Positions 1 to 64,000 of a stretch of 64,000 nt of DNA are shown piece after piece. Position 1 is the stretch's first letter. Every line of letters starts with the position of its first letter. The notes beneath the pieces are model-generated. The model was not told where the DNA came from, did not search any database, and saw only the letters and a program-made list of their open reading frames with translations. The stretch is taken from the NCBI RefSeq assembly GCF_003260995.1, contig NZ_CP030040.1, positions 3,512,889-3,576,888 of the forward strand, read 5' to 3'. The translations under genes were made by a program, and so were the position numbers. The DNA comes from Acetobacterium sp. KB-1. Lineage in GTDB: Bacteria > Bacillota > Clostridia > Eubacteriales > Eubacteriaceae.

Positions 1-965
1 TTTTGGGTGGGGTATTAATTAGAGGGGAAAAGGGAACGGCCAAATCTACTGCGGTTCGGGCACTGGCGGATTTATTGCCGTCCCGTAGTCAGGTGGAAGG
101 CTGCCCCTTTAGCTGTGATCCCCGGGAACCGGCCAATATGTGCAGTGATTGTCTTAACAAATATCAAAACCAGGAAACCTTTGTGGAGGTTTTTGGACGG
201 ATGAAGGTGGTGGATCTACCAGTCAGTGCTACCGAAGACCGGGTGGTGGGCACCCTGGATATTGAACACGCCATCAAAAAAGGCGAAAAGAAATTTGAAC
301 CGGGAATTCTGGCTCAGGCCAACCGGAACATTCTTTATGTCGATGAGGTAAATCTATTGGATGATCACATCGTCGATGTGCTGCTGGATTCTGCTGCAAT
401 GGGCGTGAACACCATTGAGCGGGAAGGGGTTTCTTTTTTTCATCCCTCACGGTTTATCCTGGTCGGCACCATGAACCCCGAAGAGGGGGATTTAAGACCC
501 CAGCTGTTAGATCGGTTTGGGATGGTGGTGGATGTGATTGGTGAACGTAATCCTGAAAAACGGATTGATGTCATTAAAAACAGACTGGCCTATGAAAAGG
601 ATAAGGAAGCCTTTGCCAAACAGTTTACGACCGACCAGCAGGAGCTACGGGATCGCATTCTTATGGCGAAAAAGCTGCTCGAAAAGGTCAGCTATAGTGA
701 TCAGATGCTAGAGATAGCGGTAAAAATCAGTATCGAATTGGAGGTGGATGGTCATCGGGCCGATATTGCGATGATCAAAACCGCCATGACCATTGCCGCC
801 TTTAAAGGTCAGACGGAGGTTGCTCCAGCCGATATGCAAGAAGCCGCGGAGCTGGTCTTGCCCCATCGCCTGCGTCGTACGCCGTTTGAAGAAGGCATTT
901 ACAATTTTGATCAGGTTGAGCAAATCATTAGTGCCGTCGGGAGTGCTCGCGATGCTGTCGTATAA
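1..965 (+). CDS. Magnesium-chelatase ChlI-like AAA+ ATPase (5' truncated by window)
   Basis: AAA+ ATPase of the ChlI/BchI family, the motor subunit that with a ChlD-type partner drives metal insertion by a large CobN/ChlH-type chelatase. The visible 320 residues begin just before Walker A (GEKGTAKST, about residue 8), so the N-terminal ~35 residues lie outside the window and the TTG at position 3 is not the true start. Walker B is [29 protein letters not shown] is the sensor-1/arginine-finger region. A Cys-containing insert ([10 protein letters not shown]...CSDC) between Walker A and B is typical of ChlI homologues in anaerobes. The next gene starts 55 nt downstream on the same strand and carries a second copy of the AAA+ domain, and a CobN-like gene follows. 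Family is certain; the metal and tetrapyrrole are not. Confidence 0.9.
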
Positions 966-1020
966 TTCGTTGCGGGACAGCGATCCCGGGAGAAGCCGGC
1001 CAGTTGTGGAGGAATGCCCG

Positions 1021-3018
1021 ATGAATAAAAAAAACCTGAAGCAGATCGGACACCAGGATCGGCCTGCTTATCGCTTTCCTTTTGTCGCCGTCATGGGACA
1101 GGAAAGGGTGAAAAAAGCGCTGATTCTCAATCTGATTAATCCGCTGATCGGCGGGGTGCTGCTTTCGGGAGAAAAGGGTACCGCCAAGTCCACTCTGGTT
1201 CGTAATCTCGGTCAGATTACCCCGAACATGGAGGTGGTGGATTTACCCTTAAATGCCACCGAAGACCGGGTGATTGGTAGTATTGATATTGAAAAAACCA
1301 TTTCTCAGGGTAAGCGAGCTTTTGGCAGCGGGATCTTAAAAAAGGCCCACAAGAACATCTTGTACATCGACGAGGTCAATTTGCTCAGTGAGCACATCGT
1401 TAACAGTATTTTAGAGGTGGCCGCATCCGGGGTGAATCATATTGAGCGGGAAGGTATTTCTTTTGAACATCCCGCCCGGTTTGTACTGATCGGAACCATG
1501 AATCCCGAAGAAGGCTTTTTACGGTCCCAGTTTCTGGATCGGTTTGGACTCTATGTGGCGGTGGAGGGGTCGAAGAATCCGGTTGAGCGAAAAGAGATTG
1601 TCAAACGGCGTCTGGCTTTTGAACACCATCCGGCTAGCTTTGTTAAAGCCTGGGAAGAGGACACCGAGATTTTAAAAAACCAAATACTTGAAGCCAGAAA
1701 GAATCTGGAGGCGGTAAAAATATCGGAAACGGTGTTAAAGCTGACTGCTGATATTGTTAACGAGGCCTATTGTGCCGGCAATCGGGCGGAGCTGATGATG
1801 ATTGAAACGGCCAAAGCTCTGGCGGCTCTGGCAGGACGTCAGAATATTAATATCGATGATATCAAGGAAGCTGCACAGCTCGTTCTGCCCCATCGCAAAC
1901 GGGAAAAGCCCAATGATCCCCAGGAACCGGATGAGCAAAATGATGAAGCACCGGAGCAACAACCAGAAGAAAAAAAACAAGAAAACCCGGAAAAAGATCA
2001 AAACGATGCTGAGGATGACAGCACCGATCAATCCGATCCGGAGGCCTCAGAAGCGCCTGATGATAATGATAAAGACAACGATGACAATGATGACAATGAT
2101 GCGGAGGATTTGGAGCAAGAAGAAATCGAGCCCCCGCAACAACCGGATCTGAGTGAGCTGCTGGATCAGATTGACGCCATCGGCCGAACCTTTATGGTGA
2201 AAAACTTAAATATTAAGGTGCTTGACCGCAAAAAAAGAAGGGGCGAAGGCAAACGGCTTAAAACAAAAACCGATGCCAAAAAAGGGCAGTATATCAAAAG
2301 TGCCCTGCCCCGCAATACGATTAATGACCTGGCCTTTGACGCCACCTTACGGGCGGCAGCGCCCTATCAGCGGGTGCGGGAAGCTAACGGCCTGGCACTG
2401 ATCATCAAAACCGAAGACCTGCGCGAAAAACTGCGGGAAAAGCGCACCGGCAGCACCATTGTTTTTGTGGTCGATGCCAGTGGTTCCATGGGTGTCAAAA
2501 AACGAATGGAAACGGTAAAGGGGGCGGTGGTATCACTGCTTACCGATGCCTATCAGAAACGGGATCGGGTTGGGCTGGTATCCTTTCGTAAAAAAGACGC
2601 TGAGGTACTACTAAACATTACCCGCAGTGTCGATATGGCCGAGAAATGCCTCCGGGATTTACCCACTGGCGGCAAAACCCCACTGGCCGCGGGTTTATTA
2701 AAGGGTTATGAAGTCATTAAGAACGAACAGCGAAAAAATTCGGATCTGTTGCCGATTCTGGTGCTGGTTTCCGATGGACGAACCAATGTCGCACTGGGTG
2801 AAGGGGATTCCTTTACAGAAGCCCTGGAAATGGGCAAACGGATCGCCGGGGAGGGTGTCCAGATGATCGTCGTGGATACTGAGGTGGATTTTATTAAACT
2901 GGGTCTGGCCAGGAAGCTGGCCGCCGCTATGGGTGCCCGTTACTACCGGATTGAAGATCTGGAAGCGGATGTGCTGGCTGAAGCTGTCCGGGATCTTTCC
3001 AAAGAATCGTCATTTTAG
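1021..3018 (+). CDS. ChlD-like chelatase subunit: AAA+ domain, acidic linker, VWA domain
   Basis: 665 aa. An N-terminal AAA+ domain (Walker [10 protein letters not shown] near residue 44, Walker B ILYIDEVNLL) closely resembles the preceding ChlI-like protein. A strongly acidic, Asp/Glu/Gln/Pro-rich linker follows (about residues 300-385), then a C-terminal von Willebrand A domain with an intact MIDAS motif (DASGSMG near residue 489). This is the ChlD/BchD architecture, the platform that couples ChlI hexamers to the large chelatase subunit. ATG 1021 is chosen because GGAGG sits at 1008-1012; the same frame stays open upstream over the previous gene, but no start there has a Shine-Dalgarno. The CobN-like gene begins 9 nt after the stop, so the two are cotranscribed and probably form one complex. 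Confidence 0.9.
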   Translation: MNKKNLKQIGHQDRPAYRFPFVAVMGQERVKKALILNLINPLIGGVLLSGEKGTAKSTLVRNLGQITPNMEVVDLPLNATEDRVIGSIDIEKTISQGKRAFGSGILKKAHKNILYIDEVNLLSEHIVNSILEVAASGVNHIEREGISFEHPARFVLIGTMNPEEGFLRSQFLDRFGLYVAVEGSKNPVERKEIVKRRLAFEHHPASFVKAWEEDTEILKNQILEARKNLEAVKISETVLKLTADIVNEAYCAGNRAELMMIETAKALAALAGRQNINIDDIKEAAQLVLPHRKREKPNDPQEPDEQNDEAPEQQPEEKKQENPEKDQNDAEDDSTDQSDPEASEAPDDNDKDNDDNDDNDAEDLEQEEIEPPQQPDLSELLDQIDAIGRTFMVKNLNIKVLDRKKRRGEGKRLKTKTDAKKGQYIKSALPRNTINDLAFDATLRAAAPYQRVREANGLALIIKTEDLREKLREKRTGSTIVFVVDASGSMGVKKRMETVKGAVVSLLTDAYQKRDRVGLVSFRKKDAEVLLNITRSVDMAEKCLRDLPTGGKTPLAAGLLKGYEVIKNEQRKNSDLLPILVLVSDGRTNVALGEGDSFTEALEMGKRIAGEGVQMIVVDTEVDFIKLGLARKLAAAMGARYYRIEDLEADVLAEAVRDLSKESSF

Positions 3019-3027
3019 GGGGAAACA

Positions 3028-6000
3028 GTGAGTAATCAAGCGAACAGACGGATAAATAAAAAACAGAGCGATTTAAAACAGACCAATGGCGTCAGGGCGT
3101 CCGCCCACCAAGAAGGCAAATTAAAATCAGGCGAGCCAGCTGATTCCGAAAATTTTTCAAAACGCGTTCGGGATGGTATCTTTCATCCCGATACAAAAAT
3201 TGTTTTTTCGAGCTTGGCGGCTTATCAGAATTGGTATCGTGGTTTGGACGATGCCCAAATGGTGGTAGGCATTCTAACCCACTACGAAAACTGGATTAAG
3301 AAAAAAGCGGCGGTGGAGGAAGCCTTAATTCGGGAGTTGGAGGTTCAGGGGATTCGGGTGATCCCGGTTTTTAGTTATTCGTCAGCGGATGAAGAAAGTG
3401 GGGTAAAAGGGTTTAGAACCATTATCAGCGATTATTTTTCCAGCAATGGAAAACTCAGCATTGATGGACTCATTAATTTTCAAATGCAGGCCGCTACCGG
3501 AAATACGCAATCCGGAGACTTGTTTTCTCAAAGTGTGGCTGTTTTTAAGGAAATGAATATCCCGGTTTTTCGGCCGGTTGTCAGTCGGCTCCAGAATCAG
3601 CAGCAATGGGAAGCGAATTTAGCCGGTCTTTCGGCGGAAATATCCTGGGCCTTTACCACCAGTGAAATGATGGGGATGATTGAACCGATTATTATTGGTA
3701 CCCGCAAAGATACTCAGGATATGCTGAAGATGACGCCGATTCCCGAGCGGATTTCGCGGCTGGTTGCCAGAATTATTCGACGCATTGAACTTAAAAAGGT
3801 GAAAGCTGCTGATAAAAAAATCGTGTTAATGCTACACTGTTCACCCTGCGCGGGCGTTGAAGCGACGCTGGGATCAGGGGCCGGGCTTAATGTCTTTGAA
3901 AGTGTGGTGCGGATGTTGAAAACCTTGAAAGCCGCAGGCTACCAGATAACGGACATTCCCGCCGATGGACCGGCTCTTAAAAAAATGATGCTGGATAAAA
4001 AAGCCTATCAGGATTTTCGTTGGACCACGGTTGAGGACATTGTCAAGGCTGGCGGTGACATCTATCGGATGCCACTGTCCGGCCGGGGCGGATACAATCA
4101 ATTCTATGAGAACTTGGACCCGCTGCTCAGAGCGTCGATGGAAGCAGCCTGGGGACCACCGCCCGGGGAAGGGATGGTTTTCGAGAATCAGCTGGTCATT
4201 ACCGGGCTGAATTTTGGCAATGTGTGGGTGATGCTTCAGCCCAAACGGGGCTGTTATGGCCCGAAATGTACCGGGGAAGTCTGCAAGATTCTTCATGATC
4301 CAGCCTGCCCGCCGCCCCATCAGTATCTGGCCACCTATCGCTATATCGATGAGTTGTTAAAGGCCCATGCCGTAGTTCACGTCGGAACTGCTGGCAGTTT
4401 GGAGCATTTGCCGGGAAAAACCAATGCGTTGTCAGAATTCTGCTGGCCGGACGTGGTGATTGGCAATCTGCCTAATTTTTATTGCTATAATGCCGCCATC
4501 GGCGTCGAAGGCGTGGGTACCAAGCGCCGTAATTATGCGGTGGTGCTTGATTATCTGCCCAGCTGTCTCAATACCGATTATACCCGGATTGAAGTGATCA
4601 ATGAGTTGGGAAACTACCTGGAGGCGGTTGATGTTCAAAGTCAGCAGGTTGAAGTGATGCAGAATAGCATTGAAAATCGCATCAATCAGACACCGGAATA
4701 TTGCAAAATCGTTGAAAAAGAAGTGGCATTTTTAGAAGGCGTAAAAAAACTCAAGGGTTTACTAACTCAGTCCATCACCCATTCCTTTGAACAGGAGAAT
4801 CATATTTGGGGAGAGGTTCCCAAACTCAGTCATCAGGTATCCTATATCAAAGAATCAATTGATGGAACCAGCTTGTATGCATCGCTGGTGAAAAAAGACT
4901 GTATCGATGACTATACCTATCATTCGGAAATGTTGTTGTTGATTTCTGGTTTGCTCAGCCCGACTAAAACTGCAGAACTCCAGTCGCACCCCAGTGATGT
5001 GATGGTACCGGGCATTCTGGAAGCGGCGGTGCTGGAAAATGAAATAAAAAACAACCAAAGCAGTTTGATGAGTGTTGAAAATGAATCAAGGGCCCTGATC
5101 GAGGCCTTGATGGGGGATTACATAGAGCCGGGGCTGGCGGGCTCACCCCGGGATGGACTGGGGCGGATTATGCCAACCGGGCGAAATTTTTACTTGATGG
5201 ATACCCAAAAAGTTCCCACCAAATCGGCCTATGCCATTGGGGTGGAAATGGCGGATCAATTAATTCGTCAACATCAAAAAGACACCGGACAATTTCCCGA
5301 AAAGGTGGCCATGAACATGATTTCCACCGACATCTCGATGACCAATGGAGAACAGCTTTCTCAGGTTCTGGCCTTATTGGGCGTTACACCGGTCTGGAAT
5401 GAATCGGGGATTGTGATGGATGTCAAGGCGATTCCATTAGAAGCACTGGGACGGCCGAGAATTGACGTGATCATCCGGATTTCCGGCGTTTTAAGAGATT
5501 CCTATCCCGATCTGATTGCCTTGATGGATCAGGCAGTGCAAATGGTGGCTGTGCTTAACGAACCAGAAAGCTTAAATTTTGTTCGCCGCAATGCCTTAAA
5601 AACAATCAATGAACTGGCAGGAACAGAAGAAGTGGCCCAGGAAACGAGGTGGCGGCGTGCCACCATGCGGATCTTTGGCGACAAGCCGGGAACCTACGGC
5701 TCTGGCGTAGATCTGGCCTTAAAAGCCAGTGCCTGGGAGTCGGAAGATGAGTTGGCCAAGGTGTTTACCTCATTTTCGGGTTATGCCTATGGCGATGGTT
5801 TAAACGGAGCGGTGTCCCATAAAGAATTTGTGGATAACGTTAAGTCGGCGGAGCTTGTTTTTGAAACCTCAGTGAGTAATCGGTATGACCTGCTTTCATC
5901 TGGCTATAGCGCTTCGGTGATCGGCGGTTTTAACATGGTCAAAAATCAGTTTGATCAGGATGCGCTCAAACAATATCACGGGACCTCCAACAATAAAGAA

Positions 6001-6504
6001 AAGGTAGTTATTACAACAATGGCAGATGAGCTCAATCGCATTGTCGAAGGCACCTTATTTAATCCGCTCTGGAACCGCTCAGTAATGGACAAGGGCTATC
6101 GTGGTGCCGCCGAGGTAATGCGAAAGGCGCAAACCATTTTTAGCTGGAAGTGTACCACCAAAAATGTTGATGACAGGGCTATTGATGAAATCGTTAAGAC
6201 CTATCTCGGTGATCCGGAAATGGCAAGCTGGCTTAGCCAGGAGAATAGCTTTGCCATTGAGGAAATGTCAAGACGATTTCTGGAGCTCCACCAACGACAA
6301 AAATGGAATCCTAGTCTCGAGGCATTAGAAATTTTAACAAATATTTATATGAAAATTGAGGGTGATATGGAAGAGCTGATGGAAGAATCCCAGGGTGATT
6401 ACCAGGGCGGGACAATCGAAATTGTCGGTCACCAGGATGTGGAAGCATGGAACAAAAGTATTCAGGAAGTGGATGCCCTGTTCGATTCAGAGAAAAGTCT
6501 GTAA
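3028..6504 (+). CDS. CobN/BchH-like chelatase large subunit
   Basis: 1158 aa, GTG start with GGGGGA at 3018-3023. It belongs to the CobN/ChlH superfamily of ATP-dependent metal-tetrapyrrole chelatases. Recognisable blocks are GSGAGLNVFESVVRML (about residue 284), the GRGGYNQFYENL segment, the Cys-bearing PKRGCYGPKCTGEVC segment, HVGTAGSLEHLPGK, and the NRYDLLSSGYSASVIGGFN segment typical of CobN C-termini. With the ChlI- and ChlD-like genes it makes a full three-subunit chelatase set. Anaerobic B12 makers insert cobalt early with the small CbiK/CbiX chelatase, so a CobN set in an acetogen may act on another tetrapyrrole or metal. A radical SAM gene follows, which could modify the same product. 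Substrate assignment would be inference. Confidence 0.85.
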   Translation: MSNQANRRINKKQSDLKQTNGVRASAHQEGKLKSGEPADSENFSKRVRDGIFHPDTKIVFSSLAAYQNWYRGLDDAQMVVGILTHYENWIKKKAAVEEALIRELEVQGIRVIPVFSYSSADEESGVKGFRTIISDYFSSNGKLSIDGLINFQMQAATGNTQSGDLFSQSVAVFKEMNIPVFRPVVSRLQNQQQWEANLAGLSAEISWAFTTSEMMGMIEPIIIGTRKDTQDMLKMTPIPERISRLVARIIRRIELKKVKAADKKIVLMLHCSPCAGVEATLGSGAGLNVFESVVRMLKTLKAAGYQITDIPADGPALKKMMLDKKAYQDFRWTTVEDIVKAGGDIYRMPLSGRGGYNQFYENLDPLLRASMEAAWGPPPGEGMVFENQLVITGLNFGNVWVMLQPKRGCYGPKCTGEVCKILHDPACPPPHQYLATYRYIDELLKAHAVVHVGTAGSLEHLPGKTNALSEFCWPDVVIGNLPNFYCYNAAIGVEGVGTKRRNYAVVLDYLPSCLNTDYTRIEVINELGNYLEAVDVQSQQVEVMQNSIENRINQTPEYCKIVEKEVAFLEGVKKLKGLLTQSITHSFEQENHIWGEVPKLSHQVSYIKESIDGTSLYASLVKKDCIDDYTYHSEMLLLISGLLSPTKTAELQSHPSDVMVPGILEAAVLENEIKNNQSSLMSVENESRALIEALMGDYIEPGLAGSPRDGLGRIMPTGRNFYLMDTQKVPTKSAYAIGVEMADQLIRQHQKDTGQFPEKVAMNMISTDISMTNGEQLSQVLALLGVTPVWNESGIVMDVKAIPLEALGRPRIDVIIRISGVLRDSYPDLIALMDQAVQMVAVLNEPESLNFVRRNALKTINELAGTEEVAQETRWRRATMRIFGDKPGTYGSGVDLALKASAWESEDELAKVFTSFSGYAYGDGLNGAVSHKEFVDNVKSAELVFETSVSNRYDLLSSGYSASVIGGFNMVKNQFDQDALKQYHGTSNNKEKVVITTMADELNRIVEGTLFNPLWNRSVMDKGYRGAAEVMRKAQTIFSWKCTTKNVDDRAIDEIVKTYLGDPEMASWLSQENSFAIEEMSRRFLELHQRQKWNPSLEALEILTNIYMKIEGDMEELMEESQGDYQGGTIEIVGHQDVEAWNKSIQEVDALFDSEKSL

Positions 6505-6559
6505 AAAGAAGTGATGGGTGAGATCACAATTTTTAAGACGTGTAACGGAGGTGGTTATT

Positions 6560-7573
6560 ATTTCAAAAGAAAGTGTGCTAATTGTCCTTTGGACTACCGG
6601 TCGCTGTAATCTGGCCTGCGAATACTGTTATGCCGGTTTAACCCATCTAAAAGCGGATATGGATTTTGAGACCGCGGCTCAGACGCTGGATCTGTTTTCC
6701 GATCATTATATGAAAATTCAGTTCGCCGGGGGAGAACCGCTGCTGAACTACCCTTTAATCTGTCAAGTGGTTTCTTATGTGAAGGAAAAAAATTACAATG
6801 CCAGCTTTCAGATGCAGACCAACGGCATCTGCATTACCCCGGAGATTGCCGTGGGCCTGAAAAAAATGAGGATTGCCTTAGGGGTCAGTCTTGATGGTCC
6901 CCCGGAGGTGAATGAGTTTACCCGGGGAAGGACAAGAGACGTGATTGCCGGGATTGGGTGTCTGGCTAATGAAGGAATCAAAATCAATCTCAACAGCGTG
7001 GTGACCAGTCACAGCATCACACAGCTTCCCAAGCTGGTCAGTTTCGCCTATTATTTGGGTAATGTAGGCGGGATTGGCCTTGATTTATTGCGGGATGCAG
7101 GGCGCGCCAGAGACCAGCGGGCGATCATCAAAAAAGCCACCCCAGAGCAAATCAAGACAGCGTTGACGAAAATGGTTGAGACTGCTGAGGAATTATATCG
7201 GCTGACTGGTAAAAAAATTGTGATCCGTGAGGTTCATGAAGCGAAGCAGCGGTTGAAAATGACCTCGTGCAACAAGGAATACTGTTATGCATCCTGCGGT
7301 AGATCCTATGTCGTGCTGCCTTGTGGCGATGTTTACCCTTGCGGATCACTAATTGAAAATCCGAAATATTTTATGGGGAATGTGGTAAAAGCGCGCCCCT
7401 TAAAAAACGTTGTCATTGTAAAGGCAGAATCGCAAGGCTGTAAAACATGTGACTATTATAGCATCTGTCCCGGGGGCTGTCCCTCGCGCCTGATCTTAAA
7501 TGATGAAAAAAAACAGGACACCTCGCTGGACTGCGTGTTAAAAAAGGCCGCCTTTGAGCTGGCCAGACAATAA
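6560..7573 (+). CDS. Radical SAM/SPASM-type protein next to the chelatase genes
   Basis: About 338 aa. The N-terminal radical SAM cluster motif is CNLACEYC (CX3CX2C), followed by QFAGGEPLLNYP, the SAM-binding GGE region. The C-terminus holds a Cys-rich SPASM/Twitch-like region (C..CYASC, LPCGDVYPCG, GCKTCDYYSICPGGCPSR) expected to bind one or two further [4Fe-4S] clusters. Relatives include the haem-pathway proteins NirJ/AhbC/AhbD and peptide-modifying SPASM enzymes. The start is odd: a perfect GGAGGTGG lies at 6547-6554, and the only in-frame codon at usual spacing is ATT (6557 or 6560). GTG codons exist at 6518, 6551 and 6575 but are badly placed. Adjacency to the chelatase suggests tetrapyrrole modification, which is inference. 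Confidence 0.8.
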   Translation: MSKESVLIVLWTTGRCNLACEYCYAGLTHLKADMDFETAAQTLDLFSDHYMKIQFAGGEPLLNYPLICQVVSYVKEKNYNASFQMQTNGICITPEIAVGLKKMRIALGVSLDGPPEVNEFTRGRTRDVIAGIGCLANEGIKINLNSVVTSHSITQLPKLVSFAYYLGNVGGIGLDLLRDAGRARDQRAIIKKATPEQIKTALTKMVETAEELYRLTGKKIVIREVHEAKQRLKMTSCNKEYCYASCGRSYVVLPCGDVYPCGSLIENPKYFMGNVVKARPLKNVVIVKAESQGCKTCDYYSICPGGCPSRLILNDEKKQDTSLDCVLKKAAFELARQ

Positions 7574-7660
7574 CAAGGCTTGGTGAAGTGGGAAACGATT
7601 AAGACGCAAGTTTAGCAATCATATCGCTGTTTGAAAGTAAGTCTACGGCAGGTCGTTTGC

Positions 7661-8122
7661 TTAATGATCAAAAGCGACATACGCCTGAATAACCGTCTTA
7701 AGTTCAGAGACCCCTTCGCCGGTCAATGCACTTACCGGGTGAATCTTATCAGGGTGGACTCCGGCATAAGTCAGGTAGCGTAGACTTCGCTTGAGGTTAC
7801 AGTGTTTATGATCAATTTTGGTAATAACCCCAATTACGGGGATGTTATAGGTACAGACAAAATTAGGTGGAACCGAGTTTTGGTGATCGGTGCTGGAATT
7901 AATTAGAATAATCAGCCCCGCATCACAGGTTACATTAATGGCCTGAGGACGAAAACAGGGTAATTCAACAAATTCGCCAGGGGTATCAATAAAATGATCA
8001 GAATAACTGACCTGCTGGGTTTTCCCATAGGTAATAAATTCATTGGTCAGCCGTAAAAATAGGGTGGTTTTACCGCTACCGATCCGTCCGATGAGGGCGA
8101 TGCGATTTTTATTATTGGCCAT
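7661..8122 (-). CDS. EutP/PduV-family small GTPase
   Basis: 153 aa. P-loop protein with G1 GRIGSGKT near the N-terminus, the family-typical DTPGEFVE (G3 region), G4 TKID and G5-like SALTGEG. The TQQVSYSDHFIDTPGE block is diagnostic of EutP/PduV, proteins encoded in ethanolamine and propanediol microcompartment operons but also found alone. ATG 8122 has GGAGGA 7 nt upstream; the frame extends further upstream but without a ribosome site. No eut or pdu enzymes are adjacent. It converges with the radical SAM gene and stands behind a small ORF and a terminator-like hairpin on the same strand. Function here is unknown. Confidence 0.8.
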   Translation of the reverse strand: MANNKNRIALIGRIGSGKTTLFLRLTNEFITYGKTQQVSYSDHFIDTPGEFVELPCFRPQAINVTCDAGLIILINSSTDHQNSVPPNFVCTYNIPVIGVITKIDHKHCNLKRSLRYLTYAGVHPDKIHPVSALTGEGVSELKTVIQAYVAFDH

Positions 8123-8153
8123 AAATAAATCCTCCAGTCTGCAAAAAACAAAA

Positions 8154-8175
8154 AAACCTTTTTTAAAAAAGGTTT
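8154..8175 (-). terminator. Perfect AT-rich inverted repeat between small ORF and eutP-like gene
   Basis: AAACCTTTTTT at 8154-8164 is directly followed by its reverse complement at 8165-8175, and on the minus strand a T-rich tract follows. It can act as an intrinsic terminator or attenuator reading towards the GTPase gene, whose start lies 32 nt further on. Confidence 0.5.
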
Positions 8176-8266
8176 GCAAATACGGAGTTGTTTCCGTGAC
8201 GCCTGCAGTTGATCGGTGGGGCGTCATTTCGTTTTATTCTCACATTTTGCAGCCTTCTTTGAAGCT

Positions 8267-8359
8267 TCAAACAGATCGTGTTTTGACAAAAATATCCTGA
8301 CTCAGAGGGACATCATACACACAGCCTTCTTGGTTAACCCAATGACTGAATGCGTCCAT
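8267..8359 (-). CDS. Possible 30-aa peptide, or frameshifted 44-aa ORF (8224-8359)
   Basis: An ATG at 8359 follows AAGGAGAAGAAT, a good Shine-Dalgarno, and a strong minus-strand promoter lies 80-100 nt upstream. The frame encodes MDAFSHWVNQEGCVYDVPLS plus ten residues, then TGA at 8269-8267. Near the end lies an A4 run; removing one A opens the frame to a stop at 8224 and gives a Lys-rich tail with one Cys (44 aa in total). This could be a genuine short peptide, a decayed gene, or a sequencing slip in the homopolymer. I do not recognise it. It is probably cotranscribed with the EutP-like GTPase unless the intervening hairpin stops transcription. Confidence 0.35.
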   Translation of the reverse strand: MDAFSHWVNQEGCVYDVPLSQDIFVKTRSV

Positions 8360-8435
8360 ATTCTTCTCCTTACAGTAGCAAAGAAACTGTCGCGGATTTT
8401 TACCGCGTTCCTTTTGTAAACACTTTTTCTAGTTT

Positions 8436-8464
8436 ATTATAGTCTAAAATCGGTCAATAATCAA
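8436..8464 (-). promoter_or_regulatory. Sigma-A-type promoter for small ORF/eutP-like unit
   Basis: On the minus strand TTGATT (8464-8459) and TATAAT (8441-8436) are separated by exactly 17 nt. It points to the small ORF at 8359 and the EutP-like gene. Confidence 0.6.
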
Positions 8465-8546
8465 GCACCTTGATCATTTTTAAAAGGACCAAGGATTAAT
8501 ACAAGTGAAGAAATTTGGCTGCTTGCGAAGAAAAAGGGTTGGTTAC

Positions 8547-8576
8547 TTGACATATGCCAATAACCTATTATATAAT
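8547..8576 (+). promoter_or_regulatory. Promoter of the molybdate-type ABC operon
   Basis: TTGACA at 8547-8552 and TATAAT at 8571-8576, spacer 18 nt. The -35 continues as TTGACATATGCC, the same ten to twelve bases seen at 20488 and partly at 17975 and 12946. The CATATG extension may be part of a shared operator. Confidence 0.7.
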
Positions 8577-8631
8577 TCAAAACATATCTAAACGTTACAA
8601 AACAATACTAAAGTAATGAAAAGGAGATGTG

Positions 8632-9426
8632 ATGAAGAGCGTTAAGAATTGGTTAGTGGTATTATTGGTAATGGGAATAATTATCAGCTTGGTATCAGGT
8701 TGTAGCAGTAAGGCTGACGGAGCGCAAGAGAAAGTTGCTGAAAGTCAAAGTCTCGCTGGTCAAATCTTGTTTGTGTACTGTGGGGCTGGCATGACCAAGC
8801 CTTTCGGGGAAATTGCCGATAAATTCAAAACAGAAACCGGTTGTGAAATGGAAGTTGTTTATGCCAATGCGGCCCAGCTTCAGAATCAGATTAAGACAAC
8901 TGGTGAAGGGGATTTGTTTATTGCCGGCTCCGCTGATGAATTGGCACCAGTTAAAGATTTTGTTACAAAAAGTAAAGAACTGGTCAAACACATCCCTGTA
9001 TTGGCTGTAAAAAGCGGAAACCCACTGGGAATTTCCGGCTTAAACGATCTAGCAAAAGAAGGGGTGGAAGTTGTGCTGGGTGATGGCGATGCCACGCCAA
9101 TTGGTAAGATTGCCAATAAAGCGTTAACAGATCTGGGGATTTTAAGCAATGTCAATGTCATTGCCCGGGCAGCCACAGCACCGGAAATATTTAATGCCCT
9201 GTCCGTTGATGAATGCGATGCGATTATTGTCTGGAAAGAAAATGTGACTGGTTCCGCCACCGAAATTGTCAAGACAACGGATCTGGATACCTATGTCAAA
9301 AAAGTTCCGGCGGCACAATTAAGCAGCAGTAAAAATACCGAAACACTGGATGCGTTTATGACATTCTTAGATTCGGATTCTGCAAAAGCGATATGGGAAA
9401 ACTATGGATACGAAGTAGTTAATTAA
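8632..9426 (+). CDS. ModA-like periplasmic/lipoprotein anion-binding component of ABC transporter
   Basis: 264 aa. Lipoprotein signal: a hydrophobic stretch ending in SLVSGC, so Cys near residue 23 would be lipidated. The mature part reads as a ModA/WtpA-type binding fold (LFVYCGAGMTKPFGEIADKF, GDLFIAGSADE, ATPIGKIANKAL, DAIIVWKEN), the class that binds molybdate or tungstate oxyanions. ATG 8632 is preferred over the overlapping GTG 8629 because GGAG at 8623-8626 is then 5 nt away. It is first in an operon with a permease, an ATPase, an HMA protein and ModD. Oxyanion specificity cannot be read from sequence; tungstate is plausible since acetogens use W or Mo formate dehydrogenases. Confidence 0.85.
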   Translation: MKSVKNWLVVLLVMGIIISLVSGCSSKADGAQEKVAESQSLAGQILFVYCGAGMTKPFGEIADKFKTETGCEMEVVYANAAQLQNQIKTTGEGDLFIAGSADELAPVKDFVTKSKELVKHIPVLAVKSGNPLGISGLNDLAKEGVEVVLGDGDATPIGKIANKALTDLGILSNVNVIARAATAPEIFNALSVDECDAIIVWKENVTGSATEIVKTTDLDTYVKKVPAAQLSSSKNTETLDAFMTFLDSDSAKAIWENYGYEVVN

Positions 9427-9434
9427 ACGATCTG

Positions 9435-10256
9435 ATGAGGGAACGATTTTCAGTATTTAGTTTATTTGAAATCATTACAATCGTCATTACGGTCATAGTT
9501 ATTAGCTTTACCTCAGTACTGATAGTGGCAATCGTCTTAAAAGGGTTACCCTATTTGGGTCAGGCATTTTATTCAGAAGAAGTGCAATTCGCTGTTAAAA
9601 TGAGCCTGTTCACCGCAAGTATATCCACAATCATTTGTATGGTGCTCGCCATTCCCACCGCATATGCATTAACACGGACTGCGTTTCCCTTTAAAAAACT
9701 GTGTCAGATGATGATTGAACTGCCATTATCGATGCCCTATCTGGTTTTGGGTCTTAGTTTATTAATTATTTTTTCGTCAGACTTTGGTAAGGCCCTTAAA
9801 GAGTTGGGATTTAAGGTTGTCTTTGATAAAAATGGTATCATTATTGCTCAAACCGTTGTCAATCTTCCCTATGTAGTCCGATTTATTCGGACCGCATTTG
9901 AGGAAGTTGATGAGCGACTGGAGTTTATTTCCGGCAGTCTGGGAGCGACGAAGTGGGAACGCTTCATAACCATTACCTTACCGCTATCCAAGAATGCCAT
10001 TATCACAACTATTATTTTAGCCTGGTCAAGGGGCCTCGGCGAATTTGGGGCGACGCTGATGTTAGTAGGAGCCACCCGGATGAAAACAGAAACCCTGACG
10101 ACATCCGTTTATTTAAATCTGGCAACCGGGGATACCGGTGCTTCCATGGCATCGGCAACAATTATTCTGATTATTTCGCTGATTTCTCTTTTTCTGACCA
10201 ACTGGATTGGCAGGAAAAATCCCCAGGAGAGCAGGATGAAGGACGTGAACCGATGA
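9435..10256 (+). CDS. modB: ModB-like ABC transporter permease
   Basis: 273 aa integral membrane protein with about six predicted hydrophobic segments. It carries the binding-protein-dependent permease EAA-type loop near residue 195 (GRGLGEFGATLMLVGATRM), which docks on the ATPase. The EFGAT sequence is typical of the ModB/WtpB/CysT group. The start lies 8 nt after the modA-like stop and has no clear Shine-Dalgarno, suggesting translational coupling. The stop overlaps the ATPase start (ATGA at 10253-10256). Confidence 0.88.
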   Translation: MRERFSVFSLFEIITIVITVIVISFTSVLIVAIVLKGLPYLGQAFYSEEVQFAVKMSLFTASISTIICMVLAIPTAYALTRTAFPFKKLCQMMIELPLSMPYLVLGLSLLIIFSSDFGKALKELGFKVVFDKNGIIIAQTVVNLPYVVRFIRTAFEEVDERLEFISGSLGATKWERFITITLPLSKNAIITTIILAWSRGLGEFGATLMLVGATRMKTETLTTSVYLNLATGDTGASMASATIILIISLISLFLTNWIGRKNPQESRMKDVNR

Positions 10257-11014
10257 TTAATACAATGGTTGAAATTAAAGACTACTCCATTAAATTAGGA
10301 ACCTTTCAATTGAATAATATCAATTTAAACATTCGTGAAAAAGAAATCTTTGCCGTGCTGGGCAGAACCGGATCAGGTAAAACTGTTCTGCTGGAGTCCG
10401 TGGCCGGTTTTTATCGGAAATTCTCTGGTGAAGTGTGCATTCAGGGAAAGCCGGTAGTCAAAATTCCTTTAGAGAGGCGGCAGATTGGTTTTGTTTATCA
10501 GGATTTCGGTCTGTTTCATCACATGTCTGTTTATGAGAATATTACTTATGGATTAAAAATTCAAAGAAAAGACAAGGCCTATAAAAAAGAAATGGCTGAT
10601 AAAATGGCTGAAATCTTGTCCATCGGCGATATCTTGAATCAGTATCCGGGAACCTTAAGTGGGGGTGAACGTCAAAGAACGGCCCTTGCCCGGGCACTGA
10701 TTCTTAATCCAAAATTGTTGTTGATGGATGAGCCCTTTTCATCCTTAGATCCGGCCACCAAAGAAATGATGTATCAGCAAATTAAAGAAATTCATAAACT
10801 ATTTGGCTGTACTATTTTATTTGTAACCCATGATTTTAATGAGGCGCAAGTAATGGCTGATCGGATTGGCATTATGGTTAAGGGTGAACTACGGGGGGTC
10901 CGTAAAAGTACGGACTTGTTTAAAAACTGTCAGGATCAGGAAGTTAACCAGTTTTTATTGGGACGATACGAGAAAGGAGGAGCCGTGCATGAAAGAGTTT
11001 GCTTTGCAGGTTGA
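10253..11014 (+). CDS. modC: ModC-like ABC transporter ATPase
   Basis: 253 aa. Walker A GRTGSGKT, Q-loop in VYQDFGLFHHM, signature LSGGERQR, Walker B LLLMDEPFSSLD, and the switch His in VTHDFNEA are all present. The protein ends soon after the ATPase core, so the C-terminal TOBE/Mop domain that binds molybdate in classical ModC is missing. Regulation by bound oxyanion would therefore have to come from elsewhere. The start at 10253 overlaps the permease stop by 4 nt. The open frame upstream of 10253 is only a shadow over modB. Confidence 0.9.
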   Translation: MINTMVEIKDYSIKLGTFQLNNINLNIREKEIFAVLGRTGSGKTVLLESVAGFYRKFSGEVCIQGKPVVKIPLERRQIGFVYQDFGLFHHMSVYENITYGLKIQRKDKAYKKEMADKMAEILSIGDILNQYPGTLSGGERQRTALARALILNPKLLLMDEPFSSLDPATKEMMYQQIKEIHKLFGCTILFVTHDFNEAQVMADRIGIMVKGELRGVRKSTDLFKNCQDQEVNQFLLGRYEKGGAVHERVCFAG

Positions 11015-11207
11015 GGGCATTATGTGCCCAAAATGTGTTAAAAAAATCAAAGAGACATTACTAAGTAAGGATGGTATTGATGATGTTGGGGTTAGTGCGG
11101 ATTTTACGACAGTAACGGTAAAACTAGATGAAAATAAAACGAATGCTTTACAGATTGGCAGTATTATTGAGAAAATAGAAGATAAATCATTTAAAATAAT
11201 CAATTGA
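10989..11207 (+). CDS. Small HMA-domain (CopZ-like) metal-binding protein
   Basis: 72 aa, a single ferredoxin-like heavy-metal-associated domain with MCPKC (CxxC) at residues 13-16. It opens within the last codons of modC, behind AAAGGAGG (10974-10981). HMA proteins carry Cu(I), Zn or similar soft metals to partner proteins. Its place inside a molybdate-type operon is unusual and may link Cu or thiol chemistry to Mo/W handling, but no partner P-type ATPase is nearby. Confidence 0.85.
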   Translation: MKEFALQVEGIMCPKCVKKIKETLLSKDGIDDVGVSADFTTVTVKLDENKTNALQIGSIIEKIEDKSFKIIN

Positions 11208-11221
11208 ACATGGGGGAAGAT

Positions 11222-12067
11222 ATGGCGTTTATAGCAATTAATGAAATCGACCGGCTGATTAATGAGGATGTTCCTTATATTGACTTGACCAGCTGGACAC
11301 TGGGGATCAGAGAGCAGGAGGCTCGGATTACTTATTTTACACGAGAAGACGCGGTTGTGTGCGGAACCGAAGAGGTGCGAGCGGTTTTTGATCGGATGCA
11401 TATTGAGATGGATCATATGGTTGTTTCCGGAGAGAAGATTACCGCTGGTTCAGAGCTGATCACAGGAATCGGTCGGGCTGAGGATTTGCATATGGCCTGG
11501 AAAGTAGGACAGAATATTCTGGATAATTGTTCGGGAATCGCAACAAAAACACGAAAAATGGTAGATGTTGTTAAATCTTATAACCCGAATATGGCCGTTC
11601 TGACAACCCGAAAGGGTTTTCCCGGGACCAAAACCCTGGCGACCAAAGCCATTATGGCGGGTGGCGCCATGCCTCATCGGTTGGGTTTGTCTGAAACCAT
11701 TCTTGTTTTTAAACAGCATCTGAATTTTATCGGTGGATTTGAGGGTTTGATCGACAAACTTCCGCAAATAAAAGCGGAATGTTGTGAAAAGAAAATCATT
11801 GTTGAAGCAACAACGCTGGAGCAGGCAGTTAGTCTTTGTCAGGCTGGAGTAGACGGCATCCAGTTTGACAAAATGAGTGCAGAAGAGCTGACTGGGGCAG
11901 TGGAACGTTTAAGAAAAGAGTTTCCATCCGGTATTTTATTGGCGGCCGGCGGAATCAACGAGACGAATATTTCAAAATATGCCCAAACAAATGTAAATGG
12001 GATCATTACAACCAGTTTATACAGTGCCAAGCCCATTGATATTGGTGTTAAAATAGACAGAAATTAA
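11222..12067 (+). CDS. modD: ModD-like protein (NadC-type phosphoribosyltransferase fold)
   Basis: 281 aa. Homologous to quinolinate phosphoribosyltransferase (NadC) but of the ModD type found in molybdate transport operons. TTRKGFPGTKTLATKAIMAGG and the C-terminal AAGGINETNISKYAQTNVNGI match the NadC/ModD phosphate-binding blocks. ATG 11222 follows GGGGGAAGA; an in-frame TTG at 11204 has no ribosome site. The reaction of ModD is not established. It sits between the HMA protein and a C_GCAxxG_C_C protein in the same operon. Confidence 0.85.
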   Translation: MAFIAINEIDRLINEDVPYIDLTSWTLGIREQEARITYFTREDAVVCGTEEVRAVFDRMHIEMDHMVVSGEKITAGSELITGIGRAEDLHMAWKVGQNILDNCSGIATKTRKMVDVVKSYNPNMAVLTTRKGFPGTKTLATKAIMAGGAMPHRLGLSETILVFKQHLNFIGGFEGLIDKLPQIKAECCEKKIIVEATTLEQAVSLCQAGVDGIQFDKMSAEELTGAVERLRKEFPSGILLAAGGINETNISKYAQTNVNGIITTSLYSAKPIDIGVKIDRN

Positions 12068-12148
12068 AAGTACTTACACATTGAAACCAGAAAAATTGGA
12101 GTAAGCATTTTTAAAAAAGTTCTAAGAAGGAAAGGCATGATAGATTAA

Positions 12149-12646
12149 ATGAGACATCAAACAAAAGAAAAGACATCATTAAACGACAACCAGAGAAAAA
12201 CGCATTCTGAAATAGCCCGGAACCTTTTTAGGCAAGGGTATAATTGTTCACAGTCTGTTTTTCTGGCGTTTTGTGATGAATGTGGATTGGCGTTTGAAAC
12301 GGCTGCCAAATTAAGCTCATCTTTTGGTGCCGGAATGGGGCGGCTCCGGGAGGTTTGTGGTGCAGTCACGGGGATGTTTATGGTCGCAGGGCTCCTCTAC
12401 GGCTACACCGATCCAGAAGACCAGAGCGGCAAAGCAGAGCATTATCAGCGGATTCAATTGCTTGCAAAGGCGTTTGAAGATCAGAATCACACGATTATCT
12501 GCCGGGAGCTTTTGGGACTTGAAAAAGGAAAAGACAACCCAACGCCGGAACAGCGGACAGAAGCATATTATGCGAATCGTCCCTGTGAATCATTGGTGGG
12601 AATGGCGGCAGAAATTATGGAAAAATACATTAACGAAGAAAATTAA
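12149..12646 (+). CDS. C_GCAxxG_C_C family putative redox protein
   Basis: 165 aa. It shows the family signature: Cys33 (YNCSQ), a Gly-rich FGAGMGRL block, CGAVTG at 70-75, and two further Cys near 118 (IICRE) and 145 (RPCES). Members are small, probably redox-active proteins, often near selenium, molybdenum or transport genes; no reaction is established. AGGAAAGG lies about 14 nt upstream of ATG 12149, rather far. It is likely the last gene of the molybdate-type operon, before the hairpin at 12735. Confidence 0.75.
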   Translation: MRHQTKEKTSLNDNQRKTHSEIARNLFRQGYNCSQSVFLAFCDECGLAFETAAKLSSSFGAGMGRLREVCGAVTGMFMVAGLLYGYTDPEDQSGKAEHYQRIQLLAKAFEDQNHTIICRELLGLEKGKDNPTPEQRTEAYYANRPCESLVGMAAEIMEKYINEEN

Positions 12647-12734
12647 AAATCCTTTGCTGGGTATCAATTATAACGCGGATCAGTTGGATAAAGAAATATT
12701 TAATAAGGTAGTTATTATTAAAGTATGAGAAAAG

Positions 12735-12785
12735 CCGGAAAATCAGGTTAAGCGCTAGGGCCACCTGAATAATCCGGTTTTTTTG
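12735..12785 (+). terminator. Intrinsic terminator after the molybdate-type operon; 12647-13014 otherwise noncoding
   Basis: CCGG..TCAGGT pairs with ACCTGA..ATCCGG and is followed by seven T residues (12778-12784). The rest of the 368-nt gap up to the ArsR gene holds only AT-rich sequence and the ArsR promoter. Confidence 0.75.
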
Positions 12786-12945
12786 TTATCTTCGAAAAAT
12801 GACTCACACCAGTGCTTAAATCCATTTTGAATATTGATACTCAGAGCTTAAATAGGATTTTTAAAAAAGCTCGTTTAGATTAACAGAGTGTTTAAAGATT
12901 CTAAATAATGGTATATAAGTAAAATTAATAAAATTAAAAAAACAC

Positions 12946-12973
12946 TTGACATATTAATATGTTATAATATAAT
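12946..12973 (+). promoter_or_regulatory. Promoter with palindromic operator for arsR-CoADR operon
   Basis: TTGACA (12946-12951), 16-nt spacer, TATAAT (12968-12973). The perfect 12-bp palindrome CATATTAATATG (12950-12961) overlaps the -35 and spacer, where an ArsR-type repressor would occlude polymerase. The adjacent ArsR protein is the obvious candidate; autoregulation is inference. Confidence 0.7.
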
Positions 12974-13014
12974 GGTATTGACATTATCTTAACAGAGTTG
13001 ATTGGAGAAATCTA

Positions 13015-13302
13015 ATGGAAATGAAACCGAAAGATTGTGATGAACAGGCTGAAATATTAAAAATTTTAGGAAATCCGATTCGATTATGTATTGCCAGAGG
13101 TTTAATAAAAAAGGGCAGTTGTAATGTGACTTATATGGAAGAATGTCTTGGGGTATCACAATCATCGATTTCTCAACACTTGTCAAAATTAAAAAGTGCT
13201 GGGATCGTTAAAGGATACCGTTCCGGAACTGAAATTTATTATGAAGTAGTATCAGAAAGTGCAAAAAAAATAATTAATGCAATATACGAGGAGGAAAATT
13301 GA
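13015..13302 (+). CDS. ArsR/SmtB-family transcriptional repressor, probably thiol/sulfur-responsive
   Basis: 95 aa winged-helix regulator. LKILGNPIRL near the N-terminus and the recognition helix SQSSISQHLSKLKSAGIV are typical ArsR. There are Cys at 8, 25, 36 and 44, including CNVTYMEEC in the segment before the HTH. That fits persulfide or sulfane-sulfur sensors of the SqrR/BigR type better than the ELCVCDL As(III) site. It overlaps by one base the CoA-disulfide reductase/rhodanese fusion gene, which handles sulfane sulfur, supporting that reading. Ligand identity is inference. Confidence 0.85.
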   Translation: MEMKPKDCDEQAEILKILGNPIRLCIARGLIKKGSCNVTYMEECLGVSQSSISQHLSKLKSAGIVKGYRSGTEIYYEVVSESAKKIINAIYEEEN

Positions 13303-15830
13303 TGAAAAAGATTTTGATTGTTGGAGGCGTTGCCGGTGGTGCGACTGCTGCTGCCAGATTGCGACGTTTAAGTGAAGAAGATGAGATTATTCTGTTTGAA
13401 CGGGATGAATATATTTCTTTTGCCAACTGTGGTTTACCCTATTACATTGGGGATGTGATTAAAGATCGCAAGAAATTATTGGTTCAAACCGTCGATGGTA
13501 TGTCTAAACGCTTTAATTTGGATATCAGAAATTTTAGTGAGGTCGTTGCGATTGACCCGGTTGCTAAAACTGTCGAAGTGAAAAATCATCAAACAGGAAA
13601 AACATACAACGAAAGCTATGATAAGTTGATTCTATCCCCCGGGGCAAAACCGATTGCACCACCGATTCCCGGATTGTCAGAAGCAAAAAATATTTTAACG
13701 CTAAGAAATATTCCGGACACAGATAAGATTAAAGCGGTTGTTGATAGCGGCAAGGTAAGACGGGCTGTTGTTATCGGCGGTGGTTTTATTGGTGTCGAAA
13801 TGGCCGAAAATCTGCAAGAACTGGGTGCCAATGTAACCTTGGTGGAAAAAATGAACCAGGTCTTAAAACCCCTGGATTTTGAAATGGCGCAACTGGTGCA
13901 TCAGGAAATCAATGCTAATTGTGTAAATCTGATTTTAGGAGATGGGGTCGATCATTTCCAAAAACAGGGCAGTGAAGTCGTTCTGGAAAGTGGTCGCGTA
14001 CTGGAGGCCGATCTGGTCATTTTAGCTATTGGTGTGGTTCCCGATAATATGCTTGCCAAACAGGCAAATCTCAAGTGCGGGCTCCGTGGTCATATTGTCA
14101 CGACACAAAACTACGAGGTACTCAGCGGGGTAGATGAGAGTGTTTATTCGGATATCTTTGCTATTGGTGATGCCATTGAAGTTAAAGATTTTGTGACTAA
14201 GGATCAAACCGCCATTCCACTGGCGTGGCCTGCTAACCGACAGGGGCGGGTTGTAGCGGATTACATCAATGGAAAAACAATTAAAAATTTTGGAATCCAG
14301 GGAACTGCGGTAGCAAAAGTATTTAATAAAACCATTGCTTCAACGGGAAATAATGCGGTACAACTGGATATGAAGAAAATTGACTATCAAATTGTGATGG
14401 CCCATCGTGCCAATCACGCGGGTTATTATCCTCATGCAACCAATATTGCCTTAAAGTTGCTTTACGATCCTAAAACGCTCAGCATTCTGGGGGCTCAGGC
14501 CGTTGGACAGGAAGGAACCGAAAAACGAATCGATGTGATTGCATCAGCCATGAAAATGGGGGCTACCGTTCTTGATCTTCAAGATTTTGAGCTTTGTTAT
14601 GCACCACCTTTTTCATCAGCCAAGGATCCGGCTAACATTCTCGGTTATATTGCAGAAAACATTGAAGATGGGGTATACAAAACCGTTGAATGGCACGAAA
14701 TTGATGCAATTGTCGAAAAAGGCGGATTTTTGCTGGATGTGCGCTCACCAGTCGAAGTCAGTGCGGGTGCCATTAAAGGTTCTGTCAATATTGAGTTGGA
14801 TAGTTTAAGAGATCGTATTGCTGAGATTCCCATTTCAAAGGATACACCCATCTATGTCACCTGCCAGGTCGGTCAACGTGCTTATCTTGCCATCCGAATA
14901 TTAAAGGGTAATGGCTTTACCAACATCTATAACTTGTCTGGTGGATATAGTACATACCGAACCGCTCATTACAAGTTGGCGGAGTTGGATTTTAATATTG
15001 GGGCGTGTATCGTTAAAAAAGTTGACTCAGATGACGGTGATGTTGACCAGGGCGGAAGAGGAAGTGATGGTGAGCAGGGTGGAACCGGAAATGATGTGAT
15101 TAAAAAAAAAGTTGATGTAACTGGACTCCAATGCCCGGGGCCACTGATGGCCACTTATGACGCCATAAAAAGTGTCGAATCCGGTGATCTGGTTCAGATT
15201 ATTGCCACTGATTTTGGATTTGTCAGTGACATAAAAAGCTGGTGTGAAACCAATGGACATACGCTGGTTTCTCAGGAGACAAAAGGGAAAAGCTATATTA
15301 GCATTATTAGAAAAGGTAGCGAGGGTGAAGCCTGTAGTTTGATGCCGGCGATATCGACTCAAAAAAATGCAACGTTGGTGGTTTTTAGTGGTGAGTTGGA
15401 CAAGGTGCTGGCATCAATGATTATTGCACAGGGTGCGGCAGCCCAAGGAAAAAATGTGACCCTGTTTTTCACCTTTTGGGGACTTAATGCACTGCGAAAA
15501 AGAGATGGAAAAGGCCGCAACAAGACCTTTGTTGAAAAAATGTTTGGTGCAATGATGCCCAAAGGCGCGGGCAGATTGCCACTTTCGATGATGAACATGC
15601 TCGGCGCAGGACCAGCTATGATCAAAGGCATTATGAAGAAGAAACATGTCGATGATTTGGATACCATGATTAAAAAAGCTCAAAATGCCGGAGTTCGTTT
15701 TATCGCCTGTACCATGAGTATGGATCTGATGGGGATTAAAGAAGAAGAGCTTATTGACGGGATTGAATATGCCGGGGTAGGAACTTACATCGCCAGCAAT
15801 GAAAATGCCGGGACAACCTTATTTGTCTGA
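13302..15830 (+). CDS. CoA-disulfide reductase-rhodanese-TusA-DsrE/F four-domain fusion
   Basis: 842 aa. (i) Residues 1-445: FAD/NAD(P)-dependent CoA-disulfide reductase/NADH oxidase type, with GGVAGGATAAARLRRL at the FAD site and the redox Cys in SFANCGLPYY. (ii) About 460-555: rhodanese with the persulfide loop CQVGQRA. (iii) About 605-680: TusA-like, VDVTGLQCPGPLMAT. (iv) About 690-842: DsrE/F/peroxiredoxin-like domain (ATLVVFSGELDKVLASMIIA). A Gly/Asp/Glu-rich linker separates (ii) and (iii). Together these could relay sulfane sulfur: rhodanese to TusA to DsrE, with reduction by the flavin domain. ATG 13302 follows GAGGAGGAAAATT and overlaps the ArsR stop, so the regulator and fusion are coupled. 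Confidence 0.9.
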   Translation: MKKILIVGGVAGGATAAARLRRLSEEDEIILFERDEYISFANCGLPYYIGDVIKDRKKLLVQTVDGMSKRFNLDIRNFSEVVAIDPVAKTVEVKNHQTGKTYNESYDKLILSPGAKPIAPPIPGLSEAKNILTLRNIPDTDKIKAVVDSGKVRRAVVIGGGFIGVEMAENLQELGANVTLVEKMNQVLKPLDFEMAQLVHQEINANCVNLILGDGVDHFQKQGSEVVLESGRVLEADLVILAIGVVPDNMLAKQANLKCGLRGHIVTTQNYEVLSGVDESVYSDIFAIGDAIEVKDFVTKDQTAIPLAWPANRQGRVVADYINGKTIKNFGIQGTAVAKVFNKTIASTGNNAVQLDMKKIDYQIVMAHRANHAGYYPHATNIALKLLYDPKTLSILGAQAVGQEGTEKRIDVIASAMKMGATVLDLQDFELCYAPPFSSAKDPANILGYIAENIEDGVYKTVEWHEIDAIVEKGGFLLDVRSPVEVSAGAIKGSVNIELDSLRDRIAEIPISKDTPIYVTCQVGQRAYLAIRILKGNGFTNIYNLSGGYSTYRTAHYKLAELDFNIGACIVKKVDSDDGDVDQGGRGSDGEQGGTGNDVIKKKVDVTGLQCPGPLMATYDAIKSVESGDLVQIIATDFGFVSDIKSWCETNGHTLVSQETKGKSYISIIRKGSEGEACSLMPAISTQKNATLVVFSGELDKVLASMIIAQGAAAQGKNVTLFFTFWGLNALRKRDGKGRNKTFVEKMFGAMMPKGAGRLPLSMMNMLGAGPAMIKGIMKKKHVDDLDTMIKKAQNAGVRFIACTMSMDLMGIKEEELIDGIEYAGVGTYIASNENAGTTLFV

Positions 15831-15865
15831 TTTAAGCACTTTAATTAGCTAACATAAGAATACAT

Positions 15866-15900
15866 AAAAAGGATTGAAGTTTAACTTTAGTCCTTTTTTA
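15866..15900 (+). terminator. Intrinsic terminator after CoADR fusion
   Basis: A 15-bp stem (15866-15880 with 15884-15898, two G-T wobbles) ends in a T run. The remaining ~200 nt to sufC hold a TTGACA at 16042 but no convincing -10. Confidence 0.75.
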
Positions 15901-16101
15901 GGTTGATGGCCCTTTAACATTTGGTACAGTTAAAAAATATGAATTTTGTTTTTTATATTTCAGTTAGAAATATATCCAAACGAAGTAATAAGTGGTAAAA
16001 TAAAAAGTGAAAATAAGAAGTGTCTGGAAAATGCCTTTGCATTGACAAACAAAAACCATGATTAGCTTAAAAACTTTGAAAGAAAAAGGTAAGGAGAAAA
16101 A

Positions 16102-16830
16102 ATGCTAAAGCTTGAAAACATTTCATTTGAAGTTGAAAATGAGAAAGAAATTTTAAAAAATGTCAACCTAACCATTGAAAAAGGGAAATTTATCGCCATC
16201 ACTGGACCAAATGGCGGCGGGAAGTCGACGCTGGCCCGAATTATTTCTGGTGTTTTAAAACCAACCCGAGGGAAAATCACCTTTTATGGTGAAGATATCA
16301 CTGATTTATCGATTACCGAACGAGCCCAAAAAGGGATCAGTTTCGGTTTTCAACAACCGATCCGCTTTAAAGGGATTACTGTTCATGATCTGATCAATAT
16401 TGCCAAAGGAGAAGATCTTTCAGCTCTGGAAGCAAGTCATTATTTATCGGAAGTGGGTCTTTGTGCCAAGGATTACATCCACCGGGAGTTGGATGATAAA
16501 CTGTCCGGGGGCGAAATCAAACGGATTGAAATTGCGACGATCATCGCTCGAGATACCGCATTATCTATTTTTGATGAACCGGAAGCGGGCATTGACTTAT
16601 GGAGTTTTAATCATTTAATTGATGTTTTTATGAAGATTCATAAAAACAAAGAGAAATCAATTGTTATCATTTCCCATCAGGAGCGTATCCTGGATGTGGC
16701 AGATGAGATCATTGCGATGGTTGACGGAGCAATAATTGTGCGAGGCGCCAAGGAAAGTGTATTGCCGGAATTGCTCCATTGTGAAAATCCTGAAAATTGT
16801 GCATATTGCCAGGATATCGTGGAGGCATAA
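16102..16830 (+). CDS. sufC: SufC-like Fe-S assembly ATPase
   Basis: 242 aa ABC-type ATPase: Walker A GPNGGGKST, Q-loop in FGFQQPIRFKG, signature LSGGEIKR, Walker B ALSIFDEPEAGID, switch His in ISHQE. These SufC-specific blocks and the following sufB make it the ATPase of an Fe-S scaffold rather than a transporter. The C-terminus carries CENPENCAYC, a Cys cluster absent from classical SufC but common in the compact SufCB pairs of anaerobes. AAGGAG precedes ATG 16102. The partner gene starts 4 nt after the stop. Confidence 0.85.
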   Translation: MLKLENISFEVENEKEILKNVNLTIEKGKFIAITGPNGGGKSTLARIISGVLKPTRGKITFYGEDITDLSITERAQKGISFGFQQPIRFKGITVHDLINIAKGEDLSALEASHYLSEVGLCAKDYIHRELDDKLSGGEIKRIEIATIIARDTALSIFDEPEAGIDLWSFNHLIDVFMKIHKNKEKSIVIISHQERILDVADEIIAMVDGAIIVRGAKESVLPELLHCENPENCAYCQDIVEA

Positions 16831-16834
16831 AGAA

Positions 16835-17755
16835 ATGAATGAGATAGCAAAAAAATTACTAAAAGACGTGACGGGGCTGGAAGACATGCCTAAAGGTGCC
16901 TACAATATTCGTGAAAACAGTAAAACGGTATCCAGACAGTCCAGTGAAAACATCGAAATTGTAGGAAAAGAAGACAAGTCCGGGATTGACATTATCGTTA
17001 AACCCAATACTAAATCCGAAAGCGTTTTTATACCGGCTTTGGTTTCTTGTGGTGGGGTTTCGGACCTTGTTTATAATGATTTTTTTATTGGAGAAAATGC
17101 CGATATCACGATTATTGCAGGATGTGGTGTCAGTACTGGCGATAGCTGTGATGGTTCTGAGCATAATGGGATTCATCGATTTTTTCTGGGTAAAAATTCC
17201 CGAGTCCGATATGTAGAAAAGCACATCGGTGTGGGAACCGGCACTGGAAAACGGGTTATTGATCCGGTAACAGAGGTGGTGCAGGAAGAAAACAGTTATA
17301 TGGAAATGGAAACTACCCAAATCAAAGGGGTCGATTCCACCAGACGGTTTACCAAGGCGAACCTGAAAGTGGGCGCTACCCTTGTGATTAAAGAAAAACT
17401 GATGACCCATGGGGAACAATTTGCAGAATCAAAATTTGAAGTGGATATGGATGGGGAAGATTCCCGTGTGAACCTTATATCGCGTTCCGTTGCCCGGGAT
17501 TATTCAAGGCAAACCTTTATCTCGAAAATAAGCGGGAATACCCGATGTATGGGTCACTCCGAATGTGATGCCATTATCATGGATCATGGCGTGGTGAGTG
17601 CGATCCCGGAAATCACGGCTAATAGTCTGGATGCAGCCCTGATTCATGAAGCTGCCATTGGTAAAATTGCCGGAGAGCAGATCATTAAGCTTATGACTCT
17701 GGGTCTCACAGAAAGCGAAGCAGAAGCAAAAATTATTGATGGTTTTTTAAATTAA
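16835..17755 (+). CDS. sufB: SufB/SufD-like Fe-S scaffold protein
   Basis: 306 aa, shorter than classical SufB (~470), with the beta-helix core and C-terminal helical block: RCMGHSECDAIIMDHG, then IPEITANSLDAALIHEAAIGKIAGEQ. It pairs with the upstream SufC-like ATPase to form a minimal two-gene SUF system without SufD, SufS or SufU, as in many archaea and clostridia. GGAGG (16821-16825) lies inside the sufC end, 9 nt before ATG 16835. A terminator follows. Confidence 0.85.
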   Translation: MNEIAKKLLKDVTGLEDMPKGAYNIRENSKTVSRQSSENIEIVGKEDKSGIDIIVKPNTKSESVFIPALVSCGGVSDLVYNDFFIGENADITIIAGCGVSTGDSCDGSEHNGIHRFFLGKNSRVRYVEKHIGVGTGTGKRVIDPVTEVVQEENSYMEMETTQIKGVDSTRRFTKANLKVGATLVIKEKLMTHGEQFAESKFEVDMDGEDSRVNLISRSVARDYSRQTFISKISGNTRCMGHSECDAIIMDHGVVSAIPEITANSLDAALIHEAAIGKIAGEQIIKLMTLGLTESEAEAKIIDGFLN

Positions 17756-17830
17756 CGGCGATAGAACCTTAAAAATAGTGGTGTTGGCAGATTTTAAAGG
17801 CAGATACTAAATAAAGTATGAAATGATTAA

Positions 17831-17868
17831 AACTGATTTCTCAAATCGTGAGAGATCAGTTTTTTTTT
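17831..17868 (+). terminator. Terminator after sufCB
   Basis: A 13-bp stem (AACTGATTTCTCA with TGAGAGATCAGTT, one G-T pair) is followed by eight T residues. Confidence 0.8.
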
Positions 17869-17974
17869 AAGTGCGCAGCGGTTCGGGATTATCAAAAGGA
17901 TAAATATGACCAAATGTTTTGGTTTTAAGTCGTTTACGGTGAAGAAATATAAAAGGTATGAGAAAAGATAATTG

Positions 17975-18022
17975 TTGACATATGTTTTTAAAGGAGTATA
18001 ATGGTTATTAAAGACATATGTC
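17975..18022 (+). promoter_or_regulatory. Promoter with two CATATG operator copies (NifX-BMC-ParA operon)
   Basis: TTGACA 17975-17980, 16-nt spacer, TATAAT 17997-18002. TTGACATATGT at the -35 recurs in inverted orientation at 18013-18025, whose core GACATATGTC is a perfect palindrome. The two CATATG centres are 36 bp apart and bracket the -10, a layout that suits cooperative repression or looping. Confidence 0.65.
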
Positions 18023-18045
18023 AATAAAAAAACAAGGAGATATCG

Positions 18046-18414
18046 ATGAAAATTGCAATACCAGCTGATGAACAAATTTTAAATAGTGAAGTGTGTATGT
18101 CCTTTGGACGTGCACCATATTTTTATATTTATGAAACACTGACAAAAATGGGACACTTCATTGAAAATACGGCAGCAAGCAGCCCTGGAGGGGCGGGCGT
18201 TAAAGCGGCCCAAATCGTTGTCGATAATCATGCGGATATTTTAATAACACCGCGGTGCGGCGAAAATGCGGCTGAGGTTTTCAAGGCCACCAAACTTGAG
18301 ATCTATAAGAGTAAGGTTGGTTCAATTCAGGATAATATTAATGCTTATCTGGATGAAAGATTAACGGTTCTGGACCAGTTTCATGCCGGTTTTCATGGGG
18401 TTAGCGGAGCTTGA
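18046..18414 (+). CDS. NifX/NifB-C-like dinitrogenase-cofactor-type protein
   Basis: 122 aa of the Di-Nase_FeMo-co (NifX/NafY/VnfX) fold that binds Fe-S or FeMo-type clusters in small chaperones. The visible pattern is MKIAIPADE, a mid-segment Gly-rich block (SSPGGAGVKAAQIVV), and ITPRCGENAAEVFKA. Unlike the two other copies in this window it lacks the C-terminal His/Cys tail. AAGGAGATATCG precedes ATG 18046. It is first in an operon with a BMC-like protein and two Fe-S ParA ATPases. There are no nitrogenase genes nearby, so it probably serves other Fe-S or Mo cofactors. Confidence 0.8.
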   Translation: MKIAIPADEQILNSEVCMSFGRAPYFYIYETLTKMGHFIENTAASSPGGAGVKAAQIVVDNHADILITPRCGENAAEVFKATKLEIYKSKVGSIQDNINAYLDERLTVLDQFHAGFHGVSGA

Positions 18415-18416
18415 CG

Positions 18417-18719
18417 ATGAAAATTCAATTGATCAATGGCGTGTCTCAAGGAACAATGGGGATTATTTCCCGAAAAATTGGAGAAAAAAAGCTCGTTGAA
18501 CGTATTCTTCAAAATGAATTCGCAGCAGTTGGATTATGTCAGGGAGATGTTATCAGCATCCTGGAAGCCAGTGACATTGCTGAAAAAACATCAGATGTTG
18601 TGGTAACTGAAATTTCTGGGGTGTGTCCTCAGCATATTATTTGTCTGGCAATTCTGGGTGATATCACATCTGTCGAGACTTCTCTGGCGGCGATAGAAAG
18701 TAGGTTGATGAGTAAGTGA
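18417..18719 (+). CDS. BMC-like (PduU/EutS-type) small protein
   Basis: 100 aa. Residues about 37-95 resemble the core of circularly permuted BMC proteins PduU/EutS: an AVG start, a spaced EASDIAEKTSDVVV helix-strand, then LAILGDITSVETSLAAIE, matching the conserved GDxxxVExAL ending. BMC proteins form hexameric shell tiles of bacterial microcompartments. No other shell or cargo gene is nearby, so here it may act as a free hexamer or a regulatory relative. ATG 18417 (GGAG 7 nt upstream) is better than the overlapping TTG 18411. Its end overlaps the next start. The fold call rests on my reading of the pattern and needs a profile search. Confidence 0.5.
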   Translation: MKIQLINGVSQGTMGIISRKIGEKKLVERILQNEFAAVGLCQGDVISILEASDIAEKTSDVVVTEISGVCPQHIICLAILGDITSVETSLAAIESRLMSK

Positions 18720-19570
18720 AATTAGCAGTACTCAGCGGAAAAGGCGGGACCGGAAAAACTCTGGTGTCGGTTAATCTGGCAGCAGTAGCAAAAGAATCTG
18801 TTTATGTGGATTGTGACGTTGAAGAACCAAATGGTCATTTGTTTTTTAAACCAACAGATGTGAAAACAAAAAAGGTAGTGAATAAAATTCCTGTGGTGGA
18901 TGAGGATCTTTGCCTCGGTTGCCGAAAATGTGTAGACTTTTGTAAATTCAACGCGCTCGCCGCGATTGTTGATAAGCTACTTGTTTTTGATGATATTTGT
19001 CACGCCTGCGGGGGCTGTATCATGCTTTGTCCGAGCAACGCTTTGTCTGAAAAAGATAAGGTTATTGGAGTAATAAATTCAGGTGTTTCCGAAGCCGTCA
19101 AGGTCATTTCTGGGGTTTTAAATACCGGTGAAGTATCGGGAGTACCGATTATCAAAGCGTTGTTAAAAAAAATAGCTGATGAAAAAAGACTGACCGTGAT
19201 TGACTGCCCACCAGGTAGTGCATGTGTGGTGATGGAAAGTATTCGCGATGCGGATTATTGCATCTTAGTAGCAGAACCAACCGTTTTTGGGCTCAGTAAC
19301 CTGATCTTAGTTCATGAACTTGTGAAAATTTTTAACAAGCCTTATGGGGTCGTAATTAATAAAGGCATGGAAGGTGAGAATTTAATTGATACTTATTGTC
19401 TTGAAAATAAGATCAAGGTGTTAAGTAAAATACCTTTTGATTGCGAATTGGGAACGCTTAATTCCGAGGGCGAAATTGCATCAAAAATCGAGCCATACCA
19501 CAGCATATTTTATGCGTTGCTTCAAGCCGTCATGAAGGAGGTGCAAGATGAAACAATTGCTTATTCTTAG
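18716..19570 (+). CDS. MinD/ParA-superfamily ATPase with inserted ferredoxin domain (copy 1)
   Basis: 284 aa. Deviant Walker A SGKGGTGKT at the N-terminus, an inserted 2x[4Fe-4S] ferredoxin (CLGCRKCVDFC near residue 64; CHACGGCIMLC near 95), then the rest of the SIMIBI ATPase fold with IDCPPGSACVVMES. This class is common in anaerobes beside NifX-like proteins and is suspected of Fe-S cluster transfer or ATP-driven electron transfer; activity is not established. GTG 18716 overlaps the upstream stop. The second copy begins 23 nt before its stop. Confidence 0.85.
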   Translation: MKLAVLSGKGGTGKTLVSVNLAAVAKESVYVDCDVEEPNGHLFFKPTDVKTKKVVNKIPVVDEDLCLGCRKCVDFCKFNALAAIVDKLLVFDDICHACGGCIMLCPSNALSEKDKVIGVINSGVSEAVKVISGVLNTGEVSGVPIIKALLKKIADEKRLTVIDCPPGSACVVMESIRDADYCILVAEPTVFGLSNLILVHELVKIFNKPYGVVINKGMEGENLIDTYCLENKIKVLSKIPFDCELGTLNSEGEIASKIEPYHSIFYALLQAVMKEVQDETIAYS

Positions 19571-20414
19571 TGGAAAAGGCGGAACCGGAAAAACAACGGT
19601 GGCAAGTGCATTTATCAAACTGTCCCAGGCAAAAGTCTATGCTGATTGCGATGTGGATGCCCCTAATTTACATCTTGCGATAAAACAGACCAGTCAGCCT
19701 AAGAGAAATGATTTTTTCGGGATGCCAAAGGCGGAAATTAATACAATTTTGTGCGCAAAATGTGACCGCTGTGTCGAAAATTGTCGTTTTGATGCAGTCC
19801 AGGTGGTTGACAATAACTATTGGATTGATCCATATCTGTGTGAAGGTTGTGGTGTCTGTGAAATGGTTTGCCCAGTTCGAGCGATCAATTTGAAACCTCA
19901 TATTTCCGGAGAACTGATGCTATATGATAAGGATGTGATCTTTTCAACTGCTCAGCTCAAAATGGGTAGTGGCACATCGGGAATGCTGGTTACTGAAGTA
20001 AAAAAGCAAATGAAATCTATCGATCGCGGTGATGAGCTAGCGATAATTGATGGATCACCCGGAATTGGTTGCCCTGTTATTGCTTCGATCAGCGGGGTGG
20101 ATATGGTCTTAATTGTTGCTGAACCATCGGTTTCTGGAATCAGTGATATGGAGCGGATCATTAAAACAGCCCAGACCTTTCATACAAAGACGGTTGTATG
20201 TGTGAATAAATACGATGCAAACTTAAAAAAAACCAAAGCGATTATCGATTATTGTCAAGCTCACGACATTCCATATGTGGGAAAAATACCTTATGATAAA
20301 AGTGCTGTTGAAGCGGTAAATAATGGATTAACGCTGGTCGATGTTTTTTGTGAGGCTGGCGCTGCAGTTCAGGTAGTGTTTGGTAATACGATGGAAATGT
20401 TATTAAGAAATTAA
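19548..20414 (+). CDS. MinD/ParA-superfamily ATPase with inserted ferredoxin domain (copy 2)
   Basis: 288 aa, paralogue of the preceding gene. Walker A SGKGGTGKTT, ferredoxin insert CAKCDRCVENC and CEGCGVCEMVC (residues about 69-108), and IDGSPGIGCPVIAS in place of the switch-II/Walker B motif. AAGGAGGTGCAAG gives a strong ribosome site inside the upstream gene. Tandem pairs of these ATPases are typical and probably work as a heterodimer. It is the last gene of the operon from 17975; the following operon has a very similar promoter. Confidence 0.85.
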   Translation: MKQLLILSGKGGTGKTTVASAFIKLSQAKVYADCDVDAPNLHLAIKQTSQPKRNDFFGMPKAEINTILCAKCDRCVENCRFDAVQVVDNNYWIDPYLCEGCGVCEMVCPVRAINLKPHISGELMLYDKDVIFSTAQLKMGSGTSGMLVTEVKKQMKSIDRGDELAIIDGSPGIGCPVIASISGVDMVLIVAEPSVSGISDMERIIKTAQTFHTKTVVCVNKYDANLKKTKAIIDYCQAHDIPYVGKIPYDKSAVEAVNNGLTLVDVFCEAGAAVQVVFGNTMEMLLRN

Positions 20415-20487
20415 GCTAAGAGCACGTTTAGAAAAAAATAAATCAACAGGTAATGAAGATGAATAGCATGGAAAAGCAATATTGTTA

Positions 20488-20515
20488 TTGACATATGCCA
20501 TTCATGTATTATAAT
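20488..20515 (+). promoter_or_regulatory. Promoter of NifX-DUF134-Mrp operon
   Basis: TTGACA 20488-20493, 16-nt spacer, TATAAT 20510-20515. The -35 continues as TTGACATATGCC, identical over twelve bases to the modA-like promoter at 8547. Confidence 0.7.
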
Positions 20516-20592
20516 AATGCTGTTGATAACAGAGGTTAATGATCTTAATAACAAAAAAATCAATAACAACAAACATAATCGGAGGAACTATT

Positions 20593-20961
20593 ATGAAAAT
20601 TGCATTACCAACACGAGAGAACTTAATTGATGGCCATTTTGGTCACTGTGAGTATTATACGGTATTCACCATTGATGAGCAAAGCAAAGAAATATTGAGC
20701 CAGGAAATAATTGCTTCACCAGCAGGATGTGGCTGCAAATCCAATATTGCCACAACACTTAAAGAAATGGGCGTAGAACTTTTGCTCGCTGGCAACATGG
20801 GCGAAGGGGCTGTAAATGTACTTAAAAAGTCTGGCATCGAAGTTGTCCGGGGGTGCGCCGGGAATGTTAAAGAAGTGGCGCTAAGCTGGTTGGCTGGTTC
20901 TGTTATGGATTCTGGCGAAATGTGTCATGCCCATGAAGCTGGTCATGAGTGCCAGCACTAA
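20593..20961 (+). CDS. NifX-like cluster-binding protein with Cys/His tail
   Basis: 122 aa Di-Nase_FeMo-co fold: MKIALPT, DGHFGHCEYYTVF, GCGCKSNIATTL, LLLAGNMGEGAVNVL. The C-terminus MCHAHEAGHECQH adds possible metal ligands. GGAGGAACTATT gives ATG 20593; the upstream 18 in-frame codons have no ribosome site. It is cotranscribed with DUF134 and an Mrp fusion carrying another copy of this domain, suggesting a common Fe-S or Mo-Fe carrier function. FGHCE recurs in the Mrp fusion's NifX domain. Confidence 0.85.
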   Translation: MKIALPTRENLIDGHFGHCEYYTVFTIDEQSKEILSQEIIASPAGCGCKSNIATTLKEMGVELLLAGNMGEGAVNVLKKSGIEVVRGCAGNVKEVALSWLAGSVMDSGEMCHAHEAGHECQH

Positions 20962-20992
20962 GTCAATCAATTTGGATAAGGAGAGTTAGTTT

Positions 20993-21352
20993 ATGTCCAG
21001 ACCGGTAAAATGGAAAAAAGTCTGTTGTTTACCAGAAACGGATTTGTTTGGACCCCTTAATGCAAAAAACAGGGAAGATGGAATTATTACCATGTCAGTA
21101 GAAGAGTACGAAACGATCCGCTTGATTGATCTGGAAGGTATGCTTCAGGAAGAGTGTGCAGAAAGTATGCACGTGGCACGAACTACGGTCCAGAAAATTT
21201 ATAATGATGCCCGAAAAAAGCTGGCTGACGCATTGGTTAACGGTAATGTCTTAAAAATTGAAGGCGGCAATTATAAATTGTGCGAAGAAGGCCAGGAAAA
21301 TTTCGGCTGCAGCCGATGCCGTAAACAGCGGATGAATGGAAGCAACAATTAG
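20993..21352 (+). CDS. DUF134-family predicted DNA-binding protein
   Basis: 119 aa. [13 protein letters not shown] at the N-terminus and a sigma-like HTH in the middle ([20 protein letters not shown], then [20 protein letters not shown]) define DUF134. A Cys-rich end ([10 protein letters not shown]) may hold a metal or Fe-S cluster. DUF134 genes travel with Mrp/NifX genes in anaerobes and are the natural regulator candidate for this operon, and perhaps for the shared CATATG promoters. DNA binding is predicted only. Confidence 0.85.
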
Positions 21353-21395
21353 AGTTAAGAAAAAACGATAAAACAAACGAATGAGGAGAATTGTT

Positions 21396-22607
21396 ATGAG
21401 TGAAGAATGCAGTCAATCCTGTGGATCATGCGGCGAAGAGTGTGAAGATCGAAAGGTAGATTTTTCAGAACAACCGCATGAGCTAAGTAGAATAAAAAAA
21501 GTGATTGGTGTTGTCAGTGGAAAAGGTGGGGTTGGAAAATCGATGGTTACCTCCCTGATGGCAGTTACAATGAGACGAAAAGGCTATCATACCGCTATTC
21601 TAGATGCTGATATTACGGGGCCATCGATTCCCAAAGCATTTGGGATCAATGAAAAAGCGATGCCCACAGAATTAGGACTTTTTCCGATATCCAGTAAAAC
21701 CGGAATCGAAATTATGTCCATTAACCTATTGTTGGAAAATGATACCGATCCGGTGGTTTGGAGAGGGCCGATTATTGCCAACACCGTTAAACAGTTCTGG
21801 ACCGATGTGATCTGGGGCGACGTTGATTATATGTTTGTGGATATGCCGCCGGGAACTGGTGATGTGCCATTAACCGTCTTTCAATCGCTGCCGGTAGACG
21901 GGATTATCATTGTCACATCGCCTCAGGAATTGGTCTCAATGATTGTTGCCAAAGCCGTAAATATGGCAAAAATGATGAAGATTCCGGTGCTCGGTTTAGT
22001 TGAAAACATGTCTTACTTTAAATGTCCGGACTGCGATAAAAAGCATTATTTATTTGGTGAAAGTCGCATCGAAGAAGTAGCGAAACAACATGGCATTGAG
22101 GTTGTGGCCAAGATGCCGATTGATTCCTCCCTTGCCGGAGCCTGTGATAAAGGGCTGATTGAATTATTTGATAACACCTGGCTGGATCATCTAGCCGAGA
22201 CGCTGGAAGTGAATTTAGACGAAAATACAAAAGAAAATGGAGAACTAAAAATGAAAATAGCAGTAGCAAGCGATAATGGTATAGTATCTGGTCATTTTGG
22301 CCATTGTGAAAGTTTTATGATTTATGATACCGTGGATGGTAAGGTTGTAACGACTGAAGCCGTACCAAACCCTGGCCACAAACCGGGATTTTTACCGGTA
22401 TTTTTAGATGAAAAAGGTGTCAACGTTATTATTTCCGGCGGAATGGGCGGCGGTGCAGTTGATATTTTTAACGAAAAAAATATTGAAGTCATTACCGGTG
22501 CCCAAGGCAAAGCAGAAGATCTCGTTAATAGTTATCTATTGGGAGAACTGGTTTCGACCGGGTCTGTCTGTCACGAACATCAACATCATGATGAGTGTGG
22601 CGAATAA
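21396..22607 (+). CDS. Mrp/NBP35 Fe-S carrier ATPase fused to NifX-like domain
   Basis: 403 aa. The N-terminal Cys cluster CSQSCGSCGEEC is followed by the Mrp/ApbC ATPase (SGKGGVGKS near residue 44, DADITGPS, FVDMPPGTGDVPLT, MSYFKCPDCDKKHYLFG), which binds and transfers [4Fe-4S] clusters as a dimer. From about residue 285 a NifX-type domain starts (MKIAVASDNGIVSGHFGHCE) and ends in HEHQHHDECGE, a His/Cys metal-binding tail. An internal GGAGAACTAAAA ATG at 22251 precedes the NifX part, so it might also be made alone. ATG 21396 follows AGGAGAATTGTT. Fusion of carrier and cofactor-binding domain supports joint cluster delivery. Confidence 0.9.
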   Translation: MSEECSQSCGSCGEECEDRKVDFSEQPHELSRIKKVIGVVSGKGGVGKSMVTSLMAVTMRRKGYHTAILDADITGPSIPKAFGINEKAMPTELGLFPISSKTGIEIMSINLLLENDTDPVVWRGPIIANTVKQFWTDVIWGDVDYMFVDMPPGTGDVPLTVFQSLPVDGIIIVTSPQELVSMIVAKAVNMAKMMKIPVLGLVENMSYFKCPDCDKKHYLFGESRIEEVAKQHGIEVVAKMPIDSSLAGACDKGLIELFDNTWLDHLAETLEVNLDENTKENGELKMKIAVASDNGIVSGHFGHCESFMIYDTVDGKVVTTEAVPNPGHKPGFLPVFLDEKGVNVIISGGMGGGAVDIFNEKNIEVITGAQGKAEDLVNSYLLGELVSTGSVCHEHQHHDECGE

Positions 22608-22690
22608 ATTAAAAATTCCTAGCCAAGTAAAAAAAGCTGTTTATCGGGATCAAAACTAGAATTTAATCATATCCAGTCGTGAAATTAGTA

Positions 22691-22719
22691 TTGACGGCTG
22701 GATATTATTATGTTAGAAT
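22691..22719 (+). promoter_or_regulatory. Promoter of fmdE-ABC operon
   Basis: TTGACG 22691-22696, 17-nt spacer, TAGAAT 22714-22719. The transcript would have a leader of about 170 nt before fmdE. Confidence 0.6.
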
Positions 22720-22723
22720 AATG

Positions 22724-22737
22724 CTTGTATATACAAG
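22724..22737 (+). promoter_or_regulatory. Palindromic operator candidate CTTGTATATACAAG
   Basis: A perfect 14-bp palindrome at the expected transcription start of the fmdE operon, 4 nt after the -10. Its TGTATA/TATACA halves resemble the element at the cooC1 and acsD promoters, with different spacing. Confidence 0.5.
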
Positions 22738-22841
22738 GAGCTGGTGTTTTGCTGAAGCAAAATGTACATCTAAGAAAAGTACGTTGATCCGTATATGTGT
22801 TATACTGGGAAAGATTAATAAAATTTATAATTATGTGTCTG

Positions 22842-22868
22842 AAGACTCACTTTTGTGAGTCTTTTATT
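22842..22868 (+). terminator. Terminator-like hairpin in fmdE leader
   Basis: AAGACTCAC-TTTT-GTGAGTCTT followed by TTATTTTTT, located between the promoter and the fmdE start. It could attenuate the operon, or terminate read-through from upstream. The leader also holds a small GTTTTGC..GCAAAAT hairpin. Confidence 0.6.
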
Positions 22869-22895
22869 TTTTGAAAATTTAAGGAGAAAAGCAAA

Positions 22896-23420
22896 ATGAA
22901 TCAGAAATTATGGGAAAAATCGGTCGAGTTTCACGGACATCATTGTCCCGGATTAGCCATTGGGGTGAGAGCGTCACAGGAAGCGATTAAAGCGCTCAAT
23001 GTTTCATTTTCAGAAGACGAGGATGTGGTTTGTATTACTGAAAACGATGCCTGTGGGGTTGATGGGGTACAGGTTATTTTAGGATGTAGCGTAGGAAAAG
23101 GTAACCTGCTGTTTAGAAACCGCGGAAAACAAGCCTTTTCATTCTTTAATCGCAATACCGGCGAAAAACTCAGACTGGTTTTAAAAGCGCTACCAGAAAT
23201 GGAGCGGGATGAAATGGAAGCCTATATCTTAAATGAACCAGATGCCAGCAAAATCTTTGACTTTAAAACCCCGGATTATGAATTACCAGAACGGGCCCGG
23301 ATTTTTCAGAGCGTGATCTGTGAAGAATGTGGCGAAAAAACCGCTGAGCATATGATTCGCCTGGAAAATGGCAAAAAAGTCTGCGTGGATTGCTCCAATC
23401 CCTACACTCGAGGTTTTTAA
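22896..23420 (+). CDS. FmdE-family protein with C-terminal zinc ribbon
   Basis: 174 aa. The FmdE/FwdE domain is shown by FHGHHCPGLAIGVRAS (residues 12-27) and TENDACGVDGVQ, with the His/Cys ligands of the family. A C-terminal zinc-ribbon-like segment has CEEC and CVDC. FmdE was named from formylmethanofuran dehydrogenase operons but is widespread beside molybdate/tungstate or iron-type ABC genes in organisms without methanogenesis. AAGGAG lies 8 nt before ATG 22896. The ABC transporter genes follow directly, which suggests a role in Mo/W or related metal handling; no reaction is established. Confidence 0.85.
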   Translation: MNQKLWEKSVEFHGHHCPGLAIGVRASQEAIKALNVSFSEDEDVVCITENDACGVDGVQVILGCSVGKGNLLFRNRGKQAFSFFNRNTGEKLRLVLKALPEMERDEMEAYILNEPDASKIFDFKTPDYELPERARIFQSVICEECGEKTAEHMIRLENGKKVCVDCSNPYTRGF

Positions 23421-23477
23421 AGAACGCCTTTGCGGTTAGAAGAGAACTAAGGCAATAATTTGAAAGAGGTGAAACGA

Positions 23478-24566
23478 ATGAAAAGAATCGTTGCAGTTTT
23501 ATTGAGTTTAATGATGATGGTAACTTTTGCGGCCTGTACCAATACAATAGCAGAGACCACTGAGAGCGAAACGACCACAAAGGTTGTGACCGATAGTTTG
23601 GGCCGACAGGTGGAAGTGCCGGCCGAGATCACCAGTGTGGGTTCACTTGGTGTTATGCGGCTGTTAACTTATATGGATGCGGCCGATTTGGTGACTGGTG
23701 CAACGGATATGGACAACGTTCAAGTACTGACCCGTCCATACACGTTGGTTAATCCCAATTATGCAAGTCTGAAACAGATTGGTCAGGGCGGTGCCGGTGG
23801 AATTGTCCCCTTTGACGAAGAAATCATCAAATTGGCACCTGATGTGATTTTTGTGGTATCCGACTACACCCAGACCGATGAATTGCAGGCAAAAACCGGT
23901 ATTCCTGTGGTGGCGGTAGCGAATCCCGGGCTGTTTGATGGAAAAATGGATGCTTCGATCGATATTATCGGCCAGGTACTGGGCAAAGAAGATCGTGCCA
24001 ACGCAGTTAATGAATTTATGGATGCGGCTCAAAAAGATCTCAATGACCGGACCAAGGATATACCAGAAGCCAGTCGTATTACTGTCTACAACGGCGCTTT
24101 GAATTTTAAAGGCAAACACGGTTTTGATGGCACCAGCGGGAACTATGGACCCTTTGTGGCAATCAACGCTAATAATGTCGTCGATCAAACGGGACAAAAG
24201 ACGGCATTTACTGTGGATCTTGAGCAGGTATTGGCCTGGAATCCGGAGATTATTTTCCTTAATCCAGAGAACATGGATCTGGTCAATGAACAGTATACCC
24301 AGAATCCAGACTTTTTCAACGCACTCAAAGCGGTTCAGGACAACAAGGTTTATACTCAATTGGCATATAACAATAACTATACCAATGTTGAGATTGCCTT
24401 GGCTGATGCTTATTATGCAGGAACTGTTGTTTATCCTGACAAGTTCAAGGATATTAATATTGAAAAGCAAGCTGACGAAATTTTTGAGTTCCTGCTTGGT
24501 GAAAAATTGTATGCAAAATATGTAGCAGCAGGTCAGGGCTTTGGTCCGCTGACAATTGGTAAGTAA
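23478..24566 (+). CDS. FecB/BtuF-type ABC transporter substrate-binding lipoprotein
   Basis: 362 aa. Signal peptide with lipobox-like TFAAC (Cys near residue 20). The mature protein has the PF01497-type organisation: VVTDSLGRQVEVPAEI, a central LAPDVIFV, and a C-terminal VYPDKFKDINIEKQADEI. This class binds siderophores, haem, cobalamin or, in MolBCA-type systems, molybdate/tungstate. The FmdE gene upstream favours the oxyanion option, but a Fe or corrinoid ligand is possible. GAGGTGAAACG precedes ATG 23478; the TTG at 23460 is less likely. Confidence 0.85.
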   Translation: MKRIVAVLLSLMMMVTFAACTNTIAETTESETTTKVVTDSLGRQVEVPAEITSVGSLGVMRLLTYMDAADLVTGATDMDNVQVLTRPYTLVNPNYASLKQIGQGGAGGIVPFDEEIIKLAPDVIFVVSDYTQTDELQAKTGIPVVAVANPGLFDGKMDASIDIIGQVLGKEDRANAVNEFMDAAQKDLNDRTKDIPEASRITVYNGALNFKGKHGFDGTSGNYGPFVAINANNVVDQTGQKTAFTVDLEQVLAWNPEIIFLNPENMDLVNEQYTQNPDFFNALKAVQDNKVYTQLAYNNNYTNVEIALADAYYAGTVVYPDKFKDINIEKQADEIFEFLLGEKLYAKYVAAGQGFGPLTIGK

Positions 24567-24570
24567 AAAA

Positions 24571-25653
24571 ATGGACAACAAAAAAAAGACGGCTTGCGGA
24601 GTTAACTATGATCAATACGTTCACCGCAAGGTTTTGACCATTGTAACTCTGGTGGTGTTGACATTTCTAACCGCTCTTTTTGCTATATCTGCTGGTTCAG
24701 CTGATATTCCGGTCTTGGAAGTACTTAAGGCACTGTTCGGATTTGGAGCGGCCAAAAACGTGCTGGTTACCGTCAATATCCGGTTGCCGCGAATTCTGAT
24801 GGCGATTGTCGGAGGGATTGGGCTGGCTGCTGCTGGCTGTGTCATGCAGAGTATTTTAAAAAATCCGCTGGCATCGGCATCAACTCTGGGTATTTCCCAG
24901 GGAGCTTCTTTTGGCGCCGCGATTGCGATTACCTTTTTGGGTGGCGGAACCGTGATGGGAAATACCGCCAGTGCCGTGACCGTTAATAACCCCTATTTAA
25001 CGAGTATGTGTGCATTTGCAGCGTCTATGTTTGTCACCCTAGTAATCTTAGGACTATCCAAGGCCCGGAAAGCTTCGCCGGAAACCATGATTCTGGCCGG
25101 GGTTGCACTCAGCTCGTTGTTTGCCGGAGCGACAGCACTGATTCAATATTTTTCCTCAGATGTTCAGATGGCTGCCATTGTATTTTGGACCTTTGGGGAT
25201 CTGGGGCGGGCCAGCATGCAAAATATCCAGGTAGCTGCCGTGGTTACTGCTGGAGCACTGATTTACTTTATGTTTAACCGCTGGAATTACAACGCCCTCG
25301 AGTGTGGCGAACATACGGCTACCGGGCTGGGGGTCAATGTATCCCGGGTTCGGCTTATCGGAATGACGGTGGCTTCTCTGACAGCGGCAACGATCGTGTC
25401 CTTTGTGGGGATCATCAACTTTATCGGTTTAATTGCCCCTCATATTATGCGTCGTTTTGTGGGCAATGATTATCGCTACTTATTACCGGCATCAGCTTTA
25501 ACAGGAGCTTTGATGCTGCTCGTCAGTGATACATTTGCTCGTCTGATTGTCTCACCAATTATTCTGCCAATCGGGGCCATTACCTCATTCCTTGGGGCTC
25601 CGTTATTCTTATATCTCATATTTAAAGGAGTTGGTCATAATGCTGAAAATTGA
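24571..25653 (+). CDS. FecCD/BtuC-type ABC permease
   Basis: 360 aa polytopic membrane protein, about nine to ten hydrophobic segments. It has RLPRILMAIVGGIGLAAAGC and LASASTLGISQGASFGAA near the N-terminal third and GIINFIGLIAPHIMRR near the C-terminus, the hallmark of the FecCD family. The start at ATG 24571 is 4 nt after the binding-protein stop; the ribosome site is weak, so coupling is likely. Its end overlaps the ATPase start by 14 nt. Confidence 0.9.
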   Translation: MDNKKKTACGVNYDQYVHRKVLTIVTLVVLTFLTALFAISAGSADIPVLEVLKALFGFGAAKNVLVTVNIRLPRILMAIVGGIGLAAAGCVMQSILKNPLASASTLGISQGASFGAAIAITFLGGGTVMGNTASAVTVNNPYLTSMCAFAASMFVTLVILGLSKARKASPETMILAGVALSSLFAGATALIQYFSSDVQMAAIVFWTFGDLGRASMQNIQVAAVVTAGALIYFMFNRWNYNALECGEHTATGLGVNVSRVRLIGMTVASLTAATIVSFVGIINFIGLIAPHIMRRFVGNDYRYLLPASALTGALMLLVSDTFARLIVSPIILPIGAITSFLGAPLFLYLIFKGVGHNAEN

Positions 25654-26395
25654 TGCCTTAGAATTTGGCTATCGATTCAACCGAAAAATTTTGGATCACA
25701 TTAAATTCGATGTAAAAAATGGCGAATGTGTGGCGATTTTAGGTAACAACGGGGCTGGGAAAAGTACCATGTTAAAGTGTCTGAATAAGATTATCTCACC
25801 CCAAAAAGGCCGGGTGGTGGTAAATGAGGTGGACATTCTTAAACTCAATCGTCTGGATATTGCAAAGAACACAGCTTATGTTGCCCAAAAAAGCGAAGGC
25901 AGCCGAATCACCGCTTACGATGCTATCTTGTTAGGGCGAAAACCCTATATCAAACTGGCGCCCAAAAAAGAAGACTATGAAATTGTCGAAACAATTATAG
26001 AAAGTATGGATTTAGAAGCGTTCTCATTGCGTTATATTGACGAGTTAAGCGGCGGGGAATTGCAAAAGGTGATGATCGCCCGGGCCCTGGCCCAGGAGCC
26101 GAAGGTTTTGCTTCTGGATGAACCCACCAGTTGCCTTGACCTTAAGAATCAGTTGGAGGTCTTAAAACTGATCCAGAGCATTACCAAAGAAAAAGAAATT
26201 GCCGTTGTCATTGTGATCCATGATCTGAACCTGGCACTGCGGTATTGTGACCGGTTCCTCTTTCTCAAAGACACGGAAATTTTCTGTTATGGCGGAATGG
26301 ATGTGATGACCTCCGAAAACATCGGTGCCGTTTATCAGGTCCCGGTAGCTGTTGAATCGTACCAAAATCAGAAGGTTGTGATTCCTTTAACCTGA
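25640..26395 (+). CDS. FecE/BtuD-type ABC ATPase
   Basis: 251 aa. Walker A GNNGAGKST, signature LSGGELQK, Walker B VLLLDEPTSCLD, switch His in VIHDLNLALRYCD. It energises the permease encoded just upstream. ATG 25640 has AAAGGAG at 25624-25630 and starts within the permease end. A hairpin terminator at 26410-26439 closes the operon. Confidence 0.9.
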   Translation: MLKIDALEFGYRFNRKILDHIKFDVKNGECVAILGNNGAGKSTMLKCLNKIISPQKGRVVVNEVDILKLNRLDIAKNTAYVAQKSEGSRITAYDAILLGRKPYIKLAPKKEDYEIVETIIESMDLEAFSLRYIDELSGGELQKVMIARALAQEPKVLLLDEPTSCLDLKNQLEVLKLIQSITKEKEIAVVIVIHDLNLALRYCDRFLFLKDTEIFCYGGMDVMTSENIGAVYQVPVAVESYQNQKVVIPLT

Positions 26396-26409
26396 AATAG
26401 GCAAAAATT

Positions 26410-26439
26410 CTGGTTTGTTTAGTTGAACCAGAGTTTTTT
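26410..26439 (+). terminator. Terminator of fmdE-ABC operon
   Basis: CTGGTT-10 nt-AACCAG stem followed by GTTTTTTG. Confidence 0.7.
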
Positions 26440-26514
26440 GTTGCAATTAATCTAAATAATACGATTGTGGGCCTTCGCGAAGTCTGATAAAATAGAAGAA
26501 AAGTCAGGGGGACT

Positions 26515-27852
26515 ATGCCGATGTCAGCATTTAAGAATACAGCTCCGATTGTTTGGTTATTAATATCCATTGCGGTATTTGCCGGTGGCATGATTATGCT
26601 GCTTGATGTCAAGCTGGCTTGGAATATGATTATTACCAGCATCTCGATTATGCTGGTGGTGGTCGGGATTATGTATCTGTCAGCTATTTTTCTAAAAAAG
26701 GGCGAAAGTAAGTTTAAAGAGTTGGGAATTGGAATTTTATCTCTGTTGGGCGGGGTTTTTACCTATCTCAACCCGCAGTATTTAAAGGTGCCGTTTAGTT
26801 TTGCAATTGGGATGCTGGGGATTATTATTGGTTGCTTTGTTTTATTAAGTAGCATTAAATTAAAAAAAGACGGTGCTTCCTGGGTGTGGACCTTGCTGGT
26901 GGCTCTGGTCTATATCGGCTTGGGTATTAACATGGCTTTTTTGACCACAACAGGCCGGATCTTTGGCATTATCTTCGGCGTTTATCTGATCTTTTTTGCT
27001 TTAAATATTTTTGGCGATGCCTTGGTCAGTTTGATGAAACACAATGATGGGGCCAAAAAAGCCAAGAAGCACATTCGTGTAACCCTACCACTGGTATTTG
27101 CTGCGTTCCTGCCGATGCGGATGTTAAAAAAAGTGAATGCATTGGTGCAAGAAGAACCGGATGCTTTATTATTGCTAGAAGACCACTCCATAGAACGAAC
27201 CACCGATATGGAGATTTTTATCCATACCAAAGAAGGATTGATTCCGGGCATGGGTCATGTGGATGCTGCCATAGGCGAGTGTGTTTACAGCTATGGCAAT
27301 TATGACGATTCCACCTGGAAGTTAGGGGGCTTTTTAGCTGATGGCGTTTTGGTTGAAATGCCCAAGACCGAACATGTTAAACAGGCGCTGAAAGTTGAAA
27401 AGAAAATTTTAATGGGCTATGGCCTCGCACTGACGCCAGAACAAAAAAAAGGGGTTCAGGAGCAGCTGGATGATCTCCTGTCTCACGTTCTTCCTTGGGA
27501 GCCAAAGGCGGAGCAGGCGGACAAAGGCGAAATCAAAGGAAATGCAAAGGATTTTGAGGATGTTTCCAGTCAGCTTTATAACGATGCAAAGGCCAGTTTT
27601 TATAAATTTAAACAGGGCAACGAGTTTAAAACCTATTATGCCCTGGGAACGAATTGTGTCAAGTTGGTGGATACGCTTGTCGGTAAAACCGGAATTGATC
27701 TGATCAAGATCAATGGCATTATTACTCCCGGTGCCTATCTGGATTATCTGGATCGTCTTTATGACCGGGGCGATTCCATTGTGGTTTCCCGTACCCTGTA
27801 TCAGGACATTGAAAATAAGAGGGAAAAGGAAATAACAGTTAGTCCGGCCTAG
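26515..27852 (+). CDS. Membrane protein: DUF308/HdeD-like N-terminus plus possible papain-like C-terminal domain
   Basis: 445 aa. The first ~185 residues form five to six hydrophobic segments arranged like HdeD/DUF308 proteins. The C-terminal ~250 residues are soluble and contain GHVDAAIGE (His near 243) and GTNCVKLVDTL (Cys near 380). A His before a Cys, with the Cys at the start of a helix, is the order of circularly permuted NlpC/P60 (YiiX-type) papain folds. A hydrolase or acyltransferase role on peptides or lipids is thus possible but unproven. GGGGGA precedes ATG 26515 (ATG 26521 also fits). It is convergent with the Crp/Fnr gene. Confidence 0.55.
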   Translation: MPMSAFKNTAPIVWLLISIAVFAGGMIMLLDVKLAWNMIITSISIMLVVVGIMYLSAIFLKKGESKFKELGIGILSLLGGVFTYLNPQYLKVPFSFAIGMLGIIIGCFVLLSSIKLKKDGASWVWTLLVALVYIGLGINMAFLTTTGRIFGIIFGVYLIFFALNIFGDALVSLMKHNDGAKKAKKHIRVTLPLVFAAFLPMRMLKKVNALVQEEPDALLLLEDHSIERTTDMEIFIHTKEGLIPGMGHVDAAIGECVYSYGNYDDSTWKLGGFLADGVLVEMPKTEHVKQALKVEKKILMGYGLALTPEQKKGVQEQLDDLLSHVLPWEPKAEQADKGEIKGNAKDFEDVSSQLYNDAKASFYKFKQGNEFKTYYALGTNCVKLVDTLVGKTGIDLIKINGIITPGAYLDYLDRLYDRGDSIVVSRTLYQDIENKREKEITVSPA

Positions 27853-27876
27853 AACGCTCAGCTTTTACTTGGGCCA

Positions 27877-28533
27877 TTAAAGCAGCTTGAAATGATTGTG
27901 GTCGTACTCAATGATTCCGTCTTTTTGAAGTTTGGAAAGAACCCGGGATAGGGCACTGCGGTCGACACATAAAAAATCAGCTAATTCATTGCGCGTAAAG
28001 GGAATCTCAAAAGCGAGGTTCCCTTTTTTTTCGGCCTGTAACGACAGATAGGAGAGTACCTTGTCTTGAATAGTCCGCCGCGATAACAACTGGTTTTTAC
28101 TGCTGAGGAGGATGTTCTTTCGGGCGAGTATCTTCAGTAGATTCTCAATCAGGTGATTGTGAAACACACAGGAGTTAGGACAGGTATTAATAATCCGTTC
28201 GATCCCCAGAAACATGACGGCTGTGTTGGTTTTTGCCAGCACCGTGACGGGGCTTTCTTTAATACCGGCACTGGCAAAAGCTTCGCCAAAAATATGGCTG
28301 GGACTTAGTTCCGTGAGAATGGATCGATTACCGTAATAATCCTCTTGAATAACTTGGACTTCTCCCGATAAAATAACCCCCACAGTGGTTACCGGCTGGC
28401 CAGTCAGTAAAATAATCTCCCCCCGGTCATAATTTTTTTCTTCACCACCCAGGCACTTTAGCATGGCTTCCAGGTTTTCGTCGATGCCATCGAATAATTT
28501 AACTTTTCTTAAAACATCTAAATTTTTATTCAT
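27877..28533 (-). CDS. Crp/Fnr-family transcriptional regulator
   Basis: 218 aa. The cyclic-nucleotide-binding-type beta-roll occupies residues ~10-125 and the C-terminal winged helix has FTRNELADFLCVDRSALSRV as its HTH. No N-terminal Fnr Cys cluster is present, but Cys27, Cys118 and Cys122 (NTCPNSC) could sense redox or metal. AAAGGATAATT precedes ATG 28533. It is divergent from an Fe-S protein gene, and the perfect palindrome GTTGCATATGCAAC lies in the shared promoter region, which suggests that it controls both. Relatives of this type (HcpR-like, CooA-like) respond to NO, CO or redox state. The ligand is unknown here. Confidence 0.85.
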   Translation of the reverse strand: MNKNLDVLRKVKLFDGIDENLEAMLKCLGGEEKNYDRGEIILLTGQPVTTVGVILSGEVQVIQEDYYGNRSILTELSPSHIFGEAFASAGIKESPVTVLAKTNTAVMFLGIERIINTCPNSCVFHNHLIENLLKILARKNILLSSKNQLLSRRTIQDKVLSYLSLQAEKKGNLAFEIPFTRNELADFLCVDRSALSRVLSKLQKDGIIEYDHNHFKLL

Positions 28534-28546
28534 AATTATCCTTTGT

Positions 28547-28560
28547 GTTGCATATGCAAC
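28547..28560. promoter_or_regulatory. Palindrome GTTGCATATGCAAC between Crp/Fnr gene and Fe-S protein gene
   Basis: A perfect 14-bp palindrome in the divergent promoter region, 14 nt from the regulator start. Crp/Fnr sites are usually TTGnn-N4-nnCAA type, which this fits (TTGCATATGCAA). A second copy lies at 29598-29611. Confidence 0.65.
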
Positions 28561-28630
28561 GGTAGTTTTGGGTAAATTATATTATGATTGGTTCAAGAAA
28601 TCAATACCAAATTCCAAGGAGGAAAATAAG

Positions 28631-29434
28631 ATGATCCGAAAAATAATTACAATAGATGAGAATAAGTGCAACGGCTGTGGATTATGTGCAGAAGCCTGCC
28701 ATGAAGGCGCAATTGGAATGGTTGACGGCGTGGCCAAATTACTACGTGACGACTACTGCGACGGATTGGGAGATTGTCTGCCAAGTTGTCCCACCGGAGC
28801 GATAACCTTTGTGGAACGGGAAGCGGCAGCTTATGACGAAGCCGCGGTCTTAGAAAATATGAAAAAAAAGGAAACGACACAAAATAGTGGCGCGAAAAAA
28901 GCAGGCGGATGTCCGGGAACCCAAGCAAAAACCATTGTCCGAGAAACGATAGCGACCGATGACGGACCGGAACCACTGCCATGCGGATGCCCCGGCTCAT
29001 CTTCTAAGGCCATTGTTCGGGAAACCGTGGCTACGGAGAAACCAGCACCAACTGAAGCGCTCGAATCACAACTTAGACAATGGCCGGTTCAAATTAAGCT
29101 GGCACCGGTTAATGCCCCTTATTTCAATGGTGCCCACTTGTTGATTGCGGCAGATTGTACCGCCTATGCCTATGCTGATTTTCATAATCGCTTTATCAAA
29201 AATAAAATTACCTTAATCGGTTGTCCAAAACTAGATGCCGTTGACTATGCGGATAAGCTGACTGAAATATTAAAACGTAATGAGATTAAAAGCGTTACTG
29301 TCGTCCGAATGGAAGTTCCCTGTTGCGGAGGGATTACTGCAGCAGTTACCACGGCACTTAAGGATTCAGGAAAAATGATTCCATGGCAGGTATTGACCGT
29401 CACTACTGATGGAAAAGTATTGGAGAATGATTAA
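28631..29434 (+). CDS. 4Fe-4S protein with dicluster ferredoxin N-terminus and Gly-Cys repeats
   Basis: 267 aa. N-terminal ferredoxin: CNGCGLCAEACHEGAI (residues ~13-28), then a modified second cluster region CDGLGDCLPSCPTGAI. Two CPG motifs (GGCPGTQAKTIVRET and CGCPGSSSKAIVRET) are near-repeats in the linker. The C-terminal ~130 residues contain IAADCTAYAY, IGCPKLDAVDY and VPCCGGITAA. This family typically pairs with Crp/Fnr regulators in clostridia, though its reaction is unknown. AAGGAGGAAAATAAG gives ATG 28631; the 56 in-frame codons upstream lie in the promoter region and are not translated. Confidence 0.85.
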   Translation: MIRKIITIDENKCNGCGLCAEACHEGAIGMVDGVAKLLRDDYCDGLGDCLPSCPTGAITFVEREAAAYDEAAVLENMKKKETTQNSGAKKAGGCPGTQAKTIVRETIATDDGPEPLPCGCPGSSSKAIVRETVATEKPAPTEALESQLRQWPVQIKLAPVNAPYFNGAHLLIAADCTAYAYADFHNRFIKNKITLIGCPKLDAVDYADKLTEILKRNEIKSVTVVRMEVPCCGGITAAVTTALKDSGKMIPWQVLTVTTDGKVLEND

Positions 29435-29558
29435 AGAAGCATGATAAAGCAATGTATTGTCTTAGGCGAAGAAAAATTAAGATAAGCGCTTAGGTATTAA
29501 TTCCTGGCAGTAAGCTTGGCTAAAAAAAGTGTCCTGTAATTATTCGCCCCCAAAATAC

Positions 29559-29595
29559 AGCCATATCCAAAATTTTTGTGGATATGGCTCTTTTT
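29559..29595 (+). terminator. Terminator after Fe-S protein gene; 29435-29930 otherwise regulatory
   Basis: AGCCATATCCA pairs perfectly with TGGATATGGCT (29579-29589), followed by CTTTTT. The 496-nt gap to cooC1 also holds the second TTTGCATATGCAAA palindrome and the cooC1 promoter; I see no gene in it. Confidence 0.85.
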
Positions 29596-29597
29596 AG

Positions 29598-29611
29598 TTT
29601 GCATATGCAAA
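29598..29611. promoter_or_regulatory. Second palindrome TTTGCATATGCAAA
   Basis: A perfect 14-bp palindrome sharing TTGCATATGCAA with 28548-28559. It lies about 170 bp upstream of the cooC1 promoter and 1 kb from the regulator gene, so the Crp/Fnr protein may also act on the acs cluster. Confidence 0.55.
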
Positions 29612-29777
29612 ATTTAAGTAGCTTCAGCGATCGAAAATAAAATGCATTACAAGTATTTAGAGCGTGGATAAAGTGCAAAAAAATACAGTATTTATCATGG
29701 TTTCGTAAACCTTTGCAGAAAACAGAAAAAAATAATTTATAAAGGCTTTAATTTGCTCATTAAGCGATAAAGTTATG

Positions 29778-29806
29778 TTGTAAAATCAGAATGATTATGT
29801 TATGAT
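29778..29806 (+). promoter_or_regulatory. Promoter of cooC1 (acs cluster)
   Basis: TTGTAA 29778-29783, 17-nt spacer, TATGAT 29801-29806. The transcript has a ~115-nt leader containing the shared 18-bp element. Confidence 0.6.
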
Positions 29807-29813
29807 AACCCTG

Positions 29814-29831
29814 TCGATACATATATATACA
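29814..29831 (+). promoter_or_regulatory. 18-bp element shared with the acsD promoter
   Basis: TCGATACATATATATACA lies 7 nt after the -10. It matches the acsD element at 34194-34211 at 15 of 18 positions and has an intact TATACA right half. A repressor or activator site at +1 is likely; the protein is unknown. Confidence 0.5.
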
Positions 29832-29930
29832 AGTTGACAAAATACGAATTTTTCCTGTTGATAAATCAGTGGGTATAACTTACACTGAAAAGAGAAAATT
29901 GACCGGAGAAACGATAATGGAGGAAACATT

Positions 29931-30716
29931 ATGGCTTTTAATATTGCAGTTGCGGGTAAGGGTGGCGTTGGTAAAACAAGTCTTACCGGTATGCTTATTG
30001 AATATTTAGTTGCAGAAGGTCTGGGTCCAATTTTAGCAGTGGATGCCGATGCCAATGCAAACCTTAACGAAGTACTGGGGGAAGAAGTGGAACTTTCCAT
30101 TGGTGAGATTAAAGAAGAAGTAAATCATGCCGAAATGGATGGGGTACCATTGCCTCCAGGTGTGACAAAAACAGACTTTTTGAGACTTCGGTTAAATCAG
30201 GCCGTTGCCGAAGGAAATGGTTATGATCTTCTGGTTATGGGTCGCAGCCAGGGTGCTGGTTGTTATTGTTATGTTAACGGAATCTTAAAAACTCAGCTTG
30301 ATATGCTGGCAGGTAACTATCAATATATTATCGTTGATAATGAAGCGGGGATGGAACATCTAAGCCGGGGAACGCTCGGTCGAATTGACATGCTTATTCT
30401 TGTCAGCGACTGTTCCCGTCGCGGGATTCAGGCAGTTGGCCGAATCAAAGAGTTGGTTTCTGAACTTAAACTGAAAGTACCAGTGATTAAGCTGATCGTC
30501 AACCGCGCCCCAGATGGCGTTTTAAACGAAGGAACAGCCGAAGAAATTAAAAACCAGGGGCTTGATCTTATTGGTGTTGTGCCATTAGATCAGAATGTGT
30601 TTGAATTTGATGCTTATGGCAAACCGTTGGTTGATTTACCATCTGATTCGCCAGCCAAGGTTGCGCTACGCGATATTGTCAACAAACTTGAACTGATCAA
30701 AAACGGAAAAAAATAA
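29931..30716 (+). CDS. cooC1: CooC-type nickel-insertion ATPase (copy 1)
   Basis: 261 aa. SIMIBI ATPase with deviant Walker A GKGGVGKTS, DADANANL (switch I), the Ni/Zn-binding CxC motif in GAGCYCYVNG, and VDNEAGMEHLSRGT. CooC/AcsF proteins bind Ni(II) and use ATP to mature the nickel clusters of CO dehydrogenase or ACS. AATGGAGGAAACATT precedes ATG 29931. It is the first gene of the acs cluster; a second copy sits directly before acsB1. Division of labour between the two (C-cluster versus A-cluster) is not visible in sequence. Confidence 0.92.
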   Translation: MAFNIAVAGKGGVGKTSLTGMLIEYLVAEGLGPILAVDADANANLNEVLGEEVELSIGEIKEEVNHAEMDGVPLPPGVTKTDFLRLRLNQAVAEGNGYDLLVMGRSQGAGCYCYVNGILKTQLDMLAGNYQYIIVDNEAGMEHLSRGTLGRIDMLILVSDCSRRGIQAVGRIKELVSELKLKVPVIKLIVNRAPDGVLNEGTAEEIKNQGLDLIGVVPLDQNVFEFDAYGKPLVDLPSDSPAKVALRDIVNKLELIKNGKK

Positions 30717-30762
30717 ATGCCTGATTAAGGCTCTTAAGACTTATTGACAAACAGATTAAGTA

Positions 30763-30850
30763 GCACCGACAATTGTTATATCTAAAGAGATTATCAATTG
30801 ATCGGTGCAGACGTTTGTCGAGAAACATGGGGCTGTTTGGCAGCCCTTTT
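30763..30850 (+). other. Two successive hairpins in the cooC1-acsV gap
   Basis: GCACCGACAATTG (30763-30775) pairs with CAATTGATCGGTGC (30795-30808) with one bulge. Then GGGCTG (30830-30835) pairs with CAGCCC (30841-30846), followed by TTTT. The second could attenuate acsV relative to cooC1, or the pair may mark an mRNA processing point. The T run is short, so termination would be partial. Confidence 0.5.
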
Positions 30851-30883
30851 AGACGGAAACTGCGGAAAAGGGGAGGTTGTTAT

Positions 30884-32809
30884 ATGAATAAGGTGCGATT
30901 TAATATTAAAGGAAAAAGATCGGTTGATTTAATCGCGAGCGATGGAGAAAATTTACTAGAAGCCGCCAGAAGAGCTGGTGTTATGATTGATTCACCGTGT
31001 AGCGGAAACGTGACCTGCGGTAAATGCAAGGTTAAAATAGAGTCGGGTCAGGTTAGAACAGAAAAATCCAGGCATATTTCTGAAGCAGAAATGGCCCAGG
31101 GGATCGTACTTTCATGTAATTCAACCATCATAGAAGATATCGAGGTGGAAGTACCGGATTTAGCGTCTTCTTTTGTAAACGAAATGCAGATCACCGATCT
31201 ATCGGTCAATGAGAATAAAAATATTAAATACGTACGTAAGAAAATGATCAAAGAAGGAATGACCAATGCCAGCCGACTCTGGTCTGAGATCATCAAGTTG
31301 CCGTGTCCCAGCATTGAAGATAACAGTGCTGATGAAGATCGTCTAAAGCTTTATTTTAAGCAGCAATTAGGCTATGAAGATATTGCCATCAGTTTAAATG
31401 TCATCAAGAAACTGCCAGATGCTTTTAGAAAGAATGATTTTTTGATCGAAGTCGTTTATTTAAAACGCCGGGAAGTGGCTGAAATTCTGGATGTCAAACC
31501 GGCAAACAGTGAAAAATCGGTTCTGTACGGGATTGCTCTGGATATTGGGACAACTTCGGTGTCGGCCTGTCTGGTCGATATGAATACCAATGAAATTTTA
31601 ACAAAGGCTTCAATGGGGAATGCCCAGGTTAAATATGGGGCGGATGTTATCAATCGAATTGTTTATTCAGAAAAACCTGGTGGCTTGGAAAAACTGCGCC
31701 GTGCCATAGTTGATGAGAGCATCAATAACCTTATTGAAAAACTGGTCAATACCATTGGCATCAGCAAAGAAGATATTTATGAGGTCTGTGCGGCCGGAAA
31801 TACGACCATGAACCACTTGCTGTTGGGGCTTAATCCGGACTATTTAAGACGGGAACCATTTATCCCGGTCATTAATGACATCCCCGAAATGAAATGTGCA
31901 GAATTAGGGATTACTGTTAATCCGGAAGGAAAAATATATTTAGCTCCTTCGGTTGCCAGTTACGTAGGCGGCGATATTACCGCCGGTGTTTTTGCGGTAC
32001 CCGTTTGGATGCGGGAAGATTTCACCATGCTGGTGGATCTGGGAACAAACGGCGAAATTGTCTTTGGAAATAAAGATTTTCTGATGACCTGCGCCTGTTC
32101 AGCCGGACCTGCTTTTGAAGGCGGTGAAATTAGCTGCGGTACCCGGGCTGTGCCTGGAGCGATTGAGCAAGTTACTATCAATGACGGAGACTTAAGGCCT
32201 TTTTATAATACCATTGGTCAGGTTAGCCCAGTGGGAATTTGTGGTTCAGGGATCATCGACTTAATTTGCGAGATGAAACGAACGGGTATAATCAATGGAA
32301 AAGGCCGAATGGAACGGGAGCTGAATCATCCTCGAATCAAGTTTGATGAATACGGCATTGGTCAGTATTATCTCTACTCCAAAGAATTGGATAATGGTTC
32401 TAAAGATGTATATATTACGGAAATTGACATTGACAGTTTTATCAAGGCAAAAGGAGCGGTCTTCTCCGCGATCTATATTTTAATGGAAAGTCTGGATATG
32501 TCCATTGATGTTCTGGAAAATATCTATGTCGCCGGGGGTATCGGTACCAATCTGGATATTACCAATGCTATCGCCCTGGGGATGTTGCCAGATATCCCGG
32601 TGGAGAAATATTACTACATCGGTAACAGCTCGATGCAGGGATGTTACCTGGCATTGACCCTCAGTGAAGGAAAAGACAAGATTCGGGAGATTTCTCAGAA
32701 TATGACGTATATGGAATTAAGCGTCCACCCAACTTATATGGATGAGTTCATATCAGCCTGTTTTATCCCCCATACCAATATGAATTTATTTCCTTCCCTG
32801 GAAAACTGA
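30884..32809 (+). CDS. acsV: AcsV: ATP-dependent reactivator of the corrinoid iron-sulfur protein
   Basis: 641 aa. The N-terminal [2Fe-2S] ferredoxin-like domain has CSGNVTCGKC (residues ~38-47) plus a later Cys (VLSC). A linker follows, then a large C-terminal ASKHA-type ATPase (DUF4445; GIALDIGTTSVSACLVD, AGNTTMNHLLLG, VDLGTNGEIVFG, GPAFEGGEISCG, VAGGIGTNLD). This is the RACo/AcsV class, which reduces Co(II) of CFeSP back to Co(I) at the cost of ATP. GGGGAGGTTGTT sets ATG 30884; the frame upstream has no ribosome site. Two DUF3786 genes follow. Confidence 0.93.
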   Translation: MNKVRFNIKGKRSVDLIASDGENLLEAARRAGVMIDSPCSGNVTCGKCKVKIESGQVRTEKSRHISEAEMAQGIVLSCNSTIIEDIEVEVPDLASSFVNEMQITDLSVNENKNIKYVRKKMIKEGMTNASRLWSEIIKLPCPSIEDNSADEDRLKLYFKQQLGYEDIAISLNVIKKLPDAFRKNDFLIEVVYLKRREVAEILDVKPANSEKSVLYGIALDIGTTSVSACLVDMNTNEILTKASMGNAQVKYGADVINRIVYSEKPGGLEKLRRAIVDESINNLIEKLVNTIGISKEDIYEVCAAGNTTMNHLLLGLNPDYLRREPFIPVINDIPEMKCAELGITVNPEGKIYLAPSVASYVGGDITAGVFAVPVWMREDFTMLVDLGTNGEIVFGNKDFLMTCACSAGPAFEGGEISCGTRAVPGAIEQVTINDGDLRPFYNTIGQVSPVGICGSGIIDLICEMKRTGIINGKGRMERELNHPRIKFDEYGIGQYYLYSKELDNGSKDVYITEIDIDSFIKAKGAVFSAIYILMESLDMSIDVLENIYVAGGIGTNLDITNAIALGMLPDIPVEKYYYIGNSSMQGCYLALTLSEGKDKIREISQNMTYMELSVHPTYMDEFISACFIPHTNMNLFPSLEN

Positions 32810-32826
32810 AAATAGGAGATTTTTAA

Positions 32827-33474
32827 ATGGAAAATACGTTACGGGATGAAACCGCAATTGAAGAAAAAAGAAAAGATAAAATACCCTACGAACACTACAA
32901 GGGCTTGTTAAAGGACCATAATCCCCAGATGATTGCGGCTAACAGTACCTGTCCTTATAATGAAAAAGATAATTTTTTCACAGTCACCCTGATGGGAACG
33001 CCATATAAGGTGACCTATCCTCAGGGTGATGTGACTGATCTGGACAGCCGGGATTTTGATAATTATAAACTCAAAACCATGATTTTACGGTATTTGATTA
33101 ATGCTAAAGGGGTTAAGGCCACCGGCGAAAACATCGCCTATCGGGATGTTTCCGGTGGGAATGTCTACTATCCCTGTTTTGAAGGGCGTTGTTTAAAACG
33201 TTTTGCCTTTACCTTTAATTACAATCTTGACGGTTTAAAAAAGGCCATGGCTGTTCTAAAAGCAGAGCCACAAAGTATTGGTGATCTTTCATGGCGTTTT
33301 GAAGTCATTAATAATATGTTTATGACTGCTATTCTCTGGATTGGGGATGATGAATTCCCACCGGAAGCGCAAATATTATTTGATGCTAATTTCCCCAGTG
33401 CCTTCAGTGCTGAGGATATGGCCGTAATGGGTGATATTTTTATTCCGGCATTAAAAGAACTCAGCAAAAAATAA
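32827..33474 (+). CDS. DUF3786 protein (acs cluster orf1)
   Basis: 215 aa, soluble. It carries the DUF3786 blocks ILRYLINAKG (residues ~91-100) and IGDLSWRFEV, and ends in WIGDDEFPPEAQILFDANFP, typical of the family. The same segments recur in the next gene, so the two are a tandem pair. In other acetogens this domain occurs in the same place between acsV and acsD. A role in corrinoid protein assembly or reactivation is a guess from position. AATAGGAG precedes ATG 32827; the stop overlaps the next start. Confidence 0.8.
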   Translation: MENTLRDETAIEEKRKDKIPYEHYKGLLKDHNPQMIAANSTCPYNEKDNFFTVTLMGTPYKVTYPQGDVTDLDSRDFDNYKLKTMILRYLINAKGVKATGENIAYRDVSGGNVYYPCFEGRCLKRFAFTFNYNLDGLKKAMAVLKAEPQSIGDLSWRFEVINNMFMTAILWIGDDEFPPEAQILFDANFPSAFSAEDMAVMGDIFIPALKELSKK

Positions 33475-34130
33475 TGAAACAATCAAAGATACTAAATATT
33501 GATCCCCATTTTTCGGAAAGTAGTTATATCATCAACCGGGATTTATTTAAAAATTTTGATCCTGTTGCGATGAGTCAAAAGTCTCTTTGTCCCTTCGATC
33601 CGAAAAATGGGCGGTTTGAAATAATGGTCCTGGGTGAATCCTATTTTGTACTTCATCCCAGCGGTCTGGTTTTGAATGCCCGAGAGGAAGAATTTGATAA
33701 TTACTCGGTCAAAATTTTTATTCTTCGCTACTTAATGAATGCCAACGGAAAAGAAGCAACCAACGAATGGATCAGCTTTAAAGAATTTCCGGATGGGCCC
33801 ATTTATTATTCGAATTTTCATAAACGCTGTATTCAAGTTTTTGCGCAAATTGGCAATGAGAGGCCGGAACAGCTTAAACACTATATGAGCCTGCAAAAAG
33901 CTAAGACCTATGGTAAGGGTGATCTTTCCTGGCAGTTTACGGTGACACCGGGGGTTGATCTCATCTGGATTTTATGGTTTGGCGATGATGAGTTTGAAGC
34001 AGAGGCTCAAATATTATTTGACAAAAAATTAACAGACGTCTTTAATATTAAGGATTTGGCAATTTTAGGCGATGTTTTGATGATTTCGCTGAAAACCTTT
34101 ACGCTCTCTTTAGACTCTAAAAAAAATTAG
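33474..34130 (+). CDS. DUF3786 protein (acs cluster orf2)
   Basis: 218 aa, paralogue of the preceding protein: FILRYLMNANGKEA, KGDLSWQFTVTPG and WFGDDEFEAEAQILFD align with its neighbour, and the N-termini differ. ATG 33474 shares one base with the upstream TAA (TAATG), implying coupled translation and probably equimolar products. There is no signal peptide or membrane segment. Function is unknown; a heterodimer with orf1 is plausible. It is followed by the acsD promoter. Confidence 0.8.
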   Translation: MKQSKILNIDPHFSESSYIINRDLFKNFDPVAMSQKSLCPFDPKNGRFEIMVLGESYFVLHPSGLVLNAREEEFDNYSVKIFILRYLMNANGKEATNEWISFKEFPDGPIYYSNFHKRCIQVFAQIGNERPEQLKHYMSLQKAKTYGKGDLSWQFTVTPGVDLIWILWFGDDEFEAEAQILFDKKLTDVFNIKDLAILGDVLMISLKTFTLSLDSKKN

Positions 34131-34160
34131 GATAAATTTTAGAAAAATGCCGAAAAATAA

Positions 34161-34190
34161 TTGACAAACTTTTAACTAATAGTGTACAAT
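34161..34190 (+). promoter_or_regulatory. Promoter of acsD-acsC-acsE
   Basis: TTGACA 34161-34166, 18-nt spacer, TACAAT 34185-34190. It starts a second transcription unit inside the acs cluster, in line with the much stronger codon bias of the genes that follow. Confidence 0.7.
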
Positions 34191-34193
34191 CTG

Positions 34194-34211
34194 TGTATAC
34201 TTATATATACA
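34194..34211 (+). promoter_or_regulatory. Inverted repeat TGTATA-N6-TATACA at the acsD start site
   Basis: TGTATACTTATATATACA directly follows the -10. Its halves are exact inverted copies and it matches the cooC1 element at 15/18 positions, so a common regulator of the two acs units is likely. Confidence 0.6.
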
Positions 34212-34316
34212 GGTAAAAAGCTGTAAAATATGTAATGGTTTTAATTTGGTTTTAAAGTGTGAAGCTTTGAAATAAATATTTTGAAAAAAGGTAACAGGTT
34301 AGGAGGAAACAAAAAA

Positions 34317-35252
34317 ATGCCATACAAAAAAGCAGAACAAAAATTTAGTGGCAAGATCAACGCATGTGAGATAGGTGTAGGAGATGCAGCTATCAGCATT
34401 GGCGGAGAAAACTCATTACCATTTTTAGGTACTGAAGGCTTCAAAACCGCAGTTGGAATCGCAATCTCTGACACAACCGATGAATGGTCAGATTGCTTTG
34501 GAACAATTTACGGTGACGATCTTAAAAACCCAGCGGCTTTGGCAAAAGCAGCAGTAGAAAAATCAGGTGCGGACTTCTTATTAATTAAACTTGAAAGTGC
34601 TGATCCAAACGGTGCTGACAATTCAGTCGAAAACTGTGTCGCGACAGCGGTAGCTGTAGAAGCGGCAATTAGCGTACCTTTAGTTGTAGAAGGATGTAAA
34701 AACGCAGACAAAGATGCTAAGTTACTGGAAAAAGTTGCTCAAGCTCTTGAAGGAAAAAATGTGGTTTTATTTTCTGCTGTAGAAGACAATTACAAGACCA
34801 TCGGTGCTGCCGGCGGAATGGCTTACGGACAAAAAGTAGCCGCAGAATCCTCAGTTGATATCAACCTTGCAAAACAATTAAATATCTTATTAACACAATT
34901 AGGTGTTAAAGGAAAAGATATTCTGATGGATGTTGGTTCAGCAGCTGTAGGCTATGGCTTTGAGTATGTTGCATCAACCATGGATCGTATTCGTTTAGCT
35001 GGCCTAGGTCAAAATGATGAAAGTTTACAAATGCCAATTATGACTAATATTTCTGGTGAAGCGTGGGGCGTTAAAGAAGCGGTTTCCACCCTTGAAGATG
35101 CACCGGAATGGGGCGATCAGGAAGCACGCGGGGTTGGTATGGAAGTATCAACAGCGGCAGCTTGTGTTGTTGGCGGATCAAACGCAATCATCGTAAGACA
35201 TCCAGAATCAGTTAAGGCGATCAAAAGCTTAGTTGCTGGAATCATAGGTTAG
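34317..35252 (+). CDS. acsD: Corrinoid iron-sulfur protein, small subunit
   Basis: 311 aa, TIM-barrel small subunit of CFeSP (AcsD/CdhD), which with AcsC binds the cobamide that carries the methyl group from methyl-THF to ACS. Typical blocks are YKKAEQKFSGKINACEIG at the N-terminus, GADFLLIKLESADPNG, ILMDVGSAAVGYGFEY and GVGMEVSTAAACVVGG. TTAGGAGGAAAC gives ATG 34317; the twelve codons upstream in frame are not preceded by a ribosome site. acsC starts 19 nt after the stop. Codon use is strongly biased, as expected of an abundant enzyme. Confidence 0.95.
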   Translation: MPYKKAEQKFSGKINACEIGVGDAAISIGGENSLPFLGTEGFKTAVGIAISDTTDEWSDCFGTIYGDDLKNPAALAKAAVEKSGADFLLIKLESADPNGADNSVENCVATAVAVEAAISVPLVVEGCKNADKDAKLLEKVAQALEGKNVVLFSAVEDNYKTIGAAGGMAYGQKVAAESSVDINLAKQLNILLTQLGVKGKDILMDVGSAAVGYGFEYVASTMDRIRLAGLGQNDESLQMPIMTNISGEAWGVKEAVSTLEDAPEWGDQEARGVGMEVSTAAACVVGGSNAIIVRHPESVKAIKSLVAGIIG

Positions 35253-35271
35253 GAAAGGAAGGCGAATACAA

Positions 35272-36612
35272 ATGGCAGTAAAAGGTTTAGATATTTTTAA
35301 ACTCACTCCTAAGACAAACTGTAAAGAGTGTGGTTTCCCAACATGTATGGCTTTCTCTATGAAAGCAGCTACTGGTGCTGTACCCATCGAAAAATGTCCA
35401 TACATTTCAGAAGAGTCCAAAGAATTATTATCAGAAGCAACAGCTCCACCAATGAAAACTATCAAAGTTGGCGCTGGCGAAACTGAAAAAGCGCTTGGTG
35501 GCGAAACAGTCTTATTCAGACATGAAAAAACATTGGTTAACAAAAACTTATTTGCAGTTGAATTATCAGATGCAATGAGTGACGCTGATGTGGATGCGAT
35601 TTGTGCTACTTTACAAAAGGTAAACTATGACCGTATCGGCGAAATGATGTCGGTTGAAGTTGTCGCCGTACGTTTTGTTTCTGATGCAGCTAAATTTGCG
35701 GCTTTAGTTAAAAAAGTTGCAGATTGCGGAAAAATTCCAATGATCGTGACTGTTGATGCTGAAGTAGCAAAAGCAGCGGTTGCAGGTGCTGGCGCTGGCG
35801 CTATCATCATGGGCGCAACCAAAGATAACGCAGCAGCGATGGTAGACGTAGCTAAGGCTGCAGATGCTGTTCTTGGTGTTTCTGCAGACAGTATCGAAGC
35901 ACTACACGACTTAGTTGAAGCAATTGAAAAAATGGGCTATAAAAAACTGGTATTAAACGTAGGCGAAACTTCCATTAAAGAAGCTTACGCAAATGCAGTT
36001 GATATTCGTACCGCAGCAATCAAAGGCAATGACCGAACATTTGGCTATCCTTCAGTCGTGTTTGCCAACAAACTGGCAACTGGCGATATCAACCTACAAA
36101 TTGCTCTGGCATCGGCTTTTGTTCTGCGATATGGTTCCATTATTGTTATGGAAGAAATGGACTTTAACGCTGCATTGCCGCTGTTTGGTTTAAGACAAAA
36201 CATCTTTACCGATCCTCAAAAACCAATGCGTGTTGAACCGAAGGTTTATGAATTTAACAAACCAACCGGTAATGATCCTGTTTTAGTTACTGTTGACTTT
36301 GCATTATCTTATTTTGTTGTTGCTGGTGAAATTGAACGATCTAAGGTTCCTGCCTACCTGGCAATTCCAGATGCAGGTGGTTACTCTGTTCTGACCGCTT
36401 GGGCTGCTGGTAAATTTGGATCAAGCGTTATTGCTAACTTCATTAAAGAAAACAACGTTGCCGATGTAACGACATCTCGTAAGTTAATCTTACCTGGTAA
36501 AGTTGCCGTTCTTCAGGGCGATCTAGCTGAATTACTACCTGAATGGGAAGTAATCGTTGGACCAAACGAAGCAATGCAATTACCGAAGTTCTTAAGAGAC
36601 ATGCAAGCATAA
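35272..36612 (+). CDS. acsC: Corrinoid iron-sulfur protein, large subunit
   Basis: 446 aa. The N-terminal [4Fe-4S] domain has CKECGFPTCMAF and a later Cys in EKCPYI (residues ~17-42). A TIM barrel follows, then the C-terminal B12-binding Rossmann domain (residues ~325-446) with DAGGYSVLTAWAAGKFG and LILPGKVAVLQGDL. The low-potential cluster supplies electrons for reductive activation of Co(II) and the C-terminal domain holds the cobamide. AGGAAAGGAAGG precedes ATG 35272. It forms the CFeSP heterodimer with AcsD. Confidence 0.95.
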   Translation: MAVKGLDIFKLTPKTNCKECGFPTCMAFSMKAATGAVPIEKCPYISEESKELLSEATAPPMKTIKVGAGETEKALGGETVLFRHEKTLVNKNLFAVELSDAMSDADVDAICATLQKVNYDRIGEMMSVEVVAVRFVSDAAKFAALVKKVADCGKIPMIVTVDAEVAKAAVAGAGAGAIIMGATKDNAAAMVDVAKAADAVLGVSADSIEALHDLVEAIEKMGYKKLVLNVGETSIKEAYANAVDIRTAAIKGNDRTFGYPSVVFANKLATGDINLQIALASAFVLRYGSIIVMEEMDFNAALPLFGLRQNIFTDPQKPMRVEPKVYEFNKPTGNDPVLVTVDFALSYFVVAGEIERSKVPAYLAIPDAGGYSVLTAWAAGKFGSSVIANFIKENNVADVTTSRKLILPGKVAVLQGDLAELLPEWEVIVGPNEAMQLPKFLRDMQA

Positions 36613-36679
36613 TATCAATCTGTGCTCGGGACTCATCCCGAGCGCACCTAAATATTTTTCAATTTGAAAGGGGAACAAT

Positions 36680-37465
36680 ATGTCAAAATTTATGGTTATT
36701 GGTGAAAGAATTCACTGTATCTCTCCTGCAATTCGTCAGGCTTTCGCAGATAGAAACCCTGAGCCAATTCTTTTAAGAGCAAAAGAACAATTAGAAGCGG
36801 GCGCAGACTACTTGGATTTAAACATCGGACCGGCTGAAAGAGGCGGCGAAGAATTAATGCAATGGGGTGTTAAATTGCTCCAGGAAAACTTCGATAATGT
36901 CCCATTAGCGCTTGATACAGCGAACATGAAAGCGATCGAAGCGGGAATCCAGGTTTATAACCGATCAAAAGGAAAACCAATTGTAAACTCTGCAGATGCA
37001 GGCGACCGTATTGAATATGTCGATTTAGCAGCAGCTAATGACGCGATGGTTATCGCTCTTTGCTCTAAAGAAGGTGTGCCAGGAAATAAAGACGAACGTA
37101 TTGCTTACTGTTCAGAATTATTAGAACGTGGTATGGAACGAGGAATGGAACCAACAGATTTATTGTTTGATCCATTATTCATTGTAATCAAAGGCATGCA
37201 AGATCAATTAGTTGATGTATTAGAAGCAATCCAGATGATTACTGACATGGGCTTGTTAACAACGGGTGGACTTAGCAACGTATCTAACGGTGCGCCAAAA
37301 CATATCCGTCCATTATTAGACTGTGCTGTTTTAGCAATGGCGATGCAATGTGGATTCAGCTCTGCAATCGTTAATCCTTGCGACAAACGATTAAGAGAAA
37401 CAATCGTAGCTTGCGATATTATCAAAAATAATATCCTTTATGCAGATTCAGTACTTGAGTTCTAG
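36680..37465 (+). CDS. acsE: Methyltetrahydrofolate:CFeSP methyltransferase
   Basis: 261 aa TIM-barrel of the pterin-binding family. VIGERIHCISPAIRQAF, YLDLNIGPAERGGEELM, LALDTANMKAIEAG, PIVNSADAG and GGLSNVSNGAPKH match AcsE/MeTr folate-site residues. It transfers the N5-methyl of methyl-THF to Co(I) of CFeSP, linking the methyl branch, which needs folate made by the fol operon at 57-60 kb, to acetyl-CoA synthesis. GAAAGGGG precedes ATG 36680. Confidence 0.95.
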   Translation: MSKFMVIGERIHCISPAIRQAFADRNPEPILLRAKEQLEAGADYLDLNIGPAERGGEELMQWGVKLLQENFDNVPLALDTANMKAIEAGIQVYNRSKGKPIVNSADAGDRIEYVDLAAANDAMVIALCSKEGVPGNKDERIAYCSELLERGMERGMEPTDLLFDPLFIVIKGMQDQLVDVLEAIQMITDMGLLTTGGLSNVSNGAPKHIRPLLDCAVLAMAMQCGFSSAIVNPCDKRLRETIVACDIIKNNILYADSVLEF

Positions 37466-37507
37466 AAATACCTTTATAAATTAAAATAGGTATTTGAAAA
37501 TACTCAT

Positions 37508-37569
37508 AAAAAAAAGCCCCCGACCACAATTCATCACTTGCTGCACAAGGTACGATGAAGGTCAGGAGC
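37508..37569 (-). ncRNA. Structured element in acsE-acsA gap; possible minus-strand small RNA 3' end
   Basis: GCCCCCGACC (37516-37525) and TTCATC (37530-37535) pair with GATGAA (37554-37559) and GGTCAGGAGC (37560-37569), with two mismatches and a 4-nt bulge. Eight A residues at 37508-37515 become a T run on the minus strand, so it reads as an intrinsic terminator only in that direction, yet no minus-strand gene is present. To its right an AT-rich inverted repeat (37579-37609) may hold a minus-strand promoter. On the plus strand it would be a structured spacer in the mRNA. Confidence 0.4.
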
Positions 37570-37668
37570 AAACAACTATGTATAATGTATCACTCACCTA
37601 CATTGTATAACATTTAACAATGTTTGTAAAGGGAATTTTGATGTTTTTTTAAGATATTACAAAACTTT

Positions 37669-37697
37669 TTGCAAATGCGTAAAAATAAGTATTATAC
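37669..37697 (+). promoter_or_regulatory. Probable promoter of acsA-cooC2-acsB1
   Basis: TTGCAA 37669-37674, 17-nt spacer, TTATAC 37692-37697, about 45 nt before the GAGAGG of acsA. The 282-nt gap after acsE and the hairpin before it suggest a separate unit. Confidence 0.5.
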
Positions 37698-37747
37698 GAA
37701 ACAGGTGCTTTGATATAAATTATAAAATTTAGAGAGGTAGAAAAAAT

Positions 37748-39646
37748 ATGAGCAATGAAATTTTAAACTACGATAAGGTCGCTGAAGCTTCCCTTGCGAA
37801 AGCTCAAAGAGATGGCGCAGAAACAATGTGGGATCGCCGTGCTGCACAAAAAACCCAATGTGGTTTTGGAGAAGCGGGGGTTTGTTGCCGAATTTGTGCA
37901 ATGGGTCCATGTCGTGTAAGTCCAGTTCCTGGAAAAGGCGCTGAAAGAGGTATTTGTGGAGCTAACGCTGACACAATTGTTGCAAGAAACTTTGCCAGAA
38001 TGGTTGCCGGCGGAACTTCTGCCCATTCAGATCATGCCCGTGATATCGTCCATGCGATGCATCATTCATCAGCGGAAGGCCCATTCAAAATCCGTGACGA
38101 AGCTAAATTAAGACGAATCGCAGCAGAATGGGAAATTGCTGATGCAGACACTAAAGAAACCTATGCCTTAGCACATGAATTATCAGCGATGGCTTTGGAA
38201 GAATTTGGTAAACCTTTTGGAACCCAACGTTTCTTAAAAAGAGCACCACAAGCTCGACAGGATGTCTGGGCACGCGAAGATATCGCACCACGCGCTATTG
38301 ATATGGAAGTAACCACTTTAATGCATTCTACTCATATGGGTTGTGCTGCTGATTATGAAAGTCTTTTCAGACGTGGTATGAGAACTGGTATGTCTGATGG
38401 ATGGGGCGGATCAATGATCGGTACTGAATTCTCTGATATTATGTACGGAACACCAACCGCGCGGGCATCTTCTTCAAACTTAGGTGTTATTGATGCCGAA
38501 ATGGTTAATATTCTGATCCATGGTCATGATCCTAACCTGGCTGAAATGGTTGTACTGGCAGCTCAAAACCCAGAAATGGTTGAACTGGCAAAAGCTAAGG
38601 GTGCTAAAGGCATTAATATTGTTGGGATGTGCTGTACAGGTAATGAAATGACCATGAGACATGGTATCAAAATTGCCGGTAACTTCTACCAACAAGAAAT
38701 GTGTATCATCACAGGTGCTATTGAAGCTGTTGTCGTTGATGTTCAATGTATCTTCCCGGCTCTGCCTGAACTGGCAAAAACATATCATACCCGATTTATC
38801 AGTACTTCTGAAAAGGCTAAAATCTCAGGAGATTTATTCTTGAAATTCTCTGAAGAAACTGGCTTGGACAATGCTAACGAAATCGTTAAATTAGCCGTTG
38901 AAAACTTCCCGAACCGTGATGCTGCTAAAGTAGAAATTCCAGACATAAAGCAAGATACCATGGTTGGTTACTCTGTTGAAGAAATTATTAACCATTTGGA
39001 TGCAGTTGTTAACTCACAATTAGAAGACAAACTGGGTACTGTTAAACCTTTAACTGATGTTATTTATGCCGGTGTTTTTCGTGGTGCTGCTGGTGTTGTT
39101 GGTTGTAACAATCCAAAACAACAGCATGACTATGCTCATATTACCGTAATGGAAGAACTAATTAAACGTGACGTAATCTGTGTTGTTACAGGTTGTGCTG
39201 CTCAAGCTGCTGCTAAAGCTGGTTTATTAACATTAGAAGCAAAAGAAAGATGTGGCCGTGGTCTTTTAGAAGTCTGTGAACGTGTAAACATTCCACCAGT
39301 GCTTCACTTGGGATCTTGTGTCGATATCAGTCGTATCCTGCACATTGTAAACTTATGTGCCGACGTTCGAGGGATTGACCCTGCTTTATTACCAGTTGTT
39401 GGTATCGCTCCAGAATGGATGTCAGAAAAAGCTGTTTCAATTGCAAACTACGTAGTAGGTTCTGGTATCAATACTTACCTTGGTGTTATTCCACAGGTAT
39501 TAGGTTCACCAAACTTCACAAAATTATTGACCGAAGATTGCCAGGAATTTATCGGAGCACATTTCGTATTTGAAAAAGATCCAATCGTTATGGTTGACAA
39601 AATCATGGAAGACATGGAAGCGAAACGAACTGCTTTAGGTATCTAA
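37748..39646 (+). CDS. acsA: Ni-Fe-S carbon monoxide dehydrogenase catalytic subunit
   Basis: 632 aa. Cys38 and Cys46 fit the bridging D-cluster, and Cys47, Cys50, Cys55 and Cys70 the B-cluster (CCRICAMGPCR...GICGAN). C-cluster ligand regions include MHSTHMGCAADYE, NIVGMCCTGNEM, GVVGCNNPKQQHDYAH, TGCAAQAAAKAG and LHLGSCVDISR. It reduces CO2 to CO and, in complex with AcsB, passes CO through an internal tunnel to the A-cluster. Length is standard for bacterial CooS/AcsA. AGAGAGGTAG precedes ATG 37748. cooC2 follows after 25 nt. Confidence 0.97.
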   Translation: MSNEILNYDKVAEASLAKAQRDGAETMWDRRAAQKTQCGFGEAGVCCRICAMGPCRVSPVPGKGAERGICGANADTIVARNFARMVAGGTSAHSDHARDIVHAMHHSSAEGPFKIRDEAKLRRIAAEWEIADADTKETYALAHELSAMALEEFGKPFGTQRFLKRAPQARQDVWAREDIAPRAIDMEVTTLMHSTHMGCAADYESLFRRGMRTGMSDGWGGSMIGTEFSDIMYGTPTARASSSNLGVIDAEMVNILIHGHDPNLAEMVVLAAQNPEMVELAKAKGAKGINIVGMCCTGNEMTMRHGIKIAGNFYQQEMCIITGAIEAVVVDVQCIFPALPELAKTYHTRFISTSEKAKISGDLFLKFSEETGLDNANEIVKLAVENFPNRDAAKVEIPDIKQDTMVGYSVEEIINHLDAVVNSQLEDKLGTVKPLTDVIYAGVFRGAAGVVGCNNPKQQHDYAHITVMEELIKRDVICVVTGCAAQAAAKAGLLTLEAKERCGRGLLEVCERVNIPPVLHLGSCVDISRILHIVNLCADVRGIDPALLPVVGIAPEWMSEKAVSIANYVVGSGINTYLGVIPQVLGSPNFTKLLTEDCQEFIGAHFVFEKDPIVMVDKIMEDMEAKRTALGI

Positions 39647-39671
39647 TTAATAAAGATAGACAGGTGAAAAA

Positions 39672-40457
39672 ATGAAAATAGCATTAACAGGAAAAGGCGG
39701 AGTTGGGAAAACAACCATCTCAGCAAGTTTGAGCCGATATTTTGCCGATGAAGGATATAATGTATTAACAGTTGATGCTGATCCCGATGCCAATCTTGGC
39801 CTTGCCTTGGGCATGAGTGAAGAAATGATTGCAGAAATAGTTCCCATATCAGAAATGAAAGATTTAGTGGAAGAACGAACAGCTGCCGATACCGGTTCTT
39901 TTGGATCAATGTTTAGAATGAATCCAGAAGTTGCTGACATTCCTGAACGTTATGCCAAAGAGTTTAATGGCGTCAAGCTGTTAACCATGGGTACCGTCGA
40001 CACCGGAGGATCTGGCTGTGTATGCCCGGAGCATGTCTTATTAAAAATGCTCATGAGCCATCTGGTCTTATACCAAAAAGATGTCGTGATCATGGATATG
40101 GAAGCAGGTATTGAGCATTTGGGTCGGGGAACAGCTGGAGCAGTCGATGCGTTTATCGTCGTCGTTGAGCCGGGAGTCCGTAGCATTCAGACATTTCATA
40201 AGGTTAAATCCATGGCAATGGATATCGGTGTAAAGCAGGTTTATGTTATTGGAAATAAAATCCGCAATGACGGAGATATCGCCTTTATAAAAGAAAAAGT
40301 TGGAGATGAAAACATCATTGGTTTTTTAAACTACCGGGATGCCATATCAGAATCTGACCGTAACAATCAATCCCCTTACGATGATCCTGCCATGAAAGAA
40401 GATATTGCCGTTTTAGGTAAAAGCATTCTGGCGATTGTCGATGAAAAAAAGAAATAA
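39672..40457 (+). CDS. cooC2: CooC/AcsF-type nickel-insertion ATPase (copy 2)
   Basis: 261 aa. GKGGVGKTT Walker A, DADPDANLGLALG, the Ni-binding CxC in GSGCVCPEHVLL, and MDMEAGIEHLGRGT. It is more similar in sequence to classical CooC/AcsF than cooC1 is. Location between acsA and acsB1 suggests it matures the CODH/ACS complex itself. AGACAGGTG precedes ATG 39672. Confidence 0.93.
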   Translation: MKIALTGKGGVGKTTISASLSRYFADEGYNVLTVDADPDANLGLALGMSEEMIAEIVPISEMKDLVEERTAADTGSFGSMFRMNPEVADIPERYAKEFNGVKLLTMGTVDTGGSGCVCPEHVLLKMLMSHLVLYQKDVVIMDMEAGIEHLGRGTAGAVDAFIVVVEPGVRSIQTFHKVKSMAMDIGVKQVYVIGNKIRNDGDIAFIKEKVGDENIIGFLNYRDAISESDRNNQSPYDDPAMKEDIAVLGKSILAIVDEKKK

Positions 40458-40522
40458 CAAATTTTTAAAAGTGAACAAAAATCTAATGTTAATTGAACTA
40501 ACCTAAGGAGGAAAAAGTCCAT

Positions 40523-42697
40523 ATGAATATGAATCTTTTTGATATAATTTACGACGGCCAAGCTCAGTACCTGAAACGTGCTGAAGAAATGGTAGCCAAA
40601 GTCGTTGCTGAAAAGGGAAAAGAAACACCAGTTAAATTCCCAGGTACTGCTTATGCCTTGCCTTGTATCTATGCCATCACCGGCAAAAAAATCACCAATG
40701 TAGGTGAATTAGAAGATGCGTTGGCACTGGCTAAAGAAAAAATTCACCGCACCAATTACCTGCAAGACGCACTAGATGCTGGTACAGCTGCGGCAATGTG
40801 TGCAGAAATTATCGAAGCAGTTAAATATGTTTACGAAGAACTTCCATACGAAGGTCGTCACGTTGAAGATTTAAATACTACTGATGTTCGTTACTTAGGA
40901 CATATCACCGATGCTGAAGTACGTAACTTCGGTGTGCCATTGGTAACAGATGACATTCCTGGTGTTGCTGTTATTATCGGTGAAGCTAAAGATGCTGAAA
41001 CACTTGCGGCAATCGTAAAAGACTACCAGGGCAAAGGTTTATTAACCTTCATGGTTGGTAAAGTTATTGATCAGGCGATTGAACAAAAAATCAAAATGGG
41101 TATTGATCTTCGCGTTATTCCTTTGGGATACGAAATTGAGTCCGTTATCCACGTTATATCCGTTGCGATTCGTGCCAGCTTAATCTTTGGTGCAACACCT
41201 CCAGGCGACTTCCTGGCGCATCGAACTTATACAAAAAATCGTGTTAAAGCATTTGTTAATGTATTTGGACCATGGGATAATAAAATTATCGCTGCCGGTG
41301 CTGCTGCTATCGAACTTGGCTTCCCAGCAGTAACAGAAACATTCATCAATGAAGTACCAACCTTATTATTACACCAACCAGATAACAGCAAAGTTGTTGC
41401 CACTTCTTTAGAAGCCCGTAACATTAAAATCAAAGTTACCGAAATCGACTGTCCAGTTGCTGTTTCTTCAGCATTTGAAGGTGAACGTGTTCGTAAAGAT
41501 ACTATGTTTGCTGAATTCGGCGGAAACAAAACGGAATGTTGGGAACTGGTTACAACCGGCGAATTAGCTGAAATGGAAGATCACAAAATCACGATTGTTG
41601 GACCAGATATTGATGACGCGATGTTTGCAGGCAAAGACGTTGTTCGTTTGCCAATGGGCGTTGTTGTTAAAGTAGCTGGAAAACAAATGCAAAAAGACTT
41701 TGAAACCGTTCTTGAAAGACGTATCCATTACTTCACAAACTATATTGAAGGGGCAATGCATGTTGGACAAAGAAATATTGCCTGGATCCGTTTAACAAAA
41801 GAAGCGTTTGAAAAAGGCTTCCGCTTAAAACATATCGGTGAAGTTTTATACGCAAAAATGCGTTCTGACTTTGATAAAGTTGTTGATAAATGTGAAGTAA
41901 CTATTTACACCAACGCTGAAGATGTCAAACGTCTTGGCGAAGAAATGGTAAAACCAATTTACTCTGAACGTGATGAACGAATGGGCGCACTGACTGATGA
42001 AAGTGTCGATGAATTCTATACCTGTTTATTATGTCAATCCTTTGCTCCAAGCCACGTTTGTATCGTAACACCAGAACGTTTAGGTCTTTGTGGTGCCGTT
42101 TCCTGGTTGGATGCCAAAGCAACAAAAGAATTGGATCCGATGGGACCAAACCAACCAATCGTTAAAGGAGAGGCCATTGACGAACGTCTTGGTATCTGGG
42201 AATCTTGTAACGAAGTAGTCGCACGAGATTCGCAGGGTGCGGTTGAACAGGTTACACTTTATTCAATCCTTGAAGATCCAATGACTTCCTGTGGTTGCTT
42301 CGAATGTATCTGTGGTATCATGCCTGAAGCGAATGGTGTTGTTATTGTAAACCGTGAATTCGGCGATACTTCACCCGTTGGAATGACCTTCGGTGAGTTG
42401 GCTTCGATGACTGGTGGTGGGGTTCAAACGCCAGGCTTCATGGGTCATGGTCGATTCTTAATCGGTTCTAAAAAATTCATGTCAGCTGAAGGTGGTTTAC
42501 CACGTATCGTTTGGATGCCTAAAGAATTAAAAGACGATGTAGCTGAACGTTTAAACAAGGCTGTATTTGAAATGACCGGTATTGAAAACTTTGCAGACAT
42601 GGTTTGTGATGAAACAATTGCCAGTGATTCTGAAGCAGTATTAGAATTCTTAGAATCAAAAGGACATCCAGCCTTGGCGATGGATCCAATTATGTAA
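40523..42697 (+). CDS. acsB1: Acetyl-CoA synthase, CODH/ACS alpha subunit (copy 1)
   Basis: 724 aa. The A-cluster ligands are intact: Cys501, Cys504, Cys513 and Cys523 for the [4Fe-4S] cubane and proximal Ni, and Cys590-Gly-Cys592 for the distal Ni. The offset from the well-known Moorella numbering is a constant five. The N-terminal domain that docks on CODH and holds the CO tunnel is present. The enzyme joins CO, the CFeSP methyl group and CoA to acetyl-CoA. AAGGAGGAAAAAG sets ATG 40523. Codon use is very biased towards GGT/CGT/GAA-type codons, as in acsA. A terminator follows, and a second acsB lies 1 kb downstream. Confidence 0.97.
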   Translation: MNMNLFDIIYDGQAQYLKRAEEMVAKVVAEKGKETPVKFPGTAYALPCIYAITGKKITNVGELEDALALAKEKIHRTNYLQDALDAGTAAAMCAEIIEAVKYVYEELPYEGRHVEDLNTTDVRYLGHITDAEVRNFGVPLVTDDIPGVAVIIGEAKDAETLAAIVKDYQGKGLLTFMVGKVIDQAIEQKIKMGIDLRVIPLGYEIESVIHVISVAIRASLIFGATPPGDFLAHRTYTKNRVKAFVNVFGPWDNKIIAAGAAAIELGFPAVTETFINEVPTLLLHQPDNSKVVATSLEARNIKIKVTEIDCPVAVSSAFEGERVRKDTMFAEFGGNKTECWELVTTGELAEMEDHKITIVGPDIDDAMFAGKDVVRLPMGVVVKVAGKQMQKDFETVLERRIHYFTNYIEGAMHVGQRNIAWIRLTKEAFEKGFRLKHIGEVLYAKMRSDFDKVVDKCEVTIYTNAEDVKRLGEEMVKPIYSERDERMGALTDESVDEFYTCLLCQSFAPSHVCIVTPERLGLCGAVSWLDAKATKELDPMGPNQPIVKGEAIDERLGIWESCNEVVARDSQGAVEQVTLYSILEDPMTSCGCFECICGIMPEANGVVIVNREFGDTSPVGMTFGELASMTGGGVQTPGFMGHGRFLIGSKKFMSAEGGLPRIVWMPKELKDDVAERLNKAVFEMTGIENFADMVCDETIASDSEAVLEFLESKGHPALAMDPIM

Positions 42698-42735
42698 TTA
42701 AATTTGACTTAAGTCGAATTTTGTAACATGCCTGA

Positions 42736-42768
42736 AGGCAGAGCACAGATGTGTTCTGCCTTTTTTTT
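42736..42768 (+). terminator. Terminator after acsB1
   Basis: AGGCAGAGCA pairs with TGTTCTGCCT (with a G-T pair) and is followed by eight T residues. It separates the canonical acs cluster from the His-rich/acsB2 extension. Confidence 0.85.
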
Positions 42769-42782
42769 AAGTCGATAAAAAC

Positions 42783-42820
42783 AATTCTAGTTTAGATTAA
42801 TTCCCGATAAATTCTAGTTT
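42783..42820 (+). repeat. Direct repeat AATTCTAGTTT upstream of the His-rich gene
   Basis: AATTCTAGTTT occurs at 42783-42793 and 42810-42820, 27 bp apart, just before TATAAT (42838-42843). This may be an operator (a metal-responsive one would make sense) or chance in AT-rich sequence. Confidence 0.35.
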
Positions 42821-42878
42821 TATTAAGTATTAAGTGTTATAATTATCACAAATTAAAGTATAACAGGAGGAAAAAAAT

Positions 42879-43508
42879 ATGTGTAATAATAAAGAACTGC
42901 ATCGTCATGGTGAACACCATGACCACGAAGAAGGTCATCCTCATAGCGGAACGACCAGTCATGATCATCAACATGCTCATCCCCATGCTGGTGATGAGGA
43001 GCATGAACATATCCACGAACATGATCATGAACACGCCCATACTCACAGTCATCCTCATAGTGATGACCATGATCATGGCAGTGAACATGTGCATACGACA
43101 GAACATGAGCATGAACATACCCATAAACACGCCCATCCCCATCCTCATCAGCATGACCATGCCCATCCCCATGAAACACAGGAGCATGCCCATGGTCATG
43201 AACATCCCCATGGACACGAACATCCCCATCCTCACGTGCATGGTGATGGACATTGTGGAAATCATGCCAAAAATGGCGCCGGTTGCTGCCAAGGTGGTGA
43301 TGTTGAAAACAAAGACGTCGAGATATTAGGCTTATTGCTGGATCATTGGGTTACCCATAATCAGGATCACGCGATGGAGTATAATACCTGGGTTGAAAAA
43401 ATGAACCGACTCGGTAAAAACGATGTCGCTGAATCCCTTATCGAAGCAATTGCATTGATGAGCGAAGCAGATAAACATCTCGTAGAAGCAAAAAAAGAAT
43501 TAAACTAA
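42879..43508 (+). CDS. Very His-rich CooJ-like putative nickel-storage protein with HWxxHxxDH tail domain
   Basis: 209 aa. Residues ~8-130 are mostly HxH repeats with Asp, Glu and Pro and about fifty His in all. They are followed by CGNH, then GAGCC, then a helical tail of ~65 residues. Such tracts bind many Ni/Zn ions, as in CooJ of Rhodospirillum. The tail carries LLLDHWVTHNQDHAMEYNTW and matches the whole 72-aa protein at 46561-46779. AGGAGGAAAAAAAT precedes ATG 42879. It sits between the two acsB genes, so supplying nickel for the A- and C-clusters is the best guess. Antisense Met-rich frames over this gene are artefacts of the CAT/CAC codons. Confidence 0.8.
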   Translation: MCNNKELHRHGEHHDHEEGHPHSGTTSHDHQHAHPHAGDEEHEHIHEHDHEHAHTHSHPHSDDHDHGSEHVHTTEHEHEHTHKHAHPHPHQHDHAHPHETQEHAHGHEHPHGHEHPHPHVHGDGHCGNHAKNGAGCCQGGDVENKDVEILGLLLDHWVTHNQDHAMEYNTWVEKMNRLGKNDVAESLIEAIALMSEADKHLVEAKKELN

Positions 43509-43683
43509 TCATTACTGTTTGCGTTTCTAGTGCGATCATCGTCTTGAGACGCAAATTTTGCAACTAATCGTATAAAGCAGAAAAACAATTGATGGGCGGT
43601 TGCTTTATTTTAGTCGCCCGTGAAAGTGTTAACCAATGCCTGAAGGTATTGAATTTCTTTAGAAAAGGAAGTGTGTAGTTGTT

Positions 43684-45819
43684 ATGAGTTTGACAGATTT
43701 GATTTACGCTGGTTCTAATGCGGTGGCAGGTTTAACAGAAGGTGCAGTAGATGATGCCATCAAAAAATATGGTGAGAGCCACGCGGTAGGATATCCCGAT
43801 ACAGCCTATTTTTTACCGATTATTTATGCCGCAACAGGGGTTAAGATAAAGACATTGGGTGATTTACCGGCAGCAGTTGGGATTCTTAAGAGTTTGATCA
43901 CCAATAAAGAAGATTTGGGCGAAGCGTTAAACGCCGGACTGGCGACAGCGGTTGGGGCTGAAATTATTGAGGCGATTCGATATCTTGATGGTGATCCATA
44001 CGCCAACGATTCGGGCATTGGTTTTGTGGCGGATCCCATTATTCGTTCGTTGGGCGTGCCCCTGGTAACCGGCGATATTCCCGGGATTGCCGTTCTTTTA
44101 GGGGAATCCTCAGACCCTGCTGAATTAGCAGCGATTGTAAAAGATTATCAGGAAAAAGGTTTACTGACCTTTATGGTTGGTAATATCATCGAGCAGGCGC
44201 TGGAAGCCGGAGTTAAGATGGGGCTGGATTATCGTGTCATTCCTTTGGGCCATGAAGTGACCTCTGTCATTCATGTTGTCTCGGTGGCAATTCGGGCGGC
44301 GCTTATTTTTGGTGGCATCGAGCCTGGTAAACTGGCTGAATTTTTAACCTACACCAAAGAACGGGTGCCGGCCTTTGTCAATACCTTTGGCGAATTAAAT
44401 GAAGTTGTAGTTTCGGTGGGAGCGGGAGCGATTGCCCTGGGTTTCCCGGTGATTGCCGACGTCCCTGTGCCGGAAGTACCGGGTGCATTAATGACCCAGG
44501 CAGACCATGCTAAAACAGTTGAGTTTTCTTTAGAAGCTCGTGATATTAAGATCAAGGTTACAAAAATTGATGTTCCCGTTTCGGTTGCCTCGGCGTTTGA
44601 AGGTGAGCGTGTCCGTAAGGATACCATGTTTGCTGAATTTGGCGGCAACAAAACGAAATGCTGGGAATTGGTAAGAGAAGCGGAATTAAGTGAAATAGAA
44701 GATCATAAAATTACAGTAATTGGTCCAGAAATTGACGATGCCCAATTTGCAGGTGCTGATGTCGTGCGGTTACCCTTAGGTATTCTGGTTGAAGTTGCCG
44801 GTAAAGGTATGCAAAAGGATTTTGAATCGGTATTAGAACGACGGATTCATTACTTTACCAACTACATCGATGGCGCCATGCATGTCGGACAACGTAACAT
44901 TGCCTGGATTCGTTTAACAAAAGAAGCTTATGAAAAAGGATTCCGCTTAAAACACATCGGTGAAGTATTGTATGCAAAAATGCGGGCAGACTTCGATAAC
45001 GTTGTCGATAAATGTCAGGTAACGCTTTATACGACTCAGGAAGATGTGGCCCGACTTGAAGAAGAAGTGGTCAAACCAATTTATAGCCAACGGGACGATC
45101 GTTTAAACGCCTTAACCGATGAAAGCGTTGATACCTTCTATACCTGTACCCTCTGTCAGTCGTTTGCACCGAGCCATGTTTGTGTGGTAACGCCAGAACG
45201 ATTAGGCTTATGCGGTGCTGTTTCGTGGTTGGATAGTAAAGCGACCAAGGAATTGGATCCGGCCGGACCATCCCAACCGATTGAAAAAGGTGTTGCTGTG
45301 GATGAAAAAATTGGTATCTGGGAGTCTGTTAATAAAACCGTTGCGGCAGCATCGCAGGGGGCCGTTGAGCGGGTAACCTTATACTCAATCCTGGAAGATC
45401 CAATGACTTCTTGCGGTTGTTTTGAATGTATCTGTGGGATCATGCCGGAAGCCAATGGTGTTGTTATTGTTAACCGTGAGTTTGGCGAAATCTCACCGGT
45501 GGGGATGACCTTTGGGGAATTGGCGTCGATGACTGGTGGCGGCGTTCAAACACCCGGATTTATGGGACATGGCCGACATTTTATCGGGTCCAAGAAATTT
45601 ATGTCGGCTGAAGGCGGACTAACGCGAATTGTCTGGATGCCAAAAGAATTAAAAGATGATGTCGCAGAACGTCTAAATAAGGCCGTACTTGAATTAACAG
45701 GGATAGAAAATTTCGTTGACATGGTTTGCGATGAAACCATTGCGACCGACTCCGAAGCGGTATTGGAGTTCCTGGAATCAAAGGGACACCCGGCTCTGAC
45801 CATGGACCCCATTATGTAA
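43684..45819 (+). CDS. acsB2: Acetyl-CoA synthase (copy 2)
   Basis: 711 aa paralogue of acsB1. All A-cluster ligands are kept: Cys488, Cys491, Cys500, Cys510 and Cys577-Gly-Cys579. The C-terminal two thirds are nearly identical to copy 1. The first ~110 residues diverge and are shorter (the ELPYEGRHVEDLNTTDVRY stretch of copy 1 is replaced), in the domain that contacts CODH and lines the CO tunnel. Codon use is milder than in copy 1, suggesting lower expression. GGAAGTG precedes ATG 43684. No second acsA accompanies it; the neighbours are nickel-type accessory genes. It could be an active alternative ACS used without CODH, for example with external CO or pyruvate-derived carbon. Confidence 0.95.
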   Translation: MSLTDLIYAGSNAVAGLTEGAVDDAIKKYGESHAVGYPDTAYFLPIIYAATGVKIKTLGDLPAAVGILKSLITNKEDLGEALNAGLATAVGAEIIEAIRYLDGDPYANDSGIGFVADPIIRSLGVPLVTGDIPGIAVLLGESSDPAELAAIVKDYQEKGLLTFMVGNIIEQALEAGVKMGLDYRVIPLGHEVTSVIHVVSVAIRAALIFGGIEPGKLAEFLTYTKERVPAFVNTFGELNEVVVSVGAGAIALGFPVIADVPVPEVPGALMTQADHAKTVEFSLEARDIKIKVTKIDVPVSVASAFEGERVRKDTMFAEFGGNKTKCWELVREAELSEIEDHKITVIGPEIDDAQFAGADVVRLPLGILVEVAGKGMQKDFESVLERRIHYFTNYIDGAMHVGQRNIAWIRLTKEAYEKGFRLKHIGEVLYAKMRADFDNVVDKCQVTLYTTQEDVARLEEEVVKPIYSQRDDRLNALTDESVDTFYTCTLCQSFAPSHVCVVTPERLGLCGAVSWLDSKATKELDPAGPSQPIEKGVAVDEKIGIWESVNKTVAAASQGAVERVTLYSILEDPMTSCGCFECICGIMPEANGVVIVNREFGEISPVGMTFGELASMTGGGVQTPGFMGHGRHFIGSKKFMSAEGGLTRIVWMPKELKDDVAERLNKAVLELTGIENFVDMVCDETIATDSEAVLEFLESKGHPALTMDPIM

Positions 45820-45865
45820 CAAATGGTTGTAATTAAGACTAAACGGTTATAATGAATGACAGTCA

Positions 45866-45888
45866 CCCCTTAAGCTTGTGTTAAGGGG
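45866..45888 (+). other. Hairpin between acsB2 and cooT
   Basis: CCCCTTAA (45866-45873) pairs with TTAAGGGG (45881-45888), extended by flanking CAG/CTG. No T run follows, so it is more likely an mRNA-stability element than a terminator. Confidence 0.45.
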
Positions 45889-45936
45889 TAGGCTGTGTTA
45901 AAATAGCCTAAATTAAAAAGAAAGGAGACCAAGAAC

Positions 45937-46134
45937 ATGTGTGAATCTTCAGCTTATATGATTACTCCTGAAGGAGAAACAAAGATAATGGACTATGTTG
46001 TTGATATCGTTCCAAACGACGATGGCAGTTTAACGCTGTCTGACTTATTGGGTGGTACAAAAATTGTTCAAGGCAAACTCAAAGAAGTAAAACTTCTAAA
46101 CCACAAAATTATTATTGAAGGAATAGCGGTTTAG
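45937..46134 (+). CDS. cooT: CooT-family small nickel-binding protein
   Basis: 65 aa. It begins MCESSAYM, with the Cys2 that binds Ni(II) in CooT homodimers, followed by a small beta-barrel-like sequence (TPEGETKIMDYVVDIVPNDD, then KLKEVKLLNHKIIIEGIAV). Length and pattern fit CooT. AAAGGAGACCAAGAAC gives ATG 45937. The next gene starts 3 nt after the stop. With the His-rich protein and CooC it completes a CooC/CooJ/CooT-like trio for nickel delivery to CODH/ACS. Confidence 0.8.
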   Translation: MCESSAYMITPEGETKIMDYVVDIVPNDDGSLTLSDLLGGTKIVQGKLKEVKLLNHKIIIEGIAV

Positions 46135-46137
46135 CCA

Positions 46138-46560
46138 ATGAACATTGTTGTGCTAGATGGTATGGGAGGAGGCATTGGATCTCGAATTGTCGGTATTTTA
46201 AAAGATGAAATACCGCCGTATATTGAAATATATGGATTGGGAACCAATGCACTGGCCACAGCGGCCATGTTAAAAAAAGGCGCTAATAAAGGTGCAACCG
46301 GAGAAAATGCCATTGCGGTCACGGTAAAAAAAGCGGATTTTATAATTGGCTCAATTGCGATGACCATTCCAAACTCGATGATGGGAGAAGTCACGCCACG
46401 AATGGTTGAAGCGATTGGAAACAGCGATGGATTAAAAATCTATATTCCGATTCTGCCGGAAAATCACCATATTGTTTCACTGGAAGAAAAACCACTCTTG
46501 CTCCAGATTCGAGAAGCCGTTTCGTTGATAAAAAAAGAACTTAATTTAGGAGAAGTGTAG
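46138..46560 (+). CDS. DUF3842-family protein
   Basis: 140 aa. MNIVVLDGMGGGIGSRIVG is a Rossmann-like Gly-rich start, and GTNALATAAMLKKGANKGATGENAI and GEVTPRMVEAIGNS are typical of DUF3842. Function is unknown. The gene is tightly packed between cooT (3 nt) and the 72-aa HWxxH gene (0 nt), so all three are translated from one message. It has a nucleotide-binding look but no complete P-loop. A role in nickel or CODH/ACS maturation is inferred only from place. Confidence 0.75.
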   Translation: MNIVVLDGMGGGIGSRIVGILKDEIPPYIEIYGLGTNALATAAMLKKGANKGATGENAIAVTVKKADFIIGSIAMTIPNSMMGEVTPRMVEAIGNSDGLKIYIPILPENHHIVSLEEKPLLLQIREAVSLIKKELNLGEV

Positions 46561-46779
46561 ATGGATGCTAAATTAAAGATGGATAAGGAAGCGGATATTT
46601 TCAAGGTGTTGCTGGCCCATTGGATTAATCACACCGGTGATCATATTGATGGCTATCGGGAGTGGGCTGAGAAATTACAGGGTACATCAAAAGACGCGGT
46701 GTCCCGGGAAATATTTCTGGCAATTGACAAGATGCGTGAAGCACAAAAGAAAATTATGGAAGCCAAAATGCGTTTCTAA
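46561..46779 (+). CDS. 72-aa HWxxHxxDH helical protein, paralogue of the His-rich protein's tail
   Basis: 72 aa. LLAHWINHTGDHIDGYREW aligns with LLDHWVTHNQDHAMEYNTW in the His-rich protein at 42879-43508, and the rest (W..K, then an amphipathic helix with AIDKMREAQKKIMEAK) aligns with its last 35 residues. The invariant HW-x2-H-x2-DH pattern looks like a metal site on a helical bundle. The start ATG lies immediately after the DUF3842 stop, behind AGGAGAAGTGTAG. No name is known to me. It probably pairs with, or substitutes for, the tail domain in metal transfer. Confidence 0.7.
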   Translation: MDAKLKMDKEADIFKVLLAHWINHTGDHIDGYREWAEKLQGTSKDAVSREIFLAIDKMREAQKKIMEAKMRF

Positions 46780-46899
46780 AGACACGATAATAGCTTAAAA
46801 TTAATGACAACCCATGCTTGAAAGCAGGACTTTTTGTTCTGTTTTTTTTCGTATTAGTAAAGTGATGCGACAGCTGTAAGGAATCGTAGTCAAAAGTGG

Positions 46900-46938
46900 A
46901 GCCCCGGGAAAATGATACGTTTTCTCGGGGCTTTTTTT
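46900..46938 (+). terminator. Strong terminator closing the acs/nickel region
   Basis: AGCCCCGGGAAAA (46900-46912) pairs with TTTTCTCGGGGCT (46920-46932), followed by a T run. Confidence 0.9.
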
Positions 46939-47009
46939 AATAAAAAGTTATGTGGTTTTTTATAGATGAGGTATAATTAAAGTAACGAAAAGCAAAAGAA
47001 GGTAAATAA

Positions 47010-47822
47010 ATGCGAATAAAAGATAAGAAACGTTTTATGCTAGCTTGTGGTGGATTGGCGACAATTCTGATTTTAATGATTACTGTTTTGACCATCGGTT
47101 TTTGGAACCGCAATGATAACCAGGCAAAGACTGATAACAACACGAAGTCCCAGACGACAGCGGTGGCAAACGAAAGTGAAACAGCGGTAAATTCCCAGGC
47201 AGCAGTGACTGAACAGCCATCAGAAACAAAAGAAGAAATAAAAAATGCATCGTCTGCAGATATAAATAGCACCGACAGTATAACAAAACTGGTTAACAAG
47301 AACCACAGTATTTCGTCAAACTATCGACCCGCTGATCTGGTTACGGTTGATCTGCCATCGACCCGGGATACCCAACTGCGAAGCGTTGCGATCGCGGGCC
47401 TGACGAACCTTTTTGAAGCAGCTGAGGCTGAAGGTTATGAACTGTTTTGTTGTTCCGGGTATCGCTCCTATGAAACCCAAACTGAACTCTATGCCTGGAA
47501 TGTGGAAACCTATGGGGTTGATGGTGCCGAATTGGTCAGTGCCCGGCCGGGAATGAGCGAACACCAGTTGGGTTTAGCTATGGATGTCACAAGTGCGTCG
47601 GTGGAGTTTGATCTGCTGGAGAGTTTTGGATCAACGCCAGAAGGACAATTCATCAAAGAGAATGCCCATAAATTTGGTTTTATTGTCCGCTATCCCCAGG
47701 GTAAAACCGATATTACCGGTTATGCCTATGAACCCTGGCATCTGCGCTATTTAGGGATCGATGTGGCTACCGATATTTATAAGAGCGGAAAAACCATGGA
47801 AGAGTATTATGGTACAAATTAA
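47010..47822 (+). CDS. VanY-type D-alanyl-D-alanine carboxypeptidase (M15B)
   Basis: 270 aa. One N-terminal membrane anchor (residues ~10-31) is followed by a Ser/Thr/Gln/Glu-rich linker of ~60 residues and an extracellular peptidase domain. Zinc ligands and catalytic residues are visible: SEHQLGLAMDV (SxHxxGxAxD) and EPWHLRY. GYRSYETQTELY is the substrate-binding loop. Removes terminal D-Ala from peptidoglycan stems or precursors. No van regulators or ligases are nearby, so it is ordinary wall maintenance, not a resistance operon. AGAAGG precedes ATG 47010. Confidence 0.9.
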   Translation: MRIKDKKRFMLACGGLATILILMITVLTIGFWNRNDNQAKTDNNTKSQTTAVANESETAVNSQAAVTEQPSETKEEIKNASSADINSTDSITKLVNKNHSISSNYRPADLVTVDLPSTRDTQLRSVAIAGLTNLFEAAEAEGYELFCCSGYRSYETQTELYAWNVETYGVDGAELVSARPGMSEHQLGLAMDVTSASVEFDLLESFGSTPEGQFIKENAHKFGFIVRYPQGKTDITGYAYEPWHLRYLGIDVATDIYKSGKTMEEYYGTN

Positions 47823-47951
47823 GTGACCGATCCGAGATCAAAGAGATGTGAAAAAGAATACCAAAGGTGGTGTCCTTTTTTGATAGCCATGGCTGCCAGA
47901 AAAAAACTATTTAAAAAAACTTGACTATCTGATATAATAATCAGTGTTTCT

Positions 47952-48028
47952 GCGCCCGTAGCTCAGGTGGATAGAGCAGTAGTTTCCTAAACTGCGTGCC
48001 GGAGGTTCGAATCCTCTCGGGTGCACCA
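47952..48028 (+). tRNA. tRNA-Arg (anticodon CCT)
   Basis: 77 nt including an encoded CCA. The acceptor GCGCCCG pairs with CGGGTGC, the D arm is GCTC/GAGC, the anticodon stem GTAGT/ACTGC encloses loop TTCCTAA (anticodon CCT, decoding AGG), and the T arm is GGAGG-TTCGAAT-CCTCT. All arms fold cleanly. Confidence 0.97.
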
Positions 48029-48033
48029 CGATT

Positions 48034-48080
48034 ATCAGGTTAAAAAAGACGCAGTCTGCGTCTTTTTTAACCTGATTTTT
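48034..48080 (+). terminator. Terminator after tRNA-Arg
   Basis: A 20-bp perfect stem (48034-48053 with 48057-48076) and a 3-nt loop, followed by T residues. It ends tRNA transcription. Confidence 0.9.
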
Positions 48081-48117
48081 TATGTTATGATGCAAATGAG
48101 ATTGTTTATAAAAACGA

Positions 48118-48573
48118 ATGAGAATTAAAATGAAAATTATTAATGTAAAAGACCGAAATGCTATGCTGATAGAGCAACTTGTAAAAGTGCGAAAAGCTTC
48201 GGTGAAAGAAACGCATTTATTTTTGTCCGATTTGGAGATTGACAATATTGAAAAATATGTTCCGCAGGCTTTAGCAGGGATTCCAAATTTGATTGTTGCA
48301 GAAAACCAGCGTGGTGTTTCGGTTGCATTTATGGGAATAGATGAACAAAAACTTGAAATGTTGTTTATTCATCCCAAAGAACGCGGGCATGGTTTGGGCA
48401 GAGAATTAGTTGAATATGGCATTAAGGAATATTTTATTAATGAGCTGGGAGTTAATGAGCAAAACCCACAAGCAAAAGGATTTTATGAACATATGGGATT
48501 TGAAGTTTATAAGAGAACTGAAGTAGACGAGCAAGGCATGCCGTATCCTATTTTGTACATGAAATTATCATAA
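48118..48573 (+). CDS. GNAT-family N-acetyltransferase
   Basis: 151 aa. Acetyl-CoA-binding motif A is KLEMLFIHPKERGHGLGREL; motif B is PQAKGFYEHMGFEVYKR. Similar to ElaA/YjcF-like small acetyltransferases; the substrate is unknown. Two start codons fit (ATG 48118 and 48130) and neither has a strong ribosome site. It is a single gene between the tRNA terminator and another terminator at 48641. Confidence 0.85.
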   Translation: MRIKMKIINVKDRNAMLIEQLVKVRKASVKETHLFLSDLEIDNIEKYVPQALAGIPNLIVAENQRGVSVAFMGIDEQKLEMLFIHPKERGHGLGRELVEYGIKEYFINELGVNEQNPQAKGFYEHMGFEVYKRTEVDEQGMPYPILYMKLS

Positions 48574-48606
48574 GTTATTTTTTGTGGGTTAATAAGATTT
48601 TCCCTA

Positions 48607-48630
48607 CATCTATTTTGTACTAATGTCACA
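48607..48630 (+). repeat. Left copy of imperfect 24-bp direct repeat flanking the ECF module
   Basis: CATCTATTTTGTACTAAT plus six bases matches 50171-50194 at 21 of 24 positions. The two copies bracket the sigma factor and its partner gene (48836-50138). Confidence 0.45.
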
Positions 48631-48640
48631 GTGAAAAATT

Positions 48641-48666
48641 AAGGACGGTTTTCAGCCGTCCTTTTT
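48641..48666 (+). terminator. Terminator after GNAT gene
   Basis: GGACGG-TTTTCAG-CCGTCC stem followed by TTTTT. Confidence 0.8.
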
Positions 48667-48835
48667 GTTCTCCACAACAATGATAATACAATAAATTTTT
48701 TTACATAGAAGTACCTAAGTCGATAAGCACATGCTCTACAGAATCACAAAAAGTAGTAAAAAAATATTTTTTTAAAAAGCCAACAAAACAACGATGATGC
48801 TGCATTTAAACAGCATAAGGATAAAGGAGGTAATA

Positions 48836-49603
48836 ATGAATATTGTCAAAATTGAAACTATATTTGATTTGATAAAAAACAAAGAACTGTCTGGGTTCGA
48901 ACTTTTATACGAACAGTATTTTCGTATTATGTACGGCATCGCATATTCGATTACCGGCAACGACGAGGTGAGCAAGGATGCTGTCCAAAATACGCTAATT
49001 AAGCTATTTGTTCTCGAACCACATAAATTCCCCCAAGCGCATGCGTTGACATGGCTCTATACCGTTGTCAAAAATGAAGCGCTTATGTTGCTCCGCAAGG
49101 AAAAGCAGACTATCGACATCAGCACCGTTGCTGAAAAACTGCCAATGATTGACAAGGGCATCGAGGAATTTATCGATATGGAAAACTACTACACTTTGAT
49201 TTCATCGCTGAACGAAAAACAACGGCAGATTGTCACGCTGAAGGTGTTGGGTGGTATGAGTCATAAAGAAATATCCCACATGCTGCAGAAGCCGATAGGT
49301 ACTATTCAATGGACATACAACATGTCCATCAAAAAACTGCGTGTTGCGATTTCTACGATGGCTGCGTTTGTCATCATGCTAGGCACAGGCTTTGTTTATA
49401 AGCTAATTAGAGCATTTGATACAGAATACATTGAAATCCCAGAAATGGATATGGAGCCGCCCGTCAATATTCCAGCATCACCAATAATTGATGCGTGGGT
49501 TATTGGGCTCGGTATATGCTTTTTGTTGTCGGTAACAGCTTTAATCATATTTTTTAGAAATTCAGACAAATTGCCAACAAAACGCAAAGCCAGACGCATC
49601 TAA
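48836..49603 (+). CDS. ECF-type RNA polymerase sigma factor with C-terminal membrane segments
   Basis: 255 aa. Sigma region 2 covers residues ~14-80 (FELLYEQYFRIMYGIAYSIT, AVQNTLIKLF) and region 4 residues ~120-170 (LNEKQRQIVTLKVLGGMSHKEISHML... IGTIQWTYNMSIKKLR). Two hydrophobic segments follow (~residues 175-195 and 220-242), so the factor may be membrane-tethered or carry its own anti-sigma-like tail. AAAGGAGGTAATA gives ATG 48836; the 14 codons upstream are not needed. The secreted protein gene 52 nt downstream is likely its regulated partner. Confidence 0.8.
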   Translation: MNIVKIETIFDLIKNKELSGFELLYEQYFRIMYGIAYSITGNDEVSKDAVQNTLIKLFVLEPHKFPQAHALTWLYTVVKNEALMLLRKEKQTIDISTVAEKLPMIDKGIEEFIDMENYYTLISSLNEKQRQIVTLKVLGGMSHKEISHMLQKPIGTIQWTYNMSIKKLRVAISTMAAFVIMLGTGFVYKLIRAFDTEYIEIPEMDMEPPVNIPASPIIDAWVIGLGICFLLSVTALIIFFRNSDKLPTKRKARRI

Positions 49604-49655
49604 AAGACATAAGCAAAACAAAATGCTTAAAATTAAAACGAAAAGGAGAATAACA

Positions 49656-50138
49656 GTGAAAAAAAATAAAACAATCATGTTGCTGACTCTTGGATGCGTT
49701 ATGTCTCTCAGTTTAACCGCCTACGCCTGTGTTGCCACCAACTCGAAAGATTCGATTCTAGACAGCCAAGTTGAGTTGAAAATGCCTATAACAGCACCAG
49801 CACTGGAAGGTGAAATCACTGATGATGCTGAAGTGCTTGATGTTGTGCAGTTCAAAGGCAAAATTGACAGCATTGATGGGGACGAAGCCATCGTGACACC
49901 CGATAAAGGTGAAGATATCCGTAGCTCTGGAGATGCCGTTCGTATCAATATCGCCGATTACAGCAAACCACTCAACAAAGGCTATTCCGTAACGATCTAT
50001 TATGACGGTGTAATTATGGATAGCTACCCGTTGCAGATTAACCTCCTTGGCATTAACGATGAAATGTTCGATATTGAAGAACCTAGCATCAGTGACGACT
50101 TCGATGAAGCGGTTTCGTTTGATAATTCATATGAATAA
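49656..50138 (+). CDS. Secreted/exported protein paired with the ECF sigma factor (DUF3221-like)
   Basis: 160 aa, GTG start behind AAAAGGAGAATAACA. An N-terminal signal sequence (KKNKTIMLLTLGCVMSLSLTAYA) ends near residue 24, with a Cys directly after. The mature part contains FKGKIDSIDGDEAIVTPD and a small OB/beta-like domain reminiscent of DUF3221/YobA-type secreted proteins, plus an acidic tail. No enzyme motif is seen. Its place after the sigma gene suggests an envelope-stress or sensing role. Confidence 0.6.
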   Translation: MKKNKTIMLLTLGCVMSLSLTAYACVATNSKDSILDSQVELKMPITAPALEGEITDDAEVLDVVQFKGKIDSIDGDEAIVTPDKGEDIRSSGDAVRINIADYSKPLNKGYSVTIYYDGVIMDSYPLQINLLGINDEMFDIEEPSISDDFDEAVSFDNSYE

Positions 50139-50164
50139 ACGATTCTATATCCTCTTATTATTTG

Positions 50165-50223
50165 ATATTGCATCTATTTTATACTAATTGCACAAACTTT
50201 TCAGGCTGAAATAGATGCAATAT
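50165..50223. repeat. 15-bp perfect inverted repeat, 29-nt spacer
   Basis: ATATTGCATCTATTT at 50165-50179 and its exact reverse complement at 50209-50223. It overlaps the right direct repeat. It could be an RNA hairpin at the operon end or the terminal repeat of a lost element. Confidence 0.6.
50171..50194 (+). repeat. Right copy of imperfect 24-bp direct repeat flanking the ECF module
   Basis: Matches 48607-48630 at 21/24 positions; see that entry. Confidence 0.45.
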
Positions 50224-50534
50224 TGTATCTGTTTTGGTCTGATTTTTTATGTTATACTTAAAATAATGTCTGACGAAAGATCTTTTTATTTTTTATACAA
50301 TGTATGGACGCAGGGATTTGTGGAGGTATCTACTTCAGCTAAGCTGCATCTATTCTGATCTAACGACACAATAAAATACGATGGCATAGCCGTTTTTTTG
50401 CTGAAAAACTTAAAAATTTGTGGTTTTGTAAAAATTTTATTTGTGCGATAAAAACTATTGCAAAGTATCACAACAAGGTTTATACTTCATAGAGTTGTAT
50501 CGTGGGAACCGCCGTGTTTAATCAAGGAGATCGT

Positions 50535-50720
50535 ATGGAAAATTATAAAAAGTATCTCATCGTTTTTGGATTACTGTTATTATTTGCATTAGTTTCTCCC
50601 GTCATTCTTGCCTGGATCAGTGTCATTCTTTCGCCGATTATAACAACAGCAGGGGTGGTAGCGTTAATTTTTATTGCCACGGTGATCATTGCCTGGTACG
50701 GAAAAATTGGACGCAAGTAG
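50535..50720 (+). CDS. Small membrane protein
   Basis: 61 aa with two hydrophobic helices (residues ~8-30 and ~33-54), a Lys/Tyr-rich N-terminus and a basic C-terminus (KIGRK). AAGGAGATCGT precedes ATG 50535. No family recognised. Confidence 0.6.
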   Translation: MENYKKYLIVFGLLLLFALVSPVILAWISVILSPIITTAGVVALIFIATVIIAWYGKIGRK

Positions 50721-50752
50721 CGGTTGCACGATCGATTTACTTTTGACTAAAC

Positions 50753-51310
50753 ATGAGGTTCGGAAACGGGTATAACAAATATTTTACAAACAGGGGTGCG
50801 TTGACTAAGTTGAACATACGATTAGTAGCAGAAAAGGATTATCCTCGGGTATTGGAAATTTTAAATGAGGCGATTGCCGCCCGGAAATTTACGGCCCAAC
50901 TTGCGCCGGCAACCATGGCAATCCGAAAAGATTGGTTTGTTCACCATTCGGCACCACGGCACCCAATGTTTGTGGCAGAGCTCGCGGGTGATGTGGTTGG
51001 TTGGATTACCTTGACCGAATTTCGGGCTGGACGGGAGGGCTTTCGGTTTACTTCCGAGATCAGTTATTATATTGATAGCCGTTTTCACCGCCAGGGCGTC
51101 GGCTCGAAGCTGATGCAACGGGCGATTGAGTCTGCCGATGAAATAGGTTTCAGAAATTTGATTGCGGTTATTTTCGACACGAATGTCAGTAGCCGTAAAC
51201 TCGTTGAAAAACATGGCTTCAAGTTATGGGGGCATATGCCGGATGCGGTCGATATTGATGGGAACATCATTGGTTGTGATTATTGGGGATTAAAAATAGA
51301 AAAACAATAA
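50753..51310 (+). CDS. GNAT acetyltransferase, phosphinothricin-acetyltransferase-like
   Basis: Up to 185 aa. IRLVAEKDYPRVLEILNEAI at the start, ISYYIDSRFHRQGVGSKLM as acetyl-CoA motif A, and VSSRKLVEKHGFKLWGHMPD as motif B place it near the Pat/YncA group, which acetylates small amino compounds or methionine sulfone/sulfoximine. The start is uncertain: ATG 50753 has no ribosome site, and TTG 50810 (MNIRLVAEKD...) fits the family N-terminus better. Substrate unknown. Confidence 0.85.
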   Translation: MRFGNGYNKYFTNRGALTKLNIRLVAEKDYPRVLEILNEAIAARKFTAQLAPATMAIRKDWFVHHSAPRHPMFVAELAGDVVGWITLTEFRAGREGFRFTSEISYYIDSRFHRQGVGSKLMQRAIESADEIGFRNLIAVIFDTNVSSRKLVEKHGFKLWGHMPDAVDIDGNIIGCDYWGLKIEKQ

Positions 51311-51450
51311 AAGCTGCTTGATTAATTGCGGCGTTGCTGATATAATTTTAATGTTGTCCAAAAGGCTGGGCTTTTTTTTATTTGGACCAAAGCAATCATA
51401 TTCTTTTTGCCAGTAACTAAGAAAATCATTGACTATTCTGAATGTTTTTA

Positions 51451-51480
51451 TTGACAATTATCAGGTTCTCGTGGTATTCT
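51451..51480 (+). promoter_or_regulatory. Promoter of rpmG-secE-nusG-rplKA
   Basis: TTGACA 51451-51456, 18-nt spacer, TATTCT 51475-51480, about 80 nt before rpmG. Confidence 0.6.
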
Positions 51481-51560
51481 ATGTTAGTGACTATGAAAAT
51501 AGGGAACGTGTGCCTGCGTGTTCCTGCGGGTGTTGATATAAGGATGTAGGAGGTGCTGGA

Positions 51561-51710
51561 ATGAGAGTAAAAGTTACTTTAGCATGTACAGAATGCAAGC
51601 AAAGAAATTACGATACCATGAAAAACAAGAAGAATAACCCTGATCGTTTAGAAGTGGACAAATATTGCAAGTTTTGCAAGAAGCATACACCACATAAAGA
51701 AACGAAATAA
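51561..51710 (+). CDS. rpmG: 50S ribosomal protein L33
   Basis: 49 aa, zinc-ribbon form: CTEC (residues 9-12) and CKFC (residues 36-39), with [15 protein letters not shown] between. GTAGGAGGTGCTGGA precedes ATG 51561. It has the usual place before secE. Confidence 0.95.
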
Positions 51711-51728
51711 TGGATAAAGAGGAATATC

Positions 51729-52106
51729 ATGGCAACTAATAAGAAAACTAAAAATGCCAGTAGTAAACAAGGAAAAGAAAACACCCAACAACAGGCACAA
51801 AAAACCGATGATAAGGCAGTAAACCTGGTAAAAGAGGAAAAGAAAACGCCTCAATCAACGGCAAAAAATGAGAAAAAAACTCCAAAAAAGTCAAGCGAAA
51901 AAAGTAAAGAACCAAACATTTTTCAAAAAATGGTGGGCTTTTTTAAAGGCGTTCATCATGAACTACGAAAAGTAACTTGGTTGACTAAAGATGAATTACT
52001 TAAAAAATCCGGCGTTGTTGCTGGGATTGTTGGGATATTCACTTTTCTCGTTTGGGTTGTTGATTCAGGATTAGGTGCACTTGCCGCGTTATTTATGAAC
52101 ATTTAG
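51729..52106 (+). CDS. secE: Preprotein translocase subunit SecE
   Basis: 125 aa, longer than the usual ~60-75 because of an N-terminal Lys/Gln/Thr-rich tail of ~65 residues. The conserved core is FFKGVHHELRKVTWLTKDEL followed by one membrane helix (GVVAGIVGIFTFLVWVV). It clamps the SecY channel. The basic, low-complexity tail may contact ribosomes or be simple filler. nusG follows after 13 nt. Confidence 0.95.
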   Translation: MATNKKTKNASSKQGKENTQQQAQKTDDKAVNLVKEEKKTPQSTAKNEKKTPKKSSEKSKEPNIFQKMVGFFKGVHHELRKVTWLTKDELLKKSGVVAGIVGIFTFLVWVVDSGLGALAALFMNI

Positions 52107-52119
52107 GTAAGGGAGAACC

Positions 52120-52656
52120 ATGGATACTAATCAACCAGAACAGGCTCAATGGTTTGTTGCACATACTTATTCGGGATATGAGAATAAGGTTAAAGCAAGC
52201 ATTGAAGCTACCGTCGAAAACAGAAATATGGAGGATGTGATCCTTGAGGTTCAGGTCCCCGTACAAGAAGTAGTGGAAAGTAAAAACGGCAAAAAGGTCG
52301 TTAAAGAGAAGAAGCTATTTCCAGGTTATGTCATGATTAAAATGTTCATGACAGATGATTCCTGGTATGTTGTCAGAAATACCCGTGGTGTTACCGGGTT
52401 TGTTGGTCCTGCTTCAAAACCTGTCCCATTGTCCAAGGCTGAACTAAAGAGTATGGGCATTCGTCAGCAACGTGTGGAAATTAGTATGCATGTCGGCGAC
52501 GAAGTGAAGGTCATTGAAGGACCACTTGAAGGTTTCACTGGAGTGATTGAAGAAGTACATGCCGAGAAATCAAAGGTTAAGGTCAATGTTTCCATGTTTG
52601 GTCGAGATACCCTCGCTGAACTGGGATTTGAACAAATAGAAAAAATAAACACTTAA
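52120..52656 (+). CDS. nusG: Transcription termination/antitermination factor NusG
   Basis: 178 aa. NGN domain (WFVAHTYSGYENKVKASIEA... FPGYVMIKMFMTDDSWYVVRNTRGVTGFVG) and C-terminal KOW domain (VGDEVKVIEGPLEGFTGVIEEV). Standard length. AAGGGAGAACC precedes ATG 52120. Confidence 0.97.
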   Translation: MDTNQPEQAQWFVAHTYSGYENKVKASIEATVENRNMEDVILEVQVPVQEVVESKNGKKVVKEKKLFPGYVMIKMFMTDDSWYVVRNTRGVTGFVGPASKPVPLSKAELKSMGIRQQRVEISMHVGDEVKVIEGPLEGFTGVIEEVHAEKSKVKVNVSMFGRDTLAELGFEQIEKINT

Positions 52657-52724
52657 GGAAAAACTATTCTTCATGCTACTCCATTAGGAGAAAAAAACTA
52701 TAATAAAATGAAGGAGGTGTTATC

Positions 52725-53150
52725 ATGGCAAAAAAAGTAATTGGTATGATTAAATTACAAATTCCTGCCGGTAAAGCAACACCAGCACCACCAGTTGGAC
52801 CTGCATTAGGTCAACATGGGGTTAATATTATGGGATTCTGTAAAGAATTCAACGCAAAAACTGCAAATGACGCAGGGATGATTATTCCTGTTGTAATCAC
52901 TGTTTATCAGGATCGATCTTATTCATTTATTACCAAAACTCCACCAGCTGCCGTTCTGTTAAAGAAAATTGCTGGTATTGAGTCTGGATCTGGCGTACCG
53001 AACAAAACCAAGGTAGCTAAGGTTACAAATGAACAATTAAGAGAAATCGCAACATTAAAAATGCCTGACTTAAACGCAGCATCTGTAGAATCAGCGATGA
53101 GAATGATCGCTGGAACCGCCCGTAGCATGGGCATCACAATCGAAGAATAA
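52725..53150 (+). CDS. rplK: 50S ribosomal protein L11
   Basis: 141 aa. [20 protein letters not shown] at the N-terminus and the C-terminal rRNA-binding part ([18 protein letters not shown]). GAAGGAGGTGTTATC precedes ATG 52725. Confidence 0.98.
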
Positions 53151-53211
53151 TTTTAGAAGGTAGAAACACCTTAAGTGGGAGGGAAACCGCTATTACCACA
53201 AGGAGGCAAAG

Positions 53212-53901
53212 ATGAAAAAAGGAAAAAAATATCAGGATTTGGTAAAAAGCTTTGACAAGCAAGAGTTATTTGAACTGGATGCAGCCATTGCACAGGTTAA
53301 GAAACTTGCGACAGCAAAGTTTGATGAGACTATTGAATTGCATGTAAAATTGGGTGTTGACTCACGTCATGCAGATCAACAGGTTCGTGGCGCAATCGTT
53401 CTGCCACATGGTACCGGTAAAAGTGTTAAGGTTCTTGTTATTGCCAAAGGCGATAAATTAAAAGAAGCTGAGGAAGCTGGTGCGGATTTCTTTGGTGAAG
53501 ACGATATGATCGATAAAATTCAAAAAGAAAACTGGTTTGATTTTGATATAATGATTGCAACTCCAGATATGATGGGGAAGGTTGGTCGTTTAGGCCGTGT
53601 ATTAGGACCTAAAGGTTTAATGCCAAACCCAAAATCAGGAACAGTAACCATGGACATTGCAAAAGCAGTTGCGGATACAAAAGCCGGTAAGGTTGAGTAT
53701 CGTTTAGACAAAACCAATATCATTCATGTCATTATTGGTAAAGCATCTTTCACGGAAGAAGCTTTAAGAGAAAACTTGACGGTATTATTGGATACGGTTA
53801 AAAAAGCAAAACCTGCTGCTTCTAAGGGTCAATACTTTAGAAGTGTTACGCTGGCAAGTACCATGAGTCCTGGAGTTAAAATCAACACAGGCAAAATCTA
53901 G
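53212..53901 (+). CDS. rplA: 50S ribosomal protein L1
   Basis: 229 aa with [20 protein letters not shown], the L1 signature, and [34 protein letters not shown] precedes ATG 53212. It is the end of the first r-protein unit; L10-L7/12 have their own promoter. Confidence 0.98.
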
Positions 53902-53934
53902 GAGTTTATTACTTGAAATAAACTTTGAAACGAC

Positions 53935-53963
53935 TTGACATAGAAAATGACAAATGATACAAT
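53935..53963 (+). promoter_or_regulatory. Promoter of rplJL
   Basis: TTGACA 53935-53940, 17-nt spacer, TACAAT 53958-53963, close to consensus. Confidence 0.8.
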
Positions 53964-53984
53964 AACGTCGTTGTTAAAGACACA

Positions 53985-54083
53985 TTCATCCATAGACAGT
54001 AGGTTTGTAAATCCTACCGAGGTTGAAGAGAAAAAGCTTATTAAATAATAGAGCTCTCTTCACGCTGTGGAGTGAGCTTTTTT
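53985..54083 (+). ncRNA. Ribosomal protein L10 leader with attenuator
   Basis: The 5' leader contains the paired AGTAGGTTTG/AATCCTACCGAGG type element and ends in a terminator-like stem (AGCTC..CAC-gct-GTG..GAGCT, T6). This is the organisation of Firmicute L10 leaders, where L10(L12)4 binds its own mRNA to stop transcription. Confidence 0.75.
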
Positions 54084-54116
54084 GATACGATTTTTAAAAG
54101 GAGGTGCAGATAATAC

Positions 54117-54638
54117 ATGCCAAAGATTGAAGTAAAACAAGTTGTTGTACAAGAAATTGCCGAAAAACTTAGAAATGCTCAAACAGCTGTTCTTGTCGAC
54201 TATCGTGGTTTGAACGTTGAAGAAGTGACTGAGTTACGTGCTCAGGCTCGGGCCGCAGGTATCGACTACAAGGTGTATAAAAACTCAATGATGCGGTTTG
54301 CAGCTAAAGAAACTGGTTTTGAAGGTTTTCTTGACGTTTTAGTCGGACCAACGGCCATTGCGTTTTGTGATACCGATCCCGTTGCTCCAGCAAAACTACT
54401 TAGCGAGTTTTCAAAAAAGCATAAAGCATTAGAAATTAAAGCAGGTATGGTAGACGGTAAGGTTTTAGACGTTAAAGGCGTTTTGGATCTTGCAGAATTA
54501 CCACCACGTGAAGTATTGGTTGCCAAGGTTCTTGGTGGCTTAAACGCACCAATTTCAGGTTTTGTTAACGTACTTAACGGAAACATGCGTGGATTGGTTG
54601 TCGCATTAAACGCGATTGCAGAACAAAAACAAGCATAA
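54117..54638 (+). CDS. rplJ: 50S ribosomal protein L10
   Basis: 173 aa. AVLVDYRGLNVEEVTELRAQ and YKVYKNSMMRFAAKET are the L10 rRNA-binding part; the C-terminal helices bind L7/L12 dimers. AAAGGAGGTGCAGATAATAC precedes ATG 54118 region start. Standard length. Confidence 0.97.
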   Translation: MPKIEVKQVVVQEIAEKLRNAQTAVLVDYRGLNVEEVTELRAQARAAGIDYKVYKNSMMRFAAKETGFEGFLDVLVGPTAIAFCDTDPVAPAKLLSEFSKKHKALEIKAGMVDGKVLDVKGVLDLAELPPREVLVAKVLGGLNAPISGFVNVLNGNMRGLVVALNAIAEQKQA

Positions 54639-54682
54639 TTTGAAAAATAAATTAAAGAAAGAATATTTGGAGGTTTTATAAA

Positions 54683-55069
54683 ATGGCAAGTGAAAAAGTA
54701 ACACAATTAATTGAAGACGTAAAAGGTTTAACCGTATTAGAATTATCTGAACTGGTTAAAGCATTAGAAGAAGAATTTGGCGTTAGCGCTGCTGCTCCAA
54801 TGGCAATGATGGCTGCTCCAGCTGCTGGTGGCGGTGCTGCTGAAGAAGCAGAAGAAAAAACTGAATTTGATGTAATTTTAACAGCTGCCGGCGATCAAAA
54901 AATCAAAGTTATCAAAGTTGTTCGTGAATTAACTGGCTTAGGCTTAAAAGAAGCAAAAGCATTAGTTGACGAAGCTCCAAAACCAGTTAAAGAAGCTGCA
55001 ACTAAAGAAGAAGCTGCTGAGATTAAAGCTAAAATTGAAGAAGTTGGCGGAAGCGTCGAAGTAAAATAA
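54683..55069 (+). CDS. rplL: 50S ribosomal protein L7/L12
   Basis: 128 aa. N-terminal dimerisation domain, an Ala/Gly hinge ([20 protein letters not shown]), and the C-terminal factor-binding domain ([20 protein letters not shown]). The usual next gene, rpoB, is absent; a terminator and proS follow. Confidence 0.98.
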
Positions 55070-55087
55070 TTACTCGATAACCACTAA

Positions 55088-55117
55088 AAATCACTTGCTT
55101 GCGCAGGTGATTTTTTT
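55088..55117 (+). terminator. Terminator after rplL
   Basis: AAATCACTTGC pairs with GCAGGTGATTT (one G-T), followed by a T run. It ends the L10 unit before proS. Confidence 0.85.
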
Positions 55118-55149
55118 GTTTAACAGACGAAGTCTGAGAAAGAAATAAA

Positions 55150-56601
55150 ATGGCGAAAAAACAGACAAATCAAGTCAAGGAAATTACCCCCATGGCAGTA
55201 GATTTTCCCCAATGGTATACGGATGTCATATCTAAAACAGAATTGGTGGATTATTCTCCGGTAAAAGGGTTTATGGTAATCAGACCCTATGGCTATGCTA
55301 TTTGGGAACTGATCCAGGGCGCCTATGATAAACGGTTTAAAGAAACTGGGCATGAAAACATGTATTTCCCGTTATTAATTCCGGAAAGCCTTTTAACCAA
55401 AGAAGCGGAACATGTGGAAGGGTTTGCCCCGGAAGTAGCCTGGGTAACCCATGGTGGCGGAAAAGAACTGACTGAAAGATTGGCGGTGCGCCCCACTTCA
55501 GAAACAATTATTTGCAGCATGTACTCAAAGTGGCTGAATTCCTACCGCCAACTGCCATATTTGTATAATCAATGGTGTTCGGTTGTCCGATGGGAAAAAA
55601 CAACCCGACCATTTTTAAGAACCTCTGAGTTTTTATGGCAGGAAGGCCATACGCTCCATGAGACCCCCGAAGAAGCTCAGGAAGAAACCATGCAGATGCT
55701 GGGAATCTATCGCGAAATTGCAGAAAGTCATCTGGCCATGCCAATGGTGGTGGGACGAAAAAGTGACAAAGAAAAATTTGCCGGAGCCGATGCAACCTAT
55801 ACGATGGAAGCGCTGATGCATGACGGTCAGGCGCTCCAATCCGGCACCTCCCATAATCTGGGCCAGCATTTTACCAAAGCCTTTGAAATTACCTATCTGG
55901 ATCGAAATAATGAGCAATCCTTTCCTTATCATACCTCCTGGGGGGTGTCAACGCGATTAATAGGCGGTGTCATTATGGTTCATGGCGATGATAATGGTCT
56001 GGTTTTACCACCGAAAATTGCCCCGATTCAAGTGGTTGTTATTCCAGTTGCCCAACATAAAGAAGGCGTCCTGGACAAAGCCTGGGAAATTGGCAAAGCC
56101 CTGGGAAAAGACTTTAGAGTCAAGGTTGATGATGTGGACGGCTATTCTCCTGGTTGGAAGTTTAATCAGTGGGAAATGAAAGGCGTGCCAATCCGGCTGG
56201 AAATCGGTCCCCGGGATATCGAAAAGGGCCAATGTGTCCTTGCCCGTCGTGATACGAGTGAAAAAATCCCGGTTAGTCTGGATAATATCACCCAGGCGGT
56301 AGAGGCATTGCTGACCGAAATTCAGGCGAACCTGTTTAATAAAGCGTTGAAAATGCGGGAAGAAAAAACATCAACGGCGGAAAATATCGATGAATTTAAA
56401 ATAAATTTAAAAGAAAATCCGGGTTTTGTTAAAGCGATGTGGTGTGGTGACCGTAGCTGCGAAGACAAGATTAAAGAAGATACCGGGGCATCGATCCGTT
56501 GTATTCCTTTTGACGATGAACAGGAAGTATTGTTCGAAGGCAAATGCGTATGTTGTGGCAAGCCGGCGCAGAAAATGGTCTACTTCGCCCGAGCTTATTA
56601 G
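55150..56601 (+). CDS. proS: Prolyl-tRNA synthetase, archaeal/eukaryotic (ProS type 3) form
   Basis: 483 aa, the short class lacking the bacterial editing insertion. Class II motifs: motif 2 around [20 protein letters not shown], and motif 3 in [16 protein letters not shown]. The C-terminal extension has Zn-type Cys in CGDRSCEDK and CVCCGKPAQ and ends in the conserved FARAY. Charges tRNA-Pro. AGAAAGAAATAAA precedes ATG 55150, with no strong Shine-Dalgarno. Position after rplL, in place of rpoB, is uncommon. Confidence 0.95.
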
Positions 56602-56614
56602 AAGGAGTGAGTGT

Positions 56615-57199
56615 GTGAAGATGAGCAGCATAACAATGACAAACCTGGGGTTTTTCTTGAACGAAGGCGCGTTTTATGAACATATTCGAATGAAAAAAGG
56701 ATCAAAACGGGCGTTGCCGATTGAACGGATTCTTGAAACGGCAAGAAACATTCCTCTACCGAAGGTTTTATATCGGGTTTCCGAAGCGAGAATCATTGAT
56801 GCTACACACTTCACGCTGGATGGCGTTATTTTTGAAAGTGAAGTTGGCGTTGAGAAGATTTCCAAGGCAACCTATGTTTTTCCGAATATTGTCACGGCCG
56901 GTTCAGAAATCGAAGATCATTGTTTTTCCCGCGAAAATCTGCTGGATCAGTACATTATTATGGAACTTTGTAATTTTGCCTGTGAATTTGCCAGAGAAAC
57001 ATTGATTCGTGATATAAAAAGTCGTTACGGCGTTGAGATATTGGACTGTATCTACCCTGGTGAAGAGGGATTTCGTCTGGAATCCGGGAAGAAGATCTTT
57101 GACCTATTTGAGAATGTTGAAGATGAGATCGGTGTTTCTGTTACTGAAATGGGACTGACCACCCCGAGTCGAACGGCTTATGCTATTTATTTTGGATAG
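56615..57199 (+). CDS. Protein related to the MetH reactivation (AdoMet-binding) domain
   Basis: 194 aa, GTG start with AAGGAGTGA 5-7 nt upstream (ATG 56621 also possible). The C-terminal half has CIYPGEEGFRLESGKKIFDL and IGVSVTEMGLTTPSRTAYAI, which match the activation domain of B12-dependent methionine synthase that binds SAM and remethylates cob(II)alamin. As a separate protein it could reactivate a split MetH or another corrinoid protein. It follows proS by 13 nt. Confidence 0.65.
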   Translation: MKMSSITMTNLGFFLNEGAFYEHIRMKKGSKRALPIERILETARNIPLPKVLYRVSEARIIDATHFTLDGVIFESEVGVEKISKATYVFPNIVTAGSEIEDHCFSRENLLDQYIIMELCNFACEFARETLIRDIKSRYGVEILDCIYPGEEGFRLESGKKIFDLFENVEDEIGVSVTEMGLTTPSRTAYAIYFG

Positions 57200-57260
57200 C
57201 ATAAATGATGACCAGATGAATTAAGAGCGACTATTTACGATAAAGCGGTTTGGCAAACAT

Positions 57261-57300
57261 AAAAAAGAGACGTATCGAATTTCAATACGTCTCTTTTTTT
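57261..57300. terminator. Bidirectional terminator between MetH-like gene and fol operon
   Basis: AAAAAAGAGACGTAT (57261-57275) pairs with ATACGTCTCTTTTTT (57285-57299), with T runs in both directions. The folBK stop codon overlaps its right arm. Confidence 0.85.
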
Positions 57301-58117
57301 ACGCCTTTTTTAAGGTCTCAAAAATTTCAAACATCCGTTTATTAAGCAGCGGATGAACAAAATAAGGTGCGATTTCTACCATTGACTCTATCACAAAAGC
57401 CCGTTCCTGGATTCTGGGATGGGGTAGAATTACCAGGGGATCAGCGGTGATGAGATTGTCATAGAATAAGATATCCAAATCGATGGTTCGGGGTCCCCAG
57501 TGGATCGTCCGTTCCCGTTTGAGCCCCTGTTCGATGCCTAGCAACAGGTTCATCAGGGTAGTGGGGGGGAGCGTTGTTCTGATTTTTAAGACACAATTAA
57601 GAAATGCATCCTGATCGGTGTAACCCCAGGGTTCGGTTTCGATGACCGTGGATTGGATCAACGCTTCAATACCGGGGCTGTTTTTAATGGCTTCTATGGC
57701 TTCGGCTAAATTCTGATTGCGGTCGCCCATATTCGTCCCCAATCCGATAAAAGCCTCATGCCAGCCACGATTAATTTCAATGGCTACGGTGTCCATCGAT
57801 TTTAAAATCGGGGCCCAGGGCTTTTTAATCATGATGCGCACATCATTAACCATGGAATAGTGTTTTAAAACATAGCTAGCCAGCATTTCACCGGCGGTTT
57901 CGATCAGGTCATAGCTTTCTTTTTTAAATTCGACTTCCAGAGCATGGCATAATTCACCATAGTGTACCGATTTTGTCAGGTCGCCGGTGAGGGCCGCTTC
58001 CTGCATGTCGAGTGTCAGGGTTACCGAAATCAAAAATTTTTGGCCCAGCGTTTTTTCTTCCGGGAAAACCCCGTGGTAGGCAAAAACTTCCAGATCTTTT
58101 ATATAGAGTTTGTCCAT
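57299..58117 (-). CDS. folBK: FolB-FolK fusion: dihydroneopterin aldolase + HPPK
   Basis: 272 aa. Residues 1-115 are FolB (LYIKDLEVFAYHGVFPEEKTLGQKF, ESYDLIETAGEMLASYVL). From residue ~120 FolK begins (HEAFIGLGTNMGDRNQNLAEAI, then GPRTIDLDILFYDN and LPHPRIQERAFV). The fusion performs two successive steps, dihydroneopterin to 6-hydroxymethyl-dihydropterin and its pyrophosphorylation. The start overlaps the folP end by 19 nt. It is the last gene of the operon. Confidence 0.95.
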   Translation of the reverse strand: MDKLYIKDLEVFAYHGVFPEEKTLGQKFLISVTLTLDMQEAALTGDLTKSVHYGELCHALEVEFKKESYDLIETAGEMLASYVLKHYSMVNDVRIMIKKPWAPILKSMDTVAIEINRGWHEAFIGLGTNMGDRNQNLAEAIEAIKNSPGIEALIQSTVIETEPWGYTDQDAFLNCVLKIRTTLPPTTLMNLLLGIEQGLKRERTIHWGPRTIDLDILFYDNLITADPLVILPHPRIQERAFVIESMVEIAPYFVHPLLNKRMFEIFETLKKA

Positions 58118-58926
58118 GGTGCTCCTTTCATAATACCGGCAGCCATTTGAGCAGCGCGTTTGTTTTCCAGAACATCATGGACCCGGATAATGGAAGCGCC
58201 CTTCATAACGCCGATGACAGTGGTTGCCACGGTACCTTCAACCCGCTGGGTAACCGGTAGATTTAGGGTCAGACCGATAAAACCTTTGCGCGAGGTACCC
58301 AGCAAAATGGGGTAGCCTAAGGTTTGCAAGGTTTCCAGATGATGCATTGTTTCCATATTCTGGGCATAATCCTTGGCAAAACCGATGCCAGGATCAAGGA
58401 TGATCGCGTCCCGGGAGATGCCGGCTTTGAGGGCGATATCGATCGATGCCTGCAGATCTGCTTTAATGTCAGCCATCAGGTTTTGGTAGTTCTGGTTATC
58501 ACGATTATGCATCAGGATACAGGGAACCTGGTATGCAGCGGTCACTTCGGCCAGAGTAGGGTCATATTTAAATCCCCAGATGTCATTGACCAGGTCAGCG
58601 CCGGCCTTTAAGGCAGCGGCCCCGACGGCACCTTTATAGGTATCAATGGAAATGGGAATATCAAAGCGCTGATGGATAGCCGCAATCATCGGTACAACCC
58701 GATCGATTTCCTGGGCATCGCTGATTTGGGTATGACCGGGTCGGGTCGATTCGCCGCCAAGATCAATGAGATCGGCGCCGTCGGCAATCATCTTTTCGAC
58801 CTGCTTAAGACTGGCATCGAGATTGTTAAATTTGCCACCGTCGGAAAATGAATCCGGGGTAACGTTTAAGATCCCCATAATGAGGACCTGATTATTTAAG
58901 TCAAAATTCTTACTGCCTATTTGCAT
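58099..58926 (-). CDS. folP: Dihydropteroate synthase
   Basis: 275 aa TIM barrel. ILNVTPDSFSDGGKF, LIDLGGESTRPGH, ISIDTYKGAVGAAALKAG and LDPGIGFAKDYAQNME are the DHPS motifs. Joins hydroxymethyl-dihydropterin-PP and p-aminobenzoate. AAAGGAGTTTTT precedes ATG 58926. Cotranscribed with folE, the HD gene and folBK. Confidence 0.97.
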   Translation of the reverse strand: MQIGSKNFDLNNQVLIMGILNVTPDSFSDGGKFNNLDASLKQVEKMIADGADLIDLGGESTRPGHTQISDAQEIDRVVPMIAAIHQRFDIPISIDTYKGAVGAAALKAGADLVNDIWGFKYDPTLAEVTAAYQVPCILMHNRDNQNYQNLMADIKADLQASIDIALKAGISRDAIILDPGIGFAKDYAQNMETMHHLETLQTLGYPILLGTSRKGFIGLTLNLPVTQRVEGTVATTVIGVMKGASIIRVHDVLENKRAAQMAAGIMKGAPWTNSI

Positions 58927-58936
58927 AAAAACTCCT

Positions 58937-59419
58937 TTAATAAATGATGGTCAGGTTTTTCTTTTCGTTAGACCAATCACATTCCTTTTCAACCGGACAT
59001 GAAAAACAGGCCCGGGATAATTTATCACTTTCATAGATAATTCGACAAAATCCCTGGGCTTCCGGGTTTCGATGATTGAGGATTGCCGCCAGGATCAGCT
59101 TGTTTTCGTGGTCGCTATAATCAAGCTTTTTAAGCAAAGGAATTGCCAATTGGTGGGAGGCAATCTCATGGGGTGTTTTGTCCTCATATTGGACAAAACG
59201 ACCAATATCGTGGAGCAATGCGGTGGTGTAGATGAGATCCCGGGAGACGTCAAAACCGGCTTCTAGGGTCTTAATACTGGCAATGCGGGCCACCGATAAA
59301 AAATGGTCAATCGTATGACAACAAAACTGCCGTTTAACCTCATGGGCATCTATCTTTTGCAAGTGAGCTTGATAGTCTTTGCTTTGATACAGTCGATTGG
59401 TGTTTTTTAACGTATCCAT
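58937..59419 (-). CDS. HD-domain phosphohydrolase in the folate operon
   Basis: 160 aa. His/Asp signature: HTIDHFLSVARIA, then LLHDIGRFVQYED and ILAAILNHRNPE. A Cys-rich tail (CFSCPVEKECDW) may bind metal. Placement between folE and folP suggests a pathway job such as dephosphorylating dihydroneopterin triphosphate, a step for which no Nudix enzyme is seen here. That is inference. The start lies 10 nt after folE. Confidence 0.8.
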   Translation of the reverse strand: MDTLKNTNRLYQSKDYQAHLQKIDAHEVKRQFCCHTIDHFLSVARIASIKTLEAGFDVSRDLIYTTALLHDIGRFVQYEDKTPHEIASHQLAIPLLKKLDYSDHENKLILAAILNHRNPEAQGFCRIIYESDKLSRACFSCPVEKECDWSNEKKNLTIIY

Positions 59420-59429
59420 AAAACATGCT

Positions 59430-59990
59430 CTATTTAATGCTTAACAGCTTGTGCACTTCATCTTTTAGTTCCTTGTTATGTATAAAAATACCGGCTTGCA
59501 TCGCAGTAACCGTTCGGGTACCGGGACGTTTAACGCCCCGCATGTTCATACAGAGATGCTCGGCTTCGATAATAACCATGACCCCCCGGGCATGGAGATA
59601 CGCCATAATTGCTTCACCAATATCGGTGGTTAATACTTCTTGAAGCTGAGGTTTTTTTGAGTACAAATCAACCGTTCGCACAAGTTTTGAAAGGCCAGCT
59701 ACCCGACCATTGGGGATATAGGCAATGTGTACCTTACCGTAAAATGGCAACAGGTGATGTTCGCACATCGAATAAAAGGGAATATCCCGTTCAATGACAA
59801 TGTCATCGGATTTTACCGCAAAGGTTTTAGCAAGGTGAACTTCGGCAGTATGGCCTAGTCCGGAAAAAATTTCGGCATACATCCGGGCCACCCGGGCAGG
59901 GGTTTCAACCAGGCCTTCCCGGGTCGGGTCTTCGCCGATGGCTTCTAAAATCATTGTGACAGCTTCTTGAATTTTTTGTTGATCGATCAT
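59430..59990 (-). CDS. folE: GTP cyclohydrolase I
   Basis: 186 aa. Zn ligands Cys75 and His78 lie in [21 protein letters not shown], with Cys146 in [12 protein letters not shown] and the product-site [11 protein letters not shown]. Converts GTP to dihydroneopterin triphosphate, the first committed step to folate. TAGGAGAATA precedes ATG 59990. First gene after a THF riboswitch and terminator, so feedback control is expected. Acetogens need high THF for the methyl branch feeding AcsE. Confidence 0.97.
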
Positions 59991-60052
59991 TATTCTCCTA
60001 TCGCCGAATCAATTTCACATTGATCCGGAATGGTTTTTACTAAAACCAAATG

Positions 60053-60097
60053 AAAAAAGCATTACTTAAATAAAACAAAATGTTTTAAGCAATGCTT
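60053..60097 (-). terminator. Riboswitch-controlled terminator upstream of folE
   Basis: On the minus strand AAGCATTGCTTAAA (60097-60084) pairs with TTTAAGTAATGCTT (60070-60057), one G-T, followed by T6. Its 5' arm overlaps GCGGAAGC (60101-60094), which can instead pair with GCTTCCGC in the riboswitch 3' strand. Confidence 0.85.
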
Positions 60098-60123
60098 CCG
60101 CAACCCTTAATTGTAAGGGGTCC

Positions 60124-60210
60124 AGCGGAAGCAACAAGATATCGCAATGAGTTCATTTCGTTTAAAGGCAACTTCCCATCCTCTAACACTTCACGCATCT
60201 TGTCTACTCT
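60124..60210 (-). promoter_or_regulatory. THF riboswitch (class I, folT type)
   Basis: Minus-strand RNA begins AGAGUAGACAAGAUGCGU, contains GGGA and ACGAA internal blocks, and ends AUCUUGUUGCUUCCGCU. The 5' CAAGAU pairs with 3' AUCUUG (P1) and the GAGUAGA/UUCCGCU-type terminal consensus is that of THF riboswitches of Firmicutes. Ligand binding would stabilise P1, free the downstream terminator and switch off the folE operon. No gene overlaps; a plus-strand 86-codon frame across it is a shadow. Confidence 0.8.
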
Positions 60211-60565
60211 GTTATATTTAATTGGATGTATTTTAACATGGGTTGGGGTCAGTTACAAGGGTAATATTACAGTATTGTTAAAAGGAGCAGATCGTTATGT
60301 GAGTTCAGATTTCAAGTTTAAATTGCCAATAAAAGGCCGTAAAAAAGAATGACAAAAGTAAAGAGAAAATATTCAACCATTTTTTTAACAAAGTGAGGCA
60401 AAACTTGTAATCGATGTGCAGTAATCTTACTTATTTTAAATTAGTGGAGCGGAATTGAGTGAGTAAACAAGCAAAAGAAAGATCACGTACTTAAAAATTT
60501 CAGCATTTACTTAAGAAGACTATGGTAAAATAATCCTGCAAAATATAATAGAAATACGAACAGAA
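60211..60565. other. Intergenic region between fol riboswitch and acyltransferase operon
   Basis: About 355 nt, AT-rich. It should hold the minus-strand fol promoter (an AAATATAAC -10-like stretch lies just upstream of the riboswitch) and the plus-strand promoter of the next operon. I find no clear -35 for either and no gene. Confidence 0.5.
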
Positions 60566-60880
60566 ATGAGTAAGACAATGACCGACTCAAATCAAAAACT
60601 CGGGGAACTGCTTAATCCGGATCAATTCACAGTTAAGAAACTTAATATGCGGGGAATTCCCAGATGTCAGTTTGAACGATATCTGGCCGCAAAAGCAAGA
60701 TCCATAGATGCAGATACCTTTACTGGTGAGGGATGGCAGGTGACCCTGTCAAAAGAGCGCCAGGAGAGTATTGGTGTTTTTTCACTGGTTGCGGTGGACG
60801 TTACTCTGGCCGTAAAAAATGATCAGTTTGACGATTTTTTAGATACTTTTCGGAAGAACTTTCTCAGGGGCGGAGGTTGA
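60566..60880 (+). CDS. 104-aa protein of unknown function in acyltransferase operon
   Basis: 104 aa, soluble, no signal or membrane segment. GIPRCQFERYLAAKARSI and GVFSLVAVDVTLAVKND form a mixed alpha/beta pattern. No family recognised. Its stop overlaps the possible ATG of the acyltransferase gene, so the two are translated together. Confidence 0.65.
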   Translation: MSKTMTDSNQKLGELLNPDQFTVKKLNMRGIPRCQFERYLAAKARSIDADTFTGEGWQVTLSKERQESIGVFSLVAVDVTLAVKNDQFDDFLDTFRKNFLRGGG

Positions 60881-60882
60881 TG

Positions 60883-62178
60883 ATGGAGGAGAAGAATCAG
60901 AAAAAGAACTTCTATTCTTTGGATAATGCCGGGGTACTTTATACGGCCATTGCATCATCACGGATGACAACAGTGTATCGGATGACGGTGGAATTATCAG
61001 AAACGGTCGAACCCGTCACCTTACAAAAGGCTCTGGAGCAGATTATCCATCGCTTTCCCTATTTTCAGGTGACCTTAAAACGGGGTTTTTTCTGGTATTA
61101 TTATGAACATACCGAGGCGATTCCAAAGGTCGAAGAAGAAACCTATTATCCCTGTAAAACGATGCGGCAGCGACAGGGGAAGACCTTTCCTTTTCGGGTG
61201 CTTTATTATAAAAAGTATATCCATGTGGAGTTTAATCACAGTATCTGTGATGGCAGCGGGGGGCTGGCTTTTCTGCAGACGCTGATCATTGAGTATTTTA
61301 AACAATTAAAAGGTATTGTTCCTAAAAATCTGGGAAAAGCAATGGACATCCATGCACAAGTAGATCCGGGAGAGTTTGAAGACTCGTTTAAGGTTTATTA
61401 TGAAGAAAATGTCCCCCCTCCTCCTGGTAGTAAAAAGGTATTCCATTTTCCTTTTGAACTTCTTTCCAAGGGCGAATACCTTTTACTGACCGGCTTTGTG
61501 CCAGTGGCCCCGATGCTTAGTTTAGCCAAAAGTTATGGCTGTACCCTGACCCAGTTTATTCTGGCCCTTTATTTTGAGAGTATTCAGGAATATATTATGG
61601 GGCTCCCCATTCGTGAGAATAAGAAGCACCGGCAACGGATTGCCATCAATGTGCCAGTGGATTTGAGAAGGATGTTTCCTTCCATTACCTTGAGAAATTT
61701 CTTTATCAGTTTGAACCCGGAGATTGATCTGGCTTTGGGTTACTATACCCGGGAGGAAATTATCGAGCAGATCAAGGGGTATATGGGCCTTTATATGAAT
61801 CGGAAACATATTAATCGTTATATTTCTCGAAATGTGCGTAATGAACAGCTGATCTTTCTAAGGATCATTCCCCTTTGGGTAAAAAAACTGTTAATGCCGG
61901 TGGTTTACAAACGCTACGGCGAAAGGGGCTATACCAGCGGTTTGTCCAATCTGGGGATGGTCACCGTTCCGGAAGAACTGAGCCCCTATGTGAAGCGCTT
62001 TGAAGTCTTTCCCTCGCCCAGTGCTGAAAGCCGACTAAAGCTGGTAACGGTCAGTTATGGCAATAGTCTGGCTCTGTGTTTTGGAAAAACAACGGGAGAA
62101 ACCGTGATTGAAACGATCTTTTTTAGAAAAATAAGACAGCTGGGGATTCCGGTAAAAATAGAAACGAATAAGAGGTGA
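60883..62178 (+). CDS. Condensation/alcohol-acetyltransferase-like protein (HxxxDG)
   Basis: 431 aa, of the BAHD/condensation-type acyltransferase superfamily. HSICDGSGG (near residue 115) provides the catalytic HxxxDG. The C-terminal half has NVPVDLRRMFPSITLRNFF, the DFGWG-like region being replaced. These proteins acylate alcohols, lipids or peptidyl substrates with CoA- or carrier-bound acyl groups. GGAGG 60872-60876 favours ATG 60883 (or 60880). With the small protein upstream and the zinc-ribbon membrane protein downstream it forms a conserved clostridial-type trio. Substrate is unknown. Confidence 0.75.
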   Translation: MEEKNQKKNFYSLDNAGVLYTAIASSRMTTVYRMTVELSETVEPVTLQKALEQIIHRFPYFQVTLKRGFFWYYYEHTEAIPKVEEETYYPCKTMRQRQGKTFPFRVLYYKKYIHVEFNHSICDGSGGLAFLQTLIIEYFKQLKGIVPKNLGKAMDIHAQVDPGEFEDSFKVYYEENVPPPPGSKKVFHFPFELLSKGEYLLLTGFVPVAPMLSLAKSYGCTLTQFILALYFESIQEYIMGLPIRENKKHRQRIAINVPVDLRRMFPSITLRNFFISLNPEIDLALGYYTREEIIEQIKGYMGLYMNRKHINRYISRNVRNEQLIFLRIIPLWVKKLLMPVVYKRYGERGYTSGLSNLGMVTVPEELSPYVKRFEVFPSPSAESRLKLVTVSYGNSLALCFGKTTGETVIETIFFRKIRQLGIPVKIETNKR

Positions 62179-62182
62179 GAAG

Positions 62183-62902
62183 ATGGCTTATTGTCCGAAA
62201 TGCGGTGTTGAAGTTGAAGATGATGTGAAGTGCTGTCCGTTATGCGACTTTCCGATACCGGATGTCAATGAGGGGAATTACCCCCATGACGCTAAATATC
62301 CTCAGGCGATCAATACCTATGATGAAGATCATCTGGGAAAAAAGAATAAGGCGTTTTTTTCGTTAACCATTATTGCCATAAGCATCATGGTCATCATCGG
62401 GGTGATTTATCTGGTCTACCCCTGGAATCATGAGTTACTTAAATATATTGCTCTGGCAGATCTTAGTATCTTTGCGATCGTGTTTTTTGCCATGGGTTAT
62501 TTACAGCCGAATTACAATTTTCTGGGCGCTTATATTACGGTGGTCGTCACCTGTTTATTGGTTTTCCTGATTCTGGGAAGTCAATCGAACTGGTTTCTGA
62601 GTTACGCCTTTCCGATTGCGACCCTGGTTTATCTGGATATCAGCCTGTTCCGGTTCGTTTTGAAACACACCCGTCATAAGAGCCAGTTTATATTTATTCC
62701 CTCTAATCTGATTCTTTTTGTGATTGTGCTGGCGATTGGCATCGATGGAATTATCAGTATAAACGTGCTGGGTAGCATCCATTTAACCTGGTCACTGATT
62801 GTGGCGGTCTCGGGAATTTGCATCATTGTATTGCTGCAAACAATTTATCATCGGATACCTGAAAAAACCAGAAGAATGCTAAAAAATAAAATGCATGTTT
62901 GA
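62183..62902 (+). CDS. Zinc-ribbon membrane protein (DUF6320-like)
   Basis: 239 aa. N-terminal zinc ribbon CPKCGVE...CCPLCDFP, then about six transmembrane segments. Partner gene of the acyltransferase upstream (4 nt gap, GAGGTGAGAAG). Possibly anchors or gates the enzyme at the membrane; unproven. Confidence 0.7.
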   Translation: MAYCPKCGVEVEDDVKCCPLCDFPIPDVNEGNYPHDAKYPQAINTYDEDHLGKKNKAFFSLTIIAISIMVIIGVIYLVYPWNHELLKYIALADLSIFAIVFFAMGYLQPNYNFLGAYITVVVTCLLVFLILGSQSNWFLSYAFPIATLVYLDISLFRFVLKHTRHKSQFIFIPSNLILFVIVLAIGIDGIISINVLGSIHLTWSLIVAVSGICIIVLLQTIYHRIPEKTRRMLKNKMHV

Positions 62903-63395
62903 GTTTTAATTAAATAAACGCAGCGAAAAACCGGATTAAGGTGATCATTAAAAAAGCAAAATAAACAAAAAATAGAGAATAATTGGATTATGCAGCAGAG
63001 CTGTTTTATCCAGTTATTTTTTATTTTGTTCAAAACCACAAGAATACAGGTAAAATATAGACCTCTAAATTGATGGAAAATCAATATTTTACAAACAAAT
63101 GAATTATATCTGTAGAAACATTAAGTATTGTTAGCTAACTGATATTTTGTTGCAAATACGCTGTTAATAAAACAGTTCTTGAGTCGGATTAAAGGTACTT
63201 GAATAACGGTTATAAGGGTAACATTAATGTATTAAACATCTACTTAAAGAAAATTGGTGTAAACCTCACGCAGATATCGTGAAAAATTCCTTTTATCGGT
63301 CAATAAATTGTAGTTTCAATTGATCAGTTTCGTGTTAAATTGAGTAACCATCCCAATCGGATTTGGTAATACAGGTACAAAAGGAGGTCATTGAA
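62903..63395. other. Intergenic region with terminator, no gene
   Basis: 493 nt. A terminator lies at 62978-63022 and the rest is AT-rich sequence that must hold the CoA-transferase promoter. I see no sigma-54 signature and no coding frame with a ribosome site. Confidence 0.6.
62978..63022 (+). terminator. Terminator of acyltransferase operon
   Basis: AATAATTGGAT pairs with ATCCAGTTATT (one G-T) around a loop that includes GCAGCAGAGCTG, followed by TTTT. Confidence 0.65.
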
Positions 63396-64000
63396 ATGGC
63401 AGTACAAATTACACGAGAAGAAGCCGTCAAAAAGATTCGCAATAAATCTTCTGTTATGATCGGAGGATTTTTAGGGGCTGCTGTTCCACTAAAAATGATC
63501 GACGCAATAGCAACCGCCAGAATCAAAGATCTGACTGTCATCAGCATCGGCGCTGGTTATCGGGGCGGTGGTGTTGATATCGGAAAACTGGTTTTAAATA
63601 AGCAAATTATAAAATATGTGACCTCGCATGTGGGAACGGATCCCAATTTGATTAAGCAGATTGTTAATGAGGAAGTACAACTCGAACTCAGTCCCATGGG
63701 CACCTTTGTCGAGCGGATACGGGCTGGGGGCGCCGGACTGGGGGCCGTTGTTACACCAGTGGGAATGGGAACTGAAGTTGAAGACATGGCAGAGAAGATC
63801 ATTGTCGATGGCAAACCCTACTTATTGTTTAAACCGATTCGCGCTGATGTGGCAGTGATTAAGGCCCATCGTTGTGATCCCTTAGGAAATTTGCAGTACA
63901 AAGGGATGAGCAACACCAGCCCGGTGATGGCAACGGCGGCAGATATTGTCATTGTTGAAGTAGACGAAATGGTAGACGTCGGGGAGATTGCCTGTGAGAA
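63396..64000 (+). CDS. 3-oxoacid/acetate CoA-transferase alpha subunit (3' truncated by window)
   Basis: 201 codons visible. MAVQITREEAVKKIRNKSSV opens behind AAAAGGAGGTCATTGAA. MIGGFLGAAVPLKMIDAIA, a GTDPNLIKQIVNEEVQLEL block, ELSPMGTFVERIRAGGAGLGA and TPVGMGTE are the AtoD/CtfA/ScoA signatures of family I CoA-transferase alpha subunits. The catalytic Glu is on the beta subunit, expected just outside the window. Likely moves CoA between acyl groups and acetate or acetoacetate in fatty-acid or amino-acid fermentation. The frame has no stop before the window end. Confidence 0.9.
   Translation, partial: MAVQITREEAVKKIRNKSSVMIGGFLGAAVPLKMIDAIATARIKDLTVISIGAGYRGGGVDIGKLVLNKQIIKYVTSHVGTDPNLIKQIVNEEVQLELSPMGTFVERIRAGGAGLGAVVTPVGMGTEVEDMAEKIIVDGKPYLLFKPIRADVAVIKAHRCDPLGNLQYKGMSNTSPVMATAADIVIVEVDEMVDVGEIACE

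Follow-up and report, generated by a model that had tools for sequence, protein, structure and literature searches.

The His-rich protein (209 aa) and a small protein (72 aa) of Acetobacterium sp. KB-1 both appear to carry a CooJ-type nickel domain that serves the nickel loading of CO dehydrogenase (CODH) and/or acetyl-CoA synthase (ACS), a reading to which we assign a probability of about 0.75. The domain itself is probably not new: it is predicted to be helical and CooJ-like, with three fixed His. Here it is doubled, rearranged and nameless in the protein family databases searched. Its likely role is the holding and delivery of nickel for CODH/ACS.

Both proteins are encoded in the window, i.e., the whole stretch of 64,000 nucleotides that was analysed, and the open reading frames of the module were confirmed at the positions given by an earlier sequence-only reading (Table 1). 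The larger protein contains 54 His, 49 of them within residues 1–127. The acsB2 product is 71% identical to that of acsB1 (507/711). CooT, whose N-terminus is MCESS with Cys at position 2, scored 76.3 bits against PF10133 (curated cut-off 27), and the DUF3842 protein scored 165.4 bits against PF12953 (curated cut-off 28.5). The names acsA and cooC were presumed from homology, and the window also holds open reading frames that we take to be corrinoid protein genes. The locus offers the cooC, cooT and CODH gene neighbourhood that accompanies CooJ.

Table 1. Features of the module and its surroundings (window positions).
Feature	Position	Strand	Remarks
acsA, cooC, acsB1 (upstream of the His-rich gene)	37748..42697	+	acsB1 by PF19436
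Terminator-like hairpin, 3' of acsB1 and 5' of the His-rich gene	42734..42763	+	pattern match only
His-rich putative CooJ-type protein, 209 aa	42879..43508	+	N-terminal His tract, Cys-bearing linker, C-terminal putative CooJ-type domain (aa 145-209)
His tract plus His of the linker (span from the first His to the final one ahead of the domain)	42900..43265	+	
HWVTHNQDH (H-W-x2-H-x3-H motif), tail domain of the 209-aa protein	43344..43370	+	
acsB2, acetyl-CoA synthase	43684..45819	+	PF19436, NF040764
CooT, 65 aa, Cys2	45937..46134	+	PF10133
DUF3842 protein, 140 aa	46138..46560	+	PF12953; Rossmann-like model
Stand-alone putative CooJ-type domain, 72 aa	46561..46779	+	start immediately 3' of the DUF3842 stop codon
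HWINHTGDH motif, 72-aa protein	46618..46644	+	
Terminator-like hairpin, 3' of the 72-aa gene	46898..46934	+	pattern match only; further one at 46820-46846

The homology that had been proposed between the two proteins was borne out, as the C-terminal ~65 residues of the larger protein align with the whole 72-aa protein. This alignment scored 127, compared with a mean of 25.5 for shuffled sequences (sd 4.9, maximum 52; 0 of 5000 as high), and a genome search with the 72-aa protein retrieved the tail (E = 3.7e-10, with 38% of residues identical). In the tree, the 72-aa type is a tract-less paralogue, and the short clade sits on a long stem branch (0.97).

The sequence-only reading had taken the tail for an undescribed domain, a view that was not supported: both the profile and the predicted fold match the nickel-binding helical domain of CooJ. 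CooJ had been named in that reading, yet the domain was not linked to it. When a 37-row profile (A3) was run against the PDB, the first sequence match was CooJ of R. rubrum (6HK5, titled as a high-affinity nickel-binding site), with a borderline E of 0.016. The match was colinear, profile positions 5–63 lying on chain positions 8–64, and HFLDHVEGH of CooJ fell beneath H-W-x2-H-x3-H with the three His in register. CooJ ranked second with profile A2 (E = 0.021) and fourteenth with A1 (E = 1.6); the designed repeat 8e55, which stood above CooJ with A2, was rejected as a partial match that lacks the motif and falls below CooJ with A3. Furthermore, hhalign of A3 with the CooJ stretch gave a probability of 78% and a pairwise E of 1.8e-5, versus 0.1% and 0.49 for the reversed stretch. 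CooJ scored 17.3 bits against a best of 10.1 among shuffles (0 of 20,000 as high), and this score dropped to 2.9 bits once the three His were replaced, indicating that the match is mostly motif; identity to CooJ is 15–19%. The sequence homology over the folded domain is therefore borderline by database E and far above shuffles.

The predicted structures, modelled as monomers, pointed in the same direction. The AF2 model of the 72-aa protein (pLDDT 96.4) has helices at residues 3–39 and 45–71, consistent with the two-helix fold of 6HK5. The top three Foldseek matches were chains E, A and B of 6hk5 (target TM 0.87–0.88, rmsd 1.5–1.7), with E values of 0.56–0.84, which are not significant; the fold is of a common type. 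VIA placed CooJ at Z 9.3 and rmsd 1.2 over 64/64 residues; the unrelated chain 7zcg tied with it at Z 9.5, but with an rmsd of 3.4. No credible Pfam or NCBIfam model for the domain was found with the 19 members searched. The PF08992 match of the 72-aa protein (E = 0.22) lies below the cut-off; like the scattered single-member matches (best E = 0.0007), it was put down to chance, since each family matched at most 3 of the 19 members.

The shared His motif had been read as a metal site, and its conservation supports a putative site of this type. Among 88 distinct domain strings from the fetched loci, four of which are without the first part of the domain, His occupies the three motif positions in 81/84, 83/84 and 84/84; the first W is retained in 79/84 and a second W in 83/88. 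The pattern H[WFL]-x2-H-x3-H occurs in 80/88 strings and in both window proteins. The D that precedes the third His varies, and the motif is therefore better given as H-W-x2-H-x3-H; H(W/F)-x2-H-x3-H is reportedly the definition of the CooJ motif by Alfano in 2019. The position of the His tract varied among 100 distinct domain proteins fetched: it was N-terminal in 29 (at least 6 His), C-terminal in 12 (at least 4 His) and absent from 58, with start codons assigned mechanically, and the remaining one is a long fusion whose tract is likewise N-terminal.

A profile search across genomes confirmed the suggested link of the domain to CODH/ACS. In the Bacillota draw, ACS was present in 14/17 domain genomes versus 78/282 others; the 17 include three (G091, G170 and G206) that match only profile positions 25–68, have no motif and are not clear members. 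In the 14 ACS-bearing domain genomes, cooT lies within two genes of the domain in 14/14 and DUF3842 accompanies it in 11/14. The expected proximity to CODH/ACS genes was also seen in Bacillota: in 9 of the 14 genomes the domain lies no more than 10 kb from acsB, and in 3 of the remaining 5 it stands beside CbiMNQO-type genes. The domain is not required for ACS, because 78/92 ACS genomes of this draw gave no domain match. Outside the source genus, CODH exceeded the cut-off in 10/11 domain genomes versus 11/31 without a domain match. The tail search in plasmids returned one Acetoanaerobium record, in which cooT and DUF3842 neighbour the domain and ACS is close by, and the CooJ search in plasmids gave no match. 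In a second phylum (Desulfobacterota or Myxococcota; labels differ, Deltaproteobacteria vs Myxococcota), the profile found the domain in 111/297 genomes, three of them on weak matches (G453, G607 and G629; E = 4e-5 to 1e-3; G629 with internal stops), and so made a common family of what had been a rarely observed protein. CODH and/or ACS was present in 105/111 of these genomes, or 102/108 without the weak matches, as all three of those have CODH; CODH was present in 93/186 others.

The gene company of the domain is wider than CODH/ACS, and it is plausible, at somewhat under even odds, that importers feed nickel (or nickel/cobalt) through the domain to any needy enzyme, with CODH/ACS the commonest but not the sole customer. 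This account overlaps with the main explanation, and the odds of the two are not exclusive. Domain genes adjoin CbiMNQO-type transporter genes (L065, L066, L068, L111 and L113–L116) or SBP_bac_5 ABC transporters (L023, L027 and L036), and weak tract-bearing relatives lie directly 3' of hypE in three genomes without ACS (L075–L077). In the second phylum, the domain is mostly not adjacent to CODH/ACS genes and is often found in solo genes; 8 of 40 loci read there (of 111 genomes) adjoin cooT and 5 adjoin Cbi-type transporter genes, as counted with bacterial-type references and on some short contigs, and 6/111 genomes lack both CODH and a strong ACS match. However, the genome-level tie to CODH/ACS, which covers 14/14 motif-bearing Bacillota matches and 105/111 genomes of the second phylum, counts against this broader role.

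CooJ is a dimer that binds Ni(II) at its interface. The domain would form a two-helix hairpin with H-W-x2-H-x3-H on the first helix. The long N-terminal tract of the 209-aa protein would serve as a reservoir of many nickel ions, to be handed on to the ordered site, which the 72-aa paralogue would represent alone. Together with CooT, both proteins would keep CODH and/or ACS nickel-loaded under nickel scarcity. We infer nickel as the metal, dimerisation, and transfer to the C- or A-cluster. As a more specific and rather doubtful extension, the CooJ function may in acetogens be divided between two pairing proteins, a holder with the His tract and the tract-less 72-aa protein as transfer subunit, the set serving the A-cluster of ACS and the C-cluster of CODH. 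This two-component delivery model becomes directly testable.

DUF3842 had been proposed as an assembly partner. Its 29 invariant residues include no His or Cys, the matches from fold searches were of a general Rossmann type (highest VIA Z 9.7; lowest Foldseek E = 6e-4, rmsd 8.4) and pointed to no function, and a literature search found no paper on it.

The description of the locus as a module around acsB2 proved too narrow. Among 22 family genomes whose two copies share a contig, the spacing is 3.0–3.5 kb in 13, with acsB2 in between wherever the locus was read, and 0.7–0.83 kb in 9, which is too short for acsB2; the unit is therefore not built around this gene. In genome G019, the His-rich holder and ACS share one open frame, which, if true, would place a nickel donor on the ACS chain. 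The DNA of the ACS fusion L024 showed an open frame with a ribosome site (aaggagg) and ATG still ahead of ACS; it may therefore be two proteins, as this site remains and a single genome of that genus was examined.

The 72-aa paralogue might instead no longer carry metal and act as a partner or regulator pairing with the His-rich protein. The long stem branch of its clade and the Tyr at the first motif His of the G019 copy would fit this idea, but that copy is the only short one without the motif among the distinct strings, and we consider the idea unlikely. More improbable still is cobalt as the metal in place of nickel, destined for the pathway's corrinoid protein: corrinoid protein genes presumably lie in the window and CbiMNQO-type transporters can carry cobalt as well as nickel, but the CooJ match is to a structure titled for its high-affinity nickel-binding site and CooT is a neighbour. 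A separate receptor or transfer domain unrelated to CooJ, as first suggested, would accord with the missing family models, the low identity to CooJ and a signal that comes mostly from the motif, but is the least probable alternative given the colinear, in-register match that no shuffle equalled and the three CooJ chains heading the Foldseek results.

The preferred reading, nickel delivery to CODH/ACS, can be set beside published genetics. In R. rubrum, inactivation of cooJ or cooT abolished growth on CO unless nickel was added (PMC6006190). In C. autoethanogenum, deletion of the His-rich hp or of cooT (nbp) left growth on gas in minimal medium unchanged and caused defects in rich medium, and added nickel had no effect for the nbp deletion (PMC10230548); we count these results against nickel delivery. 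As here, hp (LABRINI_07945) adjoins nbp/CooT (LABRINI_07950) where the Wood-Ljungdahl cluster ends, and homologues accompany Wood-Ljungdahl genes in Acetobacterium woodii according to the authors (PMC10230548). In the available text of that paper hp is termed a hypothetical protein with no CooJ link; our proteins offer a candidate identity for an acetogen gene type earlier deleted without explanation.

A 2026 survey listed 68 potential CooJ, placed in clade E with CODHs linked to one-carbon genes (PMC13056359), and CooJ was reported in cable bacteria and Desulfobulbales (PMC11247825). Some of our domain proteins may be among these candidates. Neither searched text names Acetobacterium or DUF3842, and the gene was not assigned in the text found on CooJ with Acetobacterium.

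Common to the window proteins and R. rubrum CooJ (6HK5) are a two-helix hairpin, predicted here, the H-[WF]-x2-H-x3-H motif in matching register, and the company of cooT and CODH genes; the 209-aa protein also shares the His-rich tract. The tract is C-terminal in R. rubrum (PMC6006190), whereas it precedes the domain in the 209-aa protein and is absent from the 72-aa protein; because the C-terminal His tail is missing, both were ranked as CooJ-type variants rather than CooJ proper. New here are the tract before the domain, the tract-less paralogue as a second copy, the cooT–DUF3842 partnership alongside ACS, and the one open frame with ACS.

The CooJ-type domain is truly repeated in two proteins of the window. 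As the sequence-only reading had claimed, the C-terminal tail of the 209-aa His-rich protein is homologous to the 72-aa protein, with 62 residues aligned at a score of 127 (maximum of 52 in 5000 shuffles) and, in a genome search, 38% identity (E = 3.7e-10). Searches of the fetched loci yielded 88 distinct domain strings, in which the three motif histidines were conserved in 81/84, 83/84 and 84/84 and the tryptophans in 79/84 and 83/88. A tree of 97 domains, unrooted, with few columns, a rough bootstrap and the window's own His-rich row unlabelled, placed the short copies in one clade (21 rows, 100/97) separate from the His-rich copies. This is compatible with a single duplication inside the family. 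Of 22 genomes, 13 have an acsB2-sized space between the two copies and 9 do not.

No credible Pfam or NCBIfam match to the domain was found. However, its earlier description as an undescribed domain was not upheld, since CooJ, the nickel-binding protein of R. rubrum (PDB 6HK5), was recovered by both profile and structure searches. In the PDB profile search with the successive alignments A1 (19 rows), A2 (22 rows) and A3 (37 rows), the E value of CooJ went from 1.6 to 0.021 and then 0.016, the last at rank 1. The A3–CooJ alignment was colinear, with CooJ HFLDHVEGH opposite HW-x2-H-x3-H, and scored 17.3 bits, a value reached by none of 20,000 CooJ shuffles (19,386 reported; best, 10.1 bits). Replacing the three histidines in CooJ lowered the score to 2.9 bits, indicating that the bulk of the signal comes from the motif. 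In addition, the hhalign probability was 78% for CooJ and 0.1% for reversed CooJ. The confident model of the 72-aa protein (pLDDT 96.4) returned CooJ chains as the Foldseek top three among 350,542 chains, yet with E values of 0.56–0.84, and VIA superposed 64/64 residues on CooJ at 1.2 Å (Z 9.3; another chain, Z 9.5). Motif, register and fold, none of which suffices singly, together make common descent with CooJ likely. The domain is probably the CooJ nickel domain in an unannotated, rearranged and duplicated form.

The co-occurrence with acsB that the sequence-only reading had proposed to look for was evident in a draw of 299 Bacillota genomes, of which 92 carry ACS and 17 match profile A1: ACS was present in 14/17 domain genomes, these 14 spanning seven families, versus 78/282 others (Fisher p = 9e-6, overstated because the genomes are related). 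CODH exceeded the cut-off in 14/17 versus 110/282. Among relatives outside the genus, searched with the single 72-aa protein, CODH was over the cut-off in 10/11 domain genomes versus 11/31 others, the eleventh carrying CODH in fragments. In a separate draw from a second phylum, 111 of 297 genomes had the domain, and CODH at E 1e-140 or better occurred in 87/111 versus 93/186 (180 genomes at this threshold, 178 at the tool's cut-off). A strong CdhC/ACS match (E < 1e-40) was present in 18 of the 24 remaining domain genomes and in 5/40 controls, the first 40 by number of the 93 genomes without domain or CODH; thus, 105/111 domain genomes have CODH and/or ACS.

Downstream of acsA-cooC-acsB1, the window encodes the His-rich protein, acsB2, CooT, DUF3842 and the 72-aa protein. 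The last three genes lie end to end (gaps of 3 and 0 bases), and terminator-like hairpins were found 5' of the His-rich gene and 3' of the 72-aa gene by a scan giving 7 patterns versus 4.5 in shuffles. Residue 2 of the His-rich protein is Cys, like that of CooT, as in 8/20 distinct domain proteins with at least 20 His, and is a possible extra nickel ligand.

Features in the window, in other fetched loci (L) and elsewhere in the same genome (C1)
Feature	Sequence	Position	Strand	Context
His-rich protein, 209 aa	window	42879-43508		5' of acsB2
DUF3786 proteins, two in tandem	window	32827-34130		5' of genes we take to encode corrinoid proteins
ACS C-terminal match, third full-length	C1	1160683-1161417	-	outside module
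ACS-like match, partial	C1	3119997-3120395	+	outside module
His tract, CooJ-type domain and acetyl-CoA synthase in one open frame, 973 aa	L024 (genome G019)	6697-9618	-	
Second short copy, DUF3842 and CooT	L036 (genome G008)	~4589-10836	-	adjoins SBP_bac_5 ABC transporter
Domain and TrmO_N domain in one frame	L145	5462-6259	-	

In 14 Bacillota loci, cooT lay at most 2 genes away in all, DUF3842 was present in 11, and acsB lay within 10 kb on the same contig in 9; three of the remaining five adjoin CbiMNQO-type genes. In the joined frame of G019, ACS is still preceded by a ribosome site and an ATG. G008 also carries a pathway copy, and its L036 is possibly a nickel uptake operon. DUF3786 also occurs in L071 and L072, within their run of domain, CooT and DUF3842 genes.

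Among 40 second-phylum loci (29 best-scoring and 11 chosen, from the 111 genomes), 8 adjoin cooT, with CODH/ACS genes nearby as well in L140, and 5 adjoin Cbi-type genes; the comparison used 23 bacterial-type reference proteins and some short contigs, so partners can be missed. Other neighbours, such as tyrosyl-tRNA synthetase, have no evident nickel role. These neighbourhoods argue against a role bound to one operon. Three loci (L114-L116) encode 193-aa proteins consisting of the domain and an unnamed C-terminal part, adjoining CbiMNQO-type genes. In the Bacillota draw, small proteins encoded directly 3' of hypE in L075-L077, whose genomes have no ACS, carry a C-terminal His tract and match the domain in its second half only.

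Beyond the domain, motif, fold match and gene company, which are established, we propose that nickel would be buffered by the His tract and passed on by the three-His site in a dimer, with the 72-aa protein as a bare hand-over unit and CODH/ACS as recipients. DUF3842 has 29 invariant residues across 22 rows, none of them His or Cys, and its model has a Rossmann-type fold; our guess is that a nucleotide-binding helper is more likely than a metal carrier.

According to PMC6006190, R. rubrum without CooJ or CooT requires added nickel for growth on CO; CooJ binds four Ni per monomer, and CooT binds one per dimer, involving Cys2. Speaking against the proposed role, PMC10230548 reports that in C. 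autoethanogenum deletion of the His-rich gene hp or of cooT altered growth in rich and not in minimal medium, and that extra nickel had no effect on the cooT deletion. If hp belongs to the domain family, the module would be a help, not a need, at ample nickel. Earlier surveys place CooJ candidates in one-carbon operons (PMC13056359) and in Desulfobulbales (PMC11247825), so part of the domain family may have been published already as CooJ.
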